Shown one piece after another: positions 1 through 64,000 of a DNA stretch of 64,000 nucleotides. The notes beneath the pieces were generated by a model. It was given only the letters and a program-made list of their open reading frames with translations. It was not told the DNA's origin and ran no database searches. Each line of letters begins with the position of its first letter. Position 1 is the stretch's first letter. This DNA is from Cellvibrio sp. KY-GH-1 (GTDB taxonomy: Bacteria; Pseudomonadota; Gammaproteobacteria; Pseudomonadales; Cellvibrionaceae): contig NZ_CP031728.1 of assembly GCF_008806975.1 (NCBI RefSeq), positions 1,922,001 through 1,986,000 on the forward strand. The letters are read 5' to 3'. The position numbers and the translations under genes were made by a program.

Positions 1-82
1 TCAATTCGGTTTGCGTGCAGTCGTAATACACGATGGGTTCCTGATTGACCGCGTCCGCCAAGGGATCATCATGCTCTGACAT
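1..82 (-). CDS. TIGR03750-like conjugative transfer protein (5' fragment)
   Basis: Only the first 27 codons are present; the gene runs off the left edge. The start at 82 follows a clear AGGAGG ribosome binding site. The fragment has the early NQEPIVYYDCT stretch that resembles the N-terminus of TIGR03750 family proteins (NxEPxxxxGCT in the family), small membrane proteins of PFGI-1-type transfer operons. It directly follows the TIGR03745-like gene, the usual family order. Identification rests on a short stretch plus position. Confidence 0.6.
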   Translation of the reverse strand, partial: MSEHDDPLADAVNQEPIVYYDCTQTEL

Positions 83-96
83 AGTGGCCTCCTGAC

Positions 97-513
97 TTAA
101 CTCATGAAACGTAAAACCCAAGTGCCAACGGCGATCACAAAAATCACCATCACCACGCTACCCAGGGAGTCACCGATCACAGCACCCCAACGGCCTTGGT
201 CATTCGATTTTTGTTCGTTCCAGGATTTCAAAATGGTTTTGAGTGCAACGAAACCGGCGTACAACATTGCACCCCAAATAGCGATTTTTCCGAGAAATTT
301 GAGAATGATGATAAGAATGTCTGCTCCGTCGGAATCTTCATCAATGCCGTCAATATCAATTTCTGGCATGGTGATATCCTGGGCGTATGCAGCATTAATG
401 CTGAACAGACCCACGAGCAGTAATAAGGGGAGATTGAACAGAGAGACCCAACGTTGAAATTGAGCGCGCAGGCGAGCCATCACCATCCGTGAAGGCGGAA
501 CTAGTTGTAACAT
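97..513 (-). CDS. TIGR03745-like conjugal transfer membrane protein (VirB2/pilin-like)
   Basis: 138 residues. A hydrophobic signal-like segment near residues 25-45 ends in AYA, and two further membrane segments lie near 65-92 and 112-135. This two-helix, pilin-like layout and the place between the TIGR03758-like and TIGR03750-like genes fit TIGR03745, a small VirB2/TraA-like protein of PFGI-1-class ICEs. The start at 513 has a GGAG box six bases upstream; a later Met at residue 10 is possible. Family call is by layout and context more than by motif. Confidence 0.6.
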   Translation of the reverse strand: MLQLVPPSRMVMARLRAQFQRWVSLFNLPLLLLVGLFSINAAYAQDITMPEIDIDGIDEDSDGADILIIILKFLGKIAIWGAMLYAGFVALKTILKSWNEQKSNDQGRWGAVIGDSLGSVVMVIFVIAVGTWVLRFMS

Positions 514-529
514 AATTAACTCCGATGAT

Positions 530-766
530 TTAAGAGAACATAAAAATGGCTACCAGAAACAGCAGCATCACCAGTCCTCTCAACACCACCATGAACACAC
601 TCATATCATCTTTGTTTTTCTCTTCGCTTCTATCCTTGAAAGCTTTAATAGTTATATAAATCAAAACCAGCGCTGCCAACACAAATAACGTGACTGCCAA
701 ACCTAAATACAATCGATCAACCGCACCGAAATAATTTAGAAATACCTCTTTCGCATCAGAATTCAT
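530..766 (-). CDS. TIGR03758-like (PFL_4701) small membrane protein of the transfer operon
   Basis: 78 residues with two predicted membrane helices (about 18-42 and 57-77) separated by a charged loop rich in Lys, Glu and Asp. Small two-helix proteins of this size sit between the RAQPRD gene and the pilin-like gene in PFGI-1-class ICEs and are grouped as TIGR03758. The start overlaps the stop of the upstream RAQPRD gene by four bases, so translation is probably coupled. Confidence 0.6.
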   Translation of the reverse strand: MNSDAKEVFLNYFGAVDRLYLGLAVTLFVLAALVLIYITIKAFKDRSEEKNKDDMSVFMVVLRGLVMLLFLVAIFMFS

Positions 767-1077
767 TGCGGGGTATTACCTGCAAATGCCAATTCATTAA
801 TTTTTCTTGGGCTGCGCGATGGCTTTTGCAAATGCGCCTCCAGCGCTCTACGCATTTCCTGTAAATCATTTCGCAATGCCACATAATCCAATGTAACACG
901 TGCATCTGGATCTGCATTAGTCGCTGCTTTCGCAGCTAACTCATCAAGATGCTTTAGTTCTTGCGCAACCTTTATTAAATAACGTTTTTCTGCCTCCGTA
1001 GTGGTATCTACTTCTGCAATTACTGCTTGGCTGAACATGAGTGCACAACCCATCAACCTCGCTAACATATTTTTCAT
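763..1077 (-). CDS. RAQPRD-family integrative conjugative element protein
   Basis: 104 residues with an N-terminal signal peptide (cleavage near AEVDT), hence periplasmic. The rest is helical and charged, with a DYVALRNDLQEMRRAL segment followed by QKPSRSPR, which matches the conserved C-terminal region that names the RAQPRD family (TIGR01690). Role in mating-pair formation is unknown. It overlaps both neighbours by four bases in the transfer operon. Confidence 0.72.
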   Translation of the reverse strand: MKNMLARLMGCALMFSQAVIAEVDTTTEAEKRYLIKVAQELKHLDELAAKAATNADPDARVTLDYVALRNDLQEMRRALEAHLQKPSRSPRKINELAFAGNTPQ

Positions 1078-1574
1078 TGTTTGATATCCTCTTTATCAAT
1101 CAATACGGGGTAATGATGTATGCCGTAACTACTGGCAATGTCATCAATAGGGACTGCACTTAGCGTTAAACCGGGCGCACGCGCTCTTAGAAAATCCATG
1201 TTTTCCTGCGACGACACATTGATAACAATGCCCTGTGCACCAATTGCCTTTAAGTGGGCTTTATTGGCGATTAACCATTCGATAGATAAACTGTCGACAC
1301 CAATGATGAACATCGGCTTGGTGACCTGGTACGAATGTTTAGTCTGCTCAACAATCCCAACCGTCAATTCCGAGCGAATAGGAAAATGATCAGGTGCTGT
1401 TGCAGGCACGATATTTTCTGCGAGTGATTTGCGATCAAGGAGTTGCTGTTTAATGTGTTTCCTTTTTGGAAACTCAGTGTCGCGCCCACCAAAATCAGCA
1501 ATGACCTCGGGCTGCGCAAAGGACCAGGAAGACGACACCAGCAGTAAGAACACAGAAAATAATTTGCGAATCAT
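1074..1574 (-). CDS. TIGR03765 (PFL_4695 family) ICE periplasmic protein
   Basis: 166 residues, signal peptide ending near SFAQP. The C-terminus carries the GIHHYPVLI segment typical of the TIGR03765 family, whose members are exported proteins of PFGI-1-class transfer regions. The central part (FIIGVDSLSIEWLI, GAQGIVINV) looks like an alpha/beta fold related to thioredoxin-like integrating-element proteins, but no CxxC pair is present. It overlaps the lytic transglycosylase and RAQPRD genes by four bases each. Confidence 0.78.
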   Translation of the reverse strand: MIRKLFSVFLLLVSSSWSFAQPEVIADFGGRDTEFPKRKHIKQQLLDRKSLAENIVPATAPDHFPIRSELTVGIVEQTKHSYQVTKPMFIIGVDSLSIEWLIANKAHLKAIGAQGIVINVSSQENMDFLRARAPGLTLSAVPIDDIASSYGIHHYPVLIDKEDIKQ

Positions 1575-2182
1575 CCTGCCCCCCCTTCCTGGCGAGGCGC
1601 CATTGATTGACCGTATTCGTAACAGCGCTCACTAAATCGCAAGCAGCGGTTAAATACCATTTGCCGATAGGACGCTGCCTGTGCCCTTCCCTTGGGCCCA
1701 TCACCGGGACTGTAGTACTTTCCGACTGCCACCCACCAATCAGGAGAACCTTGTTCAACCGTAGAGAGATAATGTTTAACCAGCAGGTTAGCCGCGTAAT
1801 TTAAATTGATCGTTGGATCGAGTGCTTGCAGTGGTGATTTAAAATTGTCTACATGCGCAGGCATATAAATTTGCCCTAAGCCCACCGCAACTTTTCCGAT
1901 GCGTCCCTGACGCGCAGCGTCAGTCATTGCATTAATCAATGCAGCTTCGGCTTCCTCACGTGTTTCAAAAAAGAATGGCTTTTCATCAATATTTAGCGTC
2001 CAGGGCCAAGGCAATAATTTTCCATCGTTCGACCTACCGCTTTCCTGCATGGTTACTGAAAAAAACACATCAGCTGGCATGCCGTAGTAGTCGGCAATAA
2101 TGCGATAGGCACGCGGAATTTCCGCGATGCTGATACATGAAGTTCCACTCAGGATTGCTAACAGCAATACGCGCAATTTCAT
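1571..2182 (-). CDS. Lytic transglycosylase (SLT domain) of the conjugation system
   Basis: 203 residues with a signal peptide (about residues 1-20). The SLT-like domain has the catalytic glutamate in VTMQESG, the GLGQIYMP segment and a C-terminal WWVAVGKYYSPGDG stretch. Such enzymes cleave peptidoglycan to let the secretion channel and pilus pass. Position between the TIGR03759-like and TIGR03765-like genes is canonical for PFGI-1-class elements. Four-base overlaps on both sides indicate tight coupling. Confidence 0.88.
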   Translation of the reverse strand: MKLRVLLLAILSGTSCISIAEIPRAYRIIADYYGMPADVFFSVTMQESGRSNDGKLLPWPWTLNIDEKPFFFETREEAEAALINAMTDAARQGRIGKVAVGLGQIYMPAHVDNFKSPLQALDPTINLNYAANLLVKHYLSTVEQGSPDWWVAVGKYYSPGDGPKGRAQAASYRQMVFNRCLRFSERCYEYGQSMAPRQEGGAG

Positions 2183-2946
2183 ATCGCCACCACCTGGTTA
2201 CCACCACCCGTCGTTTGCTTGAACAGTGCGGGCAATTTCGGCGTAGGGATAGCCATGCTCTTTGATGCTGCGGCGAAAATACCGTTATCAAAATTGAGCG
2301 TTATCTCTTTGGTTTTTACACGCTCGACGGGAATACTGGCGCTTTCAGCCCACTTAAAAATAGCCTTTTCATCAGCCGCACCGATGATGAAAATATCCAC
2401 CTTTGCCTGGGTTTTTAATATCCGGGTTACCAATGATCGACAATGCACATCACAATCACCGGCATTCACAAACAGGCGCAATTTGTCGAAGGGCTTTAAC
2501 GTCGCCAAGGTCGGCATACGTTTTTGTATGTACTCGACGTAACGTTCCTGAACAATGGTGCGCTCTTTGTCATACAGGGTCTGGAATTCCGTTACCGAGT
2601 ATTGGCGCCATACATCCAACTCTGCCTCGATACGGGCGTAACGGCGTTTCTCCTCCATGGAGGAACTGTAATAAGACAGCATCGCAAGCGGCGTAGAATG
2701 GTTCTCCCAAACAGACCATGGCGATTTCTTTTTCAATTCTTCGTAAGTTGTCCACTCTTCGTCTGTCAATTGCCAATACGCATTGGGTTTGCTGTGCATT
2801 TTTGAATAACGATTCAAAAGCGAATCAGTTGTTGTTGTCGGGGTATAAACAATTGGCGTCTGAGGCAAAAACTGTGCGAATGATGGCATTGCTGAAAGCA
2901 AAGTAACAACGAACCCTATGCATATACCAATCAGATGCTTAGCCAT
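2179..2946 (-). CDS. TIGR03759 (PFL_4693 family) ICE protein
   Basis: 255 residues from the chosen start at 2946, whose ATG overlaps the upstream stop (TAATG); the longer reading from 3027 lies inside the upstream gene. A signal peptide ends near SFAQF. The segments RMPTLATLKPFDKLRLFVNAGDC and DIFIIGAADEKAIFKWAE resemble the family, which pairs an exported domain with conserved cysteines (here CDVHC). Probable periplasmic component of the mating channel; exact role unknown. Confidence 0.72.
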   Translation of the reverse strand: MAKHLIGICIGFVVTLLSAMPSFAQFLPQTPIVYTPTTTTDSLLNRYSKMHSKPNAYWQLTDEEWTTYEELKKKSPWSVWENHSTPLAMLSYYSSSMEEKRRYARIEAELDVWRQYSVTEFQTLYDKERTIVQERYVEYIQKRMPTLATLKPFDKLRLFVNAGDCDVHCRSLVTRILKTQAKVDIFIIGAADEKAIFKWAESASIPVERVKTKEITLNFDNGIFAAASKSMAIPTPKLPALFKQTTGGGNQVVAI

Positions 2947-3635
2947 TACAAACGAAGCTCCTGTTGCTTGCCTGCCACGGTAAAAATGGCTGATTTCGTT
3001 GCGGTATCCGCTGCAATGAGCGTCCATCCACGCCAGGTATCACCAGGCATTAATAAATCGGAATCATCTAACCCGTCACGGAGGGAAACGTATGACGTTC
3101 CGGCGATGTTGCGTATGGATATCAGCACTACCGGAATGATGGGAACGGGTTTGGGCGCCGCTTTAACTACCGGTTTAGCTGCAGCGGCTTGCTGGACTTT
3201 TTTCTGTTGCTCAATTTTTTGTTCCAGCGATGAGGAGAATCGCTCTAAATTCTCCAATCTCTGCGTTGCTTTTTGCGTGGCGAAATTTCCAGCGTTAATA
3301 TTTTCCTGTAGTTCAGATTGTTTTAACTTGATCGTATCCAGATCGTCTGCCAGCTGCTTGACCACTCCACTCATTTCTTCGATGGCCACCTTAAATGGAT
3401 CCGGTTTTTTGGATTCTGGAGCAAGGCCAAACATTTGCAGTATTGGATCCTTGCCCAACATTGCAATCGTCAGAGAGATTAGTAATGCAGCAACAATTGA
3501 TAACATAACGGCTATAACTGTTGTCTTCGTCAATCCATTGCGAGGATTGCTCTGCGTGTTGTTACGACGGCGAGTCGTTTCATCAGGATCAGCATGCAAA
3601 CTGTTGACTTCAGGTAACTCCGGAAACTCGTTCAT
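2946..3635 (-). CDS. Membrane-anchored coiled-coil protein of the transfer operon
   Basis: 229 residues. A basic N-terminal tail (TRRRNN) is followed by one membrane segment near 38-62, a coiled coil rich in Glu, Gln and Leu at about 80-145, an Ala/Pro/Lys linker, and a C-terminal compact domain with LLMPGDTWRGWTL. The last part resembles TraP/PilP-like domains of conjugation and type IV pilus systems, a weak match. It sits between TIGR03747 and TIGR03759. Not assigned to a family with confidence. Confidence 0.55.
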   Translation of the reverse strand: MNEFPELPEVNSLHADPDETTRRRNNTQSNPRNGLTKTTVIAVMLSIVAALLISLTIAMLGKDPILQMFGLAPESKKPDPFKVAIEEMSGVVKQLADDLDTIKLKQSELQENINAGNFATQKATQRLENLERFSSSLEQKIEQQKKVQQAAAAKPVVKAAPKPVPIIPVVLISIRNIAGTSYVSLRDGLDDSDLLMPGDTWRGWTLIAADTATKSAIFTVAGKQQELRL

Positions 3636-3656
3636 AAAATCCTCAAAAATTGTTAC

Positions 3657-4358
3657 TTACAAAAATTTCTTGAAACTTTTTGCTGTTACGAATACCGCAA
3701 CGGCGAACACTGTCATTACAGGGAGAAAAACCAATGTTGGGTGAATGGATATGGGAGCAGTGAGATAACCACCGAATGACAAAAATAAAGTCGGTACCAC
3801 AATGCGTTTAGCACGGTGATAAAGCATTGCTGATTCAATCCCACCACACGCCTTGCGAATATCACGCTCAACCAGACCATCAATAAATGCCACTAGTCCA
3901 ACCAGCACAAATCCCGACAAGGCGCTAATGCAAATAGCGCTGCGCACGGCGAAAATAAAAATGGTGTTGATCATGGCATCAAGGCCGTAAGCAATGACCT
4001 GCGTAACGCTGTTTACATCCCCTGCAAACCAGTTTGAAACTTCACGCAAATGTAAAATGGATACGGCTTTATCCGCCCACGTCATGAAGGTCACAGCAAC
4101 ATCTTGCGGATAGAGGCCGGTAATTAAATTACGGTTGTATGCACCTAAATACGTAATTTCCAATTCCAAAATTTTTCGTGAATGGTCAGGCCCCCAAAAT
4201 TTGACCATACCCACCCATTCGACAAGGATCGACACACCGATAGCGATTAATGACCATCCGGTAAAACGAAATACATTGCCTACCGTTGTCTGCATCAGCC
4301 AACCCCAGACACCAACCCGCTTTGGTCGAGGCGGCCGCGTTGTATGCTGTGTTGTCAT
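3657..4358 (-). CDS. TIGR03747 (PFL_4697 family) integrating conjugative element membrane protein
   Basis: 233 residues. The N-terminal region (RPPRPKRVGVWGWL) precedes about four membrane helices (near 30-50, 125-150, 152-170, 195-225). The family sits immediately downstream of TraD in PFGI-1-class ICEs, as here, and likely works with the coupling protein at the inner membrane. The start overlaps the TraD stop by four bases. Confidence 0.8.
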   Translation of the reverse strand: MTTQHTTRPPRPKRVGVWGWLMQTTVGNVFRFTGWSLIAIGVSILVEWVGMVKFWGPDHSRKILELEITYLGAYNRNLITGLYPQDVAVTFMTWADKAVSILHLREVSNWFAGDVNSVTQVIAYGLDAMINTIFIFAVRSAICISALSGFVLVGLVAFIDGLVERDIRKACGGIESAMLYHRAKRIVVPTLFLSFGGYLTAPISIHPTLVFLPVMTVFAVAVFVTAKSFKKFL

Positions 4359-6478
4359 GCTGCCACCTTCAAATCGGCGATAGAGAACCAGTCATCATTC
4401 GCACTACCGCTGTCACAGGTCTCGCGCATTTTTGTGTAGAGGAAATCGAGATCTTCCGGTAATTCTCCCGTCGCTTTAAATTGTGGAATACGCAATTTGT
4501 AGAGCTTTCCACCCAGCATTGCGTACGCATGACCTTTTGGCAGGCGAGTTAAATCACCCGCTGAAACCAGTGGTGTTTCTTTGGTAGAAATACGTTGTTG
4601 TGTATTAGAGGTAAAGTCATTCGGGCTATCAGGATTCGTATCGTCTGAAGTACCCGAGACTAACGTGAGATGATTCACTTCTACCTGTGGTAACAGCTGC
4701 GTCAACAATTCAGCGGTTGCGAGCTCCTTCACGCGCAACATAATAAGATTACCCAGGTTACCGATCACTTGACCGGCTTTTGCGTCATCACCAAATCGAG
4801 CTTTGATATCGGATAATGTTTGCGTATAGACCGTTAACTGGAATCCAGCACCACCCGCTTTGTTCGCCATTGGGACAAAGTCTTTACCCACCAGCTCGTT
4901 AAATTCATCGGCGTGAATACAGATTTTGCGAGTCGTTGCGAGTGCAGCCAACTCAGGCGATAAACCTTGTGTCTGACCAAATTTATAAATCGATCCTGCG
5001 GTCGACGTTAGGTCGGCAAACATCGAACTGCTGACCGCTTGCGCTACTTCTGCATCGGTCAATGCATCAAAGCCGCAATATACAATCCCGCCCGTGCGAA
5101 TAATTTCATCCCACGTAAACGTAGGCCGTGGATCATTCAAGTCATCGTAATTCGGCGAAAGCAATTCGGCGGTTGGGCCAGATGTTAACTTTTCCAACAG
5201 CGGGAAAAGCGATGCAACCAATTTGTCGTAGAATGTCTTTTCGTACTCAAACGTTTTGATTAGTGCGTGCGCAACAGGATCAACCAATTTCGCTTCTTTA
5301 TAAACTTCAACAGCTGCCCACGTTTTCCGATCACGTGATGCTTGTGCTTTATCCGATGGCTTGCGATCAGATTCAGCGATAGCGTTGATTGAATTATTCC
5401 AATCACTATGCCCTGCTCGATGCAATGCGTTTTCTGATTGTGGCTGAGTAAATACAAACGTGAGATATTCAAGTAGTAACGGATCGATATCTGCGCCATA
5501 CATCAACAGGTTTTCGTAAGTGATTGGCTTACCTAATGCCGTTGCCGCTTTGGAAATTACATTGACATAACGCCATGTAAATTCCCTAAATGCTGCCGAG
5601 TTACCCTCACCTGGTAATTGCCCGGCAATACGGGATGCAGGCTCGGTGATTCGGCTGAAGGAACCAACAGGGTTGTAGCGTGCAGAAATTTCCGGGTAAC
5701 CCAGATGGAAACAATAAAATTGATGACCACGGCCCGCTTTGACAGCCTCTGTATATGCGCGCTTGAGTAAGTCCGGGTCTCCCTTCGGATCAAAGATAAT
5801 GACAATTTCGTTATTGTGGATGTCTTGGGTGATGAGAACTTCGGCCAATCTCGTTTTTCCGACACGGGTCGTGCCGACAACAAATTTATGCGCAACTCGT
5901 TCAGATTGACGCTCATAAATTGGGACTTCACCCTCCCACAAACCAACCGCGTGAATTGCAGGATTTCCTTCAGTGTAAGGAATGGGTGCAACCGGGTTAT
6001 ACCAGGCCTGCGTTGAACTAACCCATGCCATCCATGCTGTGAGCGCTGAACGGCGTAGAATTTTTTCAAGTGCGCGTGCAGCTTTGTATTTTCGAGTTTG
6101 GTGCCTGTATCGATGCCAATCAAATTCCTGTCGATCAAAATCCACGCGGCGCTGTGTGTGTCGCGCAGTCCATTCAAAACCTAATCCTAGATATAAATCG
6201 TCTTTCGATACCGGTATGTCATTACTGTCAATTGTGAAACCCGTAAGTACATGCATTTCATATTGGTATTTCAGCAATTTACGCGATTGCATAAATCGCT
6301 GACCACAACGCGCAAATAATCCCGCCGCAATCCCATAGCTTAATGATGGCGTGCTCAGTGCACCCATTAACACCGCTGGTGATAACAACGTCAATGCGCC
6401 CGCGAGACCATAAGCAGTCGCTGACATGGTTTCGTATGCTGGGCGTAATAAATTTTCTACGGGATGTTTTGTACTCAT
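4355..6478 (-). CDS. traD: TraD/VirD4-type conjugative coupling ATPase (TIGR03743-like)
   Basis: 707 residues. Two hydrophobic segments near the N-terminus (about 20-60) anchor it in the inner membrane. The P-loop GTTRVGKT is at residues 202-209 and an IIFDPKGD strand at 227-234. A later IHADEFNELVG stretch is the likely Walker B region, and the C-terminal part has VYTQTLSDIKARFGD, the glutamine-containing ATPase motif. It brings the relaxase-DNA complex to the secretion channel. It heads the minus-strand operon that runs to the left edge and diverges from the relaxase operon across the candidate oriT. Confidence 0.93.
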   Translation of the reverse strand: MSTKHPVENLLRPAYETMSATAYGLAGALTLLSPAVLMGALSTPSLSYGIAAGLFARCGQRFMQSRKLLKYQYEMHVLTGFTIDSNDIPVSKDDLYLGLGFEWTARHTQRRVDFDRQEFDWHRYRHQTRKYKAARALEKILRRSALTAWMAWVSSTQAWYNPVAPIPYTEGNPAIHAVGLWEGEVPIYERQSERVAHKFVVGTTRVGKTRLAEVLITQDIHNNEIVIIFDPKGDPDLLKRAYTEAVKAGRGHQFYCFHLGYPEISARYNPVGSFSRITEPASRIAGQLPGEGNSAAFREFTWRYVNVISKAATALGKPITYENLLMYGADIDPLLLEYLTFVFTQPQSENALHRAGHSDWNNSINAIAESDRKPSDKAQASRDRKTWAAVEVYKEAKLVDPVAHALIKTFEYEKTFYDKLVASLFPLLEKLTSGPTAELLSPNYDDLNDPRPTFTWDEIIRTGGIVYCGFDALTDAEVAQAVSSSMFADLTSTAGSIYKFGQTQGLSPELAALATTRKICIHADEFNELVGKDFVPMANKAGGAGFQLTVYTQTLSDIKARFGDDAKAGQVIGNLGNLIMLRVKELATAELLTQLLPQVEVNHLTLVSGTSDDTNPDSPNDFTSNTQQRISTKETPLVSAGDLTRLPKGHAYAMLGGKLYKLRIPQFKATGELPEDLDFLYTKMRETCDSGSANDDWFSIADLKVAA

Positions 6479-6619
6479 GATGGGCGCGAATCATAACGAT
6501 CAAAAACCCTTCGTCAGTTATCAATTCGAACTCGCCATGTGCAATTTGATTAATGCACTAAAAAGCCAAAACCATTACAAAGCGCGCAAGCAGGGTCAAG
6601 GGGCTTACCCAGGGAAAAA

Positions 6620-6660
6620 GCCCGCGCCTCCTCCTCGTTTAATCGTCCGGAGGCGCGGGC
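6620..6660. other. Candidate oriT or divergent regulatory region: 12-bp perfect inverted repeat
   Basis: In the 281-base gap between divergent traD and the relaxase operon lies a perfect inverted repeat with arms GCCCGCGCCTCC (6620-6631) and GGAGGCGCGGGC (6649-6660) and a 17-base spacer. It is far more GC-rich than its surroundings. Origins of transfer are commonly next to the relaxase and carry such repeats. It could instead be a bidirectional terminator, but neither side has a convincing T-run and the genes diverge. No nick site is identifiable by eye. Confidence 0.4.
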
Positions 6661-6759
6661 GCGAAAACGCTAGGGCTAAAGGATTAGAAGGGTTAACTAC
6701 AGAAAGGAAAAAAGCCGTGAAGGGTTAAAAAACCAAACCGCAAAAAGGCCAAAAACGTA

Positions 6760-7167
6760 ATGACTGAATCAACTTCCACTTTTGAAACCTCCCTTTCAAT
6801 CATTCTTGAACAATTAGAAAAAAAGGAATGGGCGAGCCCATTAAAGGGCTTGGAACAAAAATTTCGCCAGCTTCCGGAAGATGAAACAAGCTTCGGCACA
6901 GAAATTATTAACACTCTCCATGCTCTGCATCAAGCAATTGAATTAGATGCCAGCTTACCACTGAGTCAATTGATGGCTATTCGCTTGGCAGGTTTAACAT
7001 GTTGGACTTATCGCTTTTTCCATGTTGAATCCGGACGGCATCATTATCTGGATCCATTGAATACACCAATTCCCGATTTCCAGAAAAAAATAACTGTTCA
7101 ACAAAGTACATCCTCCTACCCTTCGACTGACATTATCAAACGCTGGGCTCGGGAGAATTTACGTTGA
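6760..7167 (+). CDS. Hypothetical protein upstream of the relaxase
   Basis: 135 residues, soluble, mostly helical. The stop overlaps the TTG start of the relaxase (TTGA), so the two are translationally coupled and it is probably a relaxase accessory or regulatory protein (inference). No motif recognised. It is the first gene of the plus-strand operon after the oriT-like repeat. The start ATG at 6760 follows an A-rich stretch with an AAAAGG-type weak ribosome binding site. Confidence 0.65.
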   Translation: MTESTSTFETSLSIILEQLEKKEWASPLKGLEQKFRQLPEDETSFGTEIINTLHALHQAIELDASLPLSQLMAIRLAGLTCWTYRFFHVESGRHHYLDPLNTPIPDFQKKITVQQSTSSYPSTDIIKRWARENLR

Positions 7168-8987
7168 GCCAGGTGTTACCGATTTTATCGGCTGCAAAAT
7201 TATTTGAACTTTGCAAAATTGATAGCAAGTTTTCTGAACTTCGAACAATTGCTGGATTTGATACCAATATTTTTAATGTATTAATCAGCGAACCGCTTCA
7301 GCAATATGCTGAACTTGTCCAGTTGGCTCCTGCTAGCGAGGCCCACCACCACAGTGGTCCAGGCGGCTTGTTAAAACACACCCTGGATGTAACTACCCTC
7401 GCCCTGAAAAAACGTAAAGGATATCAATTACCTCTTGGCGGTAGCCTCACTGATATTGGTAAACAACGTTTACTGTGGACGTATGCTGTTTTTGTGGGAT
7501 GCCTCCTGCATGACATTGGAAAACTGAGCGCAAATACTCGTCTCGTTGCCATACATAAATCTGGTAAAGAATTACCGTGGACTCCCAGTAGTGGTCCTTT
7601 AACCAATCTGGTTGATAAAGATGGAGCGAAAATTCCTCTTGAGGGATATCGCATTGAATTTCGTAAGACACCTTACCGATATCACGAACACCTAGCGTTA
7701 ATTCATTGGGGTGTTTTGCCAAAATCCGGACGAACCTGGCTTATTGAAGCCTCCCATATCATGGCAGAACTGACCGCGTGGTTATGGGGGGACAAATTTG
7801 AGTCTGGAACTATTGGGCAGATTATCGAGTATGCCGACCGCGAATCCACCGCCAAGAATTTACAAGTACCGCCTGATCATCGCTTCAGTAATGTCATTCC
7901 GGCAATTGATCGCTATCTCAAGTTGTTGCGTCAGTGGATTCAGGACGGAGCAATTCGTATCAATACCAATGGGGGCATGGGCTGGGTTGATGAGCATGGT
8001 CATTTGTATTTGGTATGCCGATCACTCGCCGAAAAATTGATCCAGGAATGTAATTCCCTTGGGCTTAAAAATTTGCCTCAGGATCCTGTGCGTGTATATG
8101 ACATTCTCCAGGAACATGGGTATGCATTATCCACTGATGATGGCAAAGCGATATGGACCATTTCTATAGAAACAGGAACTTATCATCATCAATTCACTTG
8201 CCTGAAATTTGAATCACGTCGATTAATTCCCTCATCACGCGAATTAAAACCATTGGATGGTGTTATTAAATTTGTGGCACCTGGCGAACAAGCTTCTGCA
8301 AAAATAATCCCTGAATCTGCGGCACAGGCAAATGAACAACCTCTGCAGAATGTGACTACCGGGGGGGAAAATGAGGATATTGAACAGACTCCGGAACCTG
8401 AAATGGGTGTGGAAGCTGCAGCAATAACATCTGAAAACTCAAGTGAGAAAATTGATAACAATATTTCTGAATCTGAAATTAGCGAGGTGCATGACGAAGT
8501 CATCCAGGAAACTGCTGAACCTCTGGATACTGTTTCAAACAATCAGGAGGATGTAGGGCCCGTAAAAACCTCTGTCAGCATCATCAAAAATTTGGAGTAT
8601 GAAGCTCCGGAAACTGCGCAAAAATTCCTGTCATGGCTTCAGCGAGGACTGCTTGAAAAAACCATTCTGATTAATAATCCCGATGCAGAAGTTCATATTG
8701 TCGAGGACGGTATTTTTCTACTCGCTCCCGCCATATTTAAAACGTTTTTGCGATTGCATGGCGTACCGGAAGAGAAACACAAAAATCTAAGCAAACGCTT
8801 CGCCAATTTGCGCAAGCATATTCGTTGTAATGATCTCAACATTCACCCGTATTGGGTGAGCTCATCCAATCGCGCTGCAAAAATAAACGGCTGGTTATTG
8901 CCCTTCAATGTCATTTACGAGAATGACTACCCCATCCCGAAGCCCAACAAATTCATCAAGAAGAAACTGGGAGGCGACGATGGCTAA
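7164..8987 (+). CDS. traI: MobH-family relaxase (TraI_2; TIGR03760-like)
   Basis: 607 residues from a TTG start that overlaps the upstream stop. The N-terminal TraI_2 domain has HHHSGPGG at residues 61-68, His72 and the HD pair at 116-117 (LLHDIGK), the metal-binding signature of MobH relaxases. A winged-helix-like region near 310-380 is followed by an acidic, low-complexity linker (about 385-475) and a C-terminal TraI_2_C/DUF1528 domain (about 480-590: HIVEDGIFLLAP, NGWLLPF). It nicks oriT and pilots the strand. A separate gene at 18.7 kb repeats the C-terminal domain. Confidence 0.92.
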   Translation: MSQVLPILSAAKLFELCKIDSKFSELRTIAGFDTNIFNVLISEPLQQYAELVQLAPASEAHHHSGPGGLLKHTLDVTTLALKKRKGYQLPLGGSLTDIGKQRLLWTYAVFVGCLLHDIGKLSANTRLVAIHKSGKELPWTPSSGPLTNLVDKDGAKIPLEGYRIEFRKTPYRYHEHLALIHWGVLPKSGRTWLIEASHIMAELTAWLWGDKFESGTIGQIIEYADRESTAKNLQVPPDHRFSNVIPAIDRYLKLLRQWIQDGAIRINTNGGMGWVDEHGHLYLVCRSLAEKLIQECNSLGLKNLPQDPVRVYDILQEHGYALSTDDGKAIWTISIETGTYHHQFTCLKFESRRLIPSSRELKPLDGVIKFVAPGEQASAKIIPESAAQANEQPLQNVTTGGENEDIEQTPEPEMGVEAAAITSENSSEKIDNNISESEISEVHDEVIQETAEPLDTVSNNQEDVGPVKTSVSIIKNLEYEAPETAQKFLSWLQRGLLEKTILINNPDAEVHIVEDGIFLLAPAIFKTFLRLHGVPEEKHKNLSKRFANLRKHIRCNDLNIHPYWVSSSNRAAKINGWLLPFNVIYENDYPIPKPNKFIKKKLGGDDG

Positions 8988-9146
8988 TAATTAACTTATA
9001 CCCAAATATTATGAGACAAAAATCACACTTTGTGGCGGCAAAACCTATATTTCAAAAATGTTACTGAGTATAGTGGCGGCGCCTAAATTATGATCATAGG
9101 TATGCTTAAACGCATACGGATTTATTGCATCACGGAGTGAAAAATT

Positions 9147-10109
9147 ATGATGTTTTCTGATTTAGCACAAGAATATGCGGGCATGAGATTGGTTAACTCA
9201 TACACCCAACAACAAGTCCTAACCATCGCAAAATTATTTGTAAAGCGGTCGGCTGTCTTAAGGACCTCCGAAATTAACCGTTTGGCCTTGATGCGATTTA
9301 AGAATGAATCACTCAAGGAGATTCAACCGGTCACCTATAACGGGTACCTGAAATATCTACGCCTGATTGCCAGCTATGGTGTGGAGGTTGGCTACCTCAC
9401 TTCAAATCCATTCGAAGAACTGAAGCTCATTCCAGTGGGCACGATTCCCCCCAAGACAATTGAATTGGAGGATATCGGCGTATTGGATTATGCACTTATG
9501 CTGGAGGAGGAGCTTTACCAAACAGGATGGTTTTGGGCAGCAGTACTCCGCTGTCTTTACTACACGGGGATGCGACGCCGCCAGCTCGTGAATCTCCGCC
9601 TCGATGATCTCGATTTTAATAGAGAAACTATCCGCCTCAGCTACCAAGGATCGAAGACACGGCGCGAATGGACTGTACCGATGCATAGCGGATTGAAAGA
9701 GACACTGCAGCTCTTGATTCGGAAAACCGAACTTCGACGCGGTAAGAAACTATTGAGACGTGATTACCTGTTCCGAGCGTTTGATTTATTCCCTCGTTTT
9801 AAGAAAGACCCCCAGGGACGTATGCCTCCGGAAGCCATTACCAATTATTTCAAGCGATTGAGTAAAAAGTTCGATATCCGTGTGGGAGCTCACAGGTTTC
9901 GGCACACCTTCGCAACTGCGTTGTGCAATCCGGAAGATGACACTCCGCCAGACGTTTTTGCGGTGCAGCAACTGTTAGGTCATACGGATTTAAAAACGAC
10001 AAGAATATACGTCCAACCTAGGGTTAATCACCTTGGTAGGGTCGTAAATCGTCTGGGAAAGCTTGGAAGAAAAGAAGACAGGTCAGGCAAAAAAATATGG
10101 ATAGCTTGA
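9147..10109 (+). CDS. int: Tyrosine recombinase / site-specific integrase
   Basis: 320 residues, XerC-like size. The SAM-like N-terminal domain (about 1-85) is followed by the catalytic domain: Arg in GMRRRQ (143-145), Lys near 171, H249-x-x-R252 (HRFRH), His279 (LLGHT) and Tyr288 (RIYVQ). All catalytic residues are present, so it should be active. It reads toward the 3' end of the tRNA-Ala gene 149 bases further on, the usual position of an ICE integrase at its attachment site. Two adjacent ATGs are possible starts after GGAG. Confidence 0.92.
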   Translation: MMFSDLAQEYAGMRLVNSYTQQQVLTIAKLFVKRSAVLRTSEINRLALMRFKNESLKEIQPVTYNGYLKYLRLIASYGVEVGYLTSNPFEELKLIPVGTIPPKTIELEDIGVLDYALMLEEELYQTGWFWAAVLRCLYYTGMRRRQLVNLRLDDLDFNRETIRLSYQGSKTRREWTVPMHSGLKETLQLLIRKTELRRGKKLLRRDYLFRAFDLFPRFKKDPQGRMPPEAITNYFKRLSKKFDIRVGAHRFRHTFATALCNPEDDTPPDVFAVQQLLGHTDLKTTRIYVQPRVNHLGRVVNRLGKLGRKEDRSGKKIWIA

Positions 10110-10122
10110 CAAAACAAAGAAA

Positions 10123-10199
10123 AATGCCTGAAACTCAATAGGTTATTCGCGCATTGCTGCGCGAACAATCCTGAGTTTCGTGGCTAAACTGAGGGCATT
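10123..10199. terminator. Long imperfect hairpin between int and tRNA-Ala
   Basis: The inner stem TTCGCGCA/TGCGCGAA closes a 4-base loop (around 10145-10164). It extends through GAAACTC/GAGTTTC and, with a gap, AATGCC/GGCATT. There is no strong T-run on either strand. It probably ends int transcription and shields the convergent tRNA, or forms part of the attachment region. Function is inferred from position. Confidence 0.45.
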
Positions 10200-10258
10200 G
10201 CCTCAATTTTCCTCTTCATTTTGTAACGCAGACTGTACCAAAACAGTCCGGTGGTGTT

Positions 10259-10334
10259 TGGTGGAGCTAAGCGGGATCGAACCGCTGACCTCAACACTGC
10301 CAGTGTTGCGCTCTCCCAGCTGAGCTATAGCCCC
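10259..10334 (-). tRNA. tRNA-Ala (anticodon GGC), complete with encoded CCA
   Basis: On the minus strand the gene starts GGGGCTATAGCTCAG and ends TAGCTCCACCA. The acceptor stem has the G3-U70 wobble that identifies alanine tRNAs. The D arm AGCTCAGCTGGGAGAGC and T arm TCAGCGGTTCGATCCCGC are normal. The anticodon GGC lies at 10301-10299 in a stem AACAC/GTGTT. The whole 76-base gene is intact, so integration by the adjacent integrase has not broken it. Confidence 0.97.
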
Positions 10335-10369
10335 AAAAACGGGATACGACTGTGTCGTAAGTGGCGCGC

Positions 10370-10398
10370 ATTCTATGCAGCAGTTGGGGGAGTGTCAA
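10370..10398 (-). promoter_or_regulatory. Sigma-70 promoter of tRNA-Ala
   Basis: Reading the minus strand, a perfect -35 TTGACA (10398-10393), a 17-base spacer and a -10 TAGAAT (10375-10370) are followed by a GCGCGCC-rich discriminator typical of stable-RNA promoters under stringent control. The tRNA begins about 35 bases further. This native promoter shows that the tRNA is an expressed, chromosome-style gene and not just a 3' remnant at an attachment site. Confidence 0.85.
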
Positions 10399-10471
10399 GC
10401 AATTTTTACTCCGCACTGCGCGCCGATTTTGTATGTAAATCAACCAGTTAGTTAAAACCTACACACGGCCT

Positions 10472-10490
10472 GAGCGCAACACTGGCAGTG
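10472..10490. repeat. 19-bp inverted copy of the tRNA-Ala anticodon region (att-like)
   Basis: Bases 10472-10490 (GAGCGCAACACTGGCAGTG) are identical to the tRNA-Ala anticodon arm, which reads in the opposite direction at 10313-10295. It lies 61 bases before parA. PFGI-1-class elements recombine at short tRNA-derived direct repeats, with int at one end and the soj/parA gene at the other, so this is a candidate second attachment core. The inverted orientation is unusual. Confidence 0.55.
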
Positions 10491-10550
10491 CAGGGGACAA
10501 CTTTTGGCAATGTTCTCTAACATCAGAAATCTGACGTTGGAGGTTCCAAA

Positions 10551-11393
10551 ATGTCTGCAAAATCAAAGATTTACGGTATTGTCTGCACCAAAGGAGGCGT
10601 GGGTAAAACCACTAAAGCCGCGAACTTTGGCGCCATATTAGCCGATATGGGCCAGCGAGTTCTACTGGTAGATGCAGATCCACAACAATCACTGTCTCGC
10701 TTCTATCCAGTCACCCAAGCAGCCGCTTATGGTCTGAGCCATGTGTACCGCACCGCAAGTGTCTCCGAGTGCATCTCGAAGACTGCCATCGCTAATCTGG
10801 ACATCATTTTAAATGACGACAAAGGTAGCGAGGGGAAAATACCCAACTTTTTACGAGAATCTGTCCTCCATTTCCAGCACCTAAGGCATGCCTTGGAACA
10901 ACTGGATTATGACTACATTTTGATCGACACCCAAGGTGCAAGCGGTATCGTCCAAGAGTCGGTCATCCTGGCTGCAGATGTGCTTTTGTCCCCTATCAAA
11001 CCCCAAGTGCTGGATTCGAGAGAGTTCATATACGGCACCACTGAACTGGTGAATAAATTTCGACCTAAGCCCGGCTTTTACAGCATTACTGGCCGACCAA
11101 TGCCACCAGTCAAGGTTTTGATAAATCTATGGGATCGCACCTCAACGGCGGCCGAGGTTTCCAATTATCTACGCTGTGAATTCGACAAGGAAACTGATGG
11201 TCACGTCACTGTGCTGAACACCGTGATTCCCTCTCTTAAAGCCTATTCAGAAGCGGCTGGCTTAGGTATTCCCGTTCATCGCTTCGAAAAAAGCCGAAGC
11301 GGCCCCACTCGCTCTGCCTTGGAAACCATGGTTGATCTAGCCTACGAGTTAGAGCCAAAACTTTTTGGCATCAAGCCTCAATGGTCTGTGTGA
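10551..11393 (+). CDS. parA: ParA/Soj-type partition ATPase
   Basis: 280 residues. The deviant Walker A CTKGGVGKTT is at 12-21, followed by VLLVDADPQQS near 37 and DYILIDTQG near 125, the complete ParA signature. In PFGI-1/PAPI-1-class elements a soj gene is the first gene after the attachment site and is needed to keep the excised circle. It starts the plus-strand maintenance operon with ParB. A start ATG at 10551 follows GGAGG about eight bases upstream. Confidence 0.93.
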   Translation: MSAKSKIYGIVCTKGGVGKTTKAANFGAILADMGQRVLLVDADPQQSLSRFYPVTQAAAYGLSHVYRTASVSECISKTAIANLDIILNDDKGSEGKIPNFLRESVLHFQHLRHALEQLDYDYILIDTQGASGIVQESVILAADVLLSPIKPQVLDSREFIYGTTELVNKFRPKPGFYSITGRPMPPVKVLINLWDRTSTAAEVSNYLRCEFDKETDGHVTVLNTVIPSLKAYSEAAGLGIPVHRFEKSRSGPTRSALETMVDLAYELEPKLFGIKPQWSV

Positions 11394-11402
11394 GGCTGCG
11401 CC

Positions 11403-11597
11403 ATGGAAAACACAACTATCGCAAACCTCGGTAGACCTACCGAGGAAGAACAATTGGATTGGGTAGACCAACTAAGCACCCCTCGCCTAGTTTGCGGTTC
11501 CACCCGAACTGGTAAAACGCGGCTCGCTGAGGTGCAGGTCATGCCTGCACACGGCTGTCAAAAATTAGAAGCAACAGGAGGACTGAACAATGAATAA
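11403..11597 (+). CDS. Short ORF with an isolated P-loop, possible gene fragment
   Basis: 64 residues between parA and parB. Residues about 30-44 read VCGSTRTGKTRLAEV, nearly the same as the Walker A stretch of the TraD of this element (VVGTTRVGKTRLAEV), but nothing else of an ATPase is present. It overlaps the ParB start by eight bases. It may be a remnant of a larger ATPase gene (PFGI-1 relatives often have a DnaB-like helicase here) or a real small protein. Confidence 0.4.
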   Translation: MENTTIANLGRPTEEEQLDWVDQLSTPRLVCGSTRTGKTRLAEVQVMPAHGCQKLEATGGLNNE

Positions 11598-13176
11598 GTC
11601 CTCTATTGCTGATCGCCTTAACAAACCTCATTTGAGTGCTTCGCCGTCTGATGGGTCCCCATTACCACCGGATCCTGTCGTAAAAACACGTGTCAGGGTT
11701 AACCTGGATAACACCATTGCTTATCGTCGCAACCCGAGAAGAACCAGAAACCCGAGATACGACGAAATTAAGGAATCAATTCGCAATGCAGGACTTGATC
11801 ACCCACCCGTAGTTACACGCGAGTCCCCAGCCGATCCTTACATGATTAAGAAAGGCGGAAATACTCGCCTGAGTATTTTGCGCGAACTTTGGCAAGAAAC
11901 CGGAGACCCGAAATACTACGAGTTTGATTGCGATTTTGAGCCATGGACGAGTGACTTCAAAAATCTCATCAGCCATATGATTGAGAACGAAATGAAAGGG
12001 GATACCCTCTTCATTGAGCGCGCTCTTGCTGCCTATGACCTGAAAATTGAACTGGAAGCTGAAAAAGGTGCTCTGTCCATCAGAGAGCTTTCAAGGTCAA
12101 TCACTGCAGAAGGGTGGACTGTAGATTTTTCTAATCTGGGACAGATGCTGTATGCCCACGAGACCCTTTTCCCTGTCATACCGGACGCGTTTTGGAATGG
12201 AATGGGTCGCGATACTGTTAAAAAAATCAGGAAGCTGCTCGAAACCTGTAAAACGTTTTGGGAATCTGTCGCCCAAGAACATGAAGGAACCTTCGATGAC
12301 ATTTGGAAGCCCGTTTTCCAAGCCCTGGATGGCGACGGTTTCGATGTAGACAAAGCAGAGCATGAACTCTGTTCGGCTATGTCTGCAAAGCTAGACTCAC
12401 CCGTGCTGCAATTACGTGCGGAAGTGCAGGCCATTGGAGAAGGCATATCAAAAGGCGGTAATCGCCCGAAGGACATCATCGCCGAAGCCAATGCCCAGGA
12501 GCAGCTACAGAAACAAACGGGAACCAATACAACCAAGGCACCACAACCACCCAAGCGCCCCCCTGAATTAGGCCCATCAAACCCGGGTAGCAATCAGGAA
12601 ACTGATTCGTCACTCCATACGGAGCATGGGCAACAAAGTCAGGAACCTGTAAATAATTCACCTGCAGTAGTTCGTCATGTCTACGGCGACTTATCGTCAC
12701 TGCAGTATCTATTGGATTACGAGGTGTCCTCTCTCAAAGAGCTGGCTTACCAAGCCGCCGTCGATTATGCCGATACCGTGGGATTATCGGAGTATGTTGA
12801 TTACCTTGAGGAGGATGGATGGCACACCGGTTATCGCATGCTGCCACCCTCAAATATTGATTCAGAGCTAATTCTTTATTGGGTAACGCTGTGGGCGCAG
12901 TCGCATGCGCTGACAGCACCCATTTCATTGTTTAATGCAATGAATGAGTTGTTGGAGGTTTGCCCCTCCATCAGCAAAGATAATTTGTTGACCCTGCTCG
13001 CGCTCGGCTCTGCATTTAAAGGCCGCCTCATGGGGCGTCAAATCAGTGATCCGGATGCGAACCCTATTCAATGGCAAGCATTAACTGAATTGGAAGCCAT
13101 TGTCAGCTTGTTAGTGGACTACCGTACGCACTCACCTCATAAGCTCAACAGCACTGTTGAACTGGGAGGCGAGTGA
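11590..13176 (+). CDS. parB: PFGI-1-class ICE ParB-family protein (TIGR03764-like)
   Basis: 528 residues. The N-terminal ParB/Srx-like region includes NTIAYRRNPRRTRNPRYDEIKESI, GLDHPPVV and GGNTRLSILREL, the expected nuclease-fold signature. HTH-like helices follow near 150-190. A Pro/Gln-rich linker (about 290-360) leads to a C-terminal helical domain. Much longer than chromosomal ParB but normal for TIGR03764. The gene follows parA and overlaps the short P-loop ORF. It likely binds a centromere site on the element; parS was not located. Confidence 0.9.
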   Translation: MNKSSIADRLNKPHLSASPSDGSPLPPDPVVKTRVRVNLDNTIAYRRNPRRTRNPRYDEIKESIRNAGLDHPPVVTRESPADPYMIKKGGNTRLSILRELWQETGDPKYYEFDCDFEPWTSDFKNLISHMIENEMKGDTLFIERALAAYDLKIELEAEKGALSIRELSRSITAEGWTVDFSNLGQMLYAHETLFPVIPDAFWNGMGRDTVKKIRKLLETCKTFWESVAQEHEGTFDDIWKPVFQALDGDGFDVDKAEHELCSAMSAKLDSPVLQLRAEVQAIGEGISKGGNRPKDIIAEANAQEQLQKQTGTNTTKAPQPPKRPPELGPSNPGSNQETDSSLHTEHGQQSQEPVNNSPAVVRHVYGDLSSLQYLLDYEVSSLKELAYQAAVDYADTVGLSEYVDYLEEDGWHTGYRMLPPSNIDSELILYWVTLWAQSHALTAPISLFNAMNELLEVCPSISKDNLLTLLALGSAFKGRLMGRQISDPDANPIQWQALTELEAIVSLLVDYRTHSPHKLNSTVELGGE

Positions 13177-13177
13177 T

Positions 13178-13723
13178 ATGCAGAACTACTACATCACTTC
13201 ATTAAATCACCAGGCATTACTCGCGGTTGCCGAAGCATTACGCAATGGCGACAGCCAGTTGCTTCACCAACTGGGGTTAGGTGCATTGGATCAAGGCGTT
13301 GCAGCGCAGTTAAAGGCGTTATCAGCTGACCGTATTGCATGTCTGCCGAACTTCAAGGGTTCTCTATTCCAACTGCGCATCGATCCACACACCCTGCGAC
13401 TGTACCTTGGCTTTGCTGACAGCAAGGTCACCGAGGATGACCTGGTTAACCGCGCAATTCGCGCTGGTTTACGTCAGCCCATGCTTGAAGAACTAAAAGG
13501 CATCACCCGCCGTGATTTTGCAGCGCGACGGGCGCGTATGAACCTACCTGAGCACAGTCGCGGACGCATCGAAGTCTTGAGTGAGGAGGAAGAAATCACG
13601 GTGCTGCGAGTGTGGGAAAAGCTGCGTGATATTGAAGACCCTTTGGTGAGACTGATAGCGCTATATGAGGAAACTGATATCGCTCTGGATCAAGCCTATA
13701 TAACGATAAAGCAACTGCAATAA
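13178..13723 (+). CDS. DUF2857 family protein
   Basis: 181 residues from the ATG at 13178, one base after the parB stop and preceded by GGGAGG; an earlier in-frame ATG at 13157 lies inside parB. The sequence (LGLGALDQGVAAQLKALSA, RIACLPNF, RQPMLEELKGITRRDFAARRARM) matches the DUF2857 family found between parB and STY4528 in PFGI-1/SPI-7-like islands. The LKGITRRDFAARR part looks like a helix-turn-helix, so a DNA-binding or regulatory role is likely. Confidence 0.82.
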   Translation: MQNYYITSLNHQALLAVAEALRNGDSQLLHQLGLGALDQGVAAQLKALSADRIACLPNFKGSLFQLRIDPHTLRLYLGFADSKVTEDDLVNRAIRAGLRQPMLEELKGITRRDFAARRARMNLPEHSRGRIEVLSEEEEITVLRVWEKLRDIEDPLVRLIALYEETDIALDQAYITIKQLQ

Positions 13724-13733
13724 GGCAACGAGT

Positions 13734-15059
13734 ATGAGTAAAGAACTCGACATTATTGCGCGACAGATCGATAAGGCGGAGCGAGACCTGATTAGTCAGC
13801 GCTCCTATGCCGACGATGATGATGGTATGGCGGTACTTTTTACCGGCAACCATCATGATTCTTTTCCGCGCTATTTAGTCCTCAATCGCGAGCTGAATGC
13901 CACGGACAAAGTAACGTGGCAAATCATTCGATTGACGATCACCGATCCAACGCGCCCAGGATCAACACCGAAACGCAATGAGCTGGCGGCAATGGTCGGC
14001 TGCTCGGCACCGACGCTGACCGCCAGTCGCAACATGTTGAGGATTTCCCGCTGGATGACGTTGTGCAAGACCGTGCGTAAGCAAGGTCGCTTTGTTGGCG
14101 ATATCTATCTGTTGAACGATGAACCGCTCTCGCTGATCAGTACGCTGGACTTTGATCCAACATATGTGCAGTTTTTAGAAGGCCAGTGCCAGTCAGAAAA
14201 TAAACGCATACGGTTAGCAGCGGCAAAAGCCCTGCAAGAAATCGGCGCGTTGGAAACGTCTGCCCCACCCACAGAGGGTGATGTATTTTTAAACCGCTTG
14301 AATCGCATGTTCGCAATGGATGGAGAGACCAACACTGAACCCAATACCTCGGATGGTCACCAGAGAAAGAATCTTTCTCTGGTGAATGAGAACGCGGAAA
14401 CGGGTCAAAATAACAAAACCCATGCGGAATCAGGACTTACGAATCACCAGAGTAAGAATTCTTCCATGGTGGAAACCGACCAGAGAAAGAATCTTTCTCT
14501 GGCGGAAAATGACCAGAGTAAAAATTTTTCTCTGGCTGAGAAAAAAAATTCTTTCCCCGGTGGTAGTAGTAGTAGTTTTATAAATAATAAATATATATCT
14601 ACTGCGCGCGCGATAGAGAGCGAACAGGATCAGCAAAGTCTGGCGAATTACCTTGAGATTAAGCGTCGAGGTCGCTGGGGAGCAAATGCTGACCACGAGG
14701 ATGCCTGGATAACTCGCTATTTGCCGTGGCTCAAACACCCAACCTTCGAGCGCTATGCGCTGATCCTGACGGCAGGCCGTGACAGCTGTTTGCCAGCCAT
14801 CTACCGGAAAATTAAACCCCTGCCGAATCACGGCCAAGAGCTGGTGCTGATGCAACTGCTCGGGCACACAGCCGCTGCATCACATGGCTGGCGTGAACAC
14901 ATTCGTGACCCCATCGCCTACACCCACAAGCTGGTTTCGTTGCAAACGGCTAATGAGCTTGTACCTGACGAATGGGCATTGGAATTGATGCGCTGTTATC
15001 ACGATAAGGCCAGTTCCCAGCCACCCGCGTTTACCGATAACCCGGACAGGGTTTGGTAG
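13734..15059 (+). CDS. STY4528-family pathogenicity-island replication protein
   Basis: 441 residues. The N-terminal domain (FPRYLVLNREL..VTWQIIRL, MVGCSAPTLTASRNMLRISRW) is a winged-helix region typical of the STY4528 family, linked to replication of PFGI-1/SPI-7-type elements. The linker at about 205-290 has four or five near-identical units of the form Q-R/S-K-N-x-S-L/M-A/V-E, each encoded by a 23-bp palindrome. A C-terminal domain (about 300-430) follows. The stop lies at the first hairpin of the putative origin array. Confidence 0.82.
   Translation: MSKELDIIARQIDKAERDLISQRSYADDDDGMAVLFTGNHHDSFPRYLVLNRELNATDKVTWQIIRLTITDPTRPGSTPKRNELAAMVGCSAPTLTASRNMLRISRWMTLCKTVRKQGRFVGDIYLLNDEPLSLISTLDFDPTYVQFLEGQCQSENKRIRLAAAKALQEIGALETSAPPTEGDVFLNRLNRMFAMDGETNTEPNTSDGHQRKNLSLVNENAETGQNNKTHAESGLTNHQSKNSSMVETDQRKNLSLAENDQSKNFSLAEKKNSFPGGSSSSFINNKYISTARAIESEQDQQSLANYLEIKRRGRWGANADHEDAWITRYLPWLKHPTFERYALILTAGRDSCLPAIYRKIKPLPNHGQELVLMQLLGHTAAASHGWREHIRDPIAYTHKLVSLQTANELVPDEWALELMRCYHDKASSQPPAFTDNPDRVW
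14360..14535. repeat. Four 23-bp palindromes inside the STY4528-like gene
   Basis: Palindromes with arms CCAGAGAAAGA/TCTTTCTCTGG around one central base lie at 14360-14382 and 14480-14502 (perfect). Variants lie at 14447-14469 (degenerate right arm) and 14513-14535 (arms CCAGAGTAAAA/TTTTTCTCTGG). All are in the same reading frame and encode the repeated linker peptide. They could be protein-binding sites, mRNA hairpins, or just peptide repeats. Confidence 0.85.
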
Positions 15060-15718
15060 TGCAATAGGCTATTGCACTTTGGAGTAACACGGTGAAGGAA
15101 ATGAAGTGCAATAGGCTATCGCACTTAGAGAGACACGGAATTTGGAGTGTGGTCGCCGACAACAGTTTGAAACAAGCGCAGGACTGGGTTTGGAGTGTGG
15201 TCGCCGACCACAGTTTGAAACAAGCGCAGGACTGGGTTTGGAGTGTGGTCGCCGACCACAGTTTGAAACAAGTGCAGGGCTGGGTTTGGAGTGTGGTCGC
15301 CGACCACAGTTTGAAACAAGCGCAGGACTGGGTTTGGAGTGTGGTCGCCGACCACAGTTTGAAACAAGCGCAGGACTGGGTTTGGAGTGTGGTCGCCGAC
15401 CACAGTTTGAAACAAGTGCAGGGCTGGGTTTGGAGTGTGGTCGCCGACCACACTAGGGTTTGGTAGTGCAACAGCCTGTTGCACTTCGAAGAGTTACGGA
15501 AGTAGTGCCAGGGTGAAGCAGCCTGCTTCACTTTGAGAGGCACAGACACAGAACTGAGTTCGATAGGCTATCGAACTTCGGACGCAGCACAGGCAATGAC
15601 ACTGAGTTCGAACGCCGGTCGAACTATGGGAAGGAAGCAGATTGTGGGTTTGAGTTCGAACGCCGGTCGAACTTTGAAGTAACACAGGGTTGGGTTTGGA
15701 GTGAAGTTGCCTACCTCA
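15059..15718. repeat. Array of about 15 variable hairpins, putative oriV
   Basis: Centred at 15068, 15115, 15156, 15204, 15252, 15300, 15348, 15396, 15444, 15475, 15522, 15567, 15615, 15663 and 15710 are palindromes of about 19 bp: 9-base arms beginning GT and ending G around a central C or G. Arms include GTGCAATAG, GTGTGGTCG, GTGCAACAG, GTGAAGCAG, GTTCGATAG and GTTCGAACG, nearly always with the matching complement. Spacing is mostly 45-48 bp. pKLC102, a relative, has an oriV of 57-bp direct repeats, so an iteron-type origin is the best reading. This 774-base region has no real gene. Confidence 0.75.
15141..15454. repeat. 48-bp tandem direct repeat, six copies plus a partial seventh
   Basis: Units start with TTTGGAGTGTGG at 15141, 15189, 15237, 15285, 15333, 15381 and 15429. 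Copies differ at very few positions, such as GCGCAGGACTGGG versus GTGCAGGGCTGGG. Each unit carries the palindrome GTGGTCG-C-CGACCAC, mutated by one base in the first copy. Since 48 is a multiple of three, long meaningless reading frames run through it on both strands. It is a recent amplification of one unit of the larger hairpin array. Confidence 0.95.
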
Positions 15719-15749
15719 TGTTGGAATGACGCAGAAATTGTAAGTAATT

Positions 15750-15765
15750 CGTGTCCCGAGACACG
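15750..15765. promoter_or_regulatory. Operator-like palindrome, copy 1 (CGTGTCCCGAGACACG)
   Basis: Six-base arms CGTGTC/GACACG around CCGA, 69 bases upstream of the PFL_4669-like gene. Near-identical sites occur at 17855-17870 and 18550-18565. Spread over 3 kb of one module, they look like binding sites of one regulator of the maintenance genes. A TTGTACAAG palindrome lies just downstream. Confidence 0.6.
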
Positions 15766-15833
15766 CTTTTGTACAAGAGACAGCATGTTTTTAATCGTTA
15801 TTAAATTTTTCACACACCACGAACGGAGTTTTT

Positions 15834-16805
15834 ATGCCAAGCAATGATTCTCATCTTGCAGATGCGGTTGAAGGAGCAAGCGCTACCGCACAAGCATCAG
15901 GCGCGGGCACCCTGGATATGGGTAAGCTCGATAAGATGTTCACAGCCGATGCGAGCACACAGAAAAGCACACCCAAAGGGCGCGCAGCAAAACGCAACCA
16001 GCCAGGGCTTTCTGGCGAGCCAACAGAGCGCACTGTGAACCTACCACCATCGATGCAGATGGGTGCCACGCTGAAATTACACACGCATCTTGCGATCAAT
16101 TTGTTTCGTGGTCGCCGTGGTGATCGCCATAAAAATATTCGCCAGATTGTGGGTATGTCCCTCTTTGCACGTCAGGCCGGTTTGATTTGGACAGCGGCAA
16201 AGAATGACGATCCTTATGCGGATCAATGTCTGGTTGAAATTGAAGCCGCTCATAAGCGCACCAAAGCGTTGCTGGATGAACGTGAAAAATCGTTGTCGGA
16301 TTTAATCGTAGGCTTGGAAGACTTCGATGTGAGTGTGCAAGCCTGTGCAGAGCCGTTAGAAATTCCCCTCAACTTTCATTCGCCTTGGGCGTACCGTTCG
16401 GTGTTACTCCTTCTGCAATATGACCGCATCGTGAGACTTGGGCTTACAGCCCATCATGTGGGATTTATCGGTGATGCCGAGTGGAATGATGTTGTGACGG
16501 ACTCTGGTAGAGCTATGCGGAATCTGTTTGAAGAAGTGAATCGCTGGATATTCACCAATGTGACTCGTGACGATATCCGTAAAAACACCAAGGTCGCCAA
16601 ACGTGCGCAAGGCCAATACCTTGAGAAGAAAAATAACCGTTTGGAAATTGAGACTGACGTGATGGAAGGCACCAAGCGCGCTTCAATCGCGCCACGCAGT
16701 CTGGAATTGGAAAAATATCTGGCAAACAAACGTGCGCTTGAAGAGCGTGCGCAAAGATCGCAGAACACAGAACAAGAACCATCAGAAAACACACACACAA
16801 ATTGA
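15834..16805 (+). CDS. TIGR03761 (PFL_4669 family) ICE protein
   Basis: 323 residues. The middle contains MSLFARQAGLIWTAAKNDDPYAD, FNFHSPWAYRSVLLLLQYDR-like text (PLNFHSPWAYRSVLLLLQYD) and a DAEWNDVVTDSGRAMRNLF stretch, which match the PFL_4669 family found downstream of the replication gene in PFGI-1-class elements. Predicted soluble and helical with charged, disordered ends. Function unknown, probably replication or maintenance. The start follows an ACGGAG box, downstream of the hairpin array and the first operator-like site. Confidence 0.82.
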   Translation: MPSNDSHLADAVEGASATAQASGAGTLDMGKLDKMFTADASTQKSTPKGRAAKRNQPGLSGEPTERTVNLPPSMQMGATLKLHTHLAINLFRGRRGDRHKNIRQIVGMSLFARQAGLIWTAAKNDDPYADQCLVEIEAAHKRTKALLDEREKSLSDLIVGLEDFDVSVQACAEPLEIPLNFHSPWAYRSVLLLLQYDRIVRLGLTAHHVGFIGDAEWNDVVTDSGRAMRNLFEEVNRWIFTNVTRDDIRKNTKVAKRAQGQYLEKKNNRLEIETDVMEGTKRASIAPRSLELEKYLANKRALEERAQRSQNTEQEPSENTHTN

Positions 16806-16887
16806 GCATTTTTTACACTAATAAAATGCTGATTTGATGAATGCCTGTAATGACAATGAATACTTTAAAACGCAGCAAGGTGTGAAT

Positions 16888-17547
16888 ATGGCTTCTTCGC
16901 AACATGTGAATACTCAATCGGCGGACCGTCCTTTAAAAGGCCTTTTAATGGGTAAGGGGGCGGCGGGACTTTCTGACAAGATTCGCACAGTGCTGCGCAA
17001 AATGCAGCTGGTGCAACAAGCAATGAAAGATCTGGAAACGCAACAACGCCTCAGTCGGGAAACTGCCGGGTCGGAATGCATTGAGCTGTATCTGGCAACC
17101 AACCTGCGCACGCAGCTGTTGAATGACGATATTGATACCGTCAAACATTTATCGGCCGCTGAATTATCGTTTGAGCATACCAAGCGCCCTATGGCACTGG
17201 AATGGCGAGCCAGACGGGAATTTGCACTGGCATACGGTTACGGCAACACAGCACGCATTCATGCGTTTAATCCACAGCATGACCACTATTGCACTGTGCG
17301 GGAGTATGTGAGCAAACAATCCCCCGAGTATTACGAAGTGCTTGCTGGTTACGATGTCGTCCGCGTGACATTAAACAACTCTGTGAAATCTCTTCGCAAA
17401 ACCATTCTGGATCTGAACTCAGTGAGTGAGGAATCGCGATACCCAGACGATGTAGCCAAAGAGGCTGAAAAGCTATCTCGTCGATTGTTCAAAACACTGC
17501 CGGGCTTTCAGGAACTGACCGATGTTTTGAACCAGTTATACGCATGA
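16888..17547 (+). CDS. Hypothetical protein, possibly DUF3158-like
   Basis: 219 residues from the ATG at 16888, preferred over 16834 because an AAGG box precedes it. Soluble and helical; PLKGLLMGKGAAGLSDKI near the start resembles the short proteins called DUF3158 in PFGI-1-class islands, but the match is from memory and weak. A GAGCATTTT/AAAATGCT hairpin lies between this gene and the previous one and may attenuate transcription. Confidence 0.5.
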   Translation: MASSQHVNTQSADRPLKGLLMGKGAAGLSDKIRTVLRKMQLVQQAMKDLETQQRLSRETAGSECIELYLATNLRTQLLNDDIDTVKHLSAAELSFEHTKRPMALEWRARREFALAYGYGNTARIHAFNPQHDHYCTVREYVSKQSPEYYEVLAGYDVVRVTLNNSVKSLRKTILDLNSVSEESRYPDDVAKEAEKLSRRLFKTLPGFQELTDVLNQLYA

Positions 17548-17587
17548 ATTTTGATAATGCAATTTGGAATCAATCGTCGAGGTGGTT

Positions 17588-17845
17588 ATGACAAAGACAG
17601 TTGAGATACACCCAGAAGTACTTAAGGAATTGGAATACATTGTGGCGTTACATAAGGAACACGGTGCGCCAAGCTCAATGGAAACAGTTGAAGATTTGGT
17701 GAGCTTTGTACTGGCATCAGTTGCGGATGGCAGTCGCCGCCCTGGAGCATGGGAGCGTCAATTACTCACCATGATGGGGTTGGTTGCTGATTGCGCTGAG
17801 CATGAACAATACCGCTCCAGTTATGGGATGCCCGAAGACAAATAA
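17588..17845 (+). CDS. Small hypothetical protein
   Basis: 85 residues from ATG 17588, which has a GAGG box seven bases upstream. It reads as two or three helices: EIHPEVLKELEYIVALHKEHG and a METVEDLVSFVLASVADGSRRPG stretch that resembles ribbon-helix-helix or antitoxin-type small proteins, though no firm family is recognised. It lies just upstream of the second operator-like palindrome. Confidence 0.6.
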   Translation: MTKTVEIHPEVLKELEYIVALHKEHGAPSSMETVEDLVSFVLASVADGSRRPGAWERQLLTMMGLVADCAEHEQYRSSYGMPEDK

Positions 17846-17854
17846 CCGGCGATT

Positions 17855-17870
17855 CATGTCTCGGAACACG
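17855..17870. promoter_or_regulatory. Operator-like palindrome, copy 2 (CATGTCTCGGAACACG)
   Basis: Differs from the ideal CGTGTCTCGGGACACG at two symmetric positions. It sits in the 57-base gap before the membrane protein at 17903, where an operator would control that gene. Confidence 0.55.
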
Positions 17871-17902
17871 AATTATGCAAATAGCTAAAGGCAGCAAAAG
17901 AA

Positions 17903-18322
17903 ATGAATGAATTAAAACTTCTAGCAGTTAGCGTAGCGGCGTTAATGATTGGCATTTTTATAGGTGTTAAATACAAACAATCCTACATCGATAAGCTGAA
18001 AGCAGACCACAAATTAGCGTTTCAATACTGGGATCAAAAAGTAGGAGGAACAACGCTATGGAATGGAGAAATGGTCAATTATAACTTGCGCACCTTTGAC
18101 GGTGGCAGAACCTGGTATCAGGTTGAATTCGATGATGAGTGGAGAATGAAAATTCTTGGCAATGTAGATGATCTTTTTCCGGGTCTTATCGAAACCCTTG
18201 ATGGAATTGATGCGTTAACCGATCACGTAAGAGAGAACGGCGCTATTACGCTCAAAGATGGCCTGCATGGACAAGAGGCTCAATTACTAAGAAGCGCCGG
18301 GTTTGATGTAATGGCCAAGTAA
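17903..18322 (+). CDS. Hypothetical single-pass membrane protein
   Basis: 139 residues. One N-terminal membrane helix (about 5-24: LLAVSVAALMIGIFIGV) followed by a soluble domain with WYQVEFDDEWRMKILGNVDDLFPGLIETLDGIDALTDHV split over residues 70-115. N-in orientation is unclear. No family recognised. It is preceded by GCAAAAGAAATG without a strong ribosome binding site and by the second operator-like palindrome. Confidence 0.6.
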   Translation: MNELKLLAVSVAALMIGIFIGVKYKQSYIDKLKADHKLAFQYWDQKVGGTTLWNGEMVNYNLRTFDGGRTWYQVEFDDEWRMKILGNVDDLFPGLIETLDGIDALTDHVRENGAITLKDGLHGQEAQLLRSAGFDVMAK

Positions 18323-18349
18323 GCCGTGATTGAATCGGAAATATCCGCC

Positions 18350-18571
18350 ATGAGTCGAATTATTTGTATTACGGGTTGGTTCGATATCTATAACCGACAA
18401 GGTACTAAGACAGGGGAAAAAGAATTCACCGTATCCAATGGAATCAATGAAGACACAGGTGATGCAGTAGTGCTGCCTTGCGAACATCCAGACAAATTGG
18501 GGGCGGTATGGGATGAAGGTATACGGGAGTATGTTCTTATAAACAAAATCGTGTCTCGGGACACAGATTGA
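18350..18571 (+). CDS. Small hypothetical protein
   Basis: 73 residues from ATG 18350. The pattern ICITGWFDIYNRQGTKTG followed by PDKLGAVWDEGIREYVLI looks like a small beta-rich domain. No family recognised. Its last codons overlap the third operator-like palindrome. The start has only a weak CGGAAA box, so the reading is less certain than its neighbours. Confidence 0.45.
   Translation: MSRIICITGWFDIYNRQGTKTGEKEFTVSNGINEDTGDAVVLPCEHPDKLGAVWDEGIREYVLINKIVSRDTD
18550..18565. promoter_or_regulatory. Operator-like palindrome, copy 3 (CGTGTCTCGGGACACA)
   Basis: Within the last codons of the small ORF at 18350 and about 90 bases upstream of the relaxase-tail-like gene at 18657. Fifteen of the 16 bases match the symmetric consensus. 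Confidence 0.55.
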
Positions 18572-18656
18572 AACTGTCATTATTTATTCCACACCGGCAC
18601 CATTGTTTCATCATCTTTTAGGTCAGCGAAAGTCTAAAACATTATTGGGACTCCAC

Positions 18657-19223
18657 ATGGCTAACAAATATCTTCAAAAATATTCATTGCACAATTTGGC
18701 ATCGAAAATCTATGCTCTTCTACAGCTCGCACATCAACCAGCCACACCATTACTAACTGCAAATGCTACCGAGCCTAAGACAATCATGAGTTTGTGGCTA
18801 GGCACTGGAGATGCCCCGCTACCAATGGATCCCGTTGAAAGGCGGGAGTATTTATTGAAAGGCGAGGTATTTCTAAGCTGGTTAGTGACTCGATTGAACA
18901 ATCAAGTACTGTCCGTTAATCATTCGACTGCGGCAGTCCATATTGTAGATCAAGGCGTGTTTTTATTAGCGCCTCGTATCTTCAGGCTATATCTTCATCT
19001 GCACCAGCTGGATGAGTGTTTGCATAGAAAGCTGTCCAAAAATTTTTCCCGTTTGCAAATTCACAAACGTAAAGGCGACATAAATCTGCACCAATACCAC
19101 CTCAAGCGTGCACCCCATAAGGTATTGAATGGCTGGTTAATTCCATTTAAAGAAATATACGCACCTGATATCCCGGCAATCAATCCCTATCTAGTGCGCA
19201 CATCATCGGGTGATTCTGAATGA
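18657..19223 (+). CDS. Stand-alone relaxase C-terminal domain (TraI_2_C/DUF1528-like)
   Basis: 188 residues from ATG 18657 (GGGA box upstream). Residues about 75-175 align with the tail of the MobH relaxase: FLSWLVTRL against FLSWLQRGL, VHIVDQGVFLLAPRIFRLYL against VHIVEDGIFLLAPAIFKTFL, and NGWLIPFKEIYA against NGWLLPFNVIYE. The catalytic domain is absent. It overlaps the DnaT-like gene by four bases, so the two probably work together in replication or in loading DNA. Confidence 0.82.
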   Translation: MANKYLQKYSLHNLASKIYALLQLAHQPATPLLTANATEPKTIMSLWLGTGDAPLPMDPVERREYLLKGEVFLSWLVTRLNNQVLSVNHSTAAVHIVDQGVFLLAPRIFRLYLHLHQLDECLHRKLSKNFSRLQIHKRKGDINLHQYHLKRAPHKVLNGWLIPFKEIYAPDIPAINPYLVRTSSGDSE

Positions 19224-20020
19224 ATACCTTTTCAGATAAATGGCAACCAGACAATGCATTGATTCAACGCATTTGTTCATTCGCAATCCCTGAACATTAC
19301 ATCAAAGAACAGGTTCAGCTTTTCAATCAAGAAGTACCACAACTTTCAACAAATCAGCCTGATGTTTTTTTAAAGTTTGTCATGGCTCGTTGGCGGTGCC
19401 GAGCAGCTACAACGAACCCAGGCGTAAGTGATGAGTCATATTCAGCGGCCGCCCTACCCCAAGCAACCCGAATGACCACCACATGGCGCCCAAGCGAAGA
19501 CACCATGGCCTTGATCACAGGCATATTAGGGATCAATCAGGCTTTTGCTGAAGATGCAGTGCCAGAATTTGTCATTTACTGGATGGAACGCGGAACCATA
19601 GAAGCATCCTGGAATGGCAAATTTATACAGCACGTAAAAAACCAATGGAGCAGGTTTAACAACTTGCCCCAATCAGGTGTAACCGCCACTCCAATTAGCA
19701 GTGATTGGCAGCCATGCAATGAGGCAGTTGAAATATTGCGTCACGCAAACATGGATGATGATTTTATCCATAAGCTGGTACCGGAATTCATTTTGTACTG
19801 GAAGGAAACGCAGCGCTGCTATCCCTCCTGGAATACCAAGTTCATCCAGCATGCAAAATTCAAATGGGCCAAGCAATTTGCGTTTGCCAAAATTAAACGC
19901 GGCAATCGCCATGTCGATTCAAACCGCCCACGCAGTACTCGCGACATCCCGCTGCTGGAAAACCTGCTCGACAAGAGTTGGGCGGATGGATTAATGCTCA
20001 ACGGGTCGGCATTCAAATAA
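19220..20020 (+). CDS. Protein with three DnaT-like ssDNA-binding repeats
   Basis: 266 residues. Three copies of the DnaT_2-type pattern W-x-P-x(n)-F-x-x-Y-W-x(n)-S-W-x-x-K-F-x-x-H-x-K: residues about 7-60 (divergent), 88-148 (TWRPSEDTMALI, EFVIYWMERG, SWNGKFIQHVKNQW) and 152-215 (DWQPCNEAVEIL, EFILYWKETQ, SWNTKFIQHAKFKW). In E. coli DnaT this domain binds ssDNA during primosome assembly. A basic tail follows. Likely a plasmid-borne primosome or replication loading factor. Confidence 0.75.
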   Translation: MNTFSDKWQPDNALIQRICSFAIPEHYIKEQVQLFNQEVPQLSTNQPDVFLKFVMARWRCRAATTNPGVSDESYSAAALPQATRMTTTWRPSEDTMALITGILGINQAFAEDAVPEFVIYWMERGTIEASWNGKFIQHVKNQWSRFNNLPQSGVTATPISSDWQPCNEAVEILRHANMDDDFIHKLVPEFILYWKETQRCYPSWNTKFIQHAKFKWAKQFAFAKIKRGNRHVDSNRPRSTRDIPLLENLLDKSWADGLMLNGSAFK

Positions 20021-20039
20021 CCAAACTTTTTGAGGAACC

Positions 20040-20531
20040 ATGATGATTAAAATATTGACTGCAAAAGACCTGGCATACTTGCCGGACATGGGAAAGCAAT
20101 TATTGTTTGAGTACATGAACGATCTGGAACGCCGCCATGAAACATTATTAGGAATGGCTTATATTTTTGTGTGGATCTCCATGATCACCTTGTTGGTAGT
20201 ATTCTCAGAAACAACACCGAACAACGTACCTTTTACTTCAGTCACTAACATTGTGATTACGGTTGTTGCGGCCATCATCTTCTCCTTGTCTGTTTTCTTT
20301 TTAGTCTATCTACGGAAGCCTTGGAAATATTCTTTCTATAACAAGCGAGTACTCTCAGCCCGACTGTTTTTCCTGCAGCATTTCAACATGGACGTTAGCA
20401 AATTAACGCCAAGCGACATCTGGCACGGTGTTGTTGTAGATCGTGCAAATCAAGCAAAAGTAAATGGTAGCTATTTGACGTTTGTACAGCAGTCTGGAGA
20501 TGCGTCTAAAAAAGCTCAGAATCAAAATTGA
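20040..20531 (+). CDS. Hypothetical inner-membrane protein with two helices
   Basis: 163 residues with two membrane helices (about 41-62 and 73-97) flanked by charged soluble ends. The N-terminal LPDMGKQLLFEYMNDLERRHETLL is amphipathic. No family recognised. Start ATG at 20040 has GAGG five bases upstream; the next codon is also ATG. It forms a small group with the next single-pass protein between the replication genes. Confidence 0.6.
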   Translation: MMIKILTAKDLAYLPDMGKQLLFEYMNDLERRHETLLGMAYIFVWISMITLLVVFSETTPNNVPFTSVTNIVITVVAAIIFSLSVFFLVYLRKPWKYSFYNKRVLSARLFFLQHFNMDVSKLTPSDIWHGVVVDRANQAKVNGSYLTFVQQSGDASKKAQNQN

Positions 20532-20561
20532 TTCATGAATAGCTAATCTCGGAGAATGATA

Positions 20562-20948
20562 ATGAGCTCAGGAAATGATCACAATAATTCCGAATACATT
20601 CCTTTTGTGGATAAGATTCCGGTACAAAAAATATTTATAGCAATATTTTCAGCTTTATTCATCATTGCTTGTTTCGATGAATGGAAGCGAATACAGCATG
20701 AGCACTTCGCGAAGGATCAATGGGAAACCCTCATGGACAAAGGGTACGCGCATCAAACACTGGTGACCACCTATCGTGACTGCAGAAAATCCACATCAAA
20801 AATGGTTGAGGAATGCCTGATCATTACCAATGACTACGCTAAGTCAGTTGGCTTACAAGATGAATCCGTTTGGGTCATTCGCGATATAAAATTGACATCT
20901 GACACCATCAAGGCAGGACACTTTTTTACTCAACGAAAAGTGCATTAA
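20562..20948 (+). CDS. Hypothetical single-pass membrane protein
   Basis: 128 residues from ATG 20562, seven bases after GGAG; the ATG at 20556 is too close to that box. One membrane helix (about 22-41). The C-terminal soluble part includes two cysteines (DCRKSTSKMVEECLII). Stop and the next start touch (TAAATGG), so it is in an operon with the KorB/ParB-like gene. Confidence 0.6.
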   Translation: MSSGNDHNNSEYIPFVDKIPVQKIFIAIFSALFIIACFDEWKRIQHEHFAKDQWETLMDKGYAHQTLVTTYRDCRKSTSKMVEECLIITNDYAKSVGLQDESVWVIRDIKLTSDTIKAGHFFTQRKVH

Positions 20949-21473
20949 ATGGAAACGCAAGATTGGTTAAATACGCTAAAGCACAGCACCGACTGTCGGG
21001 TAAAAGTTAACCTGATCGGCCAGCTCGCCGACGCAGGCATCAAAAATGCTGTCATTTCCAAACAATCAAAACTCCCGGATTACCAGGTACGGCATTACCT
21101 TCGGGTATACCGCAATCTGGTACCGGAAGTAATGAGTTTATTTCAGGCTGGAAAAATTACCTTTTCAATGGTGAGAGCCATTGCCTCCCTTGCACCCAAG
21201 AAGCAGGAAAAAGCAGCGCGGGACGCGATTGCCAAGTGCACAAGTGTAAGTAAATTTCGCAACAAACTGAAAGGCAGTAGCGATCAAAAACTGACTGCAG
21301 AGCTTGAACGCCAGAGTGAGCATTACTCAGGTGTAACAGGCCTGGATATCACTATCAAAGCGGACAAACATAATCCCAACGCAGGCCTATGGGTGATTCG
21401 ATATTCAGATCTCAATATGTACGACGTGATCGCTGAAAAGTTAGCCCCGGGGAAAAGCTATAACGATTTTTGA
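20949..21473 (+). CDS. ParB/KorB-like HTH protein, possibly shortened by an in-frame TGA
   Basis: 174 residues. Residues about 20-110 resemble the helix-turn-helix region of ParB/KorB proteins: LADAGIKNAVISKQSKLPDYQ, VRHYLRVYRNLVPEV and GKITFSMVRAIASLAPK. A nuclease-like N-terminal ParB domain is absent. After the TGA at 21471 the same frame continues open for 47 plausible codons to 21617, so the gene may carry a premature stop. Likely a DNA-binding maintenance regulator and a candidate reader of the nearby operator-like palindromes (inference). Confidence 0.65.
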   Translation: METQDWLNTLKHSTDCRVKVNLIGQLADAGIKNAVISKQSKLPDYQVRHYLRVYRNLVPEVMSLFQAGKITFSMVRAIASLAPKKQEKAARDAIAKCTSVSKFRNKLKGSSDQKLTAELERQSEHYSGVTGLDITIKADKHNPNAGLWVIRYSDLNMYDVIAEKLAPGKSYNDF

Positions 21474-21617
21474 GAGAAACACACTATTCATGTTGCACAA
21501 GCCGCTTACGATTTGATTGCGGTTTTCAGTGACGACCCTCCCTACAATGATCGTGTTGCTGGAACCTTCAACGTATCCCAAGCGACACACGAAACATCAT
21601 ACTTTGGCGCTCGTTGA
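21474..21617 (+). other. In-frame open extension of the ParB-like gene after TGA
   Basis: 47 codons (EKHTIHVAQAAYDLIAVF to TSYFGAR) follow the TGA at 21471-21473 without a frame change and end in TGA at 21615-21617, exactly where a strong terminator hairpin begins. The composition is protein-like (helix with AAYDLIAVF). The arrangement suggests that the ancestral gene ended at 21617. Confidence 0.5.
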
Positions 21618-21628
21618 GCGCCTTTTTT
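21606..21628 (+). terminator. Rho-independent terminator
   Basis: Stem GGCGCTC/GAGCGCC with a three-base loop and a run of six T. It ends the replication-module transcript before the SSB-like gene; its stem overlaps the second stop codon of the ParB-like frame. Confidence 0.9.
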
Positions 21629-21733
21629 ATTTGTACAGGCGGAGCACATTTTCTGACTGTTTTACTGTTTTCATTTAAGGAATGATGCAGCCGCTTTTCA
21701 GTCACGAATCCACTGATCAACGAGGCATACCCT

Positions 21734-22210
21734 ATGGGAAATTATTTTGCGGGTGAAGGTAATTTAGGAAGCGCACCAACACTATCGTATGTACCGATAA
21801 AAAACGGTACAGAACAAAAAGCGGTTTTGAAGTTTTCAGCACGCTTCAACGTGGACAAATTAAATCAAGCCACAGGTGAGTATGAAGATTCAGGCGGTTT
21901 TTGGGGCAAGGTGGAAATTTGGGGCAAACGCGCAGAAATTTTCAACGAACATTTGATTAAAGGCGCTCGCGTATATGTTGCTGGCTCACAGAGTCAAGAA
22001 ACTTATGTAGCCACCAAAGGTGCATACAAAGGCCAAGAGCGCACCGTTATCGTGATAACAGCTGACGTAGTTGCAATTGTGCCGCTGGGTATTGAAAAAA
22101 TTATTTATGCCGAGCGCAAAGGTCAGACCAACGGAAATACTGGCGGCGATAGTTTTGATTATGCGAACCAAAACATACCGCATAACTACGAAGACGAAAT
22201 TCCCGAATAA
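21734..22210 (+). CDS. STY4534-family ICE replication protein (SSB-like OB fold)
   Basis: 158 residues. The start MGNYFAGEGNLGSAP and the GGFWGKVEIWGKRAE and GARVYVAGSQ segments match the STY4534 family, single-stranded DNA-binding-like proteins of PFGI-1/SPI-7 islands. The OB-fold domain covers about 1-125; the tail is acidic and ends DEIPE, like the partner-binding tip of SSB. It begins a new transcription unit after the terminator at 21.6 kb and stands 21 bases from the topoisomerase gene. Confidence 0.85.
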   Translation: MGNYFAGEGNLGSAPTLSYVPIKNGTEQKAVLKFSARFNVDKLNQATGEYEDSGGFWGKVEIWGKRAEIFNEHLIKGARVYVAGSQSQETYVATKGAYKGQERTVIVITADVVAIVPLGIEKIIYAERKGQTNGNTGGDSFDYANQNIPHNYEDEIPE

Positions 22211-22231
22211 CCACGGATAAGGACGCCCAGG

Positions 22232-24217
22232 ATGTCTACCTTACTGATCGTTGAAAGTCCGGCGAAAGCCAAGAAAATGCGGGAGTATTTTCCCACGTTT
22301 AAAATCCTGGCTACGCTGGGCCATATCAAGGATTTGCCGGTAGACACCATGGGTGTCGAACCACCGCATCACAAACCGCAATGGCAAACCATTCACGGCA
22401 AAGGCAAGGTTGTTAAAGACATTACCGATGCCGCCAAAAAAGCCACCATTATCTATGTCGCCACTGACCTTGATCGCGAGGGTGAAGCGATTGCAGGACA
22501 TGTGGTCAACGAATTGGGCAATACCCATAAAACCAAGATATCCCGCATTACCTTTGATGAGATTTCCAAGAAAGCACTTGAAATAGCGATTGCCAACAAA
22601 CGCCAAATCAATTGGGCGTTGGTCAGGGCACAAGAAGCACGCCGTGTGCTGGATCGCTATGTTGGGTACCTGATCACCCGGGAACTCAATGCCAAATTTA
22701 AATCCCTGGGTATCAATCATTTTTTTACCGGTGGACGCGTTCAGTCCGTTGTATTGCGGCTGATCGTTGAACGCCATCTCGCTATCCAGGCATTTAAACC
22801 TGTTGAGCACTTTGGTGTAACAGCAACGCTTAAACATGCGGGTATAAGCTTTACTGCCACTTGGGTGAACGGATTACCCCCCGGTCAATTGATGACTGAT
22901 CGTGCGCGGGCAGAAATGATCGAAAAGCGCACCAAGGCATTAATTGTCGATGCGGTTAATCAAAAGCCCAAGCAAATCTCACCACCCGTACCATTGACCT
23001 CCAGCGCCTTTGTGCAGCTGATGGCAACAAAACTCAAGCTAACCACTAAACAATCCATGGCGGCCGCGCAGAAGCTGTTTGAGGCCGGTTTAATTACCTA
23101 TCACCGCACTGATAGCCCCAACATATCAAAAGACTTTATTGAGCAGATACGGGCATTCGCCCGAGGCAAGCAATTACCCCTACCGTTACAGGCACCGTTT
23201 CACAAAGCCAAAGACAGCGCACAGCAAGCGCATGAATGTATACGGGTCACTGATATTAACTTGCTGGTATTGGGCCCCGAGATTGACGATAAGATCATGC
23301 GCGACGTGTATTCCTGGATATGGAAAGTCACTCTGGAATCGCAATTGAGCGCGGGTGAAGACATTCTGACAACCGTGCAATTTCACAATGAGGCAATGGA
23401 TTTTTTCAAAACCAATGCCACCCGCATGAAGACTGCAGGCTGGCGAAATGCTGCTGAAAAGTGCATACCCATTACGTCACTGTCCACCAGTGAGGACGAA
23501 GAGGAAGAACCTCCTGTTTCACTACCGGATTTAAAAATTGGTGAACGTATTGCCTGTGAATCCGTGAAGCTCGATGTCAAATATACAGAACCACCGTTGG
23601 TATACACCGAAAAATCCCTGGTAAAAGAATTGGATCGCCTGGGAATTGGTAGACCATCCACCTATGCCACCATTATTGAGCGCATCGTCACGCTGGATTA
23701 TGTGACACGGCATAAAACACTGAAATTTACACCCACACCCAAAGGCATCGCGGTTATCCATTTATTGAAAAATTATTTTTCATTTATGGAATACCTATAC
23801 ACCGCCGACATTGAAGAGTCGTTCGACAAAATTGCCTCACGAAAAGCAGACTACTTACCTGTGATAAGTCATGCCCATGATGCATTGCTGCAGGAGATTG
23901 AAAAATTCCGTGCTGCAGCAATCCCTGATCAGGTTAAAGCCCTGATTTCCCAATTCGCAAACGACCAAAGCGCATCAAAAACACCCGAGAAAACATCCAC
24001 TAAAAAAACTGCCACTCAAACCACTGCTAAACCAGCCAGTAATAAATCGCCCACAACAGGCACCGTAAAAGTGGGCGACAAATGCCCGGAGTGCCAGAAA
24101 GGAACAATGGTGTTACGCACCATTAACAGTGGAAAAAATCAAGGCAAAGAATTCAAGGGCTGCACCAGCTTCCCTACGTGTCGCTTCTTTTCCTGGGCAC
24201 AAGGTAGCAATGCATGA
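22232..24217 (+). CDS. Type IA DNA topoisomerase (TopA-like)
   Basis: 661 residues. The TOPRIM start LLIVESPAKAKKMREYF and the ATDLDREGEAIAGH motif give the metal site, and GLITYHRTDS carries the catalytic Tyr290. Near the C-terminus (about 617-650) is a zinc-ribbon with CPEC and CTSFPTC. The sequence is nearer to TopA than to the TopB usual in some PFGI-1 elements. It removes negative supercoils or decatenates plasmid copies. It overlaps the next gene by four bases. Confidence 0.92.
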   Translation: MSTLLIVESPAKAKKMREYFPTFKILATLGHIKDLPVDTMGVEPPHHKPQWQTIHGKGKVVKDITDAAKKATIIYVATDLDREGEAIAGHVVNELGNTHKTKISRITFDEISKKALEIAIANKRQINWALVRAQEARRVLDRYVGYLITRELNAKFKSLGINHFFTGGRVQSVVLRLIVERHLAIQAFKPVEHFGVTATLKHAGISFTATWVNGLPPGQLMTDRARAEMIEKRTKALIVDAVNQKPKQISPPVPLTSSAFVQLMATKLKLTTKQSMAAAQKLFEAGLITYHRTDSPNISKDFIEQIRAFARGKQLPLPLQAPFHKAKDSAQQAHECIRVTDINLLVLGPEIDDKIMRDVYSWIWKVTLESQLSAGEDILTTVQFHNEAMDFFKTNATRMKTAGWRNAAEKCIPITSLSTSEDEEEEPPVSLPDLKIGERIACESVKLDVKYTEPPLVYTEKSLVKELDRLGIGRPSTYATIIERIVTLDYVTRHKTLKFTPTPKGIAVIHLLKNYFSFMEYLYTADIEESFDKIASRKADYLPVISHAHDALLQEIEKFRAAAIPDQVKALISQFANDQSASKTPEKTSTKKTATQTTAKPASNKSPTTGTVKVGDKCPECQKGTMVLRTINSGKNQGKEFKGCTSFPTCRFFSWAQGSNA

Positions 24218-24606
24218 ATGATCAAATTTCACGAGACGTCATTGAACGAGCAATGAAACAACTATCAGCGCGAGCGGATGAGATTCGAAGAATTATTTAT
24301 CTGCATCCTGCTGCAGAACTCCATTCGCTGCATCAGGAAGTCCGTGCGCGCATGAGTGCATCGCAGGGCGCTCTCAATTCTGATTTAAATCAATTTCTTG
24401 AAGGCGCAGTTATTCGCGAACGCGAGTTGAAAAAATTGATTTCCCTGCAGCGCAAGACAGCAGCGCTGAGTCTCGAGCTGCTTAGCATCGAGCAGCAATT
24501 AGAACATCTCAACCAGGAGCTACTTCTGGCTGCGGGATCCGCTTCACCAACAACACAGGAAACACTCACTCAGGAGATTACACCATGCAAATCCGCCGCA
24601 AATTAG
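24214..24606 (+). CDS. Hypothetical helical coiled-coil protein
   Basis: 130 residues, almost wholly helical and charged (LHSLHQEVRARMSASQG, LKKLISLQRKTAALSLELLSIEQQLEHLNQEL split across 75-115), with heptad-like leucines. No family recognised. The start overlaps the topoisomerase stop (ATGA) and its own end overlaps the PilL start by 22 bases, so the three are coupled. Confidence 0.6.
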   Translation: MNDQISRDVIERAMKQLSARADEIRRIIYLHPAAELHSLHQEVRARMSASQGALNSDLNQFLEGAVIRERELKKLISLQRKTAALSLELLSIEQQLEHLNQELLLAAGSASPTTQETLTQEITPCKSAAN

Positions 24607-25016
24607 TCTTACTCGCCTTGCTGTGCAGCAGTACGGCCGTACAAGCAGAACAACGTGAGAACCAGGTTCGAACTGACCGCTACACACTGGTAACGGCTGA
24701 GGCACGAGCTGACCAAAAATCACCGCTCAAATCCATTGTGAATTTGTCGCTAGGCAAAGATGTATCGATGGTGGGTGATGCCTTGCGAGAAGTATTAAAA
24801 GGATCCGGCTATCGCTGGCAGAGCCCGGATGGCCAAGACCAACTGCTGAACACATTACCGCTACCGTCGGTGATCCGGGAATTAGGCCCGGTGACATTGA
24901 ATGATGCTTTACAGACGATTGCGGGCGAAGCCTGGCAATTGCGTAGCGACACGCTACATCGAGTTATCTGGTTCGACGTGAAAGAAACCCAGCATTCCCT
25001 GTCACTGCAGGAGTAA
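24585..25016 (+). CDS. pilL: PilL-type conjugative protein (TIGR03748-like), orphan
   Basis: 143 residues with a signal peptide ending VQAEQ. The segments DRYTLVTAEARADQKSPLKSI, VGDALREVLKGSGYRWQ and LGPVTLNDALQTIAGEAWQL match the PilL N-terminal family (TIGR03748) of PFGI-1-class ICEs, an outer-membrane secretin-associated domain of the thin type IV pilus. No other pilus genes (secretin, PilO-V, prepilin peptidase) are seen in the window. It is followed three bases later by csrA. Confidence 0.8.
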   Translation: MQIRRKLVLLALLCSSTAVQAEQRENQVRTDRYTLVTAEARADQKSPLKSIVNLSLGKDVSMVGDALREVLKGSGYRWQSPDGQDQLLNTLPLPSVIRELGPVTLNDALQTIAGEAWQLRSDTLHRVIWFDVKETQHSLSLQE

Positions 25017-25019
25017 GTC

Positions 25020-25208
25020 ATGTTGATTCTGACTCGCCGGATTGGTGAAACGCTCATGATCGGTGATGAAGTCACCGTCACTGTACTTGGCAACAAAGGT
25101 AACCAGGTGCGCCTGGGAATTAACGCTCCAGAAGACGTCGCTGTTGATCGCGAAGAAATCTACCAGCGCAAGCAACGAGAGCGTGTAACGCAATACAAAC
25201 CACGATAA
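25020..25208 (+). CDS. csrA: CsrA/RsmA-type RNA-binding regulator
   Basis: 62 residues, full length. [17 protein letters not shown] and the RNA-contacting VDREEIY with Arg44 are intact, so it should bind GGA-containing RNA. Element-borne CsrA can re-set host post-transcriptional control or regulate transfer. It lies between pilL and traT with short spacing. A second, more divergent CsrA is at 48.6 kb. Confidence 0.93.
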
Positions 25209-25254
25209 CCAAGCATTAATTTTTCTACCACAAACCTAGCAACAGGAGTTGACT

Positions 25255-26004
25255 ATGACCTCGTTCGTTAAACGCATGACCTTAACTGTTATCACTGCCG
25301 GAGTATTTGTTTTATCAGGGTGCGCCGCTACCAATACTGCGCTATCCAAAAAAGACCTGGATGTCCAAACCAAAACCAGTACCGCTATTTTTATTGATCC
25401 CGTTGCACCGGCAAAACGCACGGTATACGTGGACGTAAAAAGCAGTGTGCAGGAATTTGATCGCGCAATATTTAAAAAACTGCTGAAAGACAGCTTTGCC
25501 ATTAATGATAATAACTACCGTCTTATTGATGATCCGGAGCAAGCGCAATTTATTCTGTCTGCGTTTGTGCTGAACCTGGAGAAGGCTTCACCCAGTGCAT
25601 CCGAACAGGCGCTAAACAAGGGTTATGAAGGCGGCATTTTAGCCGGTGCAGCCATTGGAGGCGCAGCGCGTGGTGATTGGAAAGGTGCCGTTGCCGGTGG
25701 TGTTCTCGGCGCTGGTGTCGATTTGGTCAGTGGTGCCTTAGTAAAAGATGTCACTTACATGTTGGTGTGCGATGTGCAAATCAAGGAGCGCACCAAGAAT
25801 GGTGCCGTCGTAAAACGCGCAACGGATATTGACACCAAAGTATCTGATCACGGCTACACAAAACAAACCGTTGATGAAATCAGCAATATGAAAGAGTACC
25901 GCACACGTATTGTCACCACGGCCAATAAAGCGAACTTAAACCTGGAAGAAGCAGCTGAGCCTATTTACTCAAAAACAGCTGCAGCAATGAGTGGATTTTT
26001 CTAA
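25255..26004 (+). CDS. traT: TraT-like surface-exclusion / complement-resistance lipoprotein
   Basis: 249 residues from ATG 25255, six bases after AGGAG (a TTG at 25249 is less likely). The signal peptide ends in a lipobox with Cys23 (VLSGC). The middle (GGILAGAAIGGAARGDWKG and AVAGGVLGAGVDLVSGALV) holds the Gly/Ala-rich hydrophobic segments of TraT, and VTYMLVCDVQIKER and YRTRIVTTANKANL are typical too. TraT blocks mating between cells that carry the same plasmid. A strong terminator follows. Confidence 0.88.
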   Translation: MTSFVKRMTLTVITAGVFVLSGCAATNTALSKKDLDVQTKTSTAIFIDPVAPAKRTVYVDVKSSVQEFDRAIFKKLLKDSFAINDNNYRLIDDPEQAQFILSAFVLNLEKASPSASEQALNKGYEGGILAGAAIGGAARGDWKGAVAGGVLGAGVDLVSGALVKDVTYMLVCDVQIKERTKNGAVVKRATDIDTKVSDHGYTKQTVDEISNMKEYRTRIVTTANKANLNLEEAAEPIYSKTAAAMSGFF

Positions 26005-26027
26005 TCGCGCTAGCGCGGTCTGTCGTT

Positions 26028-26051
26028 GCCGTCCTTCGGGGCGGCTTTTTT
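26028..26051 (+). terminator. Rho-independent terminator after traT
   Basis: Stem GCCGTCC/GGGCGGC (one G-T pair) with a TTCG tetraloop and six T. A smaller GCGCTAGCGC palindrome precedes it. Confidence 0.9.
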
Positions 26052-26097
26052 AAATTCCGCAATATCGACATGAGTCATTACTATCAGGAGATTTTTT

Positions 26098-26514
26098 GTG
26101 AAGCTACGATTTGTCTATCTCATTAAATTTTTGTTGCTTGGCCTTTCTGTATATTTCGCGTCTTATCTTATATTTTTATCCTGGAACATTCTCGAATGGC
26201 CCGTTTGGTATCGGTCAGTATTGGCTGTTGCATTTGTGTTAGGTGTGGCCGGATATATTGCAAGTGATGACAATGAAGATGAAGGATATTCGCGGAAGTT
26301 TTGGAAGGATAATTTGCCAATTATTACTGCCTACGCCAATGGCGAAGAAATTAATTTTCAGCCAAAAGAAAATCCTGATTGGTGGTTCGCCACCGAAGAA
26401 GAACATCTCTTTAAAAGCGACTATAAATATAAAGTTATTACCCCAACCACTACCGATGTCGAAAAAAATAACACTCAACAAGACAACCGTGACACCGCAG
26501 GAGAACAGCAATGA
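26098..26514 (+). CDS. Hypothetical membrane protein
   Basis: 138 residues from GTG 26098 with AGGAG upstream. Two N-terminal membrane helices (about 7-27 and 35-55), then an acidic cytoplasmic domain with tryptophans (NPDWWFATEEEHLF). No family recognised. The stop overlaps the next start (ATGA). First of four coupled genes downstream of the traT terminator. Confidence 0.65.
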   Translation: MKLRFVYLIKFLLLGLSVYFASYLIFLSWNILEWPVWYRSVLAVAFVLGVAGYIASDDNEDEGYSRKFWKDNLPIITAYANGEEINFQPKENPDWWFATEEEHLFKSDYKYKVITPTTTDVEKNNTQQDNRDTAGEQQ

Positions 26515-26927
26515 ACAGTTCTTTTGTGATGATATTGGTGTGTATTCTGATTGTGGGGGTAACATTTTGGCAGAACAGCCCCGCATCCAGTAGCGAATTG
26601 GAAAGCCTGGTTTCACGAGTCAATCAGTCTTCATCAGAAGAAGTGAAATCCAAACTAGTTCTTTTCTTGAAAGAAATACCGAACCCAAGTCGCCAAGAAT
26701 TATCAGCGTTTGAAGCTGAAGTAGACCAAATTTTGGTTATTGATTTATCCAGGAAAACTACAGGTGATAACACACTGGTAGCAAAAGAACCTGAAATATC
26801 AGAGCCACCCAAAAAGCAAACATTTATTGAGCGCCTTGTAATTTGGTTCTTTTCACTTTTCATTGGCACTTACGCTATTTGGTCGCTCTATCGTGTTTTC
26901 CGCCGCAAGAAGGAAGACCAACTATGA
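26511..26927 (+). CDS. Hypothetical membrane protein with two terminal helices
   Basis: 138 residues. One helix at the N-terminus (SSFVMILVCILIVGVTFW) and one near the C-terminus (LVIWFFSLFIGTYAIWSLY), with a helical, charged loop between, then a basic tail (RRKKEDQL). No family recognised. It overlaps both neighbours by four bases. Confidence 0.65.
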   Translation: MNSSFVMILVCILIVGVTFWQNSPASSSELESLVSRVNQSSSEEVKSKLVLFLKEIPNPSRQELSAFEAEVDQILVIDLSRKTTGDNTLVAKEPEISEPPKKQTFIERLVIWFFSLFIGTYAIWSLYRVFRRKKEDQL

Positions 26928-27703
26928 TCAGTCAACCTATAAAAAACCGGACAATAGATTTCCTCTTTAATGGTGTCATCGCTGTAGTCGTCGTTTTATT
27001 TTTTGGTGCTTTTGTCTATTACGGATTTATTCATGATGATCGCGTGAGGGATGAGAGTGTAGAAACCAGCAACACGGCCATTCGACAATACATTGCCAAT
27101 CAAACAATGGACAACGTCAAATTTGCACTGGATAAGCTAGCCGAATGCTATGCCTTGGCTAATACATGGGTTTGCAGCAGTGAGAACGAGCGAGCATTCA
27201 TTAAAGCACTTGCTACAACCAGCCATATTGATCTTTTGTTTTCTCACGGGTTGTCTACAGCATCCGATTTGAAGCATGGCTTGGATATAAATGAATCTTC
27301 TGCAATGGCTCTTTACACGGGAAAAGTGCCTGAAGTTTTATTTCTCAAGGCCAATGCAATGATCAGGTACGGGAATATCCAAGAAGCGCTTCCAATTTAT
27401 AAAGCTTTATTTTTGCAGGGCGAGCAATGGTCGGTCGCGACCAGCTTACGGAGTGTGTTTAAACATTATGGATGTATTGATGATGTTGAAATCTGGGGCG
27501 AGTTTACCGCTGCAGACGTATCACGAGATACCAGACCACCTGGATCTGCTTACCCGGAACAACCCAGAATCTACTCTGTGGATGAAATAGTGGATCGTCG
27601 AATTCGGTTACGCAATGGCGAATTCATCACCCCATCCCCAAATTGCCCAATAAATCTATTGATAGAAAGAAAGGCTAGCGATCCAGAGGCATCGGCCCCA
27701 TGA
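26924..27703 (+). CDS. Membrane-anchored TPR-like protein
   Basis: 259 residues from ATG 26924, which overlaps the previous stop; the upstream alternative at 26843 lies inside that gene. One membrane helix (about 17-40), then an outside helical domain with three cysteines and a TPR-like pair (PEVLFLKANAMIRYGN and IQEALPIYKALFLQG). The proline-rich tail begins near 200. No family recognised. It overlaps the next start by four bases. Confidence 0.65.
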   Translation: MISQPIKNRTIDFLFNGVIAVVVVLFFGAFVYYGFIHDDRVRDESVETSNTAIRQYIANQTMDNVKFALDKLAECYALANTWVCSSENERAFIKALATTSHIDLLFSHGLSTASDLKHGLDINESSAMALYTGKVPEVLFLKANAMIRYGNIQEALPIYKALFLQGEQWSVATSLRSVFKHYGCIDDVEIWGEFTAADVSRDTRPPGSAYPEQPRIYSVDEIVDRRIRLRNGEFITPSPNCPINLLIERKASDPEASAP

Positions 27704-28308
27704 AGAACACAATTAAAATACTGCATCCAACGTTAAACCTATTTTCAGTACTGCTTTTAATAGCTGCAATCGTCATGCATTTTTCGCCTCTTAATCAAGG
27801 AATGCGTGACACTGCCCCTGCCACATCACTTCTTGCAACGGGATTTGCATTGCTAGGAATAATAACTGGAAGATTATTGGACACTCAGAAATTCCGCTCT
27901 GCAGAACAGCGGCTTGGCGACATCGATGATCAATCAAAACAACAGACCAATGAGCTGGAAGCCTTAAGACAATTTTATCTGCGCATATACACCTATCTGG
28001 GCAATTACCCCAACTGGAAAGTCCAGCAGGAATACAGGCATTTACTCACAACGTTAGTCTCAAGTCAGACCTGTGAATTTTCTACTCCCTATCATTTGCA
28101 CAATATTGATCACTATCTTTCACGGCTGGTGGATGAAACAAATGCAATAGCGCATTACTTTCCCGAACTCGGAAAAGCATTAACTGATGAAGATCTGGCA
28201 GAAGCACGGGGCGATTATTATTTATCGGACATTCAAAATAATCATCCAGATGCGAAGAAGGAACCGTATTTGATTGATCGCCAGAATAAACAATCAGGTA
28301 AGGAATAA
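27700..28308 (+). CDS. Hypothetical membrane protein with a helical soluble domain
   Basis: 202 residues. Two membrane helices (about 13-30 and 42-59), then a coiled segment (EQRLGDIDDQSKQQTNELEAL) and a helical domain with the NYPNWKVQQEYRHLLTTL stretch. No family recognised. The stop and the next start overlap by one base (TAATG). It closes the coupled cluster of four membrane genes. Confidence 0.62.
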   Translation: MKNTIKILHPTLNLFSVLLLIAAIVMHFSPLNQGMRDTAPATSLLATGFALLGIITGRLLDTQKFRSAEQRLGDIDDQSKQQTNELEALRQFYLRIYTYLGNYPNWKVQQEYRHLLTTLVSSQTCEFSTPYHLHNIDHYLSRLVDETNAIAHYFPELGKALTDEDLAEARGDYYLSDIQNNHPDAKKEPYLIDRQNKQSGKE

Positions 28309-28529
28309 TGACACCTTCACATCACTCCATAGACAGGATTAAACCCATGCGAACCGCTCAAGCGGTTGAACATGGTTGGCCAGCTGATCGACGTAAAAGA
28401 CGCAGAGCTCACAGGCGCAAGGCAAAATACCTGCTTTCAAATGGTGGATTCTTTAATAACTATTCCGCACGGGGAAGCAGTTGTTGGGAAGTTGCGCAGT
28501 GGCATTTAGCCTGCGCTCGGTATTTATAA
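28308..28529 (+). CDS. Small basic protein
   Basis: 73 residues with a strongly basic middle (ADRRKRRRAHRRKAKYL) and a Trp/Cys-containing end. Likely nucleic-acid binding by charge. ATG 28308 overlaps the previous stop; an alternative start is ATG 28347. No family recognised. Confidence 0.45.
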   Translation: MTPSHHSIDRIKPMRTAQAVEHGWPADRRKRRRAHRRKAKYLLSNGGFFNNYSARGSSCWEVAQWHLACARYL

Positions 28530-28557
28530 ATTTTCACTTAAAGACGGGAAGTTATTC

Positions 28558-28863
28558 ATGGTCAGATTGATTGAATCCAACACCAAAAGCTTTCCTTTTG
28601 ACCCGAAAGGCGACCCCAAATTACGTGAAGTGTTTTTATTTCATGTAAATGGCCAAGTTGCCTATGGCGAGTGGTTTAAGCGGCTTGGTTTAAAGGATAA
28701 GCCGCCTCGCGGTGCGTGCAGACGATTTTTCGTGCAACACAAGCATTGCAGAAATGAATCTGTTTACCTGAGGAAAATGAAACGTGCCGAGAAGCACGCA
28801 CACACACGATTAATGCAGCGGCTTCGGCAGAACATGATTGATGAAGTTTGGCGCTTGAATTAA
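28558..28863 (+). CDS. Small basic hypothetical protein
   Basis: 101 residues, rich in Arg, Lys and His, with a C-terminal helical stretch (MKRAEKHAHTRLMQRLRQNM). The start ATG 28558 has a GGGA box. No family recognised. It ends the operon that began at 26098; a possible promoter for the next gene lies in the AT-rich 65-base gap. Confidence 0.55.
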   Translation: MVRLIESNTKSFPFDPKGDPKLREVFLFHVNGQVAYGEWFKRLGLKDKPPRGACRRFFVQHKHCRNESVYLRKMKRAEKHAHTRLMQRLRQNMIDEVWRLN

Positions 28864-28928
28864 GTAATTCCTTGTAATTCGATAGTTTAATTAACGTAGC
28901 TATAGTGTATTCAGTGTGAGAAATAAAT

Positions 28929-29603
28929 ATGAGCGATGAGCGTATTCTGGAAAGAATCAAAAAATGTCTGGCAATGGCAGGTTCATCCAATCCTCATGAG
29001 GCGGAGATTGCCTGGAGGCAAGCTCAAAAGCTGATGCAAGAACACCGTCTGGATATGCAGGACATTGATGCCTCAGAAGCCAATACGGTAAAACATCCAG
29101 CAGGCAAGCGTCCCCCCGTGTGGATGCTCACATTAGCACAGACCTGCGCTAAGGCATTCAATTGCCGTGTCATTACAGAATCATCCATACAAGGCTCTAA
29201 AGTGGTGTTCATCGGATTGGACAATAGTCCGCAATTTTGTGAATACGCATTTGTCGCACTTCAAAATCAATTAACTGCTGCAAGAAAAAAATATGTAGCA
29301 ACTCTTTCCCGTTGCAAATTAACCACCAAACGTCGACGCGGTGAAATTTTTGCCGAGAATTGGGTGAATGGCGTTTGGAGCACTGTCATGCGATTTGCTG
29401 AGGCAGATGAAACGGCCGAGAAAGTCATCAAGGCGTATTTTGATAAAAACCTTCCTGCTATTCCCACCAGAGAACTTGAGTCACGAAAAGTGATTAAGCG
29501 TGACTTTCGGGCAGCCTATGCCGGATACGAAGCAGGACAAAGCACCAAGTTACATAAAGCTGTGAATCAAGACCGGCGCACAGGATTAAATCATTTGCAT
29601 TGA
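28929..29603 (+). CDS. DUF2786 domain protein
   Basis: 224 residues. Residues 1-45 (ILERIKKCLAMAGSSNPHEA, EIAWRQAQKLMQEHRLD) are the DUF2786 motif, seen in plasmid and phage proteins. The remainder (about 60-215) forms a second domain with FNCRVITES, VFIGLDNSPQFCEYAFVALQ and a basic GYEAGQSTKLHKAVN end, as in longer members. Function is unknown. The ATG follows a GTGAG box after an AT-rich promoter-like gap. Confidence 0.8.
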   Translation: MSDERILERIKKCLAMAGSSNPHEAEIAWRQAQKLMQEHRLDMQDIDASEANTVKHPAGKRPPVWMLTLAQTCAKAFNCRVITESSIQGSKVVFIGLDNSPQFCEYAFVALQNQLTAARKKYVATLSRCKLTTKRRRGEIFAENWVNGVWSTVMRFAEADETAEKVIKAYFDKNLPAIPTRELESRKVIKRDFRAAYAGYEAGQSTKLHKAVNQDRRTGLNHLH

Positions 29604-29628
29604 TTGATAGCTAATGAGGAATTTTTGA

Positions 29629-29889
29629 ATGAATGAAAATAGAACAGCATTTATTGAATACATTGATGAGATTGCAAAGGAACTTGTCGCTGCCCATGCG
29701 GAAGCTCAATTGCAGCAGGATCTCAAAAGTTATATTGGCAGTCTGAATCAGCTGGCACAGTTTATCCAAAAATCACCATCCAGAAATAATCTTCGTCAGG
29801 CAAATAATTTGCTTCGAATTGATAATCAACTGTATGTCGATATCATTCAGCCTGCACTGTTTAAGCGGTTAAGCAATACTATTCAGTAG
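29629..29889 (+). CDS. Small hypothetical helical protein
   Basis: 86 residues, soluble, all-helical by pattern (EYIDEIAKELVAAHAEAQLQ, LNQLAQFIQK). No family recognised. Start ATG 29629 has a GAGG box; nine bases separate its stop from the next start. Middle of an operon running from DUF2786 to the PcfJ-like gene. Confidence 0.6.
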   Translation: MNENRTAFIEYIDEIAKELVAAHAEAQLQQDLKSYIGSLNQLAQFIQKSPSRNNLRQANNLLRIDNQLYVDIIQPALFKRLSNTIQ

Positions 29890-29897
29890 GTGATTTC

Positions 29898-30323
29898 ATG
29901 GCACAAAGCCTATTAACGGATGAGGATATTAAATACCTTGATGAACTTCAGGTGTGGATTCGAAACTCAATGGAGTTTTCGATTTTAAAATACACTCCTG
30001 CAGATACGGACTTGGTATTTATTAAAGATTCGTCAATACCTTATTTACGGTTGTCAGTAGGGAAATTGAAATTCGTAAGCGTGGGCACATTGCGTGATCT
30101 ATGTGAAAACCTTGTTCAACAATCTTGTATTTATGAAGTGTGGCTGCGCCATGCATTAAATAATGCCTATCGATTTTCCAGGGCCCTTTGTGCGGAAGAC
30201 GCCAATCGTTTCATGCATTATTTCAAGTCTTATCATGAAATAGTCGATGAGGATGCCTTGGCATACGAAGCTGAAACTGCAATTCGCGAAGCCCGCCAGG
30301 CATTATTTGGATTGGATGAGTAA
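29898..30323 (+). CDS. Hypothetical protein
   Basis: 141 residues, soluble and mostly helical, with an acidic C-terminus (EIVDEDALAYEAETAIREAR). The start ATG 29898 follows AGGTGATTTC. No motif recognised. Same operon as its neighbours. Confidence 0.6.
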   Translation: MAQSLLTDEDIKYLDELQVWIRNSMEFSILKYTPADTDLVFIKDSSIPYLRLSVGKLKFVSVGTLRDLCENLVQQSCIYEVWLRHALNNAYRFSRALCAEDANRFMHYFKSYHEIVDEDALAYEAETAIREARQALFGLDE

Positions 30324-30345
30324 GCCTGCTAATTGAGAACACCAC

Positions 30346-30975
30346 ATGAATAAGCGTGATAATTCCCAAGTTGAAAAACTCGAAACCTCTCTCGATCTCG
30401 TTCCAACGTATTTTCCATTCAAAAGGGTCAACAACAAAGACGGAATAAAATTTCGTAGCGAGCAACGTCGCCCAGGCTCTATGGAAGGATTTTGTGTTGA
30501 TATTGCCCACAATGGCCATGACCACCTGGTTTTTGATTTCCGGGATCTTTATAAAACGGAATCCGGGAAGCAAGGCAACCGCCGCAGAATGCTATGGAGT
30601 CTCGATACGGGCTCGACCGTACAGCTTGCCTCGATATTATTTTATCTTGCCGATGAGCATATGCGCGGTAGCGATGAACAACCTTACTATTCCATTGTGG
30701 CCTCCAAAGACAAAGCGTCTATGGGGCCTAATTGGATCAACGAAGATTTTCAGACGGCCGCCAAACGGACAGCGTTGAGGAAGTCCAGAAGCCATCTGTT
30801 TTCATTGATGAAGCGATTTGTCGAATGCTGTGAATCCGAGCAGATTATAAACACCTTCGCGCAACAACTTATCTATTGGGCGGACAATCACTCAGAGGAT
30901 GCGTTTGCGCAACAAATTGCACGACAGGTTGAATCACAATTATCTCTCGTTCCGAATATTTCCGAAATGGCATAG
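30346..30975 (+). CDS. Hypothetical protein upstream of the PcfJ-like gene
   Basis: 209 residues. A beta-rich first half (FPFKRVNNKDGIKF, NGHDHLVFDFRDLYKT) and a helical second half, no membrane segment. Twenty bases separate it from the PcfJ-like gene, so the two are probably co-transcribed and may act together. No family recognised. Confidence 0.6.
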   Translation: MNKRDNSQVEKLETSLDLVPTYFPFKRVNNKDGIKFRSEQRRPGSMEGFCVDIAHNGHDHLVFDFRDLYKTESGKQGNRRRMLWSLDTGSTVQLASILFYLADEHMRGSDEQPYYSIVASKDKASMGPNWINEDFQTAAKRTALRKSRSHLFSLMKRFVECCESEQIINTFAQQLIYWADNHSEDAFAQQIARQVESQLSLVPNISEMA

Positions 30976-30995
30976 CAATAGCCGAAGGTAAATAC

Positions 30996-32447
30996 ATGTT
31001 TGCGCAAGACACATCTCATATGAGCACAGATACAGATTTGGTTTCGCCAATAACACAGCTGGAATTAGTGCTTCACAATTCCCCTAAGTGCCTCCAGGTC
31101 GGAAAATTCTATAATTGCTACCCAGACTTGTATATTTACTCCGATAATCAACAAACGCGTAAAGACACCATATTGAGGCATAACAATGTCAGCTTTCCGC
31201 AAAACAGTACGTTTGAACAATATGCATTATTCTATCGCACCCATCTTGGTGGGAAATTTAATCGCCGTTATCAAAAACTCAGTTATGCATTATGGGTGGG
31301 TGAGGATAGTAAATTAATTCATCGGTTCTGTCGCAAAGGAAAGCATTTGGATAATGAACTGGTATATCGATTTCACTGTTTCCGCGATTTAATTATGGAA
31401 ACCGTCAAGAATAAAGAATTTCATCTTATCCCCGCTATTTTATTTTTCGGTGCCAATGTCAACACCATTAAAGCTGGTCTTGGCGCATCTCTTTGGAAAT
31501 CACTTTGTAAAAACTCAGCATCCCGAAATAAACTGATATTTAAATGCGCCTCGTTCACAGCAACGCTTTCTCCATTGATAAGACCATGCTTCTCATTTAA
31601 CGAATTAAAATCACCTGCATTGCAGACAGTTCCGATCGTTACCGCAAAACCAATCCTGGAGGCACTTAATGCATTGCCCTCGGGCATTATGCAATCTAAC
31701 GCTTTTCTTCGGGCAATAGAGGGAAATGAATACCATTATGATTATCTGGACAATGGTGATTATGAAGTTATCGACCTAGATCCATCAGAAGCCCAGATTT
31801 TTCAATATTCATTGACTATTGCGGTTGCTGCAAAGCAATGCAAAAAAGTAACCGATCCTCATTTTTTTCGAGACGCTATGCAGACCATTAAGGATTGCCG
31901 TCGCATGGCAAATAGACTGAACGAGCCATTCAATGATCACTGGTCGTTCAATCGCATTGAGCGTGAACATAAAGCGCTAACAAAGTTATTAAACACGACG
32001 ATTCATGAACATTATTATCAGGAATATTCCTTTGAAATCCCTTGGATAAAAGAGCTGCAGTATCGAGGTGTTACGGCAACGCTGCTTTCCAGTCGTGCAG
32101 CCCTGATAATCGAAGGAAGGGAATTAACTCATTGTGTAGCGTCATACCACGAACAAGTCTATTTTGGACGTTCGATTATTTTTTCTCTTCGAACACAAGA
32201 CGGCCAACGAAGCACACTTGAATTGGGTGTTAGGCGTGGCCATGACAGTCTAAAGTTGGTCATACAACAACATAAAACGAATTATGATGACCCCGTGGAA
32301 AATGAACAGTTAAATGCGGCAGCAAAATATGTATTCAATGCCCAAAGACAGTTGCTGATAGATGCGACAGATAACGACGACTCAATGGTGGTGATACACA
32401 ATTTTCAGTTTTTGTCCGATGACAGCCATACCCAGCTATCCAGGTAA
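30996..32447 (+). CDS. PcfJ-like domain protein
   Basis: 483 residues. The C-terminal part (about 360-455) has the PcfJ pattern: ALIIEGRELTHCVASYHEQV, SIIFSLRTQDGQRSTLELGV and KLVIQQHKTNYDD. The N-terminal 340 residues are helical and not assigned. PcfJ domains occur in conjugative plasmids and ICEs; their biochemical role is unknown. A second PcfJ-like protein at 38.7 kb shares the exact HCVASYHE motif. The next start option is ATG 31020. Confidence 0.78.
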   Translation: MFAQDTSHMSTDTDLVSPITQLELVLHNSPKCLQVGKFYNCYPDLYIYSDNQQTRKDTILRHNNVSFPQNSTFEQYALFYRTHLGGKFNRRYQKLSYALWVGEDSKLIHRFCRKGKHLDNELVYRFHCFRDLIMETVKNKEFHLIPAILFFGANVNTIKAGLGASLWKSLCKNSASRNKLIFKCASFTATLSPLIRPCFSFNELKSPALQTVPIVTAKPILEALNALPSGIMQSNAFLRAIEGNEYHYDYLDNGDYEVIDLDPSEAQIFQYSLTIAVAAKQCKKVTDPHFFRDAMQTIKDCRRMANRLNEPFNDHWSFNRIEREHKALTKLLNTTIHEHYYQEYSFEIPWIKELQYRGVTATLLSSRAALIIEGRELTHCVASYHEQVYFGRSIIFSLRTQDGQRSTLELGVRRGHDSLKLVIQQHKTNYDDPVENEQLNAAAKYVFNAQRQLLIDATDNDDSMVVIHNFQFLSDDSHTQLSR

Positions 32448-32483
32448 GCGGATTGCTATTTGCGCGGATACCTGGGTTATTTT
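32440..32483 (+). terminator. Terminator-like hairpin overlapping the PcfJ-like stop
   Basis: CCAGGTA (32440-32446) pairs with TACCTGG (32469-32475), with an inner GCG/CGC pairing and a T-rich tail (GTTATTTTAT). It covers the TAA stop codon. Confidence 0.6.
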
Positions 32484-32497
32484 ATACTCACAAAGCA

Positions 32498-32670
32498 TTT
32501 AGCCTACGGCTAGATCCTTTCCAGAACCACCACAGGCACATCAAGTGGTTGCGTCGAAAGACGGTGCCTAATATTCCTTCACGGCTCATGCCTTTTCATA
32601 CCCACCTTCGGGAGAACATTCCCGCAAGGTAATGCATCTCCTGTTTTACTATCTAACCAGGAGACTAGCT
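32498..32670 (+). promoter_or_regulatory. Structured leader element, copy 1
   Basis: Hairpin 1 is TTTAGCC/GGCTAGA (32498-32514). Hairpin 2 is AACCAC (32525-32530), the 14-base loop CACAGGCACATCAA, GTGGTT (32545-32550), then GCG. A third hairpin, ACCTTCGGGA paired with TCCCGCAAGGT, lies near 32613-32640, just before AGGAG and the start at 32671. The same plan recurs upstream of several genes to 43.2 kb. Confidence 0.7.
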
Positions 32671-33024
32671 ATGTGTTTTTTATCAAAACAAGCCTTTTTG
32701 GCATTAGAACGCGAAGCCTATTCGCTTGAACTCGCTATTGCCAAAGGTGAAGAAACTGACCTCACGGATGCTCGATTAGCAGAGATTGATCAGCTAATGA
32801 CACAGAGCGACTGGATGCTGTCGATTGACTACGGTGTTATCAAGAAATCAGTTAACGGTATTCCATTAAAAGTCTTGAAATCCGCTCGCGGTTTTTACAT
32901 CGGTACGTGCGATGAACAACAAGGCCCTCTGTCTCGTGAATCCAATGAATATTGGACTCGCGAGAATGACGCAAGCCACGCACTTGAATCAGGTCAATGG
33001 ACTCAATTCAATTATGAGATCTAA
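32671..33024 (+). CDS. Hypothetical protein
   Basis: 117 residues from ATG 32671, ten bases after CAGGAG; the upstream ATG at 32632 is inside the leader. N-terminal helices (FLALEREAYSLELAIAKGEE) precede a small beta-rich part (LKVLKSARGFYIGTC). No family recognised. First gene served by the repeated structured leader. Confidence 0.6.
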   Translation: MCFLSKQAFLALEREAYSLELAIAKGEETDLTDARLAEIDQLMTQSDWMLSIDYGVIKKSVNGIPLKVLKSARGFYIGTCDEQQGPLSRESNEYWTRENDASHALESGQWTQFNYEI

Positions 33025-33051
33025 TCATCCATCCTGCTAAGGAGAATACAA

Positions 33052-33273
33052 ATGGCTGAACTGTCTACTTCCGGTTTAGGTTTATTCGCGCCCCAGGATC
33101 TTGATTATTATCGAGAATTGACCCGGGATTTACCTTGCTCAGTAGATCTTACCCGCGATGAATGTGCTGCTGTACTTAAAGCATATGATCGTGGTGTGGA
33201 TGTGTTGAATCAAGAGGAATTACCTCTGCTGAACGCAGTTATTTCGAAACTGAAAGATTGCATTCATCCATGA
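33052..33273 (+). CDS. Small hypothetical protein
   Basis: 73 residues, soluble: LGLFAPQDLDYYRELTRDLP, then LTRDECAAVLKAYDRGVD. A strong AAGGAG box precedes ATG 33052. No family recognised. Co-transcribed with the preceding gene after copy 1 of the leader. Confidence 0.6.
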   Translation: MAELSTSGLGLFAPQDLDYYRELTRDLPCSVDLTRDECAAVLKAYDRGVDVLNQEELPLLNAVISKLKDCIHP

Positions 33274-33283
33274 GGTTAGCCCG

Positions 33284-33394
33284 ATGACGCCCTTCCCAGA
33301 TCATTATGCCGGTTGTATTACGCGAATCGATAAATCGTTTGATGGCTCACTCTCGCTTTACTTTTGGGCAAAACGAGATGGATATTTCAGATGA
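33284..33394 (+). CDS. Very short ORF overlapping the next gene (possible frameshifted start)
   Basis: 36 codons (MTPFPDHYAGCITRIDKSF and on to AKRDGYFR) starting after a GAGG box. The next gene overlaps it in another frame and has no ribosome binding site at its first ATG. Either a short leader peptide couples translation to the next frame, or the two are one gene with a frameshift. Confidence 0.35.
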   Translation: MTPFPDHYAGCITRIDKSFDGSLSLYFWAKRDGYFR

Positions 33395-33710
33395 ATTTTG
33401 TTGGCGCGGAAACGGCAATCAATATCGAACGTCGGATCTGGACTTTTATACCAAAAACACTGAGGGGACATTTTTGCCTCACGGTTTATTGGCATCCGAC
33501 TTTCCACTGTTGCATCGTTGTTTGTACATACTGTCAGAATTTATTGAAGATGAATCAAAAAGTGAATCATTAGGCGATTTGACGGGCTTGTATCGCCTCA
33601 ATGACTCCCCGCAAATTCAATTGATGAAAAAAATTGTGGATGCTCTGCCAAAATCGCGGCCCTTGTGCAAGCAATGCCGCCGAAATTCAGAGTATTGCGA
33701 CTGTGATTAA
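33306..33710 (+). CDS. Hypothetical protein with C-terminal cysteine cluster
   Basis: 134 residues as read from ATG 33306; a more natural start may be ATG 33378, close to the stop of the overlapping short ORF, giving MDISDEFCWRGNG. The end KQCRRNSEYCDCD resembles a half zinc-binding knuckle. No family recognised. A strong terminator follows at 33.76 kb. Confidence 0.55.
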   Translation: MPVVLRESINRLMAHSRFTFGQNEMDISDEFCWRGNGNQYRTSDLDFYTKNTEGTFLPHGLLASDFPLLHRCLYILSEFIEDESKSESLGDLTGLYRLNDSPQIQLMKKIVDALPKSRPLCKQCRRNSEYCDCD

Positions 33711-33755
33711 TACCGTCTAGTCGAGTTAGAGAGTGTTCAAAAATAACGTGTTTCA

Positions 33756-33779
33756 AGCCAGCACCCGCTGGCTTTTTTT
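33756..33779 (+). terminator. Rho-independent terminator
   Basis: Stem AGCCAGC/GCTGGCT with an ACCC loop and seven T. Ends the transcript that begins with leader copy 1. Confidence 0.92.
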
Positions 33780-33888
33780 CGTGCCGACATTTTGTGATCA
33801 CTTTCACATCAGCGCTTTAGGGCTACACTTTAAGAAGCATCAATAAGTGTCGCCAAAGTCGTCCAAAATGGACACGGAGTTGGAATCT

Positions 33889-34248
33889 ATGGGTAAGTCA
33901 ATTTCTGCGCCAAACTATGTCACAGTGGTATACGCGGTTAACGACCCGGTTGCTTTTGAGGCAGAACGCAAGCGAATCATGGGACTGTATTCCAATGGCC
34001 AGGCACCATGGTCAATTACGGCCGTCACCTACGACAATGAAATTCAACGCCTGGAATTGATATCCGTCGCCCTGCAGCAGAATAGAGCTTACCTGGTTCC
34101 CTATATTCTGGACGCCACTATCGGTAACCTGGTGAACCTGTTGGACTTGGAAAAGGATCTTCGCCGCCGCCCACCAACGCTTTCAGACAAAATGACCTTT
34201 AGCTCCCCCCTGGGTGAGGCAATCCCCTCAAAATCTCGCCCCAAATAA
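33889..34248 (+). CDS. Hypothetical protein
   Basis: 119 residues from ATG 33889 (GGAG upstream); starts at 33847 (GTG) or 33868 are possible. Pattern: APNYVTVVYAVNDPVAFEAE, then a helical region NLVNLLDLEKDLRRRP. No family recognised. Lies alone between a terminator and leader copy 2. Confidence 0.5.
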   Translation: MGKSISAPNYVTVVYAVNDPVAFEAERKRIMGLYSNGQAPWSITAVTYDNEIQRLELISVALQQNRAYLVPYILDATIGNLVNLLDLEKDLRRRPPTLSDKMTFSSPLGEAIPSKSRPK

Positions 34249-34302
34249 CCGGGTTAAGTTGTACGCCTAAGCGGTTTGTGCTAATAATACTAATGCCAAG
34301 TT

Positions 34303-34482
34303 TCGATGACTTTCATCGAGCCTTTAGCCGATCACCACAGGTATTTTAGTGATCAAGCTTTTCAAGCTTACCTAACCTTTCAAACACGGCATCTGCCAAC
34401 CTCACCCCGCTGGGACAATCACTCCCATCGGGCGTGGTCTCTCCTTAGCGGGTTTTCTTTTTTCAGCCCCAGGAGAAATACC
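34303..34482 (+). promoter_or_regulatory. Structured leader element, copy 2
   Basis: Hairpin 1 TCGATGA/TCATCGA (34303-34319). Hairpin 2 GATCAC (34330-34335), loop CACAGGTATTTTA, GTGATC (34349-34354). Hairpin 3 CGCTGGGA paired with TCCCATCGG near 34412-34435, followed by TTTTCTTTTTTC and AGGAGAAATACC before the start at 34483. Confidence 0.7.
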
Positions 34483-35298
34483 ATGTCAATCTCTAATGTA
34501 AATTCTGCAGTTTTGAATAATGTTCGCTGGTTTAACGCTCATACTGAAGCATGCGGTTATCTGAATGGCTTGAAGGAGATTACCCCTAAGCCTGGACAGG
34601 ATTTCAAACCGTTTTGGGTGAGTACCTTCTGCATGTATGAAGGTAATCCACAAAAACCACGTAAAACATTTATCAACGTCAACATCGTCAATTTAAAACT
34701 TGTCGATATTCTCAAACCTTACGCTAATCAGCTCAATACTGACCAGTCCAAGGTATGGGTGACTGCACGTATATCGGATGTAACTGTTGAGCCATTTATT
34801 TATGGCAATAACAGCAATCTCGCGGGTCAGTTAGGTGTTAATTGGCAAGCCAATTTAATCTCACTCATAGCGTTAAAAGTGGGTGATATGGCAATTGACT
34901 TGAAACAAGTCACTACGACTGATTTTGGTGTACCTGCGCAACAGCCAGCTGCTACACAAAGCAATTCACCATCACTTCAATCATCCAATAGCCAAAACCT
35001 GTTCGGATTACCATTGTTGGTAACGTTGCAAAAAAATGATCCTAACTTCAGTGCAGCAAAGGATCGTTTGAAACAGCAAGGTTATCGTTGGAGCAATGAT
35101 AAGCTCGCTTGGTGTTTGGCGAATATCAAACTGGAAAAATCAGATCCAGCATTCAATGAGAAATACCATGCATTGAAAAATGCCGGTTATGTCTTCTCCA
35201 AAGCCAACGCAGTATGGAACTTGCCATCTGTCCCAAAGCCGTTAACGGGCAATTACCAGAACACCGGCAATTGCCAGCAAAGCGGGTTTCAGCAGTAA
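34483..35298 (+). CDS. DUF3577-like protein with a C-terminal extension
   Basis: 271 residues from ATG 34483 (AGGAG upstream). The N-terminal 150 residues resemble DUF3577: WFNAHTEACGYLNGLKEITP, the FKPFWVSTF strand and VWVTARISDVTVEPFIY. The C-terminal part holds two copies of a short motif (DRLKQQGYRWSNDKLAWCL and HALKNAGYVFSKANAVWNL), a repeat of about 36 residues. DUF3577 genes are common on ICEs and plasmids; function unknown. Confidence 0.68.
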   Translation: MSISNVNSAVLNNVRWFNAHTEACGYLNGLKEITPKPGQDFKPFWVSTFCMYEGNPQKPRKTFINVNIVNLKLVDILKPYANQLNTDQSKVWVTARISDVTVEPFIYGNNSNLAGQLGVNWQANLISLIALKVGDMAIDLKQVTTTDFGVPAQQPAATQSNSPSLQSSNSQNLFGLPLLVTLQKNDPNFSAAKDRLKQQGYRWSNDKLAWCLANIKLEKSDPAFNEKYHALKNAGYVFSKANAVWNLPSVPKPLTGNYQNTGNCQQSGFQQ

Positions 35299-35452
35299 CG
35301 AAACCAGCCAAGCAGAGCGGCGCTTTATCAGCCATCGGCTGGTTATTCTTGATACTTTTAGGAATGGGTTAACCATTCCTGAAGGTGTCATACCACAGCA
35401 CTTGATCAAGATTCCGAGTGCTATGGTATGATTGCGCCACCAGTTCTCCAGA

Positions 35453-35517
35453 CGCAGCTGTCTCTGCGACCCTTAGCCCTCACGGGTTTGACGGACCACA
35501 CAGGGTTAAATGTCCGT
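35453..35517 (+). promoter_or_regulatory. Structured leader element, copy 3 (no obvious gene behind it)
   Basis: Hairpin 1 CGCAG/CTGCG (35453-35468). Hairpin 2 ACGGAC (35491-35496), loop CACACAGGGTTAAAT, GTCCGT (35512-35517). The spacer CCCTTAG is also shared. No confident gene follows before radC, so its gene may have decayed. Confidence 0.6.
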
Positions 35518-35967
35518 AGGTATTCGATCTACCTCCTTGTATCCTCCCGCTGAGCGAGAAACCAATGTTGTAACACCGTTAGGTGTCCTCCAACGTCAGA
35601 AATTGGTGACTCAAGCCACCTCGGCCATCACATCGCAATGAGATGCGACACGCTCCATCAAAGAAACGGCCTTGGTACTGTGTACCCGGGCCGTTTTCGT
35701 TCCGGATATGCAGTGCTTTGACAAAGCACCATCGTATACAACTGTGGTGCACTCTCAGAGCACTGCTCATTATCCCTTCAAATTCGCGCCCGTCCGCGAG
35801 AAATAGACGTGAATCGTTGTGCAGAATTGACTGTGCGCGAATGTAGTTTGTTGCGATCCACACCCATCAAGACAAACACCCCAAGACACATGGATGTGTC
35901 ACTGTTATGCAGAAGTAATGAATTTATTTTTGGTGCTGAGTCGAAAACAAATTCATTATTTTTGAAA
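35518..35967. other. Gene-poor stretch with possible decayed coding sequence
   Basis: About 450 bases between leader copies 3 and 4. One plus-strand frame stays open except for two stops (for example RQKLVTQATSAITSQ, stop, then ETALVLCTRAVFVPDMQ), which looks like remnants of a gene. Several small hairpins (GCTTTGACAAAGC) are present. No start with a ribosome binding site was found. Confidence 0.35.
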
Positions 35968-36037
35968 TTTAAGATCAGCGAAAGCTGCCCTTAAAAACGA
36001 TCATCCACAGTGCAACGATATTTTATCGATGATGATC
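35968..36037 (+). promoter_or_regulatory. Structured leader element, copy 4, covering the radC start
   Basis: Hairpin 1: outer stem TTTAAG/CTTAAA around CAGC-GAAA-GCTG (35968-35995). Hairpin 2: GATCATC (35999-36005), loop beginning CACAGTGCAAC, GATGATC (36031-36037). The right arm of hairpin 2 includes the radC start codon and no ribosome binding site is seen upstream, so it could mask initiation. Confidence 0.55.
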
Positions 36038-36532
36038 TCACCTTTGGTGGCGCTATCCTCACACATTAGGCACCAGCCTACATTCAATTACACCACTGCT
36101 GAAGAAGTTATCAATGCCGCGAAGCACATCATGGAATCAATGATGGAGCAACGCGACACGTTGTTAACAAGCCCGCAGTTAGTTCGACAATATCTGATGC
36201 TGAGATTAGGGAAAGCAGAGCGCGAAATATTTTGCGTTATCTTTCTCGATAATCAGAATCGCTTAATTGCATCTGAAGATTTATTTATGGGAACGATAGA
36301 TGGCGCTGCCGTTTATCCTCGCGAAGTTGTTAAAGCGGCCCTTAAATATAACGCTGCAGCTGTTTTGCTTGCCCACAACCATCCAAGCGGAATGCTTGAA
36401 GCGAGCACAGCAGATCAACGCATAACTCAACGATTAGTTTCAGCGTTGGAGTTAGTAGATGTTCGAGTATTGGATCACTTTATTGTATCGGGTACCGAAT
36501 CACTCTCATTTGCAGAGCGCGGCTTAATCTAA
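36029..36532 (+). CDS. radC: RadC-family JAB-domain protein
   Basis: 167 residues, lacking the N-terminal helix-hairpin-helix domain of chromosomal RadC. The JAMM metal site is intact: His115 and His117 in HNHPSG, Ser125 and Asp128, and the upstream GTIDGAAVYPREVVKAAL is typical. Short RadC proteins are very common on ICEs and genomic islands; their biochemical role is not settled. Start at 36029 or 36032. Confidence 0.92.
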   Translation: MMISPLVALSSHIRHQPTFNYTTAEEVINAAKHIMESMMEQRDTLLTSPQLVRQYLMLRLGKAEREIFCVIFLDNQNRLIASEDLFMGTIDGAAVYPREVVKAALKYNAAAVLLAHNHPSGMLEASTADQRITQRLVSALELVDVRVLDHFIVSGTESLSFAERGLI

Positions 36533-36553
36533 TCCAGGCGTTTGCCACTCTCA

Positions 36554-36583
36554 CCCCAGGGGAATTTCATCATTCCCCTGGGG
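36554..36583 (+). promoter_or_regulatory. Hairpin 3-type element before the anti-restriction gene
   Basis: Perfect stem CCCCAGGGGA (36554-36563) / TCCCCTGGGG (36574-36583) with a ten-base loop, followed by T-rich sequence and AAGGAG. The same GGGGA-loop-TCCCC plan appears before other genes in this cluster. Confidence 0.65.
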
Positions 36584-36627
36584 CTGATGATTTTCCTCAT
36601 TTATTTTTTTCGTTAAGGAGAATCATC

Positions 36628-37053
36628 ATGAGTACTGTTTTATCACCAGCAACTTCAGCGATCAATGCAATCCCGGTGCCCGGACACTTGCGCATGCAGA
36701 CATTACCAAGACGATTTCCGGGACTGTTCCTAGTATTCGAAAATAATGTCTATGACCACATGAATAAGTTCGCTAAATCCTACAAGAGCGGTTATTGGGA
36801 ATTTATCGAACTTAGCAATGGGGGATTTTATATGTCACTGAAATCCGACAAGAAATTTTTCGTGGAAATTGATAGCAATTACTTCGAAGGAACAATGTCT
36901 GCCGATGCAGCAAGTCTGGTAGCGAACTTATTCGTTTATTCACGACTGGCTGAACAACACAATCTTGATTATTTGATTGAAGGATTTCATGCATTGTACG
37001 AATACGCACGACTACATCCTGAGGGGCAATTAATTTTATCAGCGATTAACTAA
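36628..37053 (+). CDS. ArdB/KlcA-type anti-restriction protein
   Basis: 141 residues. GYWEFIELSNGGFYMSL near 52-68, FEGTMSADAASLVANLFVYS near 88-107 and the C-terminal HPEGQLILSAIN match the ArdB/KlcA family (PF03230), which counters type I restriction during plasmid entry. The HLRMQTLPRRFP start is typical. A strong AAGGAG box precedes the ATG. It supports reading the 32-43 kb cluster as genes for establishment in a new host. Confidence 0.88.
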   Translation: MSTVLSPATSAINAIPVPGHLRMQTLPRRFPGLFLVFENNVYDHMNKFAKSYKSGYWEFIELSNGGFYMSLKSDKKFFVEIDSNYFEGTMSADAASLVANLFVYSRLAEQHNLDYLIEGFHALYEYARLHPEGQLILSAIN

Positions 37054-37078
37054 TTACATTATCCGTACCGGAGAAAAT

Positions 37079-37345
37079 ATGAACAATGAAGTTGCGAACA
37101 ATGAAATGCTGGAAATAGAAGTTCGGGCTTGTTTTATCAACAGTGAAACTGGCGATATCTACGAGACCTTACCCGTTTCTGCAGTGGAAAAGGCGCATCT
37201 ATTTGGTGTGTATACCGGTAAGTCAGATGAGTTGATGTGGTGTGCCGATTTTCAGGAATTGGATCACGCCAAACTATTCGCTGATGCACTAACAAAACAT
37301 CTTGCCGAAAAAGGCATTCAAACAATCAATCACGGCTTTCGCTAA
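37079..37345 (+). CDS. Small hypothetical protein
   Basis: 88 residues, acidic. The C-terminal WCADFQELDHAKLFADALTK stretch resembles the region in the protein at 37779 (DFSKHAMAMEYADELSSQY), so the two may share a small fold. CCGGAG box upstream of the ATG. No family named. Confidence 0.58.
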   Translation: MNNEVANNEMLEIEVRACFINSETGDIYETLPVSAVEKAHLFGVYTGKSDELMWCADFQELDHAKLFADALTKHLAEKGIQTINHGFR

Positions 37346-37365
37346 GCCACACCGAGGAAATTTCT

Positions 37366-37701
37366 ATGTCTCGTCATTATTTCAAAACAACCTATGCCGG
37401 AAAACCTATTGAAGTACTGATGGGTTTTGATCGCCCATTGAATGGCTTTTTCATGGTAATTGATTATCAGGAGGATCCAGAAGATGACGACGATGAGGGT
37501 TTGGTTTATTCAAACTTATGGGAACGGAATCCACATCCTGACTCATTAATACCTTATCTCGAAAAATTGACTGCGCTGAATATTTCAGTCCCAACTGAAA
37601 TGCTTCTAGAAATTGAGAAAGATGGGGAAGTCAAAATGGGCAATAAAGATGTTCGCCATGCAATGGTGGACGGAACTTATACCCGAACATTCATTGGTTA
37701 A
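37366..37701 (+). CDS. Small acidic hypothetical protein
   Basis: 111 residues, with an acidic run (EDPEDDDDEG) near 40-50. A GKPIEVLMGFDRPLNGFFMVI strand region is followed by helices. Such proteins accompany ArdB and DUF932 genes on plasmids; no family recognised with confidence. GAGG box upstream. Confidence 0.58.
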   Translation: MSRHYFKTTYAGKPIEVLMGFDRPLNGFFMVIDYQEDPEDDDDEGLVYSNLWERNPHPDSLIPYLEKLTALNISVPTEMLLEIEKDGEVKMGNKDVRHAMVDGTYTRTFIG

Positions 37702-37715
37702 CACCGTAGCTAACT

Positions 37716-37743
37716 ACCCATTGGGAAGCACTTCCCAATGGGT
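37716..37743 (+). promoter_or_regulatory. Perfect 13-bp hairpin before the gene at 37779
   Basis: ACCCATTGGGAAG (37716-37728) / CTTCCCAATGGGT (37731-37743) with a two-base gap. Same class as the third hairpin of the leader elements; followed by TTTCC and an AGGAG box. Confidence 0.65.
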
Positions 37744-37778
37744 GCTTTCCCACTGGAATTATTATTTCAGGAGAATAT

Positions 37779-38102
37779 ATGTGTGTTGCTTCAGAAGATC
37801 CAATGCTTGTATTAATAAATGATCGTTATGCAGAAAGCATCATTAAAGGTGTTCCCAACTGGTACGACGCCATTGAAGTTCATGGTGTGGTTAACCTCAA
37901 TGAAGAGGATGACCCTGAAGATACCTATTATGTGATTGATGATGAAAATCCTGAACTCTACAGTGTTTATTTGCACTGTACCGAGGGAGGGATTGAGTCT
38001 GTAGGCGATTTTTCAAAACATGCTATGGCCATGGAATATGCGGACGAACTTTCATCGCAGTATCAATGGCCTGTTTCAAATTGTTGCAGTTGTGAAGACT
38101 GA
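37779..38102 (+). CDS. Small acidic hypothetical protein (possibly DUF5983-like)
   Basis: 107 residues. NEEDDPEDTYYVIDDENPELYS, CTEGGIESVGDFSKHAMAMEYA and WPVSNCCSCED give an acidic protein with a C-terminal cysteine cluster. The GGIESVGDF..A..YA pattern resembles plasmid DUF5983 proteins (weak). AGGAG precedes the ATG. Confidence 0.5.
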   Translation: MCVASEDPMLVLINDRYAESIIKGVPNWYDAIEVHGVVNLNEEDDPEDTYYVIDDENPELYSVYLHCTEGGIESVGDFSKHAMAMEYADELSSQYQWPVSNCCSCED

Positions 38103-38176
38103 ATAACTGATTGCCCATTCTCTTGAATGGGCCTTATTTCAGAATCCTTTTCGTGAAGAGGATTGCGAAATAAAGA

Positions 38177-38342
38177 TTTAAGCGTGGCGATATTTACCAC
38201 CCTTAAAAAGTTGCCCACGGGATCTGAAAGGCAACGCGGCTTAGGCCGGATCCTAAACTCAAACATGGGCGAAAGCCTATCCTTAAACCCTGACGGGAAT
38301 TCCCCGTCAGGAGGATGCCCCGTCACTATCAAGGAGCATCTT
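38177..38342 (+). promoter_or_regulatory. Structured leader element, copy 5
   Basis: Hairpin 1: TTTAAG (38177-38182) with GTGG/CCAC inside and CTTAAA (38202-38207). Hairpin 2: GTTGCC (38210-38215), loop CACGGGATCTGAAA, GGCAAC (38230-38235), then GCGGCTTA. Hairpin 3: CCTGACGGG/CCCGTCAGG near 38289-38311, before AAGGAG and the start at 38343. Confidence 0.78.
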
Positions 38343-38705
38343 ATGACGCACCCTTATTTTCATGCTGAATCGTCAGCTCGCAAGTTTGGCGGTATCCCTG
38401 ATGACTATCTGGCCATTCATCGATGGTTTGATGAAACCAAAGAATCATTTTGTGATTATCGGCACCGCGCACTTCGGCATCACGCTGAGGGGATTTTTGA
38501 AGCGGAGCGGTTGTTCGGTACCACTATCATCAATTCGGAAGGCAAACCCGTTCCTGTTCGCTATATTGGCGAACAACACGTAATGGAGGATTGCGGTGGC
38601 CGAGTTCCCAATCTGGCAGATTGGCTGTCTAAAATCGTTCCGGAGGTATGGATGTCTCGCGGTACTTTTTTGGGCAATCTCTCTAAAACGGAGGTGCAAT
38701 CATGA
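38343..38705 (+). CDS. DUF6915-like protein
   Basis: 120 residues from ATG 38343 (AAGGAG upstream); the longer reading lies in the leader. PYFHAESSARKFGGIPDDYL, IHRWFDETKESFCDYRHRAL, RHHAEGIFEAERLFG and PVRYIGEQHVMEDCGGRVPN are the conserved blocks of a plasmid and phage family recalled as DUF6915. Many His residues in RHRALRHHAEG suggest a metal site. Function unknown. The next start overlaps by four bases. Confidence 0.75.
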   Translation: MTHPYFHAESSARKFGGIPDDYLAIHRWFDETKESFCDYRHRALRHHAEGIFEAERLFGTTIINSEGKPVPVRYIGEQHVMEDCGGRVPNLADWLSKIVPEVWMSRGTFLGNLSKTEVQS

Positions 38706-39847
38706 GCGCTGCCACTGTGGATCCAATCGTAGAACGTTTATCCGAGTTACCCGCAAAAGTAGGAAAAAAACTCTTGGGGCAATTCTCCCTGGGGCATGTA
38801 GATGCTCCTACTTTGCATACGGTACTTGATGCCGCTCAGCTCGCCGGCGATATCAGTAAAAGCTTATGGTTTACCGGCAGCTATTTGTTCCTGCGCAGTA
38901 AAGGCGTACCGGTCGGAGATGTTGTGGCCATGGCCAAACAACACCAACGTAAAATTCGCCTTGAATGGTCGGAGCAACGTTGGCGCAATGAGCACAACAA
39001 GCTCTCACGTCTGGCAACGCTGAAAATGTTGGCAGCAAAAAATGTAACCTATGATGTAACATTTTTTGAAAAACATATTGCATCAAGCTATCCCGGGTAT
39101 CTGATTAAATCATCACGCCGCTTGGGAATGGAAGGCTTACGCCAGCAACATTGTGTAGCCAGTTATCACGAGCGGTTAGCGTCCCAGCAAACTGCAATTC
39201 TCTGTCTATTCCTGGATCACACCCGATGGACTGTCGAATTAATCCAAACAAACCATAGCGAAACTCCAGTTCGCATTGGCCAAATAAAAACACGGTTAAA
39301 CGCTGTCGCGTCGAATGAAATTCGCAAACAGGTGTATAACTACCTGGGTTTGGATTTCCCTCGACTTGAAACCAGCTCGCCTGATGGAAGCCGGGCGTTG
39401 CACCAGATTAATCTCACGGCGCTTTTGCCAGTGCTGATAAAACTGGACATTCAAGAAATCTATGTGGGCTTTTCCGGATCCGGTGATGATGGCCATATTG
39501 ATTACGTCGAGATGCAGCCGCCACCTGCGACAATGCCTGTGGTTCACATTCTGGATCAAACCCGGGACTATCAGGACGGGCAATGGATTCATCGTGAATG
39601 CGGTCGCGACTTGCCACTAGATAAAGCCATTGAAGATATCGTATATGGCTATCTCGAAATGACAGGTGTTGACTGGTATAACAATGACGGTGGCCAAGGA
39701 CATTTTTCAATTAATTTCCAAACTGGTAACATCGAGTTTGAAGTTAATCAAAACTATGTTGAATCAGTAACGGAATATGCTAACGAATGGAGCGTTGAAG
39801 AATTTATGGAGCAACTTGTTGTACCTGCATTAACTGAATCGACATAA
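38702..39847 (+). CDS. Second PcfJ-like domain protein
   Basis: 381 residues. Residues about 135-225 carry the PcfJ pattern (GMEGLRQQHCVASYHERL, ILCLFLDHTRWTVELIQ, RIGQIKTRLNAVAS). The C-terminal 150 residues are acidic, with YVGFSGSGDDGHIDYVEMQP. That domain resembles the DUF6878-type acidic proteins of plasmids (weak). It is coupled to the DUF6915-like gene and ends at a strong terminator. Confidence 0.72.
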   Translation: MSAATVDPIVERLSELPAKVGKKLLGQFSLGHVDAPTLHTVLDAAQLAGDISKSLWFTGSYLFLRSKGVPVGDVVAMAKQHQRKIRLEWSEQRWRNEHNKLSRLATLKMLAAKNVTYDVTFFEKHIASSYPGYLIKSSRRLGMEGLRQQHCVASYHERLASQQTAILCLFLDHTRWTVELIQTNHSETPVRIGQIKTRLNAVASNEIRKQVYNYLGLDFPRLETSSPDGSRALHQINLTALLPVLIKLDIQEIYVGFSGSGDDGHIDYVEMQPPPATMPVVHILDQTRDYQDGQWIHRECGRDLPLDKAIEDIVYGYLEMTGVDWYNNDGGQGHFSINFQTGNIEFEVNQNYVESVTEYANEWSVEEFMEQLVVPALTEST

Positions 39848-39860
39848 CTCACGTCACACT

Positions 39861-39886
39861 CCCAACCGGTTTTCCGGTTGGGTTTT
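39861..39886 (+). terminator. Rho-independent terminator
   Basis: Stem CCCAACCGG/CCGGTTGGG, loop TTTT, T-rich tail. Ends the DUF6915-PcfJ transcript. Confidence 0.92.
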
Positions 39887-39930
39887 ATTCGTGAATATTT
39901 TTAATCGCGTTTCTGAAAATATTCACGAAT
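39887..39930. repeat. 15-bp perfect inverted repeat
   Basis: ATTCGTGAATATTTT (39887-39901) and AAAATATTCACGAAT (39916-39930) separated by 14 bases. AT-rich, between a terminator and leader copy 6. Could be a regulator-binding site or a second, weaker terminator. Confidence 0.7.
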
Positions 39931-39934
39931 AAAA

Positions 39935-40090
39935 TTTAAGCCAGCAAAATGCTGTTCTTAAAAAGCTATCCATGGGTTCTGCAAGATAGCGCGGTTTTTA
40001 TACCTGAACCTACCCCCATCGGGATTACCTACCCGATGGGCAAGGTATTTCTGTTGGGGTTTTATCATCTAACTCCAAGAGGAAAATATC
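39935..40090 (+). promoter_or_regulatory. Structured leader element, copy 6
   Basis: Hairpin 1: TTTAAG (39935-39940), CAGCA-AAA-TGCTG, CTTAAA (39957-39962). Hairpin 2: GCTATC (39965-39970), loop CATGGGTTCTGCAA, GATAGC (39985-39990), then GCGG. Hairpin 3: CCCATCGGG/CCCGATGGG near 40015-40040. AGAGGA precedes the start at 40091. Confidence 0.78.
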
Positions 40091-40918
40091 ATGCAACTTT
40101 CATCTCGATTCAAATCAGGCGCACCCGCTTTACGATCTGATTATCCACTGTCAGATGATCAAATCCGTAGAGTAGCCCCATCAATCTTTGCAGAAATGCC
40201 ACATACAAGTCGCTCGGAACGATACAGTTACATTCCAACCTGCGCTGTGTTGAATGAATTGCGATCCGAAGGCTTTCAACCCTTTATGGTGTGTCAGACA
40301 AGAGTCAGAAATGATGATCGTCGTGAATTCACCAAGCATATGATTCGTTTGCGTCACGCCAGTCAAATTAACGGGGCAGAAGCAAACGAAATAATATTGC
40401 TGAATTCTCATGACGGCACCAGCAGCTATCAAATGTTAGCGGGTATGTTTCGCTTTGTATGTCAGAATGGCTTGGTCTACGGCGATACTCTGATGGACGT
40501 TCGCATACCACACAAAGGTGACGTCACCGGGCATGTAATCGAAGGTGCCTATGAAGTCCTGGGTGGGTTCGAACGAGTCGCAGAATCACAGGAAGCCATG
40601 CAAGCAATTAGCCTGGATTCAGGTGAAGCTGAAGTGTTTGCATCTGCGGCACTCACATTAAAATACGATGATCCGGAAAGGCCTGCGCCGATTACAGAAA
40701 GTCAAATTTTAATGCCGCGTCGCAGAGACGATCGGAATTCAGATTTATGGAGCGTGTTTAATCGCACACAAGAAAATCTTATCAAAGGAGGCCTGCCTGG
40801 TCGAACCGCTACTGGCAACCGCCAACGAACTCGAGCAGTCGCAGGTATCGATCAAAATATTAAATTAAATCGAGCATTGTGGTTATTGGCCGATGGTCTA
40901 CGCAAACTCAAATCGTAA
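40091..40918 (+). CDS. DUF932 family (phage/plasmid-like) protein
   Basis: 275 residues. YSYIPTCAVLNELRSEGFQP, HMIRLRHASQINGAEANEII, NSHDGTSSYQMLAGMFRFVCQNG (blocks around 105-130) and the C-terminal QENLIKGGLPGR, NRALWLLADGL match DUF932, a family widespread on plasmids, ICEs and phages, often beside anti-restriction genes. Function is not known. Followed by two terminators. Confidence 0.9.
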   Translation: MQLSSRFKSGAPALRSDYPLSDDQIRRVAPSIFAEMPHTSRSERYSYIPTCAVLNELRSEGFQPFMVCQTRVRNDDRREFTKHMIRLRHASQINGAEANEIILLNSHDGTSSYQMLAGMFRFVCQNGLVYGDTLMDVRIPHKGDVTGHVIEGAYEVLGGFERVAESQEAMQAISLDSGEAEVFASAALTLKYDDPERPAPITESQILMPRRRDDRNSDLWSVFNRTQENLIKGGLPGRTATGNRQRTRAVAGIDQNIKLNRALWLLADGLRKLKS

Positions 40919-40936
40919 TTATTATTTTTATTAAAC

Positions 40937-40960
40937 GCCCTCTATCATGAGGGCTTTTTT
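40937..40960 (+). terminator. Rho-independent terminator after the DUF932 gene
   Basis: Stem GCCCTC/GAGGGC, six-base loop and six T. Confidence 0.9.
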
Positions 40961-40975
40961 CAGGCGAAAAAAAAT

Positions 40976-41005
40976 AAAACCCCGGAGCAATAGCTCAGGG
41001 GTTTT
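40976..41005. terminator. Bidirectional terminator between convergent genes
   Basis: AAAACCCC/GGGGTTTT with an inner GAGC/GCTC stem. It serves the minus-strand gene at 41.0-41.7 kb and backs up the DUF932 terminator. Confidence 0.85.
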
Positions 41006-41022
41006 AAGGGTCTAACAGGTAC

Positions 41023-41748
41023 TCAGGCTGCAGCGCTATTATCGGTCTGGGGTAATTCGGTTTGAGAAAAATACGCCTCGACTTTAGCAGCCACAGCGCT
41101 CATCAACTCAACATGAAACTCCAATTCAATTTTAGCGCGACGTGCTGCAAGCGTTTCCTTATCGGTAATGCCTGCGGCCTGTAGCTTTTCTTTGTCGGCA
41201 TCAATCCTGGGAGCAAGATGCTCTTTAGGACTAACAGACTTGATCTCACTACCACCTTGACGCAAGCTGGCACCATGGTCGGCGTAAGCGCGATTAGCAC
41301 CTTCGCGTTGGCCATAGGTAGCAAACATACGCAGGTCGGTGTGAACACCAAACTCAGCGTTGATCAGTTTACGCACCAACATTTGAGCAGCTTCTTGTGC
41401 GAGATTGACGGACACGTAATAGCGTTCATCTCCCTCTCTCAAGCCGATATGAAGGTATGGCGTTGGTCTACCTTCCACATCACGCTCAATAATACGAGCA
41501 CTGTTGAGGATGCCTGACACACTGACCGGTGTAACGCCTTTCTGACGCAGGAAGTCCAGGGCCTTTGCAGACGCTGAATCACCTTTGCTACCTTTAAAAC
41601 CTTTCTTTGCCTCTTCCACACCAACGAGCGATTTAGCCTCACTAATTAAGGCCTCAGACTCATCATTGGAAAGATACATCATGCCCAAAAAGGCACTGTA
41701 GCGCAGGTTAAAAACAGATTGATTGGATTGGTTAGATTGAATAGCCAT
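41023..41748 (-). CDS. Hypothetical protein, conserved-looking plasmid gene
   Basis: 241 residues from ATG 41748, which follows GGAG after leader copy 7. A Ser/Asn/Gln-rich start leads to RYSAFLGMMYLSNDE, then YLHIGLREGDERYYVSVNLAQEAAQ in a beta-rich central part, a helical charged region and an Ala-rich tail. No membrane segment. No family recognised. The only member of the leader-bearing genes read from the minus strand. Confidence 0.65.
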   Translation of the reverse strand: MAIQSNQSNQSVFNLRYSAFLGMMYLSNDESEALISEAKSLVGVEEAKKGFKGSKGDSASAKALDFLRQKGVTPVSVSGILNSARIIERDVEGRPTPYLHIGLREGDERYYVSVNLAQEAAQMLVRKLINAEFGVHTDLRMFATYGQREGANRAYADHGASLRQGGSEIKSVSPKEHLAPRIDADKEKLQAAGITDKETLAARRAKIELEFHVELMSAVAAKVEAYFSQTELPQTDNSAAA

Positions 41749-41940
41749 GATGTTTTCTCCGGATTTAGAAAATAAAAAAGCCCGGAGGAAAACACAGCCC
41801 GATGGGAGTAGTTTTCCCACCGGGCGGTCATGAAGCTTCACGCTTCGGATAGAGGTTAAAACGCAGCTGTATAACTTGATCCCGTTGCAGCGTTCGTGGG
41901 GATCTCTTTAAGAGTCAACGTATGGACGTTGATGCCTTAA
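41749..41940 (-). promoter_or_regulatory. Structured leader element, copy 7 (minus strand)
   Basis: Read on the minus strand. Hairpin 1: TTAAG (41940-41936) with TCAACGT/ACGTTGA inside and CTTAA (41912-41908). Hairpin 2: GATCCC (41904-41899), loop CACGAACGCTGCAAC, GGGATC (41883-41878). Hairpin 3: CCGGTGGGA with TCCCATCGG near 41826-41802. The element has inverted together with its gene. Confidence 0.72.
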
Positions 41941-42023
41941 CGGGTTACATATTAGCCACTATTTCAGAGCGCTTCAAGCCTAGTTACTATAAAAGGCAAT
42001 TGCTGTTCTCTTAAAGAGCAATG

Positions 42024-42761
42024 TTAATCGCCCATAGTTTCTGTAAATATCCTAAACCTTTGAATATCAGATAGCGTTAGTTTATAGCTGTCAGCAAAGC
42101 TCACGCGTTTACTTAATGCCAAAAACTCCAAATGCACATCCTTATCTGGATTATCCTTTCGATCCAATAAAGATTTAAAAATAAAGGAATTCATAAAACC
42201 TGAACTCAAAGGGACATTACAAATACACAGGGATACATTTACTCCAGCACTATGAGTTGCAATTTTATAGCTTTGACCTATTGCAATTCTCTTATTACTG
42301 GCCAAAAGTAAGTAATTACACGCAGAATCACATTTTGTGTTGATAAGCTGTCGAGGCTTTTCATTTTTGTCTTTGATAAAGTATGTTTCTGCCATGCAAG
42401 TAGAAAGTCCATTTTTCAAAATCCACTGCCCGAGTGAGCTTGCATCATGAACATTTCCTCCCTGAGTATCAAAACAGACAGTAGTTATTCCTTTGTCGCG
42501 CCATGTTTCCAGCAATTTATTTACATCTGATACTGTGCTATCTGAAATTTCCCCCACTATAAGCACGACGTTATCCAGACAATATGTCTCATCACGATTA
42601 CAGGCTTTTGCAATGGTTGCTTTTGGCAAGTGAATATCTTCATGCAATGTTTTTACAATAAGCTTTTCTTTTTTGTAGTCTTGATAAACAGTACAAATCA
42701 AAGCCGCCGCCAGCCCTGCAATTCCGCAAAATAATATTACTTTTTTTAAATATGCCTTCAC
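42024..42761 (-). CDS. Membrane-anchored ClpP-like (COG3904-type) protein
   Basis: 245 residues from GTG 42761. An N-terminal membrane helix (about 7-25) anchors an outside domain. CFDTQGGNVHDASSLGQWI (96-114), CDSACNYLLLAS with the predicted nucleophile Ser146, and YKIATHSAG with His170 are the ClpP/crotonase-fold pattern of periplasmic COG3904-type proteins, possibly serine proteases. Several cysteines could form disulfides. Not in an operon. Confidence 0.68.
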   Translation of the reverse strand: MKAYLKKVILFCGIAGLAAALICTVYQDYKKEKLIVKTLHEDIHLPKATIAKACNRDETYCLDNVVLIVGEISDSTVSDVNKLLETWRDKGITTVCFDTQGGNVHDASSLGQWILKNGLSTCMAETYFIKDKNEKPRQLINTKCDSACNYLLLASNKRIAIGQSYKIATHSAGVNVSLCICNVPLSSGFMNSFIFKSLLDRKDNPDKDVHLEFLALSKRVSFADSYKLTLSDIQRFRIFTETMGD

Positions 42762-43020
42762 AAATCAACCCTTTTATTCGATACCAGACTATTGATAGAA
42801 GCCCTAAGCTAGGCTCAATGTTTTTGACGCCACAAAGCACATGAGTCATTGACCATGCTGATGGGCATTGTGGGTATATTTTGGCAATAATTGCCATGAA
42901 AAATAGCCAAAAAAACCACTTTTCCATGTGGATACAGGCGTAAGACGCCTATATATGACGCAGAAATGAGCAGTGATTGCACCTGTGCACAACAGAGGCT
43001 ATAGTAAAGATGCTAATGCC
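42762..43020. other. Intergenic region with divergent promoter-like sequence
   Basis: No gene seen. AT-rich, with TTGACGCC and TTGACCAT boxes, a TTTTGGCAATAATTGCCATGAA region holding GGCAATAATTGCC (near-palindrome) and AGGCGT/ACGCCT. Probably the control region of the divergent ClpP-like gene and the leader-bearing gene at 43183. Confidence 0.4.
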
Positions 43021-43182
43021 CAGTGACATTCTTCGCTGACCCTTAATTTGCTGCACACAGGGCCTCATGCAGCTAAGCGAAAGCTTGCCCTCTACCTGCA
43101 TCACCGCCACCCACCCGGGGAGTTCAATCCTCCCCTCCAGGGTCGGCCTGACTCCTACTGTTTTTTACCTTAGGAGTCCATC
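43021..43182 (+). promoter_or_regulatory. Structured leader element, copy 8
   Basis: Hairpin 1: CAGTGA/TCGCTG (43021-43038). Spacer ACCCTTAAT. Hairpin 2: GCTGCA (43050-43055), loop CACAGGGCCTCA, TGCAGC (43068-43073). Hairpin 3: GGGGAG/CTCCCC near 43117-43135. TTAGGAG precedes the start at 43183. Confidence 0.72.
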
Positions 43183-43392
43183 ATGGAACACACGTTCAAC
43201 GTAAGTAAATTCCGCACTATCAAAGCAACGTTTGGCGAAACCATCAAAATACATGTTACGGACTCTCGAGTTCCTGATAATGATTTTGAGGGTGAGTTTC
43301 CTTTGCTGACTTACAATGAGATTGTGGAGTTTTTTAAAGAGCATGAGCACATCTATGCCATGAATATGGCAAAAGAGCGCTTCAAGCGATAA
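43183..43392 (+). CDS. Small hypothetical protein, paralog of the next gene
   Basis: 69 residues. Beta-rich start and a C-terminal helix LTYNEIVEFFKEHEHIYAMN that matches AQYNKLVDWLKDNDHGFAMN in the protein at 43492, so the two are diverged duplicates. Basic tail (KERFKR). No family recognised. ATG eight bases after TAGGAG. Confidence 0.6.
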   Translation: MEHTFNVSKFRTIKATFGETIKIHVTDSRVPDNDFEGEFPLLTYNEIVEFFKEHEHIYAMNMAKERFKR

Positions 43393-43399
43393 GCACGAT

Positions 43400-43473
43400 C
43401 CCTAACTGGCTTTAGCCGGTTAGGGGTTCTCCCCAAGATGCCTGGTAACAGGATGCTTCGGGAGAACCCCTAA
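43400..43473 (+). promoter_or_regulatory. Two mutually exclusive hairpins between paralogous small genes
   Basis: CCCTAAC (43400-43406) can pair with GTTAGGG (43419-43425) as a terminator-like stem. The same GTTAGGG is also the start of a perfect 14-bp arm, TTAGGGGTTCTCCC (43420-43433), pairing with GGGAGAACCCCTAA (43460-43473). Only one can form, as in attenuators. Confidence 0.6.
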
Positions 43474-43491
43474 CCACCCCTGGAGACAATT

Positions 43492-43707
43492 ATGGCCAAT
43501 CAAATGTGCTTCTCAGCTAATGCTCGTCATGAAGTAAATCTTACCTTGAACAGTGACACTGGATTATGTGATGTGAAGGTGAGCGATAAGCTCTCGGACA
43601 AAACATTTTCAAAATCCATGATGCTTGCGCAATACAACAAACTGGTTGATTGGCTGAAAGATAACGATCACGGATTTGCAATGAATTCAATTCATTCACT
43701 TTTTTGA
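43492..43707 (+). CDS. Small hypothetical protein, paralog of the previous gene
   Basis: 71 residues; the C-terminal half aligns with the protein at 43183 (YN-x-x-V-x-x-x-K-x-x-x-H/D-x-x-A-M-N). TGGAG box upstream of the ATG. The start of the protein holds LTLNSDTGLCDVKV. No family recognised. Confidence 0.58.
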   Translation: MANQMCFSANARHEVNLTLNSDTGLCDVKVSDKLSDKTFSKSMMLAQYNKLVDWLKDNDHGFAMNSIHSLF

Positions 43708-43736
43708 TTGCCGAGGCTACGATGCCAGTAAAACGA

Positions 43737-43769
43737 AAAGCCCCCTCATTCAATGCAGGGGGCTTTTTT
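43737..43769 (+). terminator. Rho-independent terminator
   Basis: AAAGCCCCC/GGGGGCTTT with a 12-base loop and T-run. Ends the paralog pair. Confidence 0.92.
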
Positions 43770-43803
43770 ATCGTGCAGAATTAAACAATGGGCAATTCTA
43801 ATC

Positions 43804-44208
43804 ATGGCTAAAAGCACCTTGATTTCAATAATCAGCATATTATTTTTATGGTTCGGCACACCGCAAGCACTTAAATATGGCGGCATTTGGGAAGCACGCA
43901 CACATCCAAGTTCGAATGTAAAAGTTAAATTAGATGGCAATGATTCAGTTGTAATCGGTAATTTATCTATGCAATGGAATGGAGATTTTCTGCTCACTAC
44001 GTCAGAAGGGTCTTCTTATCAATTCACAATGAAAGATCTAGGTTATATGGAGCTACCAGATTTCGACCCCGACAAAAATGATTCATTTTTTTATCGTTGG
44101 AGATCCTTTTTCCCAGCAGCTGTACTGATGAGCATTCACATTACTCTTCTAATATATGCGTGGGGATTGATAAACAGAAAGTATTTGACCAACACCAATA
44201 CAATATGA
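43804..44208 (+). CDS. Hypothetical membrane protein
   Basis: 134 residues from ATG 43804; an upstream ATG at 43753 lies in the terminator. Helices near 4-20 and 103-123 flank a beta-rich outside domain (WEARTHPSSNVKVKLDGND, LSMQWNGDFLLTTSEGSSYQ). No family recognised. No clear ribosome binding site. Confidence 0.55.
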   Translation: MAKSTLISIISILFLWFGTPQALKYGGIWEARTHPSSNVKVKLDGNDSVVIGNLSMQWNGDFLLTTSEGSSYQFTMKDLGYMELPDFDPDKNDSFFYRWRSFFPAAVLMSIHITLLIYAWGLINRKYLTNTNTI

Positions 44209-44218
44209 ATTATGCTGC

Positions 44219-44500
44219 TCAATATCTACTGTGTGGCGGGCGATAAGGTGGGATTACTGGCGAATTATTTTGGTAGGGTTTTGTAGAGGTTATTGCGTCG
44301 TCATAGATTAGTTTTACATTCTTCGCCACCAATCCTCGCTGATTAATGTGGCACTCAAACTCTACCGTTCGACCAGTTTTCAGATACTCACAATTTCTCA
44401 GCTCGCTGACATGTACCATAATATCTGGAGCATTTTCGCTTCCGTTATTTAAAAAACCATAACCTTTTTCTGAAAACCAGTTTTTAACTGTCGTACGCAT
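44219..44500 (-). CDS. Cold-shock-domain protein (divergent)
   Basis: 93 residues. VKNWFSEKGYGFLNN contains the RNP1 motif (KGYGFL) and DIMVHVSELRN the RNP2 motif; the beta strands of a CspA-like OB fold cover 1-67. A Pro-rich tail (SPVIPPYRPPHSRY) is unlike standard Csp proteins. Likely binds single-stranded RNA or DNA. Single gene, convergent with the membrane protein. Confidence 0.75.
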   Translation of the reverse strand: MRTTVKNWFSEKGYGFLNNGSENAPDIMVHVSELRNCEYLKTGRTVEFECHINQRGLVAKNVKLIYDDAITSTKPYQNNSPVIPPYRPPHSRY

Positions 44501-44603
44501 CTACTTAAACCTATTCACTCTATTTGAAATATCGTGCTGCTCTGACCATAAAAATTTCTCTTAATTATACAAAAGCCTTAATCAGCCTCACGAGAATTCA
44601 GAA

Positions 44604-45305
44604 CTATTGGCGCACATGTAAACCGTGCTGAACACCACCCTCTGTATCAAAACAATCCTTGATCACATCATAGAAAGATGGATCACCGTGCTCATAAAAG
44701 CGAAAGAGAGAATAAGCCACCAAATCTGCTAACTGAATTAATCGGGATGCTTTCGAATCCAAAAAAACAGGCACTTCAGCATAGTTACTGGTTTTGCCCC
44801 AAGTGTGTCCACTGTATTTAAATTCTCTAGCAAGGGTTTGTATTCGCTGCTCAGTAGTAGACTCATCGAATAACATTATTCCGCGCTGTGAATCGTTATA
44901 TTTATGATGTTGCCGCTTAAGGAACAAATCAAATCTGCTAGAAAGTTGCTCAAAAGCGTACTCTACTGGATCCTCCCCCGTAAGAGCCTGCTTTTTTATA
45001 ACCACACCAAACAACCGAACACCTTTTGGACAATGATCGGCAATTCCTACTTTCAAAGCATCTTTAATAGCATTTAGACGGTCGCTCAAGGCAAAGGACT
45101 TCCATCCATCACGTCCAGATCGCATGGGCGAGCCATGTAATTCAATGGCATGAGGTGTAGCAGGAGAAAATTGCTTGGCAATATCGTTAATATTTTGTTC
45201 CATCCAATGCGTTTTTCGTTCAAAAACAGAAACGCCGGCAAGTACAAAATATTGTTGCGATGGATCACTGACCGATCCTGATTCATCAACGTACAGTAAA
45301 TGCAT
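44604..45305 (-). CDS. DUF3800 family protein
   Basis: 233 residues from ATG 45305 (GGAAGGGAAT upstream). LLYVDESGSVSDPSQQYFVLAGV is the DUF3800 signature, with the acidic residues of an RNase H-like fold (Asp in YVDESG; IMLFDESTTEQ; DSKASRLIQLADLVAYSLFR). DUF3800 proteins are frequent on mobile DNA; function is unknown. A terminator-like hairpin stands in its leader. Confidence 0.88.
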   Translation of the reverse strand: MHLLYVDESGSVSDPSQQYFVLAGVSVFERKTHWMEQNINDIAKQFSPATPHAIELHGSPMRSGRDGWKSFALSDRLNAIKDALKVGIADHCPKGVRLFGVVIKKQALTGEDPVEYAFEQLSSRFDLFLKRQHHKYNDSQRGIMLFDESTTEQRIQTLAREFKYSGHTWGKTSNYAEVPVFLDSKASRLIQLADLVAYSLFRFYEHGDPSFYDVIKDCFDTEGGVQHGLHVRQ

Positions 45306-45789
45306 ATTCCCTTCCAAAATAAAACAGGCCGCTCGAAAGCGGCCTGTATGAATAGGTAAGCCAGGCGGAATAGAGATTCCAATGCACTGCAAATGAGGTC
45401 AGCGCTCCCGACTTGCGTATTAAGATAGTGATTACTGACAGAGTTGTCAATATAGCCAGAGGACACACCCAATCATCGAATCGGATAGGCAAAAGGTGCT
45501 GGGGGCTTTCACCCCCGCGCCTACCCGCCGAAGCGGATAGGGATACGAACCATCAATGTAATCAAATTTGAACAATTACACAATCAATGGCCAACCCGGC
45601 TGGTTACGGTTGGCAATCTGGAAAAGGCTCTCCCTGGAAGGCTCATTTTGAACGCCTCTGGAGCCCTGTACTTAACTCTCCTCATGACAGAATAACCACA
45701 TGCCAACCCCGCTTGATGTGCAATATGGGCTTGTCTGGCAGATATTTAAACGATGGATATAATACCTAGCAAAATAGCATTGGTGACTC
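45306..45789. other. Intergenic region before the BECR-type gene, with attenuator-like hairpin
   Basis: No gene supported. Near its left end ACAGGCCGCT/AGCGGCCTGT (45324-45347) is followed on the minus strand by TTTTATTTT, a terminator-like structure 18 bases ahead of the DUF3800 start. A second GC-rich hairpin, GGGGGCTTTCACCCCC, lies near 45501-45516. The rest shows no repeats. Confidence 0.5.
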
Positions 45790-46233
45790 GTGAGCAAAAA
45801 GAACTCTAAAAAAACAAGAATCGTAAACCCTAGAGCCGGATCTACTGTTTTTGCCGTTCTTCCGGCCATAGGCGAACCAGGGTCGCCTCACTCTGTAATT
45901 AGCGGAAACATCTATTTATTTGAGGGCGACAATTGGGGGCCAGCAGGAGATTTCAAGGGATATGGACTGACCCATATTCTGGAAAAGCATGGCCCAGAGC
46001 TGCAAAAAGATGGATATGCAACGAGAGACGACATCATCAGATATGTCGATGAGATACTACAACCAGGCGCTCAGGTTTATCTGGAAGGCGACCGCCCTAT
46101 AGTGCTTCAAACACCTCAAGGGATGGTAGTACTTGAGCAGCATTACAGCTTTGATGAAGGTATATATTATTCGGTGGTAACAGCTTACCGACGCAGAAAC
46201 CCACGAGGAAAGCTAATTGGAAAATGGCAATAA
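45790..46233 (+). CDS. BECR-fold nuclease-like protein (EndoU/ColicinD/RelE-type), possible toxin
   Basis: 147 residues from GTG 45790. GYGLTHILEKHGPEL (about 56-70), a DDIIRYVDEIL helix and VVLEQHYSFDEGIYYSVVTAYRRR at the end give the Barnase-EndoU-ColicinE5/D-RelE-like pattern, with His62 and His66 (or the Tyr-Arg end) as possible catalytic residues. Related domains occur as phage or plasmid toxins. No immunity gene is obvious next to it. Confidence 0.6.
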   Translation: MSKKNSKKTRIVNPRAGSTVFAVLPAIGEPGSPHSVISGNIYLFEGDNWGPAGDFKGYGLTHILEKHGPELQKDGYATRDDIIRYVDEILQPGAQVYLEGDRPIVLQTPQGMVVLEQHYSFDEGIYYSVVTAYRRRNPRGKLIGKWQ

Positions 46234-46259
46234 AAAAGGCGCTGCTTTCGCAACGCCTT
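46232..46259. terminator. Bidirectional terminator
   Basis: AAGGCG/CGCCTT with an inner TGC-TTTC-GCA stem; T-run on the minus strand (CGCCTTTTTTA). It can end the RNA read from 46.42 kb on the minus strand and the BECR-type gene on the plus strand. Confidence 0.8.
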
Positions 46260-46420
46260 GTAATATGTACGGGGTCTGGTCGCCGCCTCTCCTTAACATT
46301 AGGCCACAAAGCCCTTGGTTCGGAGATCAACCCGTTAGGATTGCCACCAGCTATAGAGAGAGCCAGTTTCTCTACCGCCTCACATTGGGTGACCGCTGTC
46401 TGGAGGTCTAGCCCAAAAAC
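46260..46420 (-). ncRNA. Candidate structured RNA resembling phage C4/CI antisense RNA
   Basis: Read on the minus strand: AGCTGGTGGCAATCC, TTGATCTCCGAACCAAGG, GCTTTGTGGCC and GGAGAGGCGGCGACC can fold with GGT/ACC, CTCC/GGAG and AGGxC/GGCCT pairings, then a terminator follows at 46259-46232. One frame also encodes a peptide (TQCEAVEKLALSIAGGNPNG) that I recall as a recurrent small ORF near prophage-type loci. C4/CI RNAs regulate immunity in P1/P4-type phages. Identification is from memory and tentative. Confidence 0.42.
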
Positions 46421-46511
46421 GCTCTTTTGCGTCCCCGTATTGACAATATAGTCAATTAATCATTTTTGAGCAAGCAAACGCTAATTCTCCCCATTACCAA
46501 ACAGCAATTGC

Positions 46512-46560
46512 GTCCCAAAAAGTGCACCTTTTGGGACACCCTCTGTTGACCGTCCCAAAA
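46512..46560. promoter_or_regulatory. Candidate res/operator sites of the serine recombinase
   Basis: GTCCCAAAA (46512-46520) and TTTTGGGAC (46529-46537) form an inverted pair around GTGCAC, and GTCCCAAAA recurs at 46552-46560. They lie 50-100 bases upstream of the recombinase gene, where crossover sites and promoters of resolvases usually lie. Confidence 0.65.
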
Positions 46561-46609
46561 GTGGTGCCATAATATGATTTCCATAACCTATTAGCGACTT
46601 CTGGAACCT

Positions 46610-47182
46610 ATGGCAAGAATCGGATATGCGCGTGTGAGCTCTATTGGCCAGAGTCTGGAGATCCAACTGGACAAATTGACCGCCGCCGGTTGTGAGCGCG
46701 TTTATCGGGAAAAGCTCAGTGGCACCAAAAAAGCACGGCCGGAATATAAGGCTTGCATGAGCTTTCTCCGGGAGGGAGATACATTGGTCATTACCCGTTT
46801 GGATCGTCTGGCCAGGTCAGTACATGAACTGGTCAACATATCCCAACGATTTGAGGATGAAGGTATTCACTTACACGTCCTGGATCAGCATATTGATACC
46901 TCAACACCCACGGGAAAACTGACCTTTACGCTATTGGCCGCCATCGCGGAATTTGAAACACAACTTCGTGCAGAGCGGCAAAGGGAGGGTATCGAGAAGG
47001 CCAAATGTAATAAGGTGAAATTTGGAAGGCCTAAACTGTCTGACTATGCTAAAGAGGAACTTATTCGACAAGAGCGAGCCCAGGGCAAACCAATAAGCGA
47101 ATTGATGAAAACGCATAAATTAGGGCGTACCACCATCTATCGCATACTGAACGCCACCCAGGATTCAACACCTACCGAATAA
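46610..47182 (+). CDS. Serine recombinase (resolvase/invertase family)
   Basis: 190 residues. IGYARVSSIGQS has the nucleophile Ser10; LVITRLDRLARSVHEL and HIDTSTPTGKLTFTLLAAIAEFE (two blocks) complete the catalytic domain. The C-terminal HTH is at about 140-185 (GKPISELMKTHKLGRTTIYR). Full length for a TnpR/Hin-type enzyme. No transposase is nearby, so it may resolve multimers of this element. It is followed closely by a small membrane gene. Confidence 0.93.
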   Translation: MARIGYARVSSIGQSLEIQLDKLTAAGCERVYREKLSGTKKARPEYKACMSFLREGDTLVITRLDRLARSVHELVNISQRFEDEGIHLHVLDQHIDTSTPTGKLTFTLLAAIAEFETQLRAERQREGIEKAKCNKVKFGRPKLSDYAKEELIRQERAQGKPISELMKTHKLGRTTIYRILNATQDSTPTE

Positions 47183-47187
47183 AACCA

Positions 47188-47397
47188 ATGGATCCGAAGG
47201 AGCAGACAGTGCCGGTATTAAATGTATTTACCGACCAGGAAATAACGCTTTTGTTTTTTCTGGCAATGATCATCGTTATCTGGGTTGTTATGGTGTGGGC
47301 CTACATCAAGTTAATCAGGCAGGACAATGACAACCAATGCAAACGACTGCAGAATGAGGATACCCAACATGCCGTACAGACCTTTGAACCACAATGA
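47188..47397 (+). CDS. Small membrane protein
   Basis: 69 residues with one helix (about 18-42: ITLLFFLAMIIVIWVVMVW). Five bases after the resolvase stop, with AAGGAG inside its first codons, so the true start may be a little further in (GTG). No family recognised. Confidence 0.5.
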   Translation: MDPKEQTVPVLNVFTDQEITLLFFLAMIIVIWVVMVWAYIKLIRQDNDNQCKRLQNEDTQHAVQTFEPQ

Positions 47398-48118
47398 GTA
47401 CGCTATTGTTCAACGCATGCTTTATGATGTTCGCGGCCTGAATGAAGGCTTTGCTCAAAGCCTGTTTATGGCCTACAAAGCTAAAGCTTTGCATGATGAC
47501 GTCCCCGAGTTTGATATCTTCACCAGCAGTGAGCATGAACGACTTGCGTCAAAAGGCATTGATACCGAAAAGTTCAAAGGACTTGTTGGTACCGACTTTT
47601 TTATTGCATTGGATAATGCAATAGCCGACAGCGATGGAAAATCAGAAAAAATTCCAAAAAACACTTTCACTTGGTTATTTGGTGATGAATCACTCCTGGA
47701 TGTGAAACATAAGCGGCTACGTGTTTTATTTTTCAATAGCGCCCGATATAGAAAACAAGCCCTCAGATATTACGTTGAAGAAAATATCATTCAAGACACC
47801 GATGATATAAGCCATATCCGCAATCAATTAGAAAGTTTTGCCAAAAAATACCCCGGTCTACGGCAAGGGGTTATCAGCAACTATGAGCTCTATTTTGGCG
47901 ACCCTTCACAGTTTTCTTATGAGCAGGTCAAACGTAGAAAAAAATTTTTAACCAATCAAGAAGCGCGAAATTTATTTTTGACCTTTTACAATCTTCCTGT
48001 TAATTGGAGCATTACAGATATCAAGGATTATTTGCGCAAAGCAGGCCTTGAATCAGGCTCATTGAGCCTGGATCAGGTTGAGCAATGGAGCAATAAAGAA
48101 TTCGCAATTGAACTTTAG
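47369..48118 (+). CDS. Hypothetical protein
   Basis: 249 residues from ATG 47369, which has GAGGA eight bases upstream; 47327 would overlap the previous gene by 71 bases. Soluble and helical (IVQRMLYDVRGLNEGFAQSL, HIRNQLESFAKKYPGLRQG). No motif recognised. Two bases separate its stop from the next gene, so the two form an operon. Confidence 0.6.
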   Translation: MPYRPLNHNEYAIVQRMLYDVRGLNEGFAQSLFMAYKAKALHDDVPEFDIFTSSEHERLASKGIDTEKFKGLVGTDFFIALDNAIADSDGKSEKIPKNTFTWLFGDESLLDVKHKRLRVLFFNSARYRKQALRYYVEENIIQDTDDISHIRNQLESFAKKYPGLRQGVISNYELYFGDPSQFSYEQVKRRKKFLTNQEARNLFLTFYNLPVNWSITDIKDYLRKAGLESGSLSLDQVEQWSNKEFAIEL

Positions 48119-48120
48119 GT

Positions 48121-48600
48121 ATGACCTCAAAGAAAAAACAACAACGTCATCATTTTTATGTGCGCCAAAAGCAGCGCATGCCTTCTGACACAACTAATGA
48201 TGACGTTGTCAAATTGATAAACATCCAATTAGGTGTAGTGGTACGCAAACAGTCTCATCGAGTAACGCTATGGGCAGTGTATTTGCATGATGAATTCTAT
48301 ATTTTCCCATTTGACAAAAACACCAAGCAAGTCATGACGGTTTTACCCCAATCATCCGAATACTACGAACTTTTGAAAGAGGCATTTTTTAAGAAGATAC
48401 AACACCCCACAAGCAATTGGTGTGAGCAATGCGGATTACCTTTGCAAGATACACTCTCAGTTAGCTGTATATGTTGCAGTAAACACATATGTAAAAGCTG
48501 CATAACCAACCATTATCGGCAATGTGTTATCGGAGACAAAGCCTGGGAAAAGACAATCAAGCCTGGGCGACCATTGGTGTGTCAACACATAACCCTTTAG
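48121..48600 (+). CDS. Zinc-binding hypothetical protein
   Basis: 159 residues. A beta-rich first part (LGVVVRKQSHRVTLWAVYL) is followed by a cysteine-rich module, CEQCGLPL, CICCSKHICKSCITNHYRQC at about 101-137, likely binding one or two zinc ions in the manner of a RING or B-box finger. No family recognised. Convergent with the second CsrA gene. Confidence 0.6.
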   Translation: MTSKKKQQRHHFYVRQKQRMPSDTTNDDVVKLINIQLGVVVRKQSHRVTLWAVYLHDEFYIFPFDKNTKQVMTVLPQSSEYYELLKEAFFKKIQHPTSNWCEQCGLPLQDTLSVSCICCSKHICKSCITNHYRQCVIGDKAWEKTIKPGRPLVCQHITL

Positions 48601-48623
48601 CACCACAACGAGTAAAAGTAGCG

Positions 48624-48812
48624 TCACGAGTGCATTTCTGAACCTTCCGCAGCCTGATCGTCAATTTCCTCTCGGACAATATCGACACTGTCTGGTGCAA
48701 CAAAGCCAATTTTGGCGTGATGATGATTACAATCGTTAAGATAAATCTCAATGACACCATCACTGGTGTATAGCCGTACCATTTCCCCTGGGCGGCGCGT
48801 CAGCACAAGCAT
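48624..48812 (-). CDS. Second, divergent CsrA-family protein
   Basis: 62 residues. LVLTRRPGEMVRL at the start and IVREEIDDQ (Arg47) keep the CsrA core, and IGFVAPDSV is the usual third block, but strands 2-3 differ (YTSDGVIEIYL, HHHAKIG). GGAG precedes the ATG. Alone between convergent hypothetical genes. RNA binding is likely but possibly altered in preference. Confidence 0.85.
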   Translation of the reverse strand: MLVLTRRPGEMVRLYTSDGVIEIYLNDCNHHHAKIGFVAPDSVDIVREEIDDQAAEGSEMHS

Positions 48813-48869
48813 AACAAACTCCTTTTACCGCTATTGTTTTAAAAATTGATGTGTGTTGCGAATCATAAT

Positions 48870-49430
48870 CTACCAAAAAGAGCCAGGTCTGCAGCCAGGT
48901 ATTGCCTTCGCTTTTTCCTTGGTCGCTTCATTCAGCGCTTTACGCTTTTCATTCCTTTCTTTATAGCCCATATCAGTTTGGGAAAGCGCGGCAGTGGCTT
49001 CTTTGTACTCGCTAGACAATGCATCACATAAGGCCTTGTTTTTTTCTTTGTCTTTTTTCTCTTGAGCAATTTTTTCAAGGATAGGCGATATCTCGTTTTC
49101 AGATATTTTTACAAAAGTATGGTTTGCAGCATGAAGTGTATTTCCGTCTTCAGAAAGCCCTAATACAATTGATCCAAATCCATTTTCTACTGAAAACTGA
49201 CCTTCCGATTTTTTTAGCACCGTTGCATTTTTCTTACGTCCAAATGCATCAGTTTCACGAAAGATATTGTCATTCATTAAGTAGGTTTCGCCATCCTTGC
49301 TAATCTGTAGAACTTCATAATGTTTAACATCCTTTTTTTGCCAATAACCGACATATTTATCGTAAGGATCACCTGAGCATCCAAGTAAAACAATTGAAAT
49401 TAATATAATAAAGAAAGCGTTTGATTTCAT
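48870..49430 (-). CDS. Lipoprotein, hypothetical
   Basis: 186 residues from ATG 49430. Signal peptide with lipobox LLGC (Cys at about 18). A beta-rich middle (VGYWQKKDVKHYEVLQISK, DGETYLMNDNIF) resembles small lipocalin-like domains. A helical, highly charged C-terminus follows. No family recognised. Same strand as the exported protein at 49.5 kb. Confidence 0.65.
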   Translation of the reverse strand: MKSNAFFIILISIVLLGCSGDPYDKYVGYWQKKDVKHYEVLQISKDGETYLMNDNIFRETDAFGRKKNATVLKKSEGQFSVENGFGSIVLGLSEDGNTLHAANHTFVKISENEISPILEKIAQEKKDKEKNKALCDALSSEYKEATAALSQTDMGYKERNEKRKALNEATKEKAKAIPGCRPGSFW

Positions 49431-49477
49431 GATGATTCCAACAGTCAATGTAATTGTAGAAATATATTGTTGACCGG

Positions 49478-49825
49478 CTAAAAATTAGCGCTGTGGTCTC
49501 TATTTTTGGGCTCGTAAGGCTTTTTACTTGAATCTTTTTTTATTTTTTCACATTGCGAAATCGCAGCTTTGACTTTTCCTTTTAAGCGTAAAGCATCAAT
49601 AGAACGACTTACGGTGTGATCTGGATAGGCGTTGAATAACTCGTTGAGCTTTTGTTGCGCTTCATTGCCTTTTTCAAGGCACTTAGCGAGATTGGGTTCA
49701 GTCACTTCGCCGTAAGGGAGTTTTGCCACCATGTACAGGTCGCTTGCTTCCCGGAGCAATGATTCCGGGGCGGGGGTTGCAAATGCGTGCAGGGGGAATA
49801 AATAGGCAATCAACAGGTATCGCAT
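49478..49825 (-). CDS. Exported hypothetical protein
   Basis: 115 residues with a signal peptide ending AFAT. The mature part is helical and charged (EKGNEAQQKLNELF, KGKVKAAISQCEKIKKD). No family recognised. GGAAGC box before ATG 49825. Confidence 0.58.
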   Translation of the reverse strand: MRYLLIAYLFPLHAFATPAPESLLREASDLYMVAKLPYGEVTEPNLAKCLEKGNEAQQKLNELFNAYPDHTVSRSIDALRLKGKVKAAISQCEKIKKDSSKKPYEPKNRDHSANF

Positions 49826-50051
49826 AACGCTTCCTTGGGTTGGGGTGTCATTCGTGAATGGGACATTTTCCTATTTCCGGTCAGGCAAATACAAGCGTCC
49901 CCTATCAAAATGCTCGCAAGGTCACATTTTCAATCCTATGGAACACTGTCAACCTCCCATTAGGGAATGCCTTACCCCTTAAAGGATAACCACACCCTGA
50001 ATGCGACCATGTATGAAATTAATGAATATGGGAAAAGCAGTTACCGACTTT

Positions 50052-50504
50052 TCAATACCCTGCATCATAATGTGAAAAACCCATATTTACTAAATCTGCT
50101 ACTGAGCAACTCCAGTCTTTCGACCAACCATCGTCCTCATCAAATAATTTTTGCTGAGGATGATTTATAAAATTGTATTTCTTAACAAATTGCTTCATTG
50201 GCTCAGTGCATACACTGATGAACTCGATTCTCTCATACCCATATTTTTTACTAAGCGAAACTAACAAAGTGAGAAACGCTGTTCCATGGCCAGCATGAGT
50301 CTGTGTAAATGAGATAGAAGTAATTGCAATTTTATTATCATAGTCCTGCCAAGAAAGACACAGCCTATATTTAGGGGTTTTCACATCTATTTTATTGGCC
50401 CAGACATGGCAACGATACCTTCTATAGTTGGGGTTATATTTAAAGCGCTCACGATAGAACTCATTTAATTCTTTACAAAACTCATGAATATCCGCCGCGT
50501 TCAT
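50052..50504 (-). CDS. GNAT-fold-like hypothetical protein
   Basis: 150 residues. ITSISFTQTHAGHGTAFLTLL followed by YGYERIEFISVCTEPMKQFVKKYNFI has the strand-loop-helix and late-helix pattern of a GNAT acetyltransferase; the acyl-CoA loop (Q/R-x-x-G-x-G/A) would be THAGHG. The rest is atypical. Single gene, divergent from the lipoprotein at 50613. Confidence 0.5.
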   Translation of the reverse strand: MNAADIHEFCKELNEFYRERFKYNPNYRRYRCHVWANKIDVKTPKYRLCLSWQDYDNKIAITSISFTQTHAGHGTAFLTLLVSLSKKYGYERIEFISVCTEPMKQFVKKYNFINHPQQKLFDEDDGWSKDWSCSVADLVNMGFSHYDAGY

Positions 50505-50612
50505 ATTTGCGATCCAGTTTGCACAATGTTAATAAACCTTAACTGTTAAGTTCCCATTCAGTCCGAACTGCTTACGTTCTCATTTTAATCATCTCAAAAG
50601 GAGCAATTCGAA

Positions 50613-51095
50613 ATGCATAACAAATTATGGCTAGCTTTAATTTCACTTACCATCCTTTCCATCTTGGGATGCTCAGGATTGCCAAACCTGGCATCAAACA
50701 CTCCACCCAAACAAAAGCCACCCGCAAAGACAGACCTTATTAAAGAGACGTTCACTGTTCCTTATCCAATTTCGACGGTATACAAAAAATGGGCAGCAAT
50801 AAAAGATCCGAATACTAGTAAAGTTGTGCGCCCTACCGGCAATTGGGTGCCTGATAGTTATGGCCCTTTTGGTCAAGAGTCTGTTAATTTCGGCAATTCG
50901 ATTTATCGAGCGTATTACCCTGACAAGGAGCATTTCACTTATTGCCCTAGTTCATGCAGCGTTTCGATTGGACTTGTTGAACTTGAAGAAAATGTCACCC
51001 AAGTCACTATAAAGTATTTTAACTATCGAGCTGATGTGAATCCTTTTGTTGAGGAAATGCGTCCAACACTTCAATATCTGCTTGAAAAGAAATAA
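50613..51095 (+). CDS. Lipoprotein, hypothetical
   Basis: 160 residues. Lipobox ILGC (Cys20), then a Pro/Lys/Thr-rich linker and a compact domain (FTVPYPISTVYKKWAAIKD, VSIGLVELEENVTQVTIKYF) resembling the START-like/DUF-type beta folds of other small lipoproteins. A strong AAGGAG box precedes the ATG. A bidirectional terminator follows. Confidence 0.65.
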   Translation: MHNKLWLALISLTILSILGCSGLPNLASNTPPKQKPPAKTDLIKETFTVPYPISTVYKKWAAIKDPNTSKVVRPTGNWVPDSYGPFGQESVNFGNSIYRAYYPDKEHFTYCPSSCSVSIGLVELEENVTQVTIKYFNYRADVNPFVEEMRPTLQYLLEKK

Positions 51096-51147
51096 CAGCG
51101 ATGTCACTGAAAAAAAACGCTTCATGCGGATTTTTCTTCGTCATAAA

Positions 51148-51179
51148 AAATAACCGCGAACAATGTCGCGGTTATTTTG
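51148..51179. terminator. Bidirectional terminator
   Basis: AAAATAACCGCGA/TCGCGGTTATTTT around a six-base loop, with A/T runs on both sides; serves the lipoprotein gene and the convergent secreted-protein operon. Confidence 0.92.
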
Positions 51180-51212
51180 ACTTGCGCTTACATTTTATTG
51201 GGCAGTATCACA

Positions 51213-51800
51213 CTACCCAACTAACGAAGTACTGCCATCTTTCACTGCTCTTACTCTAAATGAATGAATTCCAAGAGCCAATAAAGTAATTAGTAATAAT
51301 GACCAAGTTGATGGTTCCGGCACTGAAGCAGCAGCCTCTTGAGCTATAGCGGAGTACGCAGCAACAACCTCTTCGGCTGAAGAAATAAATACACCACCCA
51401 GTAACGGATCATTTGTGTAAAAGTCAGAGCTTAAGAAAAATAGACCTGAGTTTACAAACCCTAAAGGAGCATCTATATCCCACAATAATTGGAACAAACC
51501 AGATGTATCAACAGCAAATGCTTCCAGAATGGTATCTCCAGGAGCGATTACAGGAAAGTCGAAAATCGCCAATGGCATGCCGTGTTGGAATAAATCAGCA
51601 TTGATTGCTGTTGTTACAAGATAGTTCGACGAATTATTAGTAATTGAGTATCCCCACCCAACAGTAGTTCCAGGAGCACCTGCTACATCACCACTATTTG
51701 GAAAAACGCTAAACTCTATTAGAGCCGCATGCGAAGCACTAGCAATCACAGACATGCAAACGACAAAAATTCCAAATGTTCTTTTTAAAGCCCTTTTCAT
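51213..51800 (-). CDS. PEP-CTERM-type exported protein
   Basis: 195 residues. A signal peptide (about 1-25, ending SHAA) starts a beta-rich domain, and the C-terminus has VPEPSTWSLLLITLLALG followed by basic residues, the PEP-CTERM sorting signal (VPEP, membrane helix, Arg). Such tails are cut by a chromosomal exosortase (EpsH/XrtA type). No exosortase gene is seen here, so the host must supply it. Twelve bases from the next secreted-protein gene. Confidence 0.82.
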   Translation of the reverse strand: MKRALKRTFGIFVVCMSVIASASHAALIEFSVFPNSGDVAGAPGTTVGWGYSITNNSSNYLVTTAINADLFQHGMPLAIFDFPVIAPGDTILEAFAVDTSGLFQLLWDIDAPLGFVNSGLFFLSSDFYTNDPLLGGVFISSAEEVVAAYSAIAQEAAASVPEPSTWSLLLITLLALGIHSFRVRAVKDGSTSLVG

Positions 51801-51811
51801 ACGCTAATTTC

Positions 51812-52669
51812 CTATTGTTTTGTATATGCCACTTGAGAGCCAGAGAATGCGAATTTAACTCCATTTGAGTTGACGCTACCTTGCTCTGCAATTGAAAATT
51901 TAGAAATACCTTGAGGGGCGTTTACTAAAAGCGAAATTGTTGTTTTACCGCCAGCAGGAACATTTCCTACCGTCAACGGGAGCGAAGGCGATACCAAAGT
52001 AACATCCCCACTTCCAGCCAGAGTTTTCAAGATAATATTGGATACTGTTACATTTCCAACGGCAGAGCCATTATTTGCCACTGTAATCTTAACGTTAAAC
52101 ATGTTCGAACCTTGCGGCAATATCGACTCTAGAGATAATGCAATACGCGGCAAACCTATCTGAGTTAATAATCCAGATGCAGCAGTAGCATTACCAAAAA
52201 CCACAGTCCAATGTGAATTTAAATATTGGTTGCTTTGTCCTTGGAGAGTGACTGCAAAACCTGTGGCAGTCTGACCCGGCAATATATCTCCCGAAGGATC
52301 ATTGTTGCTCCATTGAATCTCTACTGCTGCACTTCCTTCCGTTGTTAAAACTAATGGATCCCATTTGGTTGGAGATAATATAGAGCCAGGCTTAATACCA
52401 TTATCAACAGACCAGCTATCAGGATAAGAAGTTAATTCAGATACTCCGTGAGCATAATCGCTCCCAAGAGAAAAACTAACTATGCGCTGAGAGCTATTGT
52501 TAACAACTGTATATTGATAAATGGTCTTGCCGCCAGATAAGGAAGTTTTTGAAACATTCACAGATACATTATTCGCTGGCAATTGAGCAAAGCTCTTTGT
52601 AGTGATAAACGTCACAAAGAAAATTACTGTCGCAATGCTGTAAAAAAATATTTTCAGTTTTCTGTTCAT
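51812..52669 (-). CDS. Secreted beta-sandwich hypothetical protein
   Basis: 285 residues with a signal peptide ending SFAQL. The mature part is rich in Ser, Gly, Thr and Val with two immunoglobulin-like regions (YQYTVVNNSSQRIVSFSLGS; VKITVANNGSAVGNVTVSN), as in cell-surface or extracellular matrix proteins. No anchor. Its first part resembles that of the PEP-CTERM neighbour (NNSS motif), suggesting common descent or partners. Confidence 0.65.
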   Translation of the reverse strand: MNRKLKIFFYSIATVIFFVTFITTKSFAQLPANNVSVNVSKTSLSGGKTIYQYTVVNNSSQRIVSFSLGSDYAHGVSELTSYPDSWSVDNGIKPGSILSPTKWDPLVLTTEGSAAVEIQWSNNDPSGDILPGQTATGFAVTLQGQSNQYLNSHWTVVFGNATAASGLLTQIGLPRIALSLESILPQGSNMFNVKITVANNGSAVGNVTVSNIILKTLAGSGDVTLVSPSLPLTVGNVPAGGKTTISLLVNAPQGISKFSIAEQGSVNSNGVKFAFSGSQVAYTKQ

Positions 52670-52682
52670 AAATTAATTCCGT

Positions 52683-53696
52683 TTACTGGTGTTCGAAGTG
52701 GACAGGATCGGTAACAGGCAGCCTTCTGTAAAGACTACATTGACCAGTTATTTCTAAGAATCGAGCAGTCGTTAAACTGGATCTCATATCAATTGCTCGC
52801 CCTTCAGTATGAGGCCCTGTACCAGTAGCTGGCCTTTGAGTTAATAACAAGCCGTGCCGTTGAAACTCAGCTTGAATTTCATCTCTTAAATCAGAGCATT
52901 CTGGCTCACGCATATTTCGCAATAGATTCCACTTATCCCATACTGCGCGCAAATGATTTTGGTATTCCGGAGGACGGTAAGCCGAGTTAACCCTTACTGT
53001 CCCACCTTCCTCTGCCACCGCTGTTTGAACACAGCTCAAAGCTGTCTGCATTTCCGCTGTTAAGTTGGCGGTATCAACTGTTTGGCCACCTTCAAAGGCA
53101 AGCGCGGCAGCATCTGTTAGGGGTGTTAATGGCGCAACGGTACATGAGCGCAATCCAAAGCCAATTACTGCACCTTGACTTTGGTCTCCCCAACCATCTT
53201 GCTGAACTAAAAAGACAAATCTTACTTGCTGATCTCTCCACTCATCTAAACTTACAGACAGTGCGACTTCCGAGCTAGAAAAAAACGTTCCGTAATTGCT
53301 TCCAGGTTGACCTAACTTATTTACCAAGTTAACAACCCCAGTGGGCGTTTCGACATAGACATCATACCAATTATAAACGCCACTATCCCACGTTTTATAG
53401 GAATAGCTAAAGGATGCTCTGCCACCATCATTTACATCTACGTCGATATAAAAAATACTAGGGCCATTTGGCTCAAGGCCAGGAACTCTCGGGCCATTTA
53501 ATCCGTAGGGGTAGGGAGTGTCCCACCTACCGATTGTAGCGTTAATGCCGGTTGCATCTGACGACACATCAACATACCCGACACCACTTACTGAGGTTCC
53601 TGTAACCGCCGCTGGGGTAGCCTCTTCTTGTGAAGAAGCTAAGTGAGGGAAAAAAATAAATATCAAACAGGCAAAGAACTTAATTTGTTTTCGCAT
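52683..53696 (-). CDS. Secreted M15-type metallopeptidase with an N-terminal beta domain
   Basis: 337 residues with a signal peptide ending ASSQE. Residues 25-190 are a beta-rich domain (DVNDGGRASFSYSYKTWDSG) like carbohydrate-binding modules. From about 230, VRVNSAYRPPEYQNHL, HTEGRAIDM (His296, Asp303) and the end DPVHFEHQ (His333) give the M15 D-Ala-D-Ala carboxypeptidase or endolysin metal site. It heads the secreted-protein operon; likely acts on peptidoglycan outside the cell. Confidence 0.78.
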   Translation of the reverse strand: MRKQIKFFACLIFIFFPHLASSQEEATPAAVTGTSVSGVGYVDVSSDATGINATIGRWDTPYPYGLNGPRVPGLEPNGPSIFYIDVDVNDGGRASFSYSYKTWDSGVYNWYDVYVETPTGVVNLVNKLGQPGSNYGTFFSSSEVALSVSLDEWRDQQVRFVFLVQQDGWGDQSQGAVIGFGLRSCTVAPLTPLTDAAALAFEGGQTVDTANLTAEMQTALSCVQTAVAEEGGTVRVNSAYRPPEYQNHLRAVWDKWNLLRNMREPECSDLRDEIQAEFQRHGLLLTQRPATGTGPHTEGRAIDMRSSLTTARFLEITGQCSLYRRLPVTDPVHFEHQ

Positions 53697-54077
53697 CTAT
53701 GAACTTCCATATTAAATATTACTATTAAGGCTTAAACATGAAGTAAACCCAGATAACAGTGATCATTAGAAAAACATCTTTTAAAAGCATGAGCATTCTG
53801 GTGAGCAGCTACGCTCCGGTCAAGCTCCTGCAAGCGATTATTGACGTGTTCTGCGCCAAAAATATGCGAGGTACACCTATGAAAAATTACCTGTTGATCT
53901 CTATTGTTTTAAATAAATCAATTACACGATATTACATGGCATCACACTCAACGCTTTTAATCCTCCGTTTAAGGTTTATTGATACCACACTCAAATGCGG
54001 CAATAATAAGCGACAAAACCAATAGAATTGCTGGCAATGGCAGTTACAGAAAATAGCGCTTAGAGCAGGATGTCATT
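53697..54077. other. Intergenic region, no supported gene
   Basis: An 88-codon plus-strand frame exists here but lacks a ribosome binding site and looks unlike a protein. A shorter stretch from the ATG at 53790 reads SILVSSYAPVKLLQAI, then degrades. Contains AT-rich sequence that may be the promoter of the secreted-protein operon. Confidence 0.4.
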
Positions 54078-54404
54078 ATGGAACTTGGGGTTGTTATCGG
54101 TATTCTCGTTATTCTATTAGTAGCTCTTTTCTTTAAATTGTTACCCGCCAAACGTAACAAAGAACCCACCCTCTTCAACTGCGCCCGATGTGGTGGCCAA
54201 TCAGTCCATACCGAGCGCACGTTGACGGCTTGGCGCAATAATAAAAAGCCCTACTGCAATGACTGCCACAAAAGATGGTTAGAATCCAACGCAGGCAAGC
54301 CTGTATTTAGACATAAAAATAATGCAGGATGCTTGGGGTTCGTATTGGTATTGATCTTGATCCCAAGCAGTTATTTTATTGTTCAAGTTATTTATCCTGG
54401 ATAA
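54078..54404 (+). CDS. Zinc-ribbon membrane protein
   Basis: 108 residues. N-terminal helix (about 3-22), then CARCGGQSVHTERTLTAW with a second CNDC pair forming a zinc ribbon, and a C-terminal membrane helix (about 85-103). No family recognised. Five bases upstream of the GNAT gene. Confidence 0.6.
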   Translation: MELGVVIGILVILLVALFFKLLPAKRNKEPTLFNCARCGGQSVHTERTLTAWRNNKKPYCNDCHKRWLESNAGKPVFRHKNNAGCLGFVLVLILIPSSYFIVQVIYPG

Positions 54405-54409
54405 CACGC

Positions 54410-55012
54410 ATGAGAAAGAGGCTTTCCTGGAATTGGTTTATTTTCAAGTTATGGATATTCGGTTCAAAATATCGAGAAATTAAAATTCAACCTGTATCGA
54501 TTAAAAAAAATTTGGTTTTCAAAACCCCATCAAAAAATGACATCGATAGCTTTATAAAATTAGCATCCCTACATGCCAACAAGGGACACTACCACCTGCC
54601 CAATATTGAAATAGATGTACGCATATCAGACAGCCTCAAGGAACAATTCGCCCACTCCATTTATCTGCAGCTAATGAGATTTCCTAGCGGTGTATCCAGG
54701 GCGTATGTGATTGCAGCTTACGCTGGCAGCGAACCAGTCGCATACTGCTGGATGAGAAGTATCACGGAATCAGACCATGATGCTTGGGAGATTTTTATGC
54801 TGTCAGTTCAGCCCGGCTACCAACGAGAAGGCATCGCAGAACAACTTAGCCAGTTTTGCTTAAGTCACCTACCTGACAAAACGGCGATTTATGCAAGAGT
54901 ATTTAAAAGCCCTCATAGCGTGGGAATTAGAAAACTACTGAAAAAACTTGGCTTTAGTATGATGCGCGAAATAAAAGCTGCAAAAACGGATACATTTATC
55001 AAAGCGGGCTAA
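54410..55012 (+). CDS. GNAT-family acetyltransferase
   Basis: 200 residues from ATG 54410. EIFMLSVQPGYQREGIAEQL is the acetyl-CoA-binding motif A (Q-R-E-G-I-A), with ARVFKSPHSVGIRKLLKKLGF as the following segment. A basic hydrophobic N-terminus may contact membranes. Substrate unknown. Operon with the zinc-ribbon gene and the next hypothetical. Confidence 0.82.
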   Translation: MRKRLSWNWFIFKLWIFGSKYREIKIQPVSIKKNLVFKTPSKNDIDSFIKLASLHANKGHYHLPNIEIDVRISDSLKEQFAHSIYLQLMRFPSGVSRAYVIAAYAGSEPVAYCWMRSITESDHDAWEIFMLSVQPGYQREGIAEQLSQFCLSHLPDKTAIYARVFKSPHSVGIRKLLKKLGFSMMREIKAAKTDTFIKAG

Positions 55013-55032
55013 TTACACGGGGACTCACCAGA

Positions 55033-55656
55033 ATGAATCTACTAACCAAACTATTAAGAATCAGAACAAAAAAAGAAGAACTTCTCAATATTGAACCTCA
55101 GGGTGTTTATGCTAACAACTTTTTGAAAGCATTAAATACCACGCGTGAATTGAAATTAGATACTCCCCATGTAAAATTTCAATCCAAAAGAATAATTACA
55201 GAAAATCTTCTAAGAAGAGTTCCAAAACTGATAGAGAAACGACTTGGCAAATTGCCTATTGAACAAGTCGCAGGGCAGTGCATAGCTATTCATTACAATA
55301 TCAAGAAAACGCTGGAAGAACTATTTAACACCGAGCTTTATTACACCATTGGCTATGTAGAAAATCAATTTGACAATCGCTTTTACCATGACAAAAACGA
55401 TATTATTAATTTGCTGCAATCCAAGACAGCGAAACCCCAATTAAACCTTCATACCTGGCTAACATTTCCCTCCATGGAAATTATGGATTATTCCCTACTC
55501 TCAACTTATGCAGTTGCATACAGTAGACCAGACCACTATTTCGATCTACTCGCGGAACATGCTGACGAATTAAAAAATGGAATAAGGTATCACCCAACGA
55601 TTGTTGGTGAAGACTTTCTTGAAAGAATTGGATCGATAAAAAAATTTATTCTTTAA
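55033..55656 (+). CDS. Hypothetical protein
   Basis: 207 residues, helical and basic at the start (LLTKLLRIRTKKEELL). Contains a GQCIAIHYNIKKTLEELFN helix and YYTIGYVENQFDNRFYHD strands, and YAVAYSRPDHYFDLLAEHAD. No family recognised. Second gene after the GNAT gene, so probably its partner or substrate (inference). Confidence 0.55.
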   Translation: MNLLTKLLRIRTKKEELLNIEPQGVYANNFLKALNTTRELKLDTPHVKFQSKRIITENLLRRVPKLIEKRLGKLPIEQVAGQCIAIHYNIKKTLEELFNTELYYTIGYVENQFDNRFYHDKNDIINLLQSKTAKPQLNLHTWLTFPSMEIMDYSLLSTYAVAYSRPDHYFDLLAEHADELKNGIRYHPTIVGEDFLERIGSIKKFIL

Positions 55657-55916
55657 CCACAAGTCGTTGATTCAAGATTTAAAAACCAGTTCAAAATACC
55701 CGAAATTTGGTGGCTATAGGTCACAGCGAGCACCAAGCCAGCAAAGACGCAAAATGATAGAGCAGAATTAATTAGCACGGTCTTTGCTCGATATTTAAAA
55801 GCGACATAGAATTCCCTCTTTAAAATATCTTGGTGAGCTCTGATTGATTGCTCACTGAAATTCCCCGACTTGCGCTCCTGCAGCGGAAGGCTATTGTAAT
55901 GCTCATTACTATTCAT
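55653..55916 (-). CDS. Small membrane protein
   Basis: 87 residues with one strong helix (about 45-70) and a polar start (QERKSGNFSEQSIRAHQDIL). It converges with the previous gene and the two stops overlap. No family recognised. Confidence 0.5.
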   Translation of the reverse strand: MNSNEHYNSLPLQERKSGNFSEQSIRAHQDILKREFYVAFKYRAKTVLINSALSFCVFAGLVLAVTYSHQISGILNWFLNLESTTCG

Positions 55917-55958
55917 AGTTTCAAACCAGGTAAATGAAATCTCATTAATTAGCTGCCC

Positions 55959-56162
55959 TTACAAAGCCGCCAAATTTTCTTCAAGGTGTCGTTTAACCTG
56001 GTCGTTAAGCTCCAGACATACGTTTGTCAATTTATGCAGGGCATCCTGATCGCCATCTTTAGCTAATCGATATGCATCACGGATTCTCTGCTCTAGGTGT
56101 TCATGCTCTCGCATTAATTTGAGCAGCGTTTCGGCTTTTTCAGCTGTCTCTCGCTTCATCAT
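55959..56162 (-). CDS. Small coiled-coil protein
   Basis: 67 residues from ATG 56162 (next codon is also ATG). Two helices, KAETLLKLMREHEHLEQRIR and CLELNDQVKRHLEENLAAL, joined by a short loop. No family recognised. Located between the membrane gene and the divergent 56294 gene. Confidence 0.55.
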   Translation of the reverse strand: MMKRETAEKAETLLKLMREHEHLEQRIRDAYRLAKDGDQDALHKLTNVCLELNDQVKRHLEENLAAL

Positions 56163-56293
56163 CACTTTCTGCAATATTGAGTCATAGATGCTATATCAAG
56201 TGCCAAAAGAAAGCCTGTGCAAAGCTGTTCACTTTCCATTCACCCCGAACCTGCTATATATTGCTTAGACACCCATGCCTTGAGGATTAAGCC

Positions 56294-56590
56294 ATGATCA
56301 CCAAAGACACCCACAGCATCGATTGGAACAAAACTGCCCAGGTTACTGGCGTGGTGTTATTGGCCTTGGCTAAAGGCACTTGGTGGTTAACCAAACATGC
56401 GGGTTTGCTCCTGCTTGCGGTATTGACGGTTATGGCAAAAGTGTTTGTTGCGATCTTATCAGTTGCAGGCTCTACGTCATCCTCACCAAATGATGAAGAT
56501 GACGAGAAACCTGATTCATATTTGAGACATGACGGCGAAGGTGAAATTGATCTGTATGACGGAGTGGATTTCATACATAAAATTGATTAG
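56294..56590 (+). CDS. Hypothetical membrane protein next to traG
   Basis: 98 residues with two hydrophobic segments (about 17-31 and 36-58) and an acidic tail (DEDDEKPDSYL). A GAGGATTAAGCC box precedes the ATG. It faces the end of the tra operon; similar small genes lie here in some PFGI-1-class islands. No family recognised. Confidence 0.6.
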   Translation: MITKDTHSIDWNKTAQVTGVVLLALAKGTWWLTKHAGLLLLAVLTVMAKVFVAILSVAGSTSSSPNDEDDEKPDSYLRHDGEGEIDLYDGVDFIHKID

Positions 56591-56597
56591 TGACTTT

Positions 56598-56629
56598 AAA
56601 TAACTGAGGGTTTTACCCCTTAGTTATTT
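56598..56629. terminator. Bidirectional terminator at the end of the tra operon
   Basis: AAATAACTGAGGG paired with CCCCTTAGTTATTT around a five-base loop, with T-runs on both strands; overlaps the traG-like stop. Confidence 0.88.
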
Positions 56630-58306
56630 TTTGCCGCCACCGCCTTTCCCTTTTGTCATTACTTTGGTTGCTAAATCAACGCCCTTGCCGCCCGCACCAC
56701 CAATGTCGCCGCTATTCCCTCCGATAGCTGCAATAGCTGAACCTGCTTTAACTCCGATTACACCCAAACCATAAGTAAACGCCAATGGAGCTAATGTATA
56801 GAGCGCCCACGTTACCCAGCTGATTGCAAGAATTTGGGTACCAACACCACTGGTATTAGGCATTAATGTATCCATGAGCATATTGGCATTCTTGTCAGCT
56901 CCTGACCAAAGCCCCGACAATAAAAAATTGTCCAACCACGCCGCCAATGCAAACAAGAACGCCCAGAAAATGATACTGAATTGCAATAGCGTCAGCGCCA
57001 TCATGGTTTTGAGGGAAAATGATCCCATGGCCAATAACAACGGCAAACCAACGGTAAAGATGAGCAGAACCATGGATTGCACCATCGGTGCAACCTGGCG
57101 AACCATTTCAACCTCTACTGCTTTTTTGGCACCACCAATCAATAGCCCTGCCCCACCTATCAGTGATCGCATTCCACGTAAAACATGGTCTGTAGTAGAT
57201 CCCATCATGCCACCATACTCAGTTGCTCCATTGGTGAGTTCCAACTGGATCTCTTCGCTCTCTGCATTCAGGGTCGTTTTGATGAGGGCGTCATCAGCAT
57301 CCGCTTCAGTGGCAAACTTATCCTCGGCCCAGAACTTCCACCAGGCGCCGGTACTGTCTTCGGAGTCGTCTGGTATGGCGTCATTCTTGATGTAGGTCAG
57401 TAAGCGTTCCCGCAGGCCCTTGTCGCTGTCAAAACTAACCCCATCGGAGGCATACCCTAGCCACCACTCATGACAGGTCGGAAAGCCGCCCATTTCAACG
57501 CCTAAAGGCGGCTCAGGGAATTTCACATTGTCTCGTGACGGGCTGTAAGGAAATGCCGGTACCGCCTTTGTTGCTCTCAAGGTGTCATAGTAGCCAGCAC
57601 GGCTTATAAAGAACTCGCTGCCAGGCCAGGTGATGTCGTCATAGATTGCGCCGTCCTTAAATTTCGCGGGTAATTCAGCCTCTGGAAGACGCTCCCGGGC
57701 AAACTGGTTAGCCGCCGGTTGCCAGCAATCCTTATAAAAATCCTTTAGCTCATCCTTGAGTGCTTTATCGGCAATGTTCAATTTGGACAAACCAGCACCC
57801 ATCGTCCGCAGATCCGCCTGGCATGGAAGCTCCTGCCGTGCGGTTTGAGCGATAGCATGGTTTAACTTGGTAGTCAGGTACCACCAAATCGGTGCACGCG
57901 GTGTACGCCCATCCAACATGACCCCAAAGGTACCCGTAGATTTGTCCAAAGTACTCTTACTATCCCCATACGCTAATTCCGTCATGGTTTTCGTAAGGCT
58001 TTTGGATGCCGTAACACCACAACGATATTGCGTGTAGGTAGTCTTTGATGGATTCACATTGATAAGGGGCTGTGCTGCAAACATCACCACCCCAATCATA
58101 ATGTAAATCCGTGTCTCCAGGATGCGAATTAAACCTTTTGCCGATATCTCCTGGGCAGAGTCCCGGGTATCGATCACGACATTCACAATAGTGATGATGA
58201 ACGGCACCAGGACTAACCCGGTGTAGGCCAATATTCCCCAGATTGCATCGTAAAGAATCCACCCCAAGATGGTGGTATAGAGCTCAATCGTACTGCCAAC
58301 AGGCAT
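56624..58306 (-). CDS. TraG N-terminal-type conjugal transfer protein
   Basis: 560 residues. Two helix-rich hydrophobic regions (about 10-90 and 400-530), as in TraG N-domain proteins of PFGI-1-class ICEs, separated by a periplasmic domain with paired cysteines (CQADLRTMGAGLSK, FPTCHEWWLGY). Gly/Lys-rich end. It likely stabilises mating pairs or assembles the pilus. Last gene of the minus-strand operon, before the bidirectional terminator. Confidence 0.8.
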   Translation of the reverse strand: MPVGSTIELYTTILGWILYDAIWGILAYTGLVLVPFIITIVNVVIDTRDSAQEISAKGLIRILETRIYIMIGVVMFAAQPLINVNPSKTTYTQYRCGVTASKSLTKTMTELAYGDSKSTLDKSTGTFGVMLDGRTPRAPIWWYLTTKLNHAIAQTARQELPCQADLRTMGAGLSKLNIADKALKDELKDFYKDCWQPAANQFARERLPEAELPAKFKDGAIYDDITWPGSEFFISRAGYYDTLRATKAVPAFPYSPSRDNVKFPEPPLGVEMGGFPTCHEWWLGYASDGVSFDSDKGLRERLLTYIKNDAIPDDSEDSTGAWWKFWAEDKFATEADADDALIKTTLNAESEEIQLELTNGATEYGGMMGSTTDHVLRGMRSLIGGAGLLIGGAKKAVEVEMVRQVAPMVQSMVLLIFTVGLPLLLAMGSFSLKTMMALTLLQFSIIFWAFLFALAAWLDNFLLSGLWSGADKNANMLMDTLMPNTSGVGTQILAISWVTWALYTLAPLAFTYGLGVIGVKAGSAIAAIGGNSGDIGGAGGKGVDLATKVMTKGKGGGGKK

Positions 58307-58316
58307 AGTGTTCTCC

Positions 58317-58667
58317 TTATGCTATCCAGCTTGAAATCAAGCGAATCACATCCCTTGCGATAAAAATCTCATACATGAGGATGAGCGCAATTACCGGCCG
58401 CCGACTGGCACTGATAAATTCCTCAGGCAATTTCGAATTGAGCTGCAGCAATAACGGCCTCCAGCCAAACCACAACAACGCATAAAGTGCATAGCGGATC
58501 CACACCAACCATGCAGAATGTTTCACACGATTAAGCGTTTCAATTTGTTCTGCTTCCGTCCCCATCAAACTCAATCCCATTTTCACAAAAACGAATAACA
58601 GGATGAACGATAAAATGAACCACAAAAGATGTTTAAAACTACGCTTGACCAGAGAAGGTTTATTCAT
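58317..58667 (-). CDS. Small transfer-region membrane protein
   Basis: 116 residues from ATG 58667, which overlaps the stop of the upstream gene. Two or three helices (about 14-36, 55-75, 92-112). Located between the TIGR03755-like and TraG-like genes, where small membrane proteins occur in this class. No family recognised by motif. Confidence 0.65.
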   Translation of the reverse strand: MNKPSLVKRSFKHLLWFILSFILLFVFVKMGLSLMGTEAEQIETLNRVKHSAWLVWIRYALYALLWFGWRPLLLQLNSKLPEEFISASRRPVIALILMYEIFIARDVIRLISSWIA

Positions 58668-60033
58668 CACTGATCGCTCCATCCATCATGCGCGGTTCTT
58701 TGCTCTTGGTGCGCATGTATTCCGTTGCTCCGGCATCTCTATTTCGTTGAGTTCCCATTCTGGCAATACTACCGGCCGCGTTGGTAATTACTTTTTGACG
58801 CACTTCAGTTTCAAATAAAATATTGTCAATTTCCGATTGCAAACGTTTACGCGAGTAATCAATTTCTACCGCCGCTGCATCACCCACTGATGAAATATTG
58901 GGTTCTTGTGCTCCCGCATTTAATAGATCACGCACAATCAATGCTTTCTCCATTGCTCGCGCCAATGCAATTTCACCAACCAATTTGTTGCTTAGAATGG
59001 TTTGCTGATCAATCGGTGCGCGCTTCAAATCCTGGATCGTCAAATCATTAATCACGAGCCCCATCGCAGGAACCGATAATTTATCCAATTCAGCAGCCGA
59101 CATTTTGTAGTTGAGCGGTTTGCTCATCAGTGCTTTCAAATCCGCATTTACAACTTCACGCTCCTTGCGATATTGGAAACGCAAACCTTGCCCTACTTTC
59201 GTTCTTAATTTCTCGCAGCTTGCGCAGGTTCTCACCTCACGCTCACCAACTACGGCAGTGGCCCAGGTTGTTGCACTGGTCGCCGTTGGAAATACCCGGG
59301 CAATATTTGAATCACCGGTAACGCTATCCGGATCCTCCGGCGTCAGTGAACCTACCGAGTGTTCATAACCAGCGCCGACAGTATCTTCAACGATCCGAAT
59401 GGGCGGTTGCCCAATGCCACCTTTTTTAACGCCACCCGCAAAAGTAACACCGCTATTTCCTGCAGAAGCTTCGATGCTTTCTTCCGCCTCCACCGGGTTC
59501 TCCCCTGCTTTGGACGCTTTGTCCCATGAGCTTTTACGCGTAACCGCAATCCATCCCTCGACAGGATCCCGACCAGCACGAAGATCTGCTTTTGCATCAC
59601 GACAGGTTTTCAAAGACAAGGTGTAAGTTTCTTTTGCGTCTTTAAGGCCTTTCGTCAAGGTGTCGTATAAGCCTGGCCAATTCTCCTGGATCTTTTGTAA
59701 ACCCCATGCGCTAAAAACTGCGGTCGCAGCACCCAGCACATCTTCAGTAAGACCGTACACGTTGTGTTCCATATCGGAGAATGTTTCAGAGATTCCAAAG
59801 CTCGGATCAAAGCTGCATCCGCGAAACATATTCCACTCTGCACCTGCAGACAGATTGAGTGTGGTTTTATTGGACTGGTGGTAATACATCATTGGGTCAC
59901 CACCTCCGATCGCGTAATACCAGGAACCATCACCCGTCGGACGAACAATGTCTCCAGCCTTCGCCAATGGAGCCATAGACATGAGAAATCCGAGTACGAG
60001 TTTTTTTGCAATTGGTGATAGGAATTTGTTCAT
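58660..60033 (-). CDS. TIGR03755 (PFL_4711 family) ICE protein
   Basis: 457 residues from ATG 60033; a longer frame from 60147 lies inside the upstream gene. Signal peptide (about 1-26, ending AKAG). YAIGGGDPMMYYHQSNKTTL, AGAEWNMFRGCSFDPSFGIS and a long helical C-terminal half (RLQSEIDNILFETEVRQKVI) fit TIGR03755, exported components of the F-type-like channel of PFGI-1-class ICEs. CASC near 305 could be disulfide-bonded. Confidence 0.8.
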   Translation of the reverse strand: MNKFLSPIAKKLVLGFLMSMAPLAKAGDIVRPTGDGSWYYAIGGGDPMMYYHQSNKTTLNLSAGAEWNMFRGCSFDPSFGISETFSDMEHNVYGLTEDVLGAATAVFSAWGLQKIQENWPGLYDTLTKGLKDAKETYTLSLKTCRDAKADLRAGRDPVEGWIAVTRKSSWDKASKAGENPVEAEESIEASAGNSGVTFAGGVKKGGIGQPPIRIVEDTVGAGYEHSVGSLTPEDPDSVTGDSNIARVFPTATSATTWATAVVGEREVRTCASCEKLRTKVGQGLRFQYRKEREVVNADLKALMSKPLNYKMSAAELDKLSVPAMGLVINDLTIQDLKRAPIDQQTILSNKLVGEIALARAMEKALIVRDLLNAGAQEPNISSVGDAAAVEIDYSRKRLQSEIDNILFETEVRQKVITNAAGSIARMGTQRNRDAGATEYMRTKSKEPRMMDGAISDE

Positions 60034-60037
60034 AGGA

Positions 60038-61003
60038 TTAACTCTTAAAGTCAATTTTAAAGAGGAATGCTTGGCCTTTTTTCTCGCAGCAGGAGTAACG
60101 CCGCCACAACGTCCACATATAACTTTCACGTGTACGGTTTTTTCCATTTGCCCACGCTGCCGAGCCGTTCAAAATGCGCGTGGAGTCTTCCACCCAAGGC
60201 ACCAGCATTTGAAAGCGATTGTCGGTGCCGTTGTTGACGTTTACGGCCCCAGGCTTCCAGCAACGGTTGTCACAATTACCCGTTAATGGCATGTAGATAT
60301 GAGGTTGTGCATTGCGTGTCACAATTTCTGCCGCTCGATGCGCAGCAACAGCAGCATTAATAGGATCGTAAGGATGTGCACCCCATCCACAACGGGGATA
60401 CAAAGGCGCCCAAGAGCCTTCAAGCAGTCCCATCCAGGAGCCGGTACCGGTTCTGAACCGGGGCCAGCCCAGAATTGATTGCGGGTACAGCTGCTCGATG
60501 CCAGGCTCACTCCAGGAGGGATCATGGCTGCTTAGAAAATGCGGCATCATCGGTATATCAAGCATCGATTCGCAGAAATATTCTTCGCCGCCCAATGCGT
60601 TGTATATGGGTAGTGCCGGATGCGAAATAATATCGACACTTTTAAAATCCAATGCCGTTGCCTGGTCACGAATACTCTCAGTTTGCCCAATCGCACCACT
60701 CGGATTGTGATTCCAATCTTTGGTGTCCTCCCACTCGGATTGATACGTATAGCTAGACACCACCAAGTCAGGAATAAAGTGACGCACACGCATAGATGTT
60801 TCGACACTACAAGAAAATAATTTGCACTTTAACCAAAAGCATATGCCAATTAATTCCCAATCAAAACAATCAGTACATTCAATAGCGGATTCAACAATAT
60901 CCATCGTTTCAAACTTGCCGTCCTTTTTTCCATTTTTAATGGATTGTGCGGATGTCGTCGCCGAAACAAAAATAATCAGCAAGGGCATAATCCATTTTTT
61001 CAT
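60038..61003 (-). CDS. TIGR03756 (PFL_4710, TraU-like) ICE protein
   Basis: 321 residues with a signal peptide ending SAQS. The Cys-rich N-terminal part (ECTDCFDWELIGICFWLKC) and later GWGAHPYDPINAAVAAHRAA are TraU-like hallmarks. TraU-type proteins are periplasmic mating-pair components with many disulfides. Four bases overlap with the upstream TIGR03757-like gene. Confidence 0.85.
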   Translation of the reverse strand: MKKWIMPLLIIFVSATTSAQSIKNGKKDGKFETMDIVESAIECTDCFDWELIGICFWLKCKLFSCSVETSMRVRHFIPDLVVSSYTYQSEWEDTKDWNHNPSGAIGQTESIRDQATALDFKSVDIISHPALPIYNALGGEEYFCESMLDIPMMPHFLSSHDPSWSEPGIEQLYPQSILGWPRFRTGTGSWMGLLEGSWAPLYPRCGWGAHPYDPINAAVAAHRAAEIVTRNAQPHIYMPLTGNCDNRCWKPGAVNVNNGTDNRFQMLVPWVEDSTRILNGSAAWANGKNRTRESYMWTLWRRYSCCEKKGQAFLFKIDFKS

Positions 61004-61440
61004 GGCAATGCCCTCTGATTACGGTGAGCGTTATACAGAGCAAGTGCTTTTTGTACATCCGTGATGCCATACACAACGTATTGCCCTTGCTCGAAAACCA
61101 CTGCTGGGATTTTTTCCAATTGGTAGCGCACCATTTTTTCATGGCCACGGTAGGCTTCACGTATTACCGCTTTAAACTCCTGCCCTTGTGGAGAGGCTAA
61201 ATAGTTCTTCATGATCTGCGACGCGAGACCAACATCCCCCGGCAACGCCGGTAAATATTTTGACTTCACTTTTTCCGGCGCACTCAGATCATAGTGAATG
61301 ACATCAATACCCAGTACGCTACCCAACTGCATTGGCATATCCGTAAATACTTCAACCTGTACTTGTGCGTGACCATTGATAGAGATACCGAAAAGTAGCA
61401 TCAACGAAAATAAACAAGGAACGCTATGCGTGAGCTTCAT
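61000..61440 (-). CDS. TIGR03757 (PFL_4709 family, TrbC/TraW-like) ICE protein
   Basis: 146 residues from ATG 61440 (GGAG eight bases upstream). Signal peptide ending GHAQV. VEVFTDMPMQLGSVLGIDVI, LASQIMKNYLASPQGQEF and KIPAVVFEQGQYVVYGITDVQKAL fit TIGR03757, a thioredoxin-like TrbC-type periplasmic protein. No CxxC motif. It overlaps the small upstream gene by 17 bases. Confidence 0.82.
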   Translation of the reverse strand: MKLTHSVPCLFSLMLLFGISINGHAQVQVEVFTDMPMQLGSVLGIDVIHYDLSAPEKVKSKYLPALPGDVGLASQIMKNYLASPQGQEFKAVIREAYRGHEKMVRYQLEKIPAVVFEQGQYVVYGITDVQKALALYNAHRNQRALP

Positions 61441-61630
61441 GAGGGATGCTCCATATCGTTTGGCCATTTACATTCGATTGAAACGCATTATCCGTTGCAA
61501 CCAGCAATTCACTTTTTTTGCTCGCTTGCACCAGATAAAAAAGATCATCTTTTTTCAACTCACTCAGATGGCACGGAATTTCTTTGTCATCGGGTATAAC
61601 TTTTAATGCATAGGTTATCGATTCGCTCAT
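61424..61630 (-). CDS. Small hypothetical protein in the transfer operon
   Basis: 68 residues, soluble: LKVIPDDKEIPCHLSELKKD, then a DLFYLVQASKKSELLVATDN strand pattern. It lies between traC and the TIGR03757-like gene. GAGG box before the ATG. No family recognised. Confidence 0.55.
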   Translation of the reverse strand: MSESITYALKVIPDDKEIPCHLSELKKDDLFYLVQASKKSELLVATDNAFQSNVNGQTIWSIPHEAHA

Positions 61631-61644
61631 ACCTACCTCCTCGG

Positions 61645-64000
61645 TTACGCGGCTTTACGACGACCGCTGGCAATCATTTCTCCGATCATCGTTGCGGCTT
61701 CAAGCTCAGTGATGTTGTGCTCATCCATCAATCTCGCTCGCGCCGTTTTTTCCTCTTTCTCCGACTGCCCCAATGCCAGGCATAACCCGGGAGGCACAAT
61801 CCTAAACAAGCCCTGGACGGTATCGCTCATGATGACGCCCTCAGTGTATTTACGTGGTGCTTTGGTAGTTGAGAGCAACATGGTGCGTTGATCTGGATTC
61901 AATGCTCTAAAACGTTCGATATTGGCGAGCTCACCTTGATCCACAAATAAGCACATCCACCACTCAAACATGGCCAACATTTTTTCTGCATCATCGGGAT
62001 AATCTTTCATGTTCTGCGTGGCTTGCCACAACCACAATCCCATACGACGCCCAAGCAATTTGGAAAGCACAACCAGGTATGCCGCCAACAACTTATCAGT
62101 AGTGATTACGTGCGCTTCGTCGGTGAGGTTTATCGTTGGACGTCCATCACGCTGCGTGCGCTGCGCCCGTGCAACGATTTGATTGACAATGGAGATATAG
62201 GCAACAGAAAGTTTATCTTTGTTGGATCCACCGGATGCCAAAGTTCCCATTTCAATACGGATAAAATCAGCATCAGGTAATTCATCACCAGGACGGTTAA
62301 ACAGTTCACCCGCAAAACCATCAATAAATAAACCCATCGCTTCCACCATCTCATCGATGCGTCCAGCGCGTTCAGGCTTATGCGCCTTCAGGTCTGCAAG
62401 TGCGTTAATAACATCCTCTGTGAGCAGGTCTTTTTTCCTGGCAAGCTTTGCTGCTCTTGCTGAATTCAAAATGGCGTTTTTCAAAAGCCCCACATCAGAA
62501 CGACTCATGCGAGCCTCTTCCATTTCTTCACCGCCGGTCACCATGAGGCGGGCGATAATGAGCATTTCACCCAAAATGTCGCGCTGTGAGTTATCCAGTT
62601 CATCCGTTTCTTTGGTGGCGGATTCCAGCTCGGCGGATCCATCCAACACTTCTTCAATAACAGAATGGTTTTGTTTCAGCTCACCATTGTCATCAAACAA
62701 ATCGAGTGCAGGCTTGAAGGGCGGAATTGATGGGGCTTGTCCAGGACGCAGGACAATATCAACAACACTTTTACCCCAGAGTTTGAAAAATTCGGAAAGC
62801 AAATTAAAACTGTTACCGGCTTCAATCACGACCCATCGAGGATTGTGTACAGCGGTGATTAACATTTGTAGCCATACCAATGTGGCCGATTTACCGGCAC
62901 CGGTAGGGCCAAACAAAAATAAATGGCCATTCTTGGTACGGTCTCCCTGGTATAACGGATCGCAGGTAAAGGCTTCGCCACCACGATTAAAACCAAGAAT
63001 GCCGGGATTACCAGTACCAACGCTGCGACCATAAACAGGCAGCAAGTTCGCCAGGTGGTGGGCGTACACCAGGCGCTGGCGAATCTCGACTTGCGCTAAT
63101 GCAGGATCATAGGCACCCGGGATAAAACGAATGTAGCGATCAAGCCGTACCTCATCATATTCCGGATCAATCAGTTGTAAGCCGTTTGCACTGAGTTTGG
63201 TATCCACCTGCATAATCACGTTATCCATTTCGTCATCATCTGCAGCGCGAACAGCAATTCCAATGCTGTAAGGATAAAGTTTATTGCCGCGGGCGATCTG
63301 TGCCCGGGCATGCGCAACATCTTCCCGCGTTGCAGTAGCTTCAGGTGTATCCCCCTTTGAATTTTTCGCCAATTTTTCCAAATGCTTTCGTACAGCACTT
63401 TGCGGCTTCACCACAAAATTGGTGATAACCATGGAGCCTTCCGGAAGCTCATCGATCAAGCAGGTGATACGTGCGTTAGCGCCGCTCACCTCCTCTTCGC
63501 TGATGTAACGCTCTGCTGAGAGCTGTCCAATTTTAGGAACCTGACTCATTTGTTCAACGGATAAGACCGTGTGCGGCATGCCATCAAAGTACCAACAGTT
63601 GGTGGATTTGTCGGAACGTACATCGCGGGTCATGATGTCATTCGACAAATCGTATTCAGCCGTTTTTTCATCCTCGGTGTGGGCATAAGGATTCATGTTC
63701 AACCAGGCTTCAACATCCCCCTGGGTTTGTTTCGGATTGGGATTAAACCAACGAAACAACCAATCGCGGATAGCTTTACCTTTTAACCGCCGACCGTTCA
63801 AACCCGCTGCGCGTAACATCTGATGAACACGTTCACATTGGGTGTCCAATTCTTTTTCTGGTGTCATGCCTTTACGGCGCGTGCTGGCTCCCGTATGGCG
63901 GCGATAGAACACCACATAGGATTTACGCTTTGATCCACCCCAAGGACGATCATTGGCCAGGGGATCTGTGAACAATCCACCTTTGCGAGACATATCCTCA
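61645..64000 (-). CDS. traC: TraC/VirB4-like conjugative ATPase (TIGR03744-like), N-terminus cut by the window
   Basis: The frame is open to the right edge; 782 residues follow the first Met shown (63993), and the family has about 130-150 more before it. GMTPEKELDTQCERVHQMLR and WFNPNPKQTQGD are N-domain blocks. The P-loop GPTGAGKS is at residues 362-369 counted from 63993, ITVNLTDEAHVI-like text (TINLTDEAHVIT) is Walker B, and LWLWQATQNMKDYP follows. It powers pilus assembly and transfer. Confidence 0.93.
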   Translation of the reverse strand, partial: EDMSRKGGLFTDPLANDRPWGGSKRKSYVVFYRRHTGASTRRKGMTPEKELDTQCERVHQMLRAAGLNGRRLKGKAIRDWLFRWFNPNPKQTQGDVEAWLNMNPYAHTEDEKTAEYDLSNDIMTRDVRSDKSTNCWYFDGMPHTVLSVEQMSQVPKIGQLSAERYISEEEVSGANARITCLIDELPEGSMVITNFVVKPQSAVRKHLEKLAKNSKGDTPEATATREDVAHARAQIARGNKLYPYSIGIAVRAADDDEMDNVIMQVDTKLSANGLQLIDPEYDEVRLDRYIRFIPGAYDPALAQVEIRQRLVYAHHLANLLPVYGRSVGTGNPGILGFNRGGEAFTCDPLYQGDRTKNGHLFLFGPTGAGKSATLVWLQMLITAVHNPRWVVIEAGNSFNLLSEFFKLWGKSVVDIVLRPGQAPSIPPFKPALDLFDDNGELKQNHSVIEEVLDGSAELESATKETDELDNSQRDILGEMLIIARLMVTGGEEMEEARMSRSDVGLLKNAILNSARAAKLARKKDLLTEDVINALADLKAHKPERAGRIDEMVEAMGLFIDGFAGELFNRPGDELPDADFIRIEMGTLASGGSNKDKLSVAYISIVNQIVARAQRTQRDGRPTINLTDEAHVITTDKLLAAYLVVLSKLLGRRMGLWLWQATQNMKDYPDDAEKMLAMFEWWMCLFVDQGELANIERFRALNPDQRTMLLSTTKAPRKYTEGVIMSDTVQGLFRIVPPGLCLALGQSEKEEKTARARLMDEHNITELEAATMIGEMIASGRRKAA

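Follow-up and report, generated by a model that had tools for sequence, protein, structure and literature searches.

Pseudoknotted elements ahead of accessory genes of a Cellvibrio conjugative element, and a large structured RNA among them

The window considered here, a stretch of 64,000 nucleotides from Cellvibrio sp. KY-GH-1 (contig NZ_CP031728.1, positions 1,922,001 to 1,986,000), carries accessory genes of an ICE, among them an antirestriction gene, together with eight copies of a folded element. A first-pass annotation had described these copies as two-hairpin leaders upstream of accessory genes. The second hairpin was indeed present at all eight sites, with perfect stems of 6-7 bp and loops beginning with CAC or CAT, while the two-hairpin layout turned out to be incomplete: the core consists of P1 and P2, a small hairpin P3, which often bears a GNRA tetraloop, and a pseudoknot connecting the P2 loop with a strand located 3' of P3. 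Scanning the window for a stem with a CAYR loop and an upstream CTT yielded eight sites, namely seven of the eight copies and an extra site at 44452, compared with 1.85 on average and at most 5 in 20 dinucleotide shuffles. The remaining copy, 35453, was recovered only without the CTT requirement, in a scan that returned 19 sites in total against a shuffle mean of 10.4.

On the plus strand, the first core (32490..32572; 43.5 bits with search model R2) forms the pseudoknot AGGCAC/GTGCCT, is preceded by a possible promoter, TTGCGC-17-TATACT, ending 2 nt upstream, and is followed by hairpin 4 and a hairpin masking the Shine-Dalgarno (SD) site (32573..32670) ahead of a 117-aa ORF at 32671. The core of the DUF3577/STY4534-like gene (34295..34376; 37.5 bits; AGGTA/TACCT) fits a looser promoter rule and leads into hairpin 4, a possible terminator strand with a U-tract and an SD-masking hairpin (34377..34482), the gene itself, Pfam DUF3577, starting at 34483. 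In the case of copy 35453, the leader assignment did not hold, as no gene was found behind it and a non-coding region begins there, whose conserved core (35446..35840, plus strand) is described below. The core ahead of RadC (35968..36050, plus strand) has an extra hairpin inside the P2 loop and is devoid of the downstream hairpins, which its close homologue at locus L114 possesses; it scored 13.6 bits with R2 with filters off and had no part in model building.

Further downstream on the same strand, the cores of the DUF6915 gene (38177..38257; 43.3 bits; GGGATC/GATCCT) and of the DUF932 gene (39935..40014; 43.6 bits; GGGTTC/GAACCT) are identified, like the first core, by R2 score and the pseudoknot test below. 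The former continues into hairpin 4 and an SD-masking pairing (38258..38342; gene at 38343), the latter into hairpin 4 and an SD-masking hairpin (40015..40090; gene at 40091), and it is abutted by a long inverted repeat (39883..39934), one of several, another of which lies at 35910-35964. An inverted core on the minus strand (41856..41941; 48.1 bits; GAACGC/GCGTTT) serves a minus-strand gene at 41748-41023; its promoter, read by eye as TTGAAG-17-TAATAT, fits the promoter rule, and hairpin 4, a possible terminator strand CCGGGC with a U-tract and an SD-masking hairpin occupy 41749..41855. The last core (43012..43095, plus strand; 42.8 bits; AGGGC/GCCCT), with promoter TTGCAC-17-TATAGT, belongs to a 69-aa gene at 43183 and precedes hairpin 4 and the SD-masking hairpin GACTCCTA/TAGGAGTC (43096..43182). 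By eye, the genes behind the copies of relatives resemble those of the window, comprising DUF3577-like and RadC-like genes and families of about 240 and about 70 aa, and in relatives DUF3275 genes are also preceded by copies.

The fold of the core is borne out by comparison among copies. Of 26 listed copies 21 were parsed, the exceptions being 35968, 35453, the L114 homologue of each and a duplicate; 19 of the 21 parsed ones, two with over-long segments being set aside, were aligned by hand to the structure (alignment A6). Therein 93.7% of cells were paired and 25 of 28 pairs had changed on both sides, a signal that was lost on sliding. Covariation of the helices in relatives upholds the earlier suggestion of selection on structure, and both observations whose absence was to count against it, covariation and copies in other genomes, were looked for and found. 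The outer TTTAAG/CTTAAA stem noted before is present, though it is the weakest helix, with 78.1% of cells paired versus 96.0-100% in the others. G-U pairs were retained and A-C combinations rare in P2, P3 and P1b (7 G-U and no A-C in P2 cells), whereas the outer stem showed the reverse (12 A-C, 9 G-U). The pseudoknot, which was omitted from the search model used for alignment, reached at least 5 contiguous bases in 32 of 34 model-aligned copies compared with 304 of 1120 swapped combinations (0 of 2000 permutations as good), counts that, like those of the other comparisons, are not independent because many copies are related by descent; the same length was attained by 15 of 15 copies kept out of model building. 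A first test without restrictions, on 26 copies, separated own from swapped pairings less clearly (means of 13.7 and 11.7), and five copies failed to outrank more than half of their swaps. Within the P2 loop, the first base was C in 34 of 34 copies, and T, G, A and A near the loop end were kept at 77-88%.

Downstream of the core, gene leaders terminate in a hairpin over the SD site. This was tested on 36 of 39 listed copies, three of the leader ends being placed manually, and none of 5000 permutations performed as well; 35453 was excluded for want of an ORF, 35968 because it has no such hairpin and L118:6769 as a weak match. The third hairpin of GGGGA/TCCCC type described previously does exist, but it is another hairpin behind it that pairs with the SD region.

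The conserved core at 35446-35840, whose 5' part is copy 35453, constitutes a large structured non-coding RNA adjoining the leaders, with homologues in other genomes. RNAalifold, flanks included, gave 93 pairs of which 38 covary, and shuffling of seven sequences resulted in a z of -17.0 on its own strand and -8.3 on the opposite one. Its 3' motif was found in the same 10 genomes as the leaders and in two others; among 274 class genomes searched with up to 2 mismatches, only the host's own had the 3' pattern, the other 273 giving no match, while the exact pattern was not found in viral contigs and plasmids gave no ncRNA match. ARAGORN detected neither tRNA nor tmRNA over 35300-36100. In layout, the 5' part looks similar to the leaders, a likeness to which a modest test adds: for the proposed 5' pseudoknot, 20 of 5000 permutations were as good, with 52 of 72 swapped pairs reaching 5 bases and the longest pairing differing from the proposed one in two of nine genomes. 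G567, where no counterpart was recognised, did not enter this test, and the leader model gave no match to copy 35453.

Of 144 genomes from the host's family, 10 contained leader copies. Beyond it, model R1 matched only the own genome among 194 order genomes and likewise among 398 phylum genomes, as did R2 among 244 order genomes, and R1 found nothing in the DUF932 loci of ICEclc-like elements (best 80 of 555 relatives). These absences further out are weak evidence, because the large scans employed strict filters with only part of the candidates scored, and because the family scan with R2 missed G610. An ICEclc-type DUF932 leader yielded a 14-pair fold. Among plasmid records, 31 matched 32450-40100, all of the 25 listed ones falling inside RadC or DUF6915 coding parts, and no DUF3577 protein match was obtained; the RadC locus of a Vibrio MOBH plasmid, once folded, was by eye without such a leader. 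Two protein scans of viral contigs revealed no relatives, and three loop-pattern matches there were rejected since they did not match the model. At the Rfam 15 gathering cut-off the whole window contained only a tRNA; at E<=10, 31500-43700 gave 16 matches, all below gathering, the strongest of them, at E 0.012, being with a microRNA family. Six ICEclc-like loci produced tRNAs only, and loci L119 and L152 three sub-gathering matches at E<=1. Rfam RNA motifs named after DUF3577 and DUF3085 genes had been put forward as relatives, a kinship that found no backing: within 31500-43700 neither gave a match at E<=10, and a literature search for DUF3577/DUF3085 as RNA motifs found no report.

With slightly better than even confidence, we read the copies as leaders in the 5' untranslated regions of ICE accessory operons whose masked SD is controlled via a putative partner common to the ncRNA. 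That they act as cis-acting RNA leaders, one of two earlier proposals, is supported by the covarying helices, the retention of G-U over A-C, the adjacent promoters and the SD-masking hairpin. In 10 of 40 copies, a TTGNNN-17-TANNNT promoter ended 5-9 nt upstream of the core, where 300 shuffles gave 0.12 on average and never more than 2; none of the other 5-nt distance bins examined contained more than one copy; 24 of 40 copies had no site under the loose promoter rule. Pseudoknot, SD masking and promoter placement together argue against the other proposal, single-stranded DNA promoters like Frpo for early expression in recipients, which we regard as very improbable. Frpo imitates a double-stranded promoter, its stem containing the -35 and the -10 (PMC11541004), whereas in the DNA folds of 37 of 40 copies no promoter-like site (matching at 8 or more of 12 positions) had its two hexamers paired. 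Moreover, the cores showed no enrichment in promoter-like sites (21 of 40 copies, shuffle mean 21.9), P2 retains G-U rather than A-C, and copies occur in both orientations, which sustains the point made earlier from the inverted copy. Some features do fit Frpo, namely the antirestriction gene, the long inverted repeats ahead of some copies and three copies, the inverted one included, in which both hexamers of a promoter-like site are paired, all of these sites starting upstream of the core.

Among the rival explanations that treat the copies as RNA, the one with most to commend it, albeit still improbable, holds that the 5' pseudoknot binds 30S/S1, so that ribosomes wait upstream and reach the masked RBS without a dedicated regulator. 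Core-to-start distances of mostly 65-115 nt and a layout resembling tisB, in which a pseudoknot near the 5' end is combined with an RBS that is masked some 100 nt further on (PMC7708055), would suit such standby binding, which on its own leaves the kept P2-loop bases and the ncRNA unexplained. Transcription attenuation, in which strand A of hairpin 4 would have two alternative partners, B and a strand C further downstream, pairing with C ahead of its U-tract ending the transcript, appears unlikely. The complementarity of A and C exceeded that of swapped pairs in 28 U-tract leaders (0 of 5000 permutations), in a test that is rough because automatic picking took the wrong U-tract in several leaders, and clear cases such as GCCCGG/CCGGGC-TTTTTT at 41940 are seen by eye; on the other hand, a strand of this kind is seen in some leaders only, A usually pairs over a longer stretch with B, and the U-tract also sits in the SD hairpin loop. 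Comparably unlikely is a metabolite riboswitch with the core as aptamer governing SD masking: the compact pseudoknotted core, its conserved unpaired bases and the downstream part as expression platform could be read this way, but there is no Rfam match at threshold, the leaders are confined to one bacterial family within the sampled genomes, a ligand common to RadC, DUF932, DUF3577 and DUF6915 genes is not evident, and the large ncRNA begins in a similar way to the core.

Comparison of sequences establishes helices, pseudoknot and SD pairing, as well as a fixed short promoter distance for some of the copies. Under the favoured reading of partner-controlled leaders, the RNA would start at P1 or just upstream, and its first ~85 nt would fold into P1, P2, P3 and the pseudoknot of the P2 loop with the strand after P3, followed by a C/G-rich hairpin and then the hairpin pairing with the SD region. 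Owing to the latter, translation would be off or slow unless something acts on the leader. The 5' pseudoknot domain may govern access to the masked ribosome site through a putative partner, either an RNA-binding protein or the 30S/S1 machinery, and the same partner might meet the 5' part of the neighbouring ~400-nt ncRNA; if it is common to both, the ncRNA could titrate or feed back on the leaders.

Several known systems share traits with this arrangement. Large bacterial ncRNAs of the OLE type are likewise conserved, highly structured and hundreds of nucleotides long, whereas the ncRNA described here has no Rfam match and resides on an ICE beside leaders of similar 5' layout. In ribosomal-protein leader mimicry, an mRNA leader resembles part of a structural RNA; here the likeness is one of fold only and the partner is putative. 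The E. coli tisB mRNA is a published precedent in that it also combines a 5' pseudoknot with an RBS masked ~100 nt downstream, which in our case emerges from comparison only; tisB is a single toxin gene, and the abstract of PMC7708055 features neither a leader family on one element nor a like-folded structured ncRNA. Frpo/ssi sequences of plasmid leading regions (PMC11541004) are, like the leaders, structured and repeated, and lie close to conjugative-element genes of early or anti-defence type; unlike in these, the structure here would be RNA after a likely start site, and 37 of 40 copies have no stem -35/-10 pair.

Conjugative elements need their accessory genes expressed at the right time, and the leaders and the ncRNA may represent RNA-based control by a mobile element that has gone unrecognised. 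They make up two RNA families without an Rfam match in these searches, with structures that lend themselves to mutation and compensation testing. A more far-reaching version, which we hold to be possible but doubtful, is that the ICE family encodes RNA-centred control by a new ~400-nt ncRNA, with copies of its 5' pseudoknot domain serving as leaders for as many as seven operons and one partner binding both, so that the ncRNA level would set the expression of transfer-related accessory genes. If true, a common folded leader on many operons and a linked large ncRNA would amount to a post-transcriptional regulon borne by a mobile element.

The window is, as judged from its profile matches, part of an integrative conjugative element (ICE) of the PFGI-1 class, since the models for TraD, MobH relaxase, ICE_PFGI_1_parB, STY4528 and PFL_4669 are all matched within it, and TraU, TraG_N and TraC_F_IV lie at its right end. 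In the host genome (5.76 Mb, one contig), a second TraD, 92% identical to the first, is located 68 kb beyond it (1-10334 and G000:C1:1994584), and a tRNA sits between a tyrosine recombinase and ParB, which together suggests two adjoining ICEs. The genes of the region encode PcfJ, DUF3577, RadC, an antirestriction protein, DUF6915, DUF6878/PcfJ and DUF932. In addition, an inverted repeat of 27 nt with a 4-nt spacer separates two small genes (43418-43475).

The first-pass annotation had described eight folded elements with perfectly pairing stems, and all eight are present, at 32498, 34303, 35453, 35968, 38177, 39935 and 43021 on the plus strand and at 41940 on the minus strand. An initial covariance model (R1, alignment A4) was built from six of these copies; searched against 144 genomes of the family, it finds copies in five further members of the genus. 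In the window, R1 recovers its six copies and one weak match at 55569 (11.9 bits), and a scan of the complete genome at E<=1 yields nothing beyond these six. A second model from 19 copies (R2), comprising hairpins P1, P2 and P3 and omitting the pseudoknot, matches in 9 of the 144 genomes: seven of the genus, including the host, and two of other genera. TraD occurs in eight of nine genomes with the element (absent in G591) and in none of five without it, a set of 14 genomes that excludes G610. One relative carries a weak match (18.7 bits) upstream of a C5-cytosine DNA methylase gene (L152, ~1590).

In a hand alignment made to fit this very structure (A6), paired cells amount to 97.4% in P1b, 100% in P2, 96.0% in P3, 98.1% in the pseudoknot joining the P2 loop to the strand after P3, and 78.1% in outer P1a. 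Hence, the cleaner test is A7, in which 34 matches were aligned by R2, a model blind to the pseudoknot. Here, at least five contiguous pseudoknot pairs form in 32 of 34 copies (the exceptions reach 3 and 4), as against 304 of 1120 swapped loop/tail combinations (0 of 2000 permutations), and in 15 of 15 copies outside the R2 training set. Pairing strands of the family include AGGCAC/GTGCCT, TAAACGC/GCGTTTA and AAGCGC/GCGCTT; an earlier unrestricted test on 26 copies gave a weaker result. G-U versus A-C cells number 6/3 in P1b, 7/0 in P2, 4/1 in P3 and 9/12 in P1a. Unpaired bases are conserved as well: the P2 loop opens with C in 34 of 34 copies, followed by A in 88%, and towards its end come T in 83%, G in 77%, and two A positions kept in 77% and 88%.

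Upstream, 10 of 40 copies carry a TTGNNN-17-TANNNT promoter whose end lies 5-9 nt from the core; when the upstream sequences are shuffled 300 times, the mean is 0.12 and the maximum 2. Each remaining 5-nt distance bin to 44 nt holds one copy or none. Under a looser rule the number rises to 16 of 40, with shuffles averaging 1.36 and never exceeding 5. Promoter-like sites inside cores are not enriched (21 of 40, shuffle mean 21.9). Certain other copies feature a long inverted repeat in the promoter's place. Such repeats at 35910-35964 and 39883-39934, and upstream of 38177 and 35453, differ in sequence, abut the cores and, by eye, often end at an AT-rich -10-like stretch. The structure and its conservation, along with these fixed-distance promoters in some copies, constitute the demonstrated part of the leader family.

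The core is followed by hairpin 4 and then by a hairpin that pairs with the Shine-Dalgarno (SD) region, for example GACTCCTA/TAGGAGTC in copy 43021. Own SD pairings average -15.5 kcal/mol versus -12.3 for swapped ones (36 leaders; 0 of 5000 permutations), and because the SD is thereby masked, the leader probably controls translation. Part of the leader set also carries, just ahead of a U-tract, a strand that could bind hairpin 4's first strand as a terminator, by a test of 28 leaders with rough picking. The RadC leader (35968-36110) lacks the hairpin-4/SD-hairpin part of its homologue in locus L114, and the RadC ORF as listed begins at 36029, on the border of the 3' arm of P2.

Copy 35453, with no ORF found downstream, heads a conserved structured RNA (ncRNA, 35446-35840, plus strand); within the set of loci compared, this region is conserved in six further genomes (67-88% identity over matched pieces). 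For these seven sequences, flanks included, RNAalifold gives 93 consensus pairs, 38 of them covarying, with G-U versus A-C cells at 84 to 12, G-U pairs being favoured by RNAalifold itself. Tested against column shuffles with seven sequences, the core reaches z -17.0 for the plus strand and -8.3 for the minus strand; with ten sequences, of which G567 and G591 are by eye poorly aligned, it scores -12.4 on both. The 3' motif occurs with at most two mismatches in all ten leader-bearing genomes, the tenth of which (G610, two leader matches close by) was reached through it, and in G658 and G672; at three mismatches, matches are frequent, likewise in the reversed control. In nine genomes the 5' part has P1, P2 and P3 together with a candidate pseudoknot, which averages 6.1 versus 5.3 for swaps (20 of 5000 permutations), with 52 of 72 swaps also reaching 5; the proposed pairing is not the longest one in G580 and G591. 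Since the leader model does not recognise copy 35453, common descent of the ncRNA 5' part and the leaders is not established.

No Rfam family reaches threshold over the leaders or the ncRNA. The literature matches listed (on DUF3577 and DUF3085 RNA motifs, ICE leader RNAs, pseudoknots, structured RNAs and riboswitches, with subscription papers mostly uncovered) hold no description of either. A conserved, GC-rich and hairpin-rich stretch upstream of the DUF932 gene, as in locus L009 at 9740-10000, occurs in many of the ICEclc-like loci examined, and in six loci tested no Rfam match at threshold was obtained. In the boldest reading, the leaders and the ncRNA may share one common partner.
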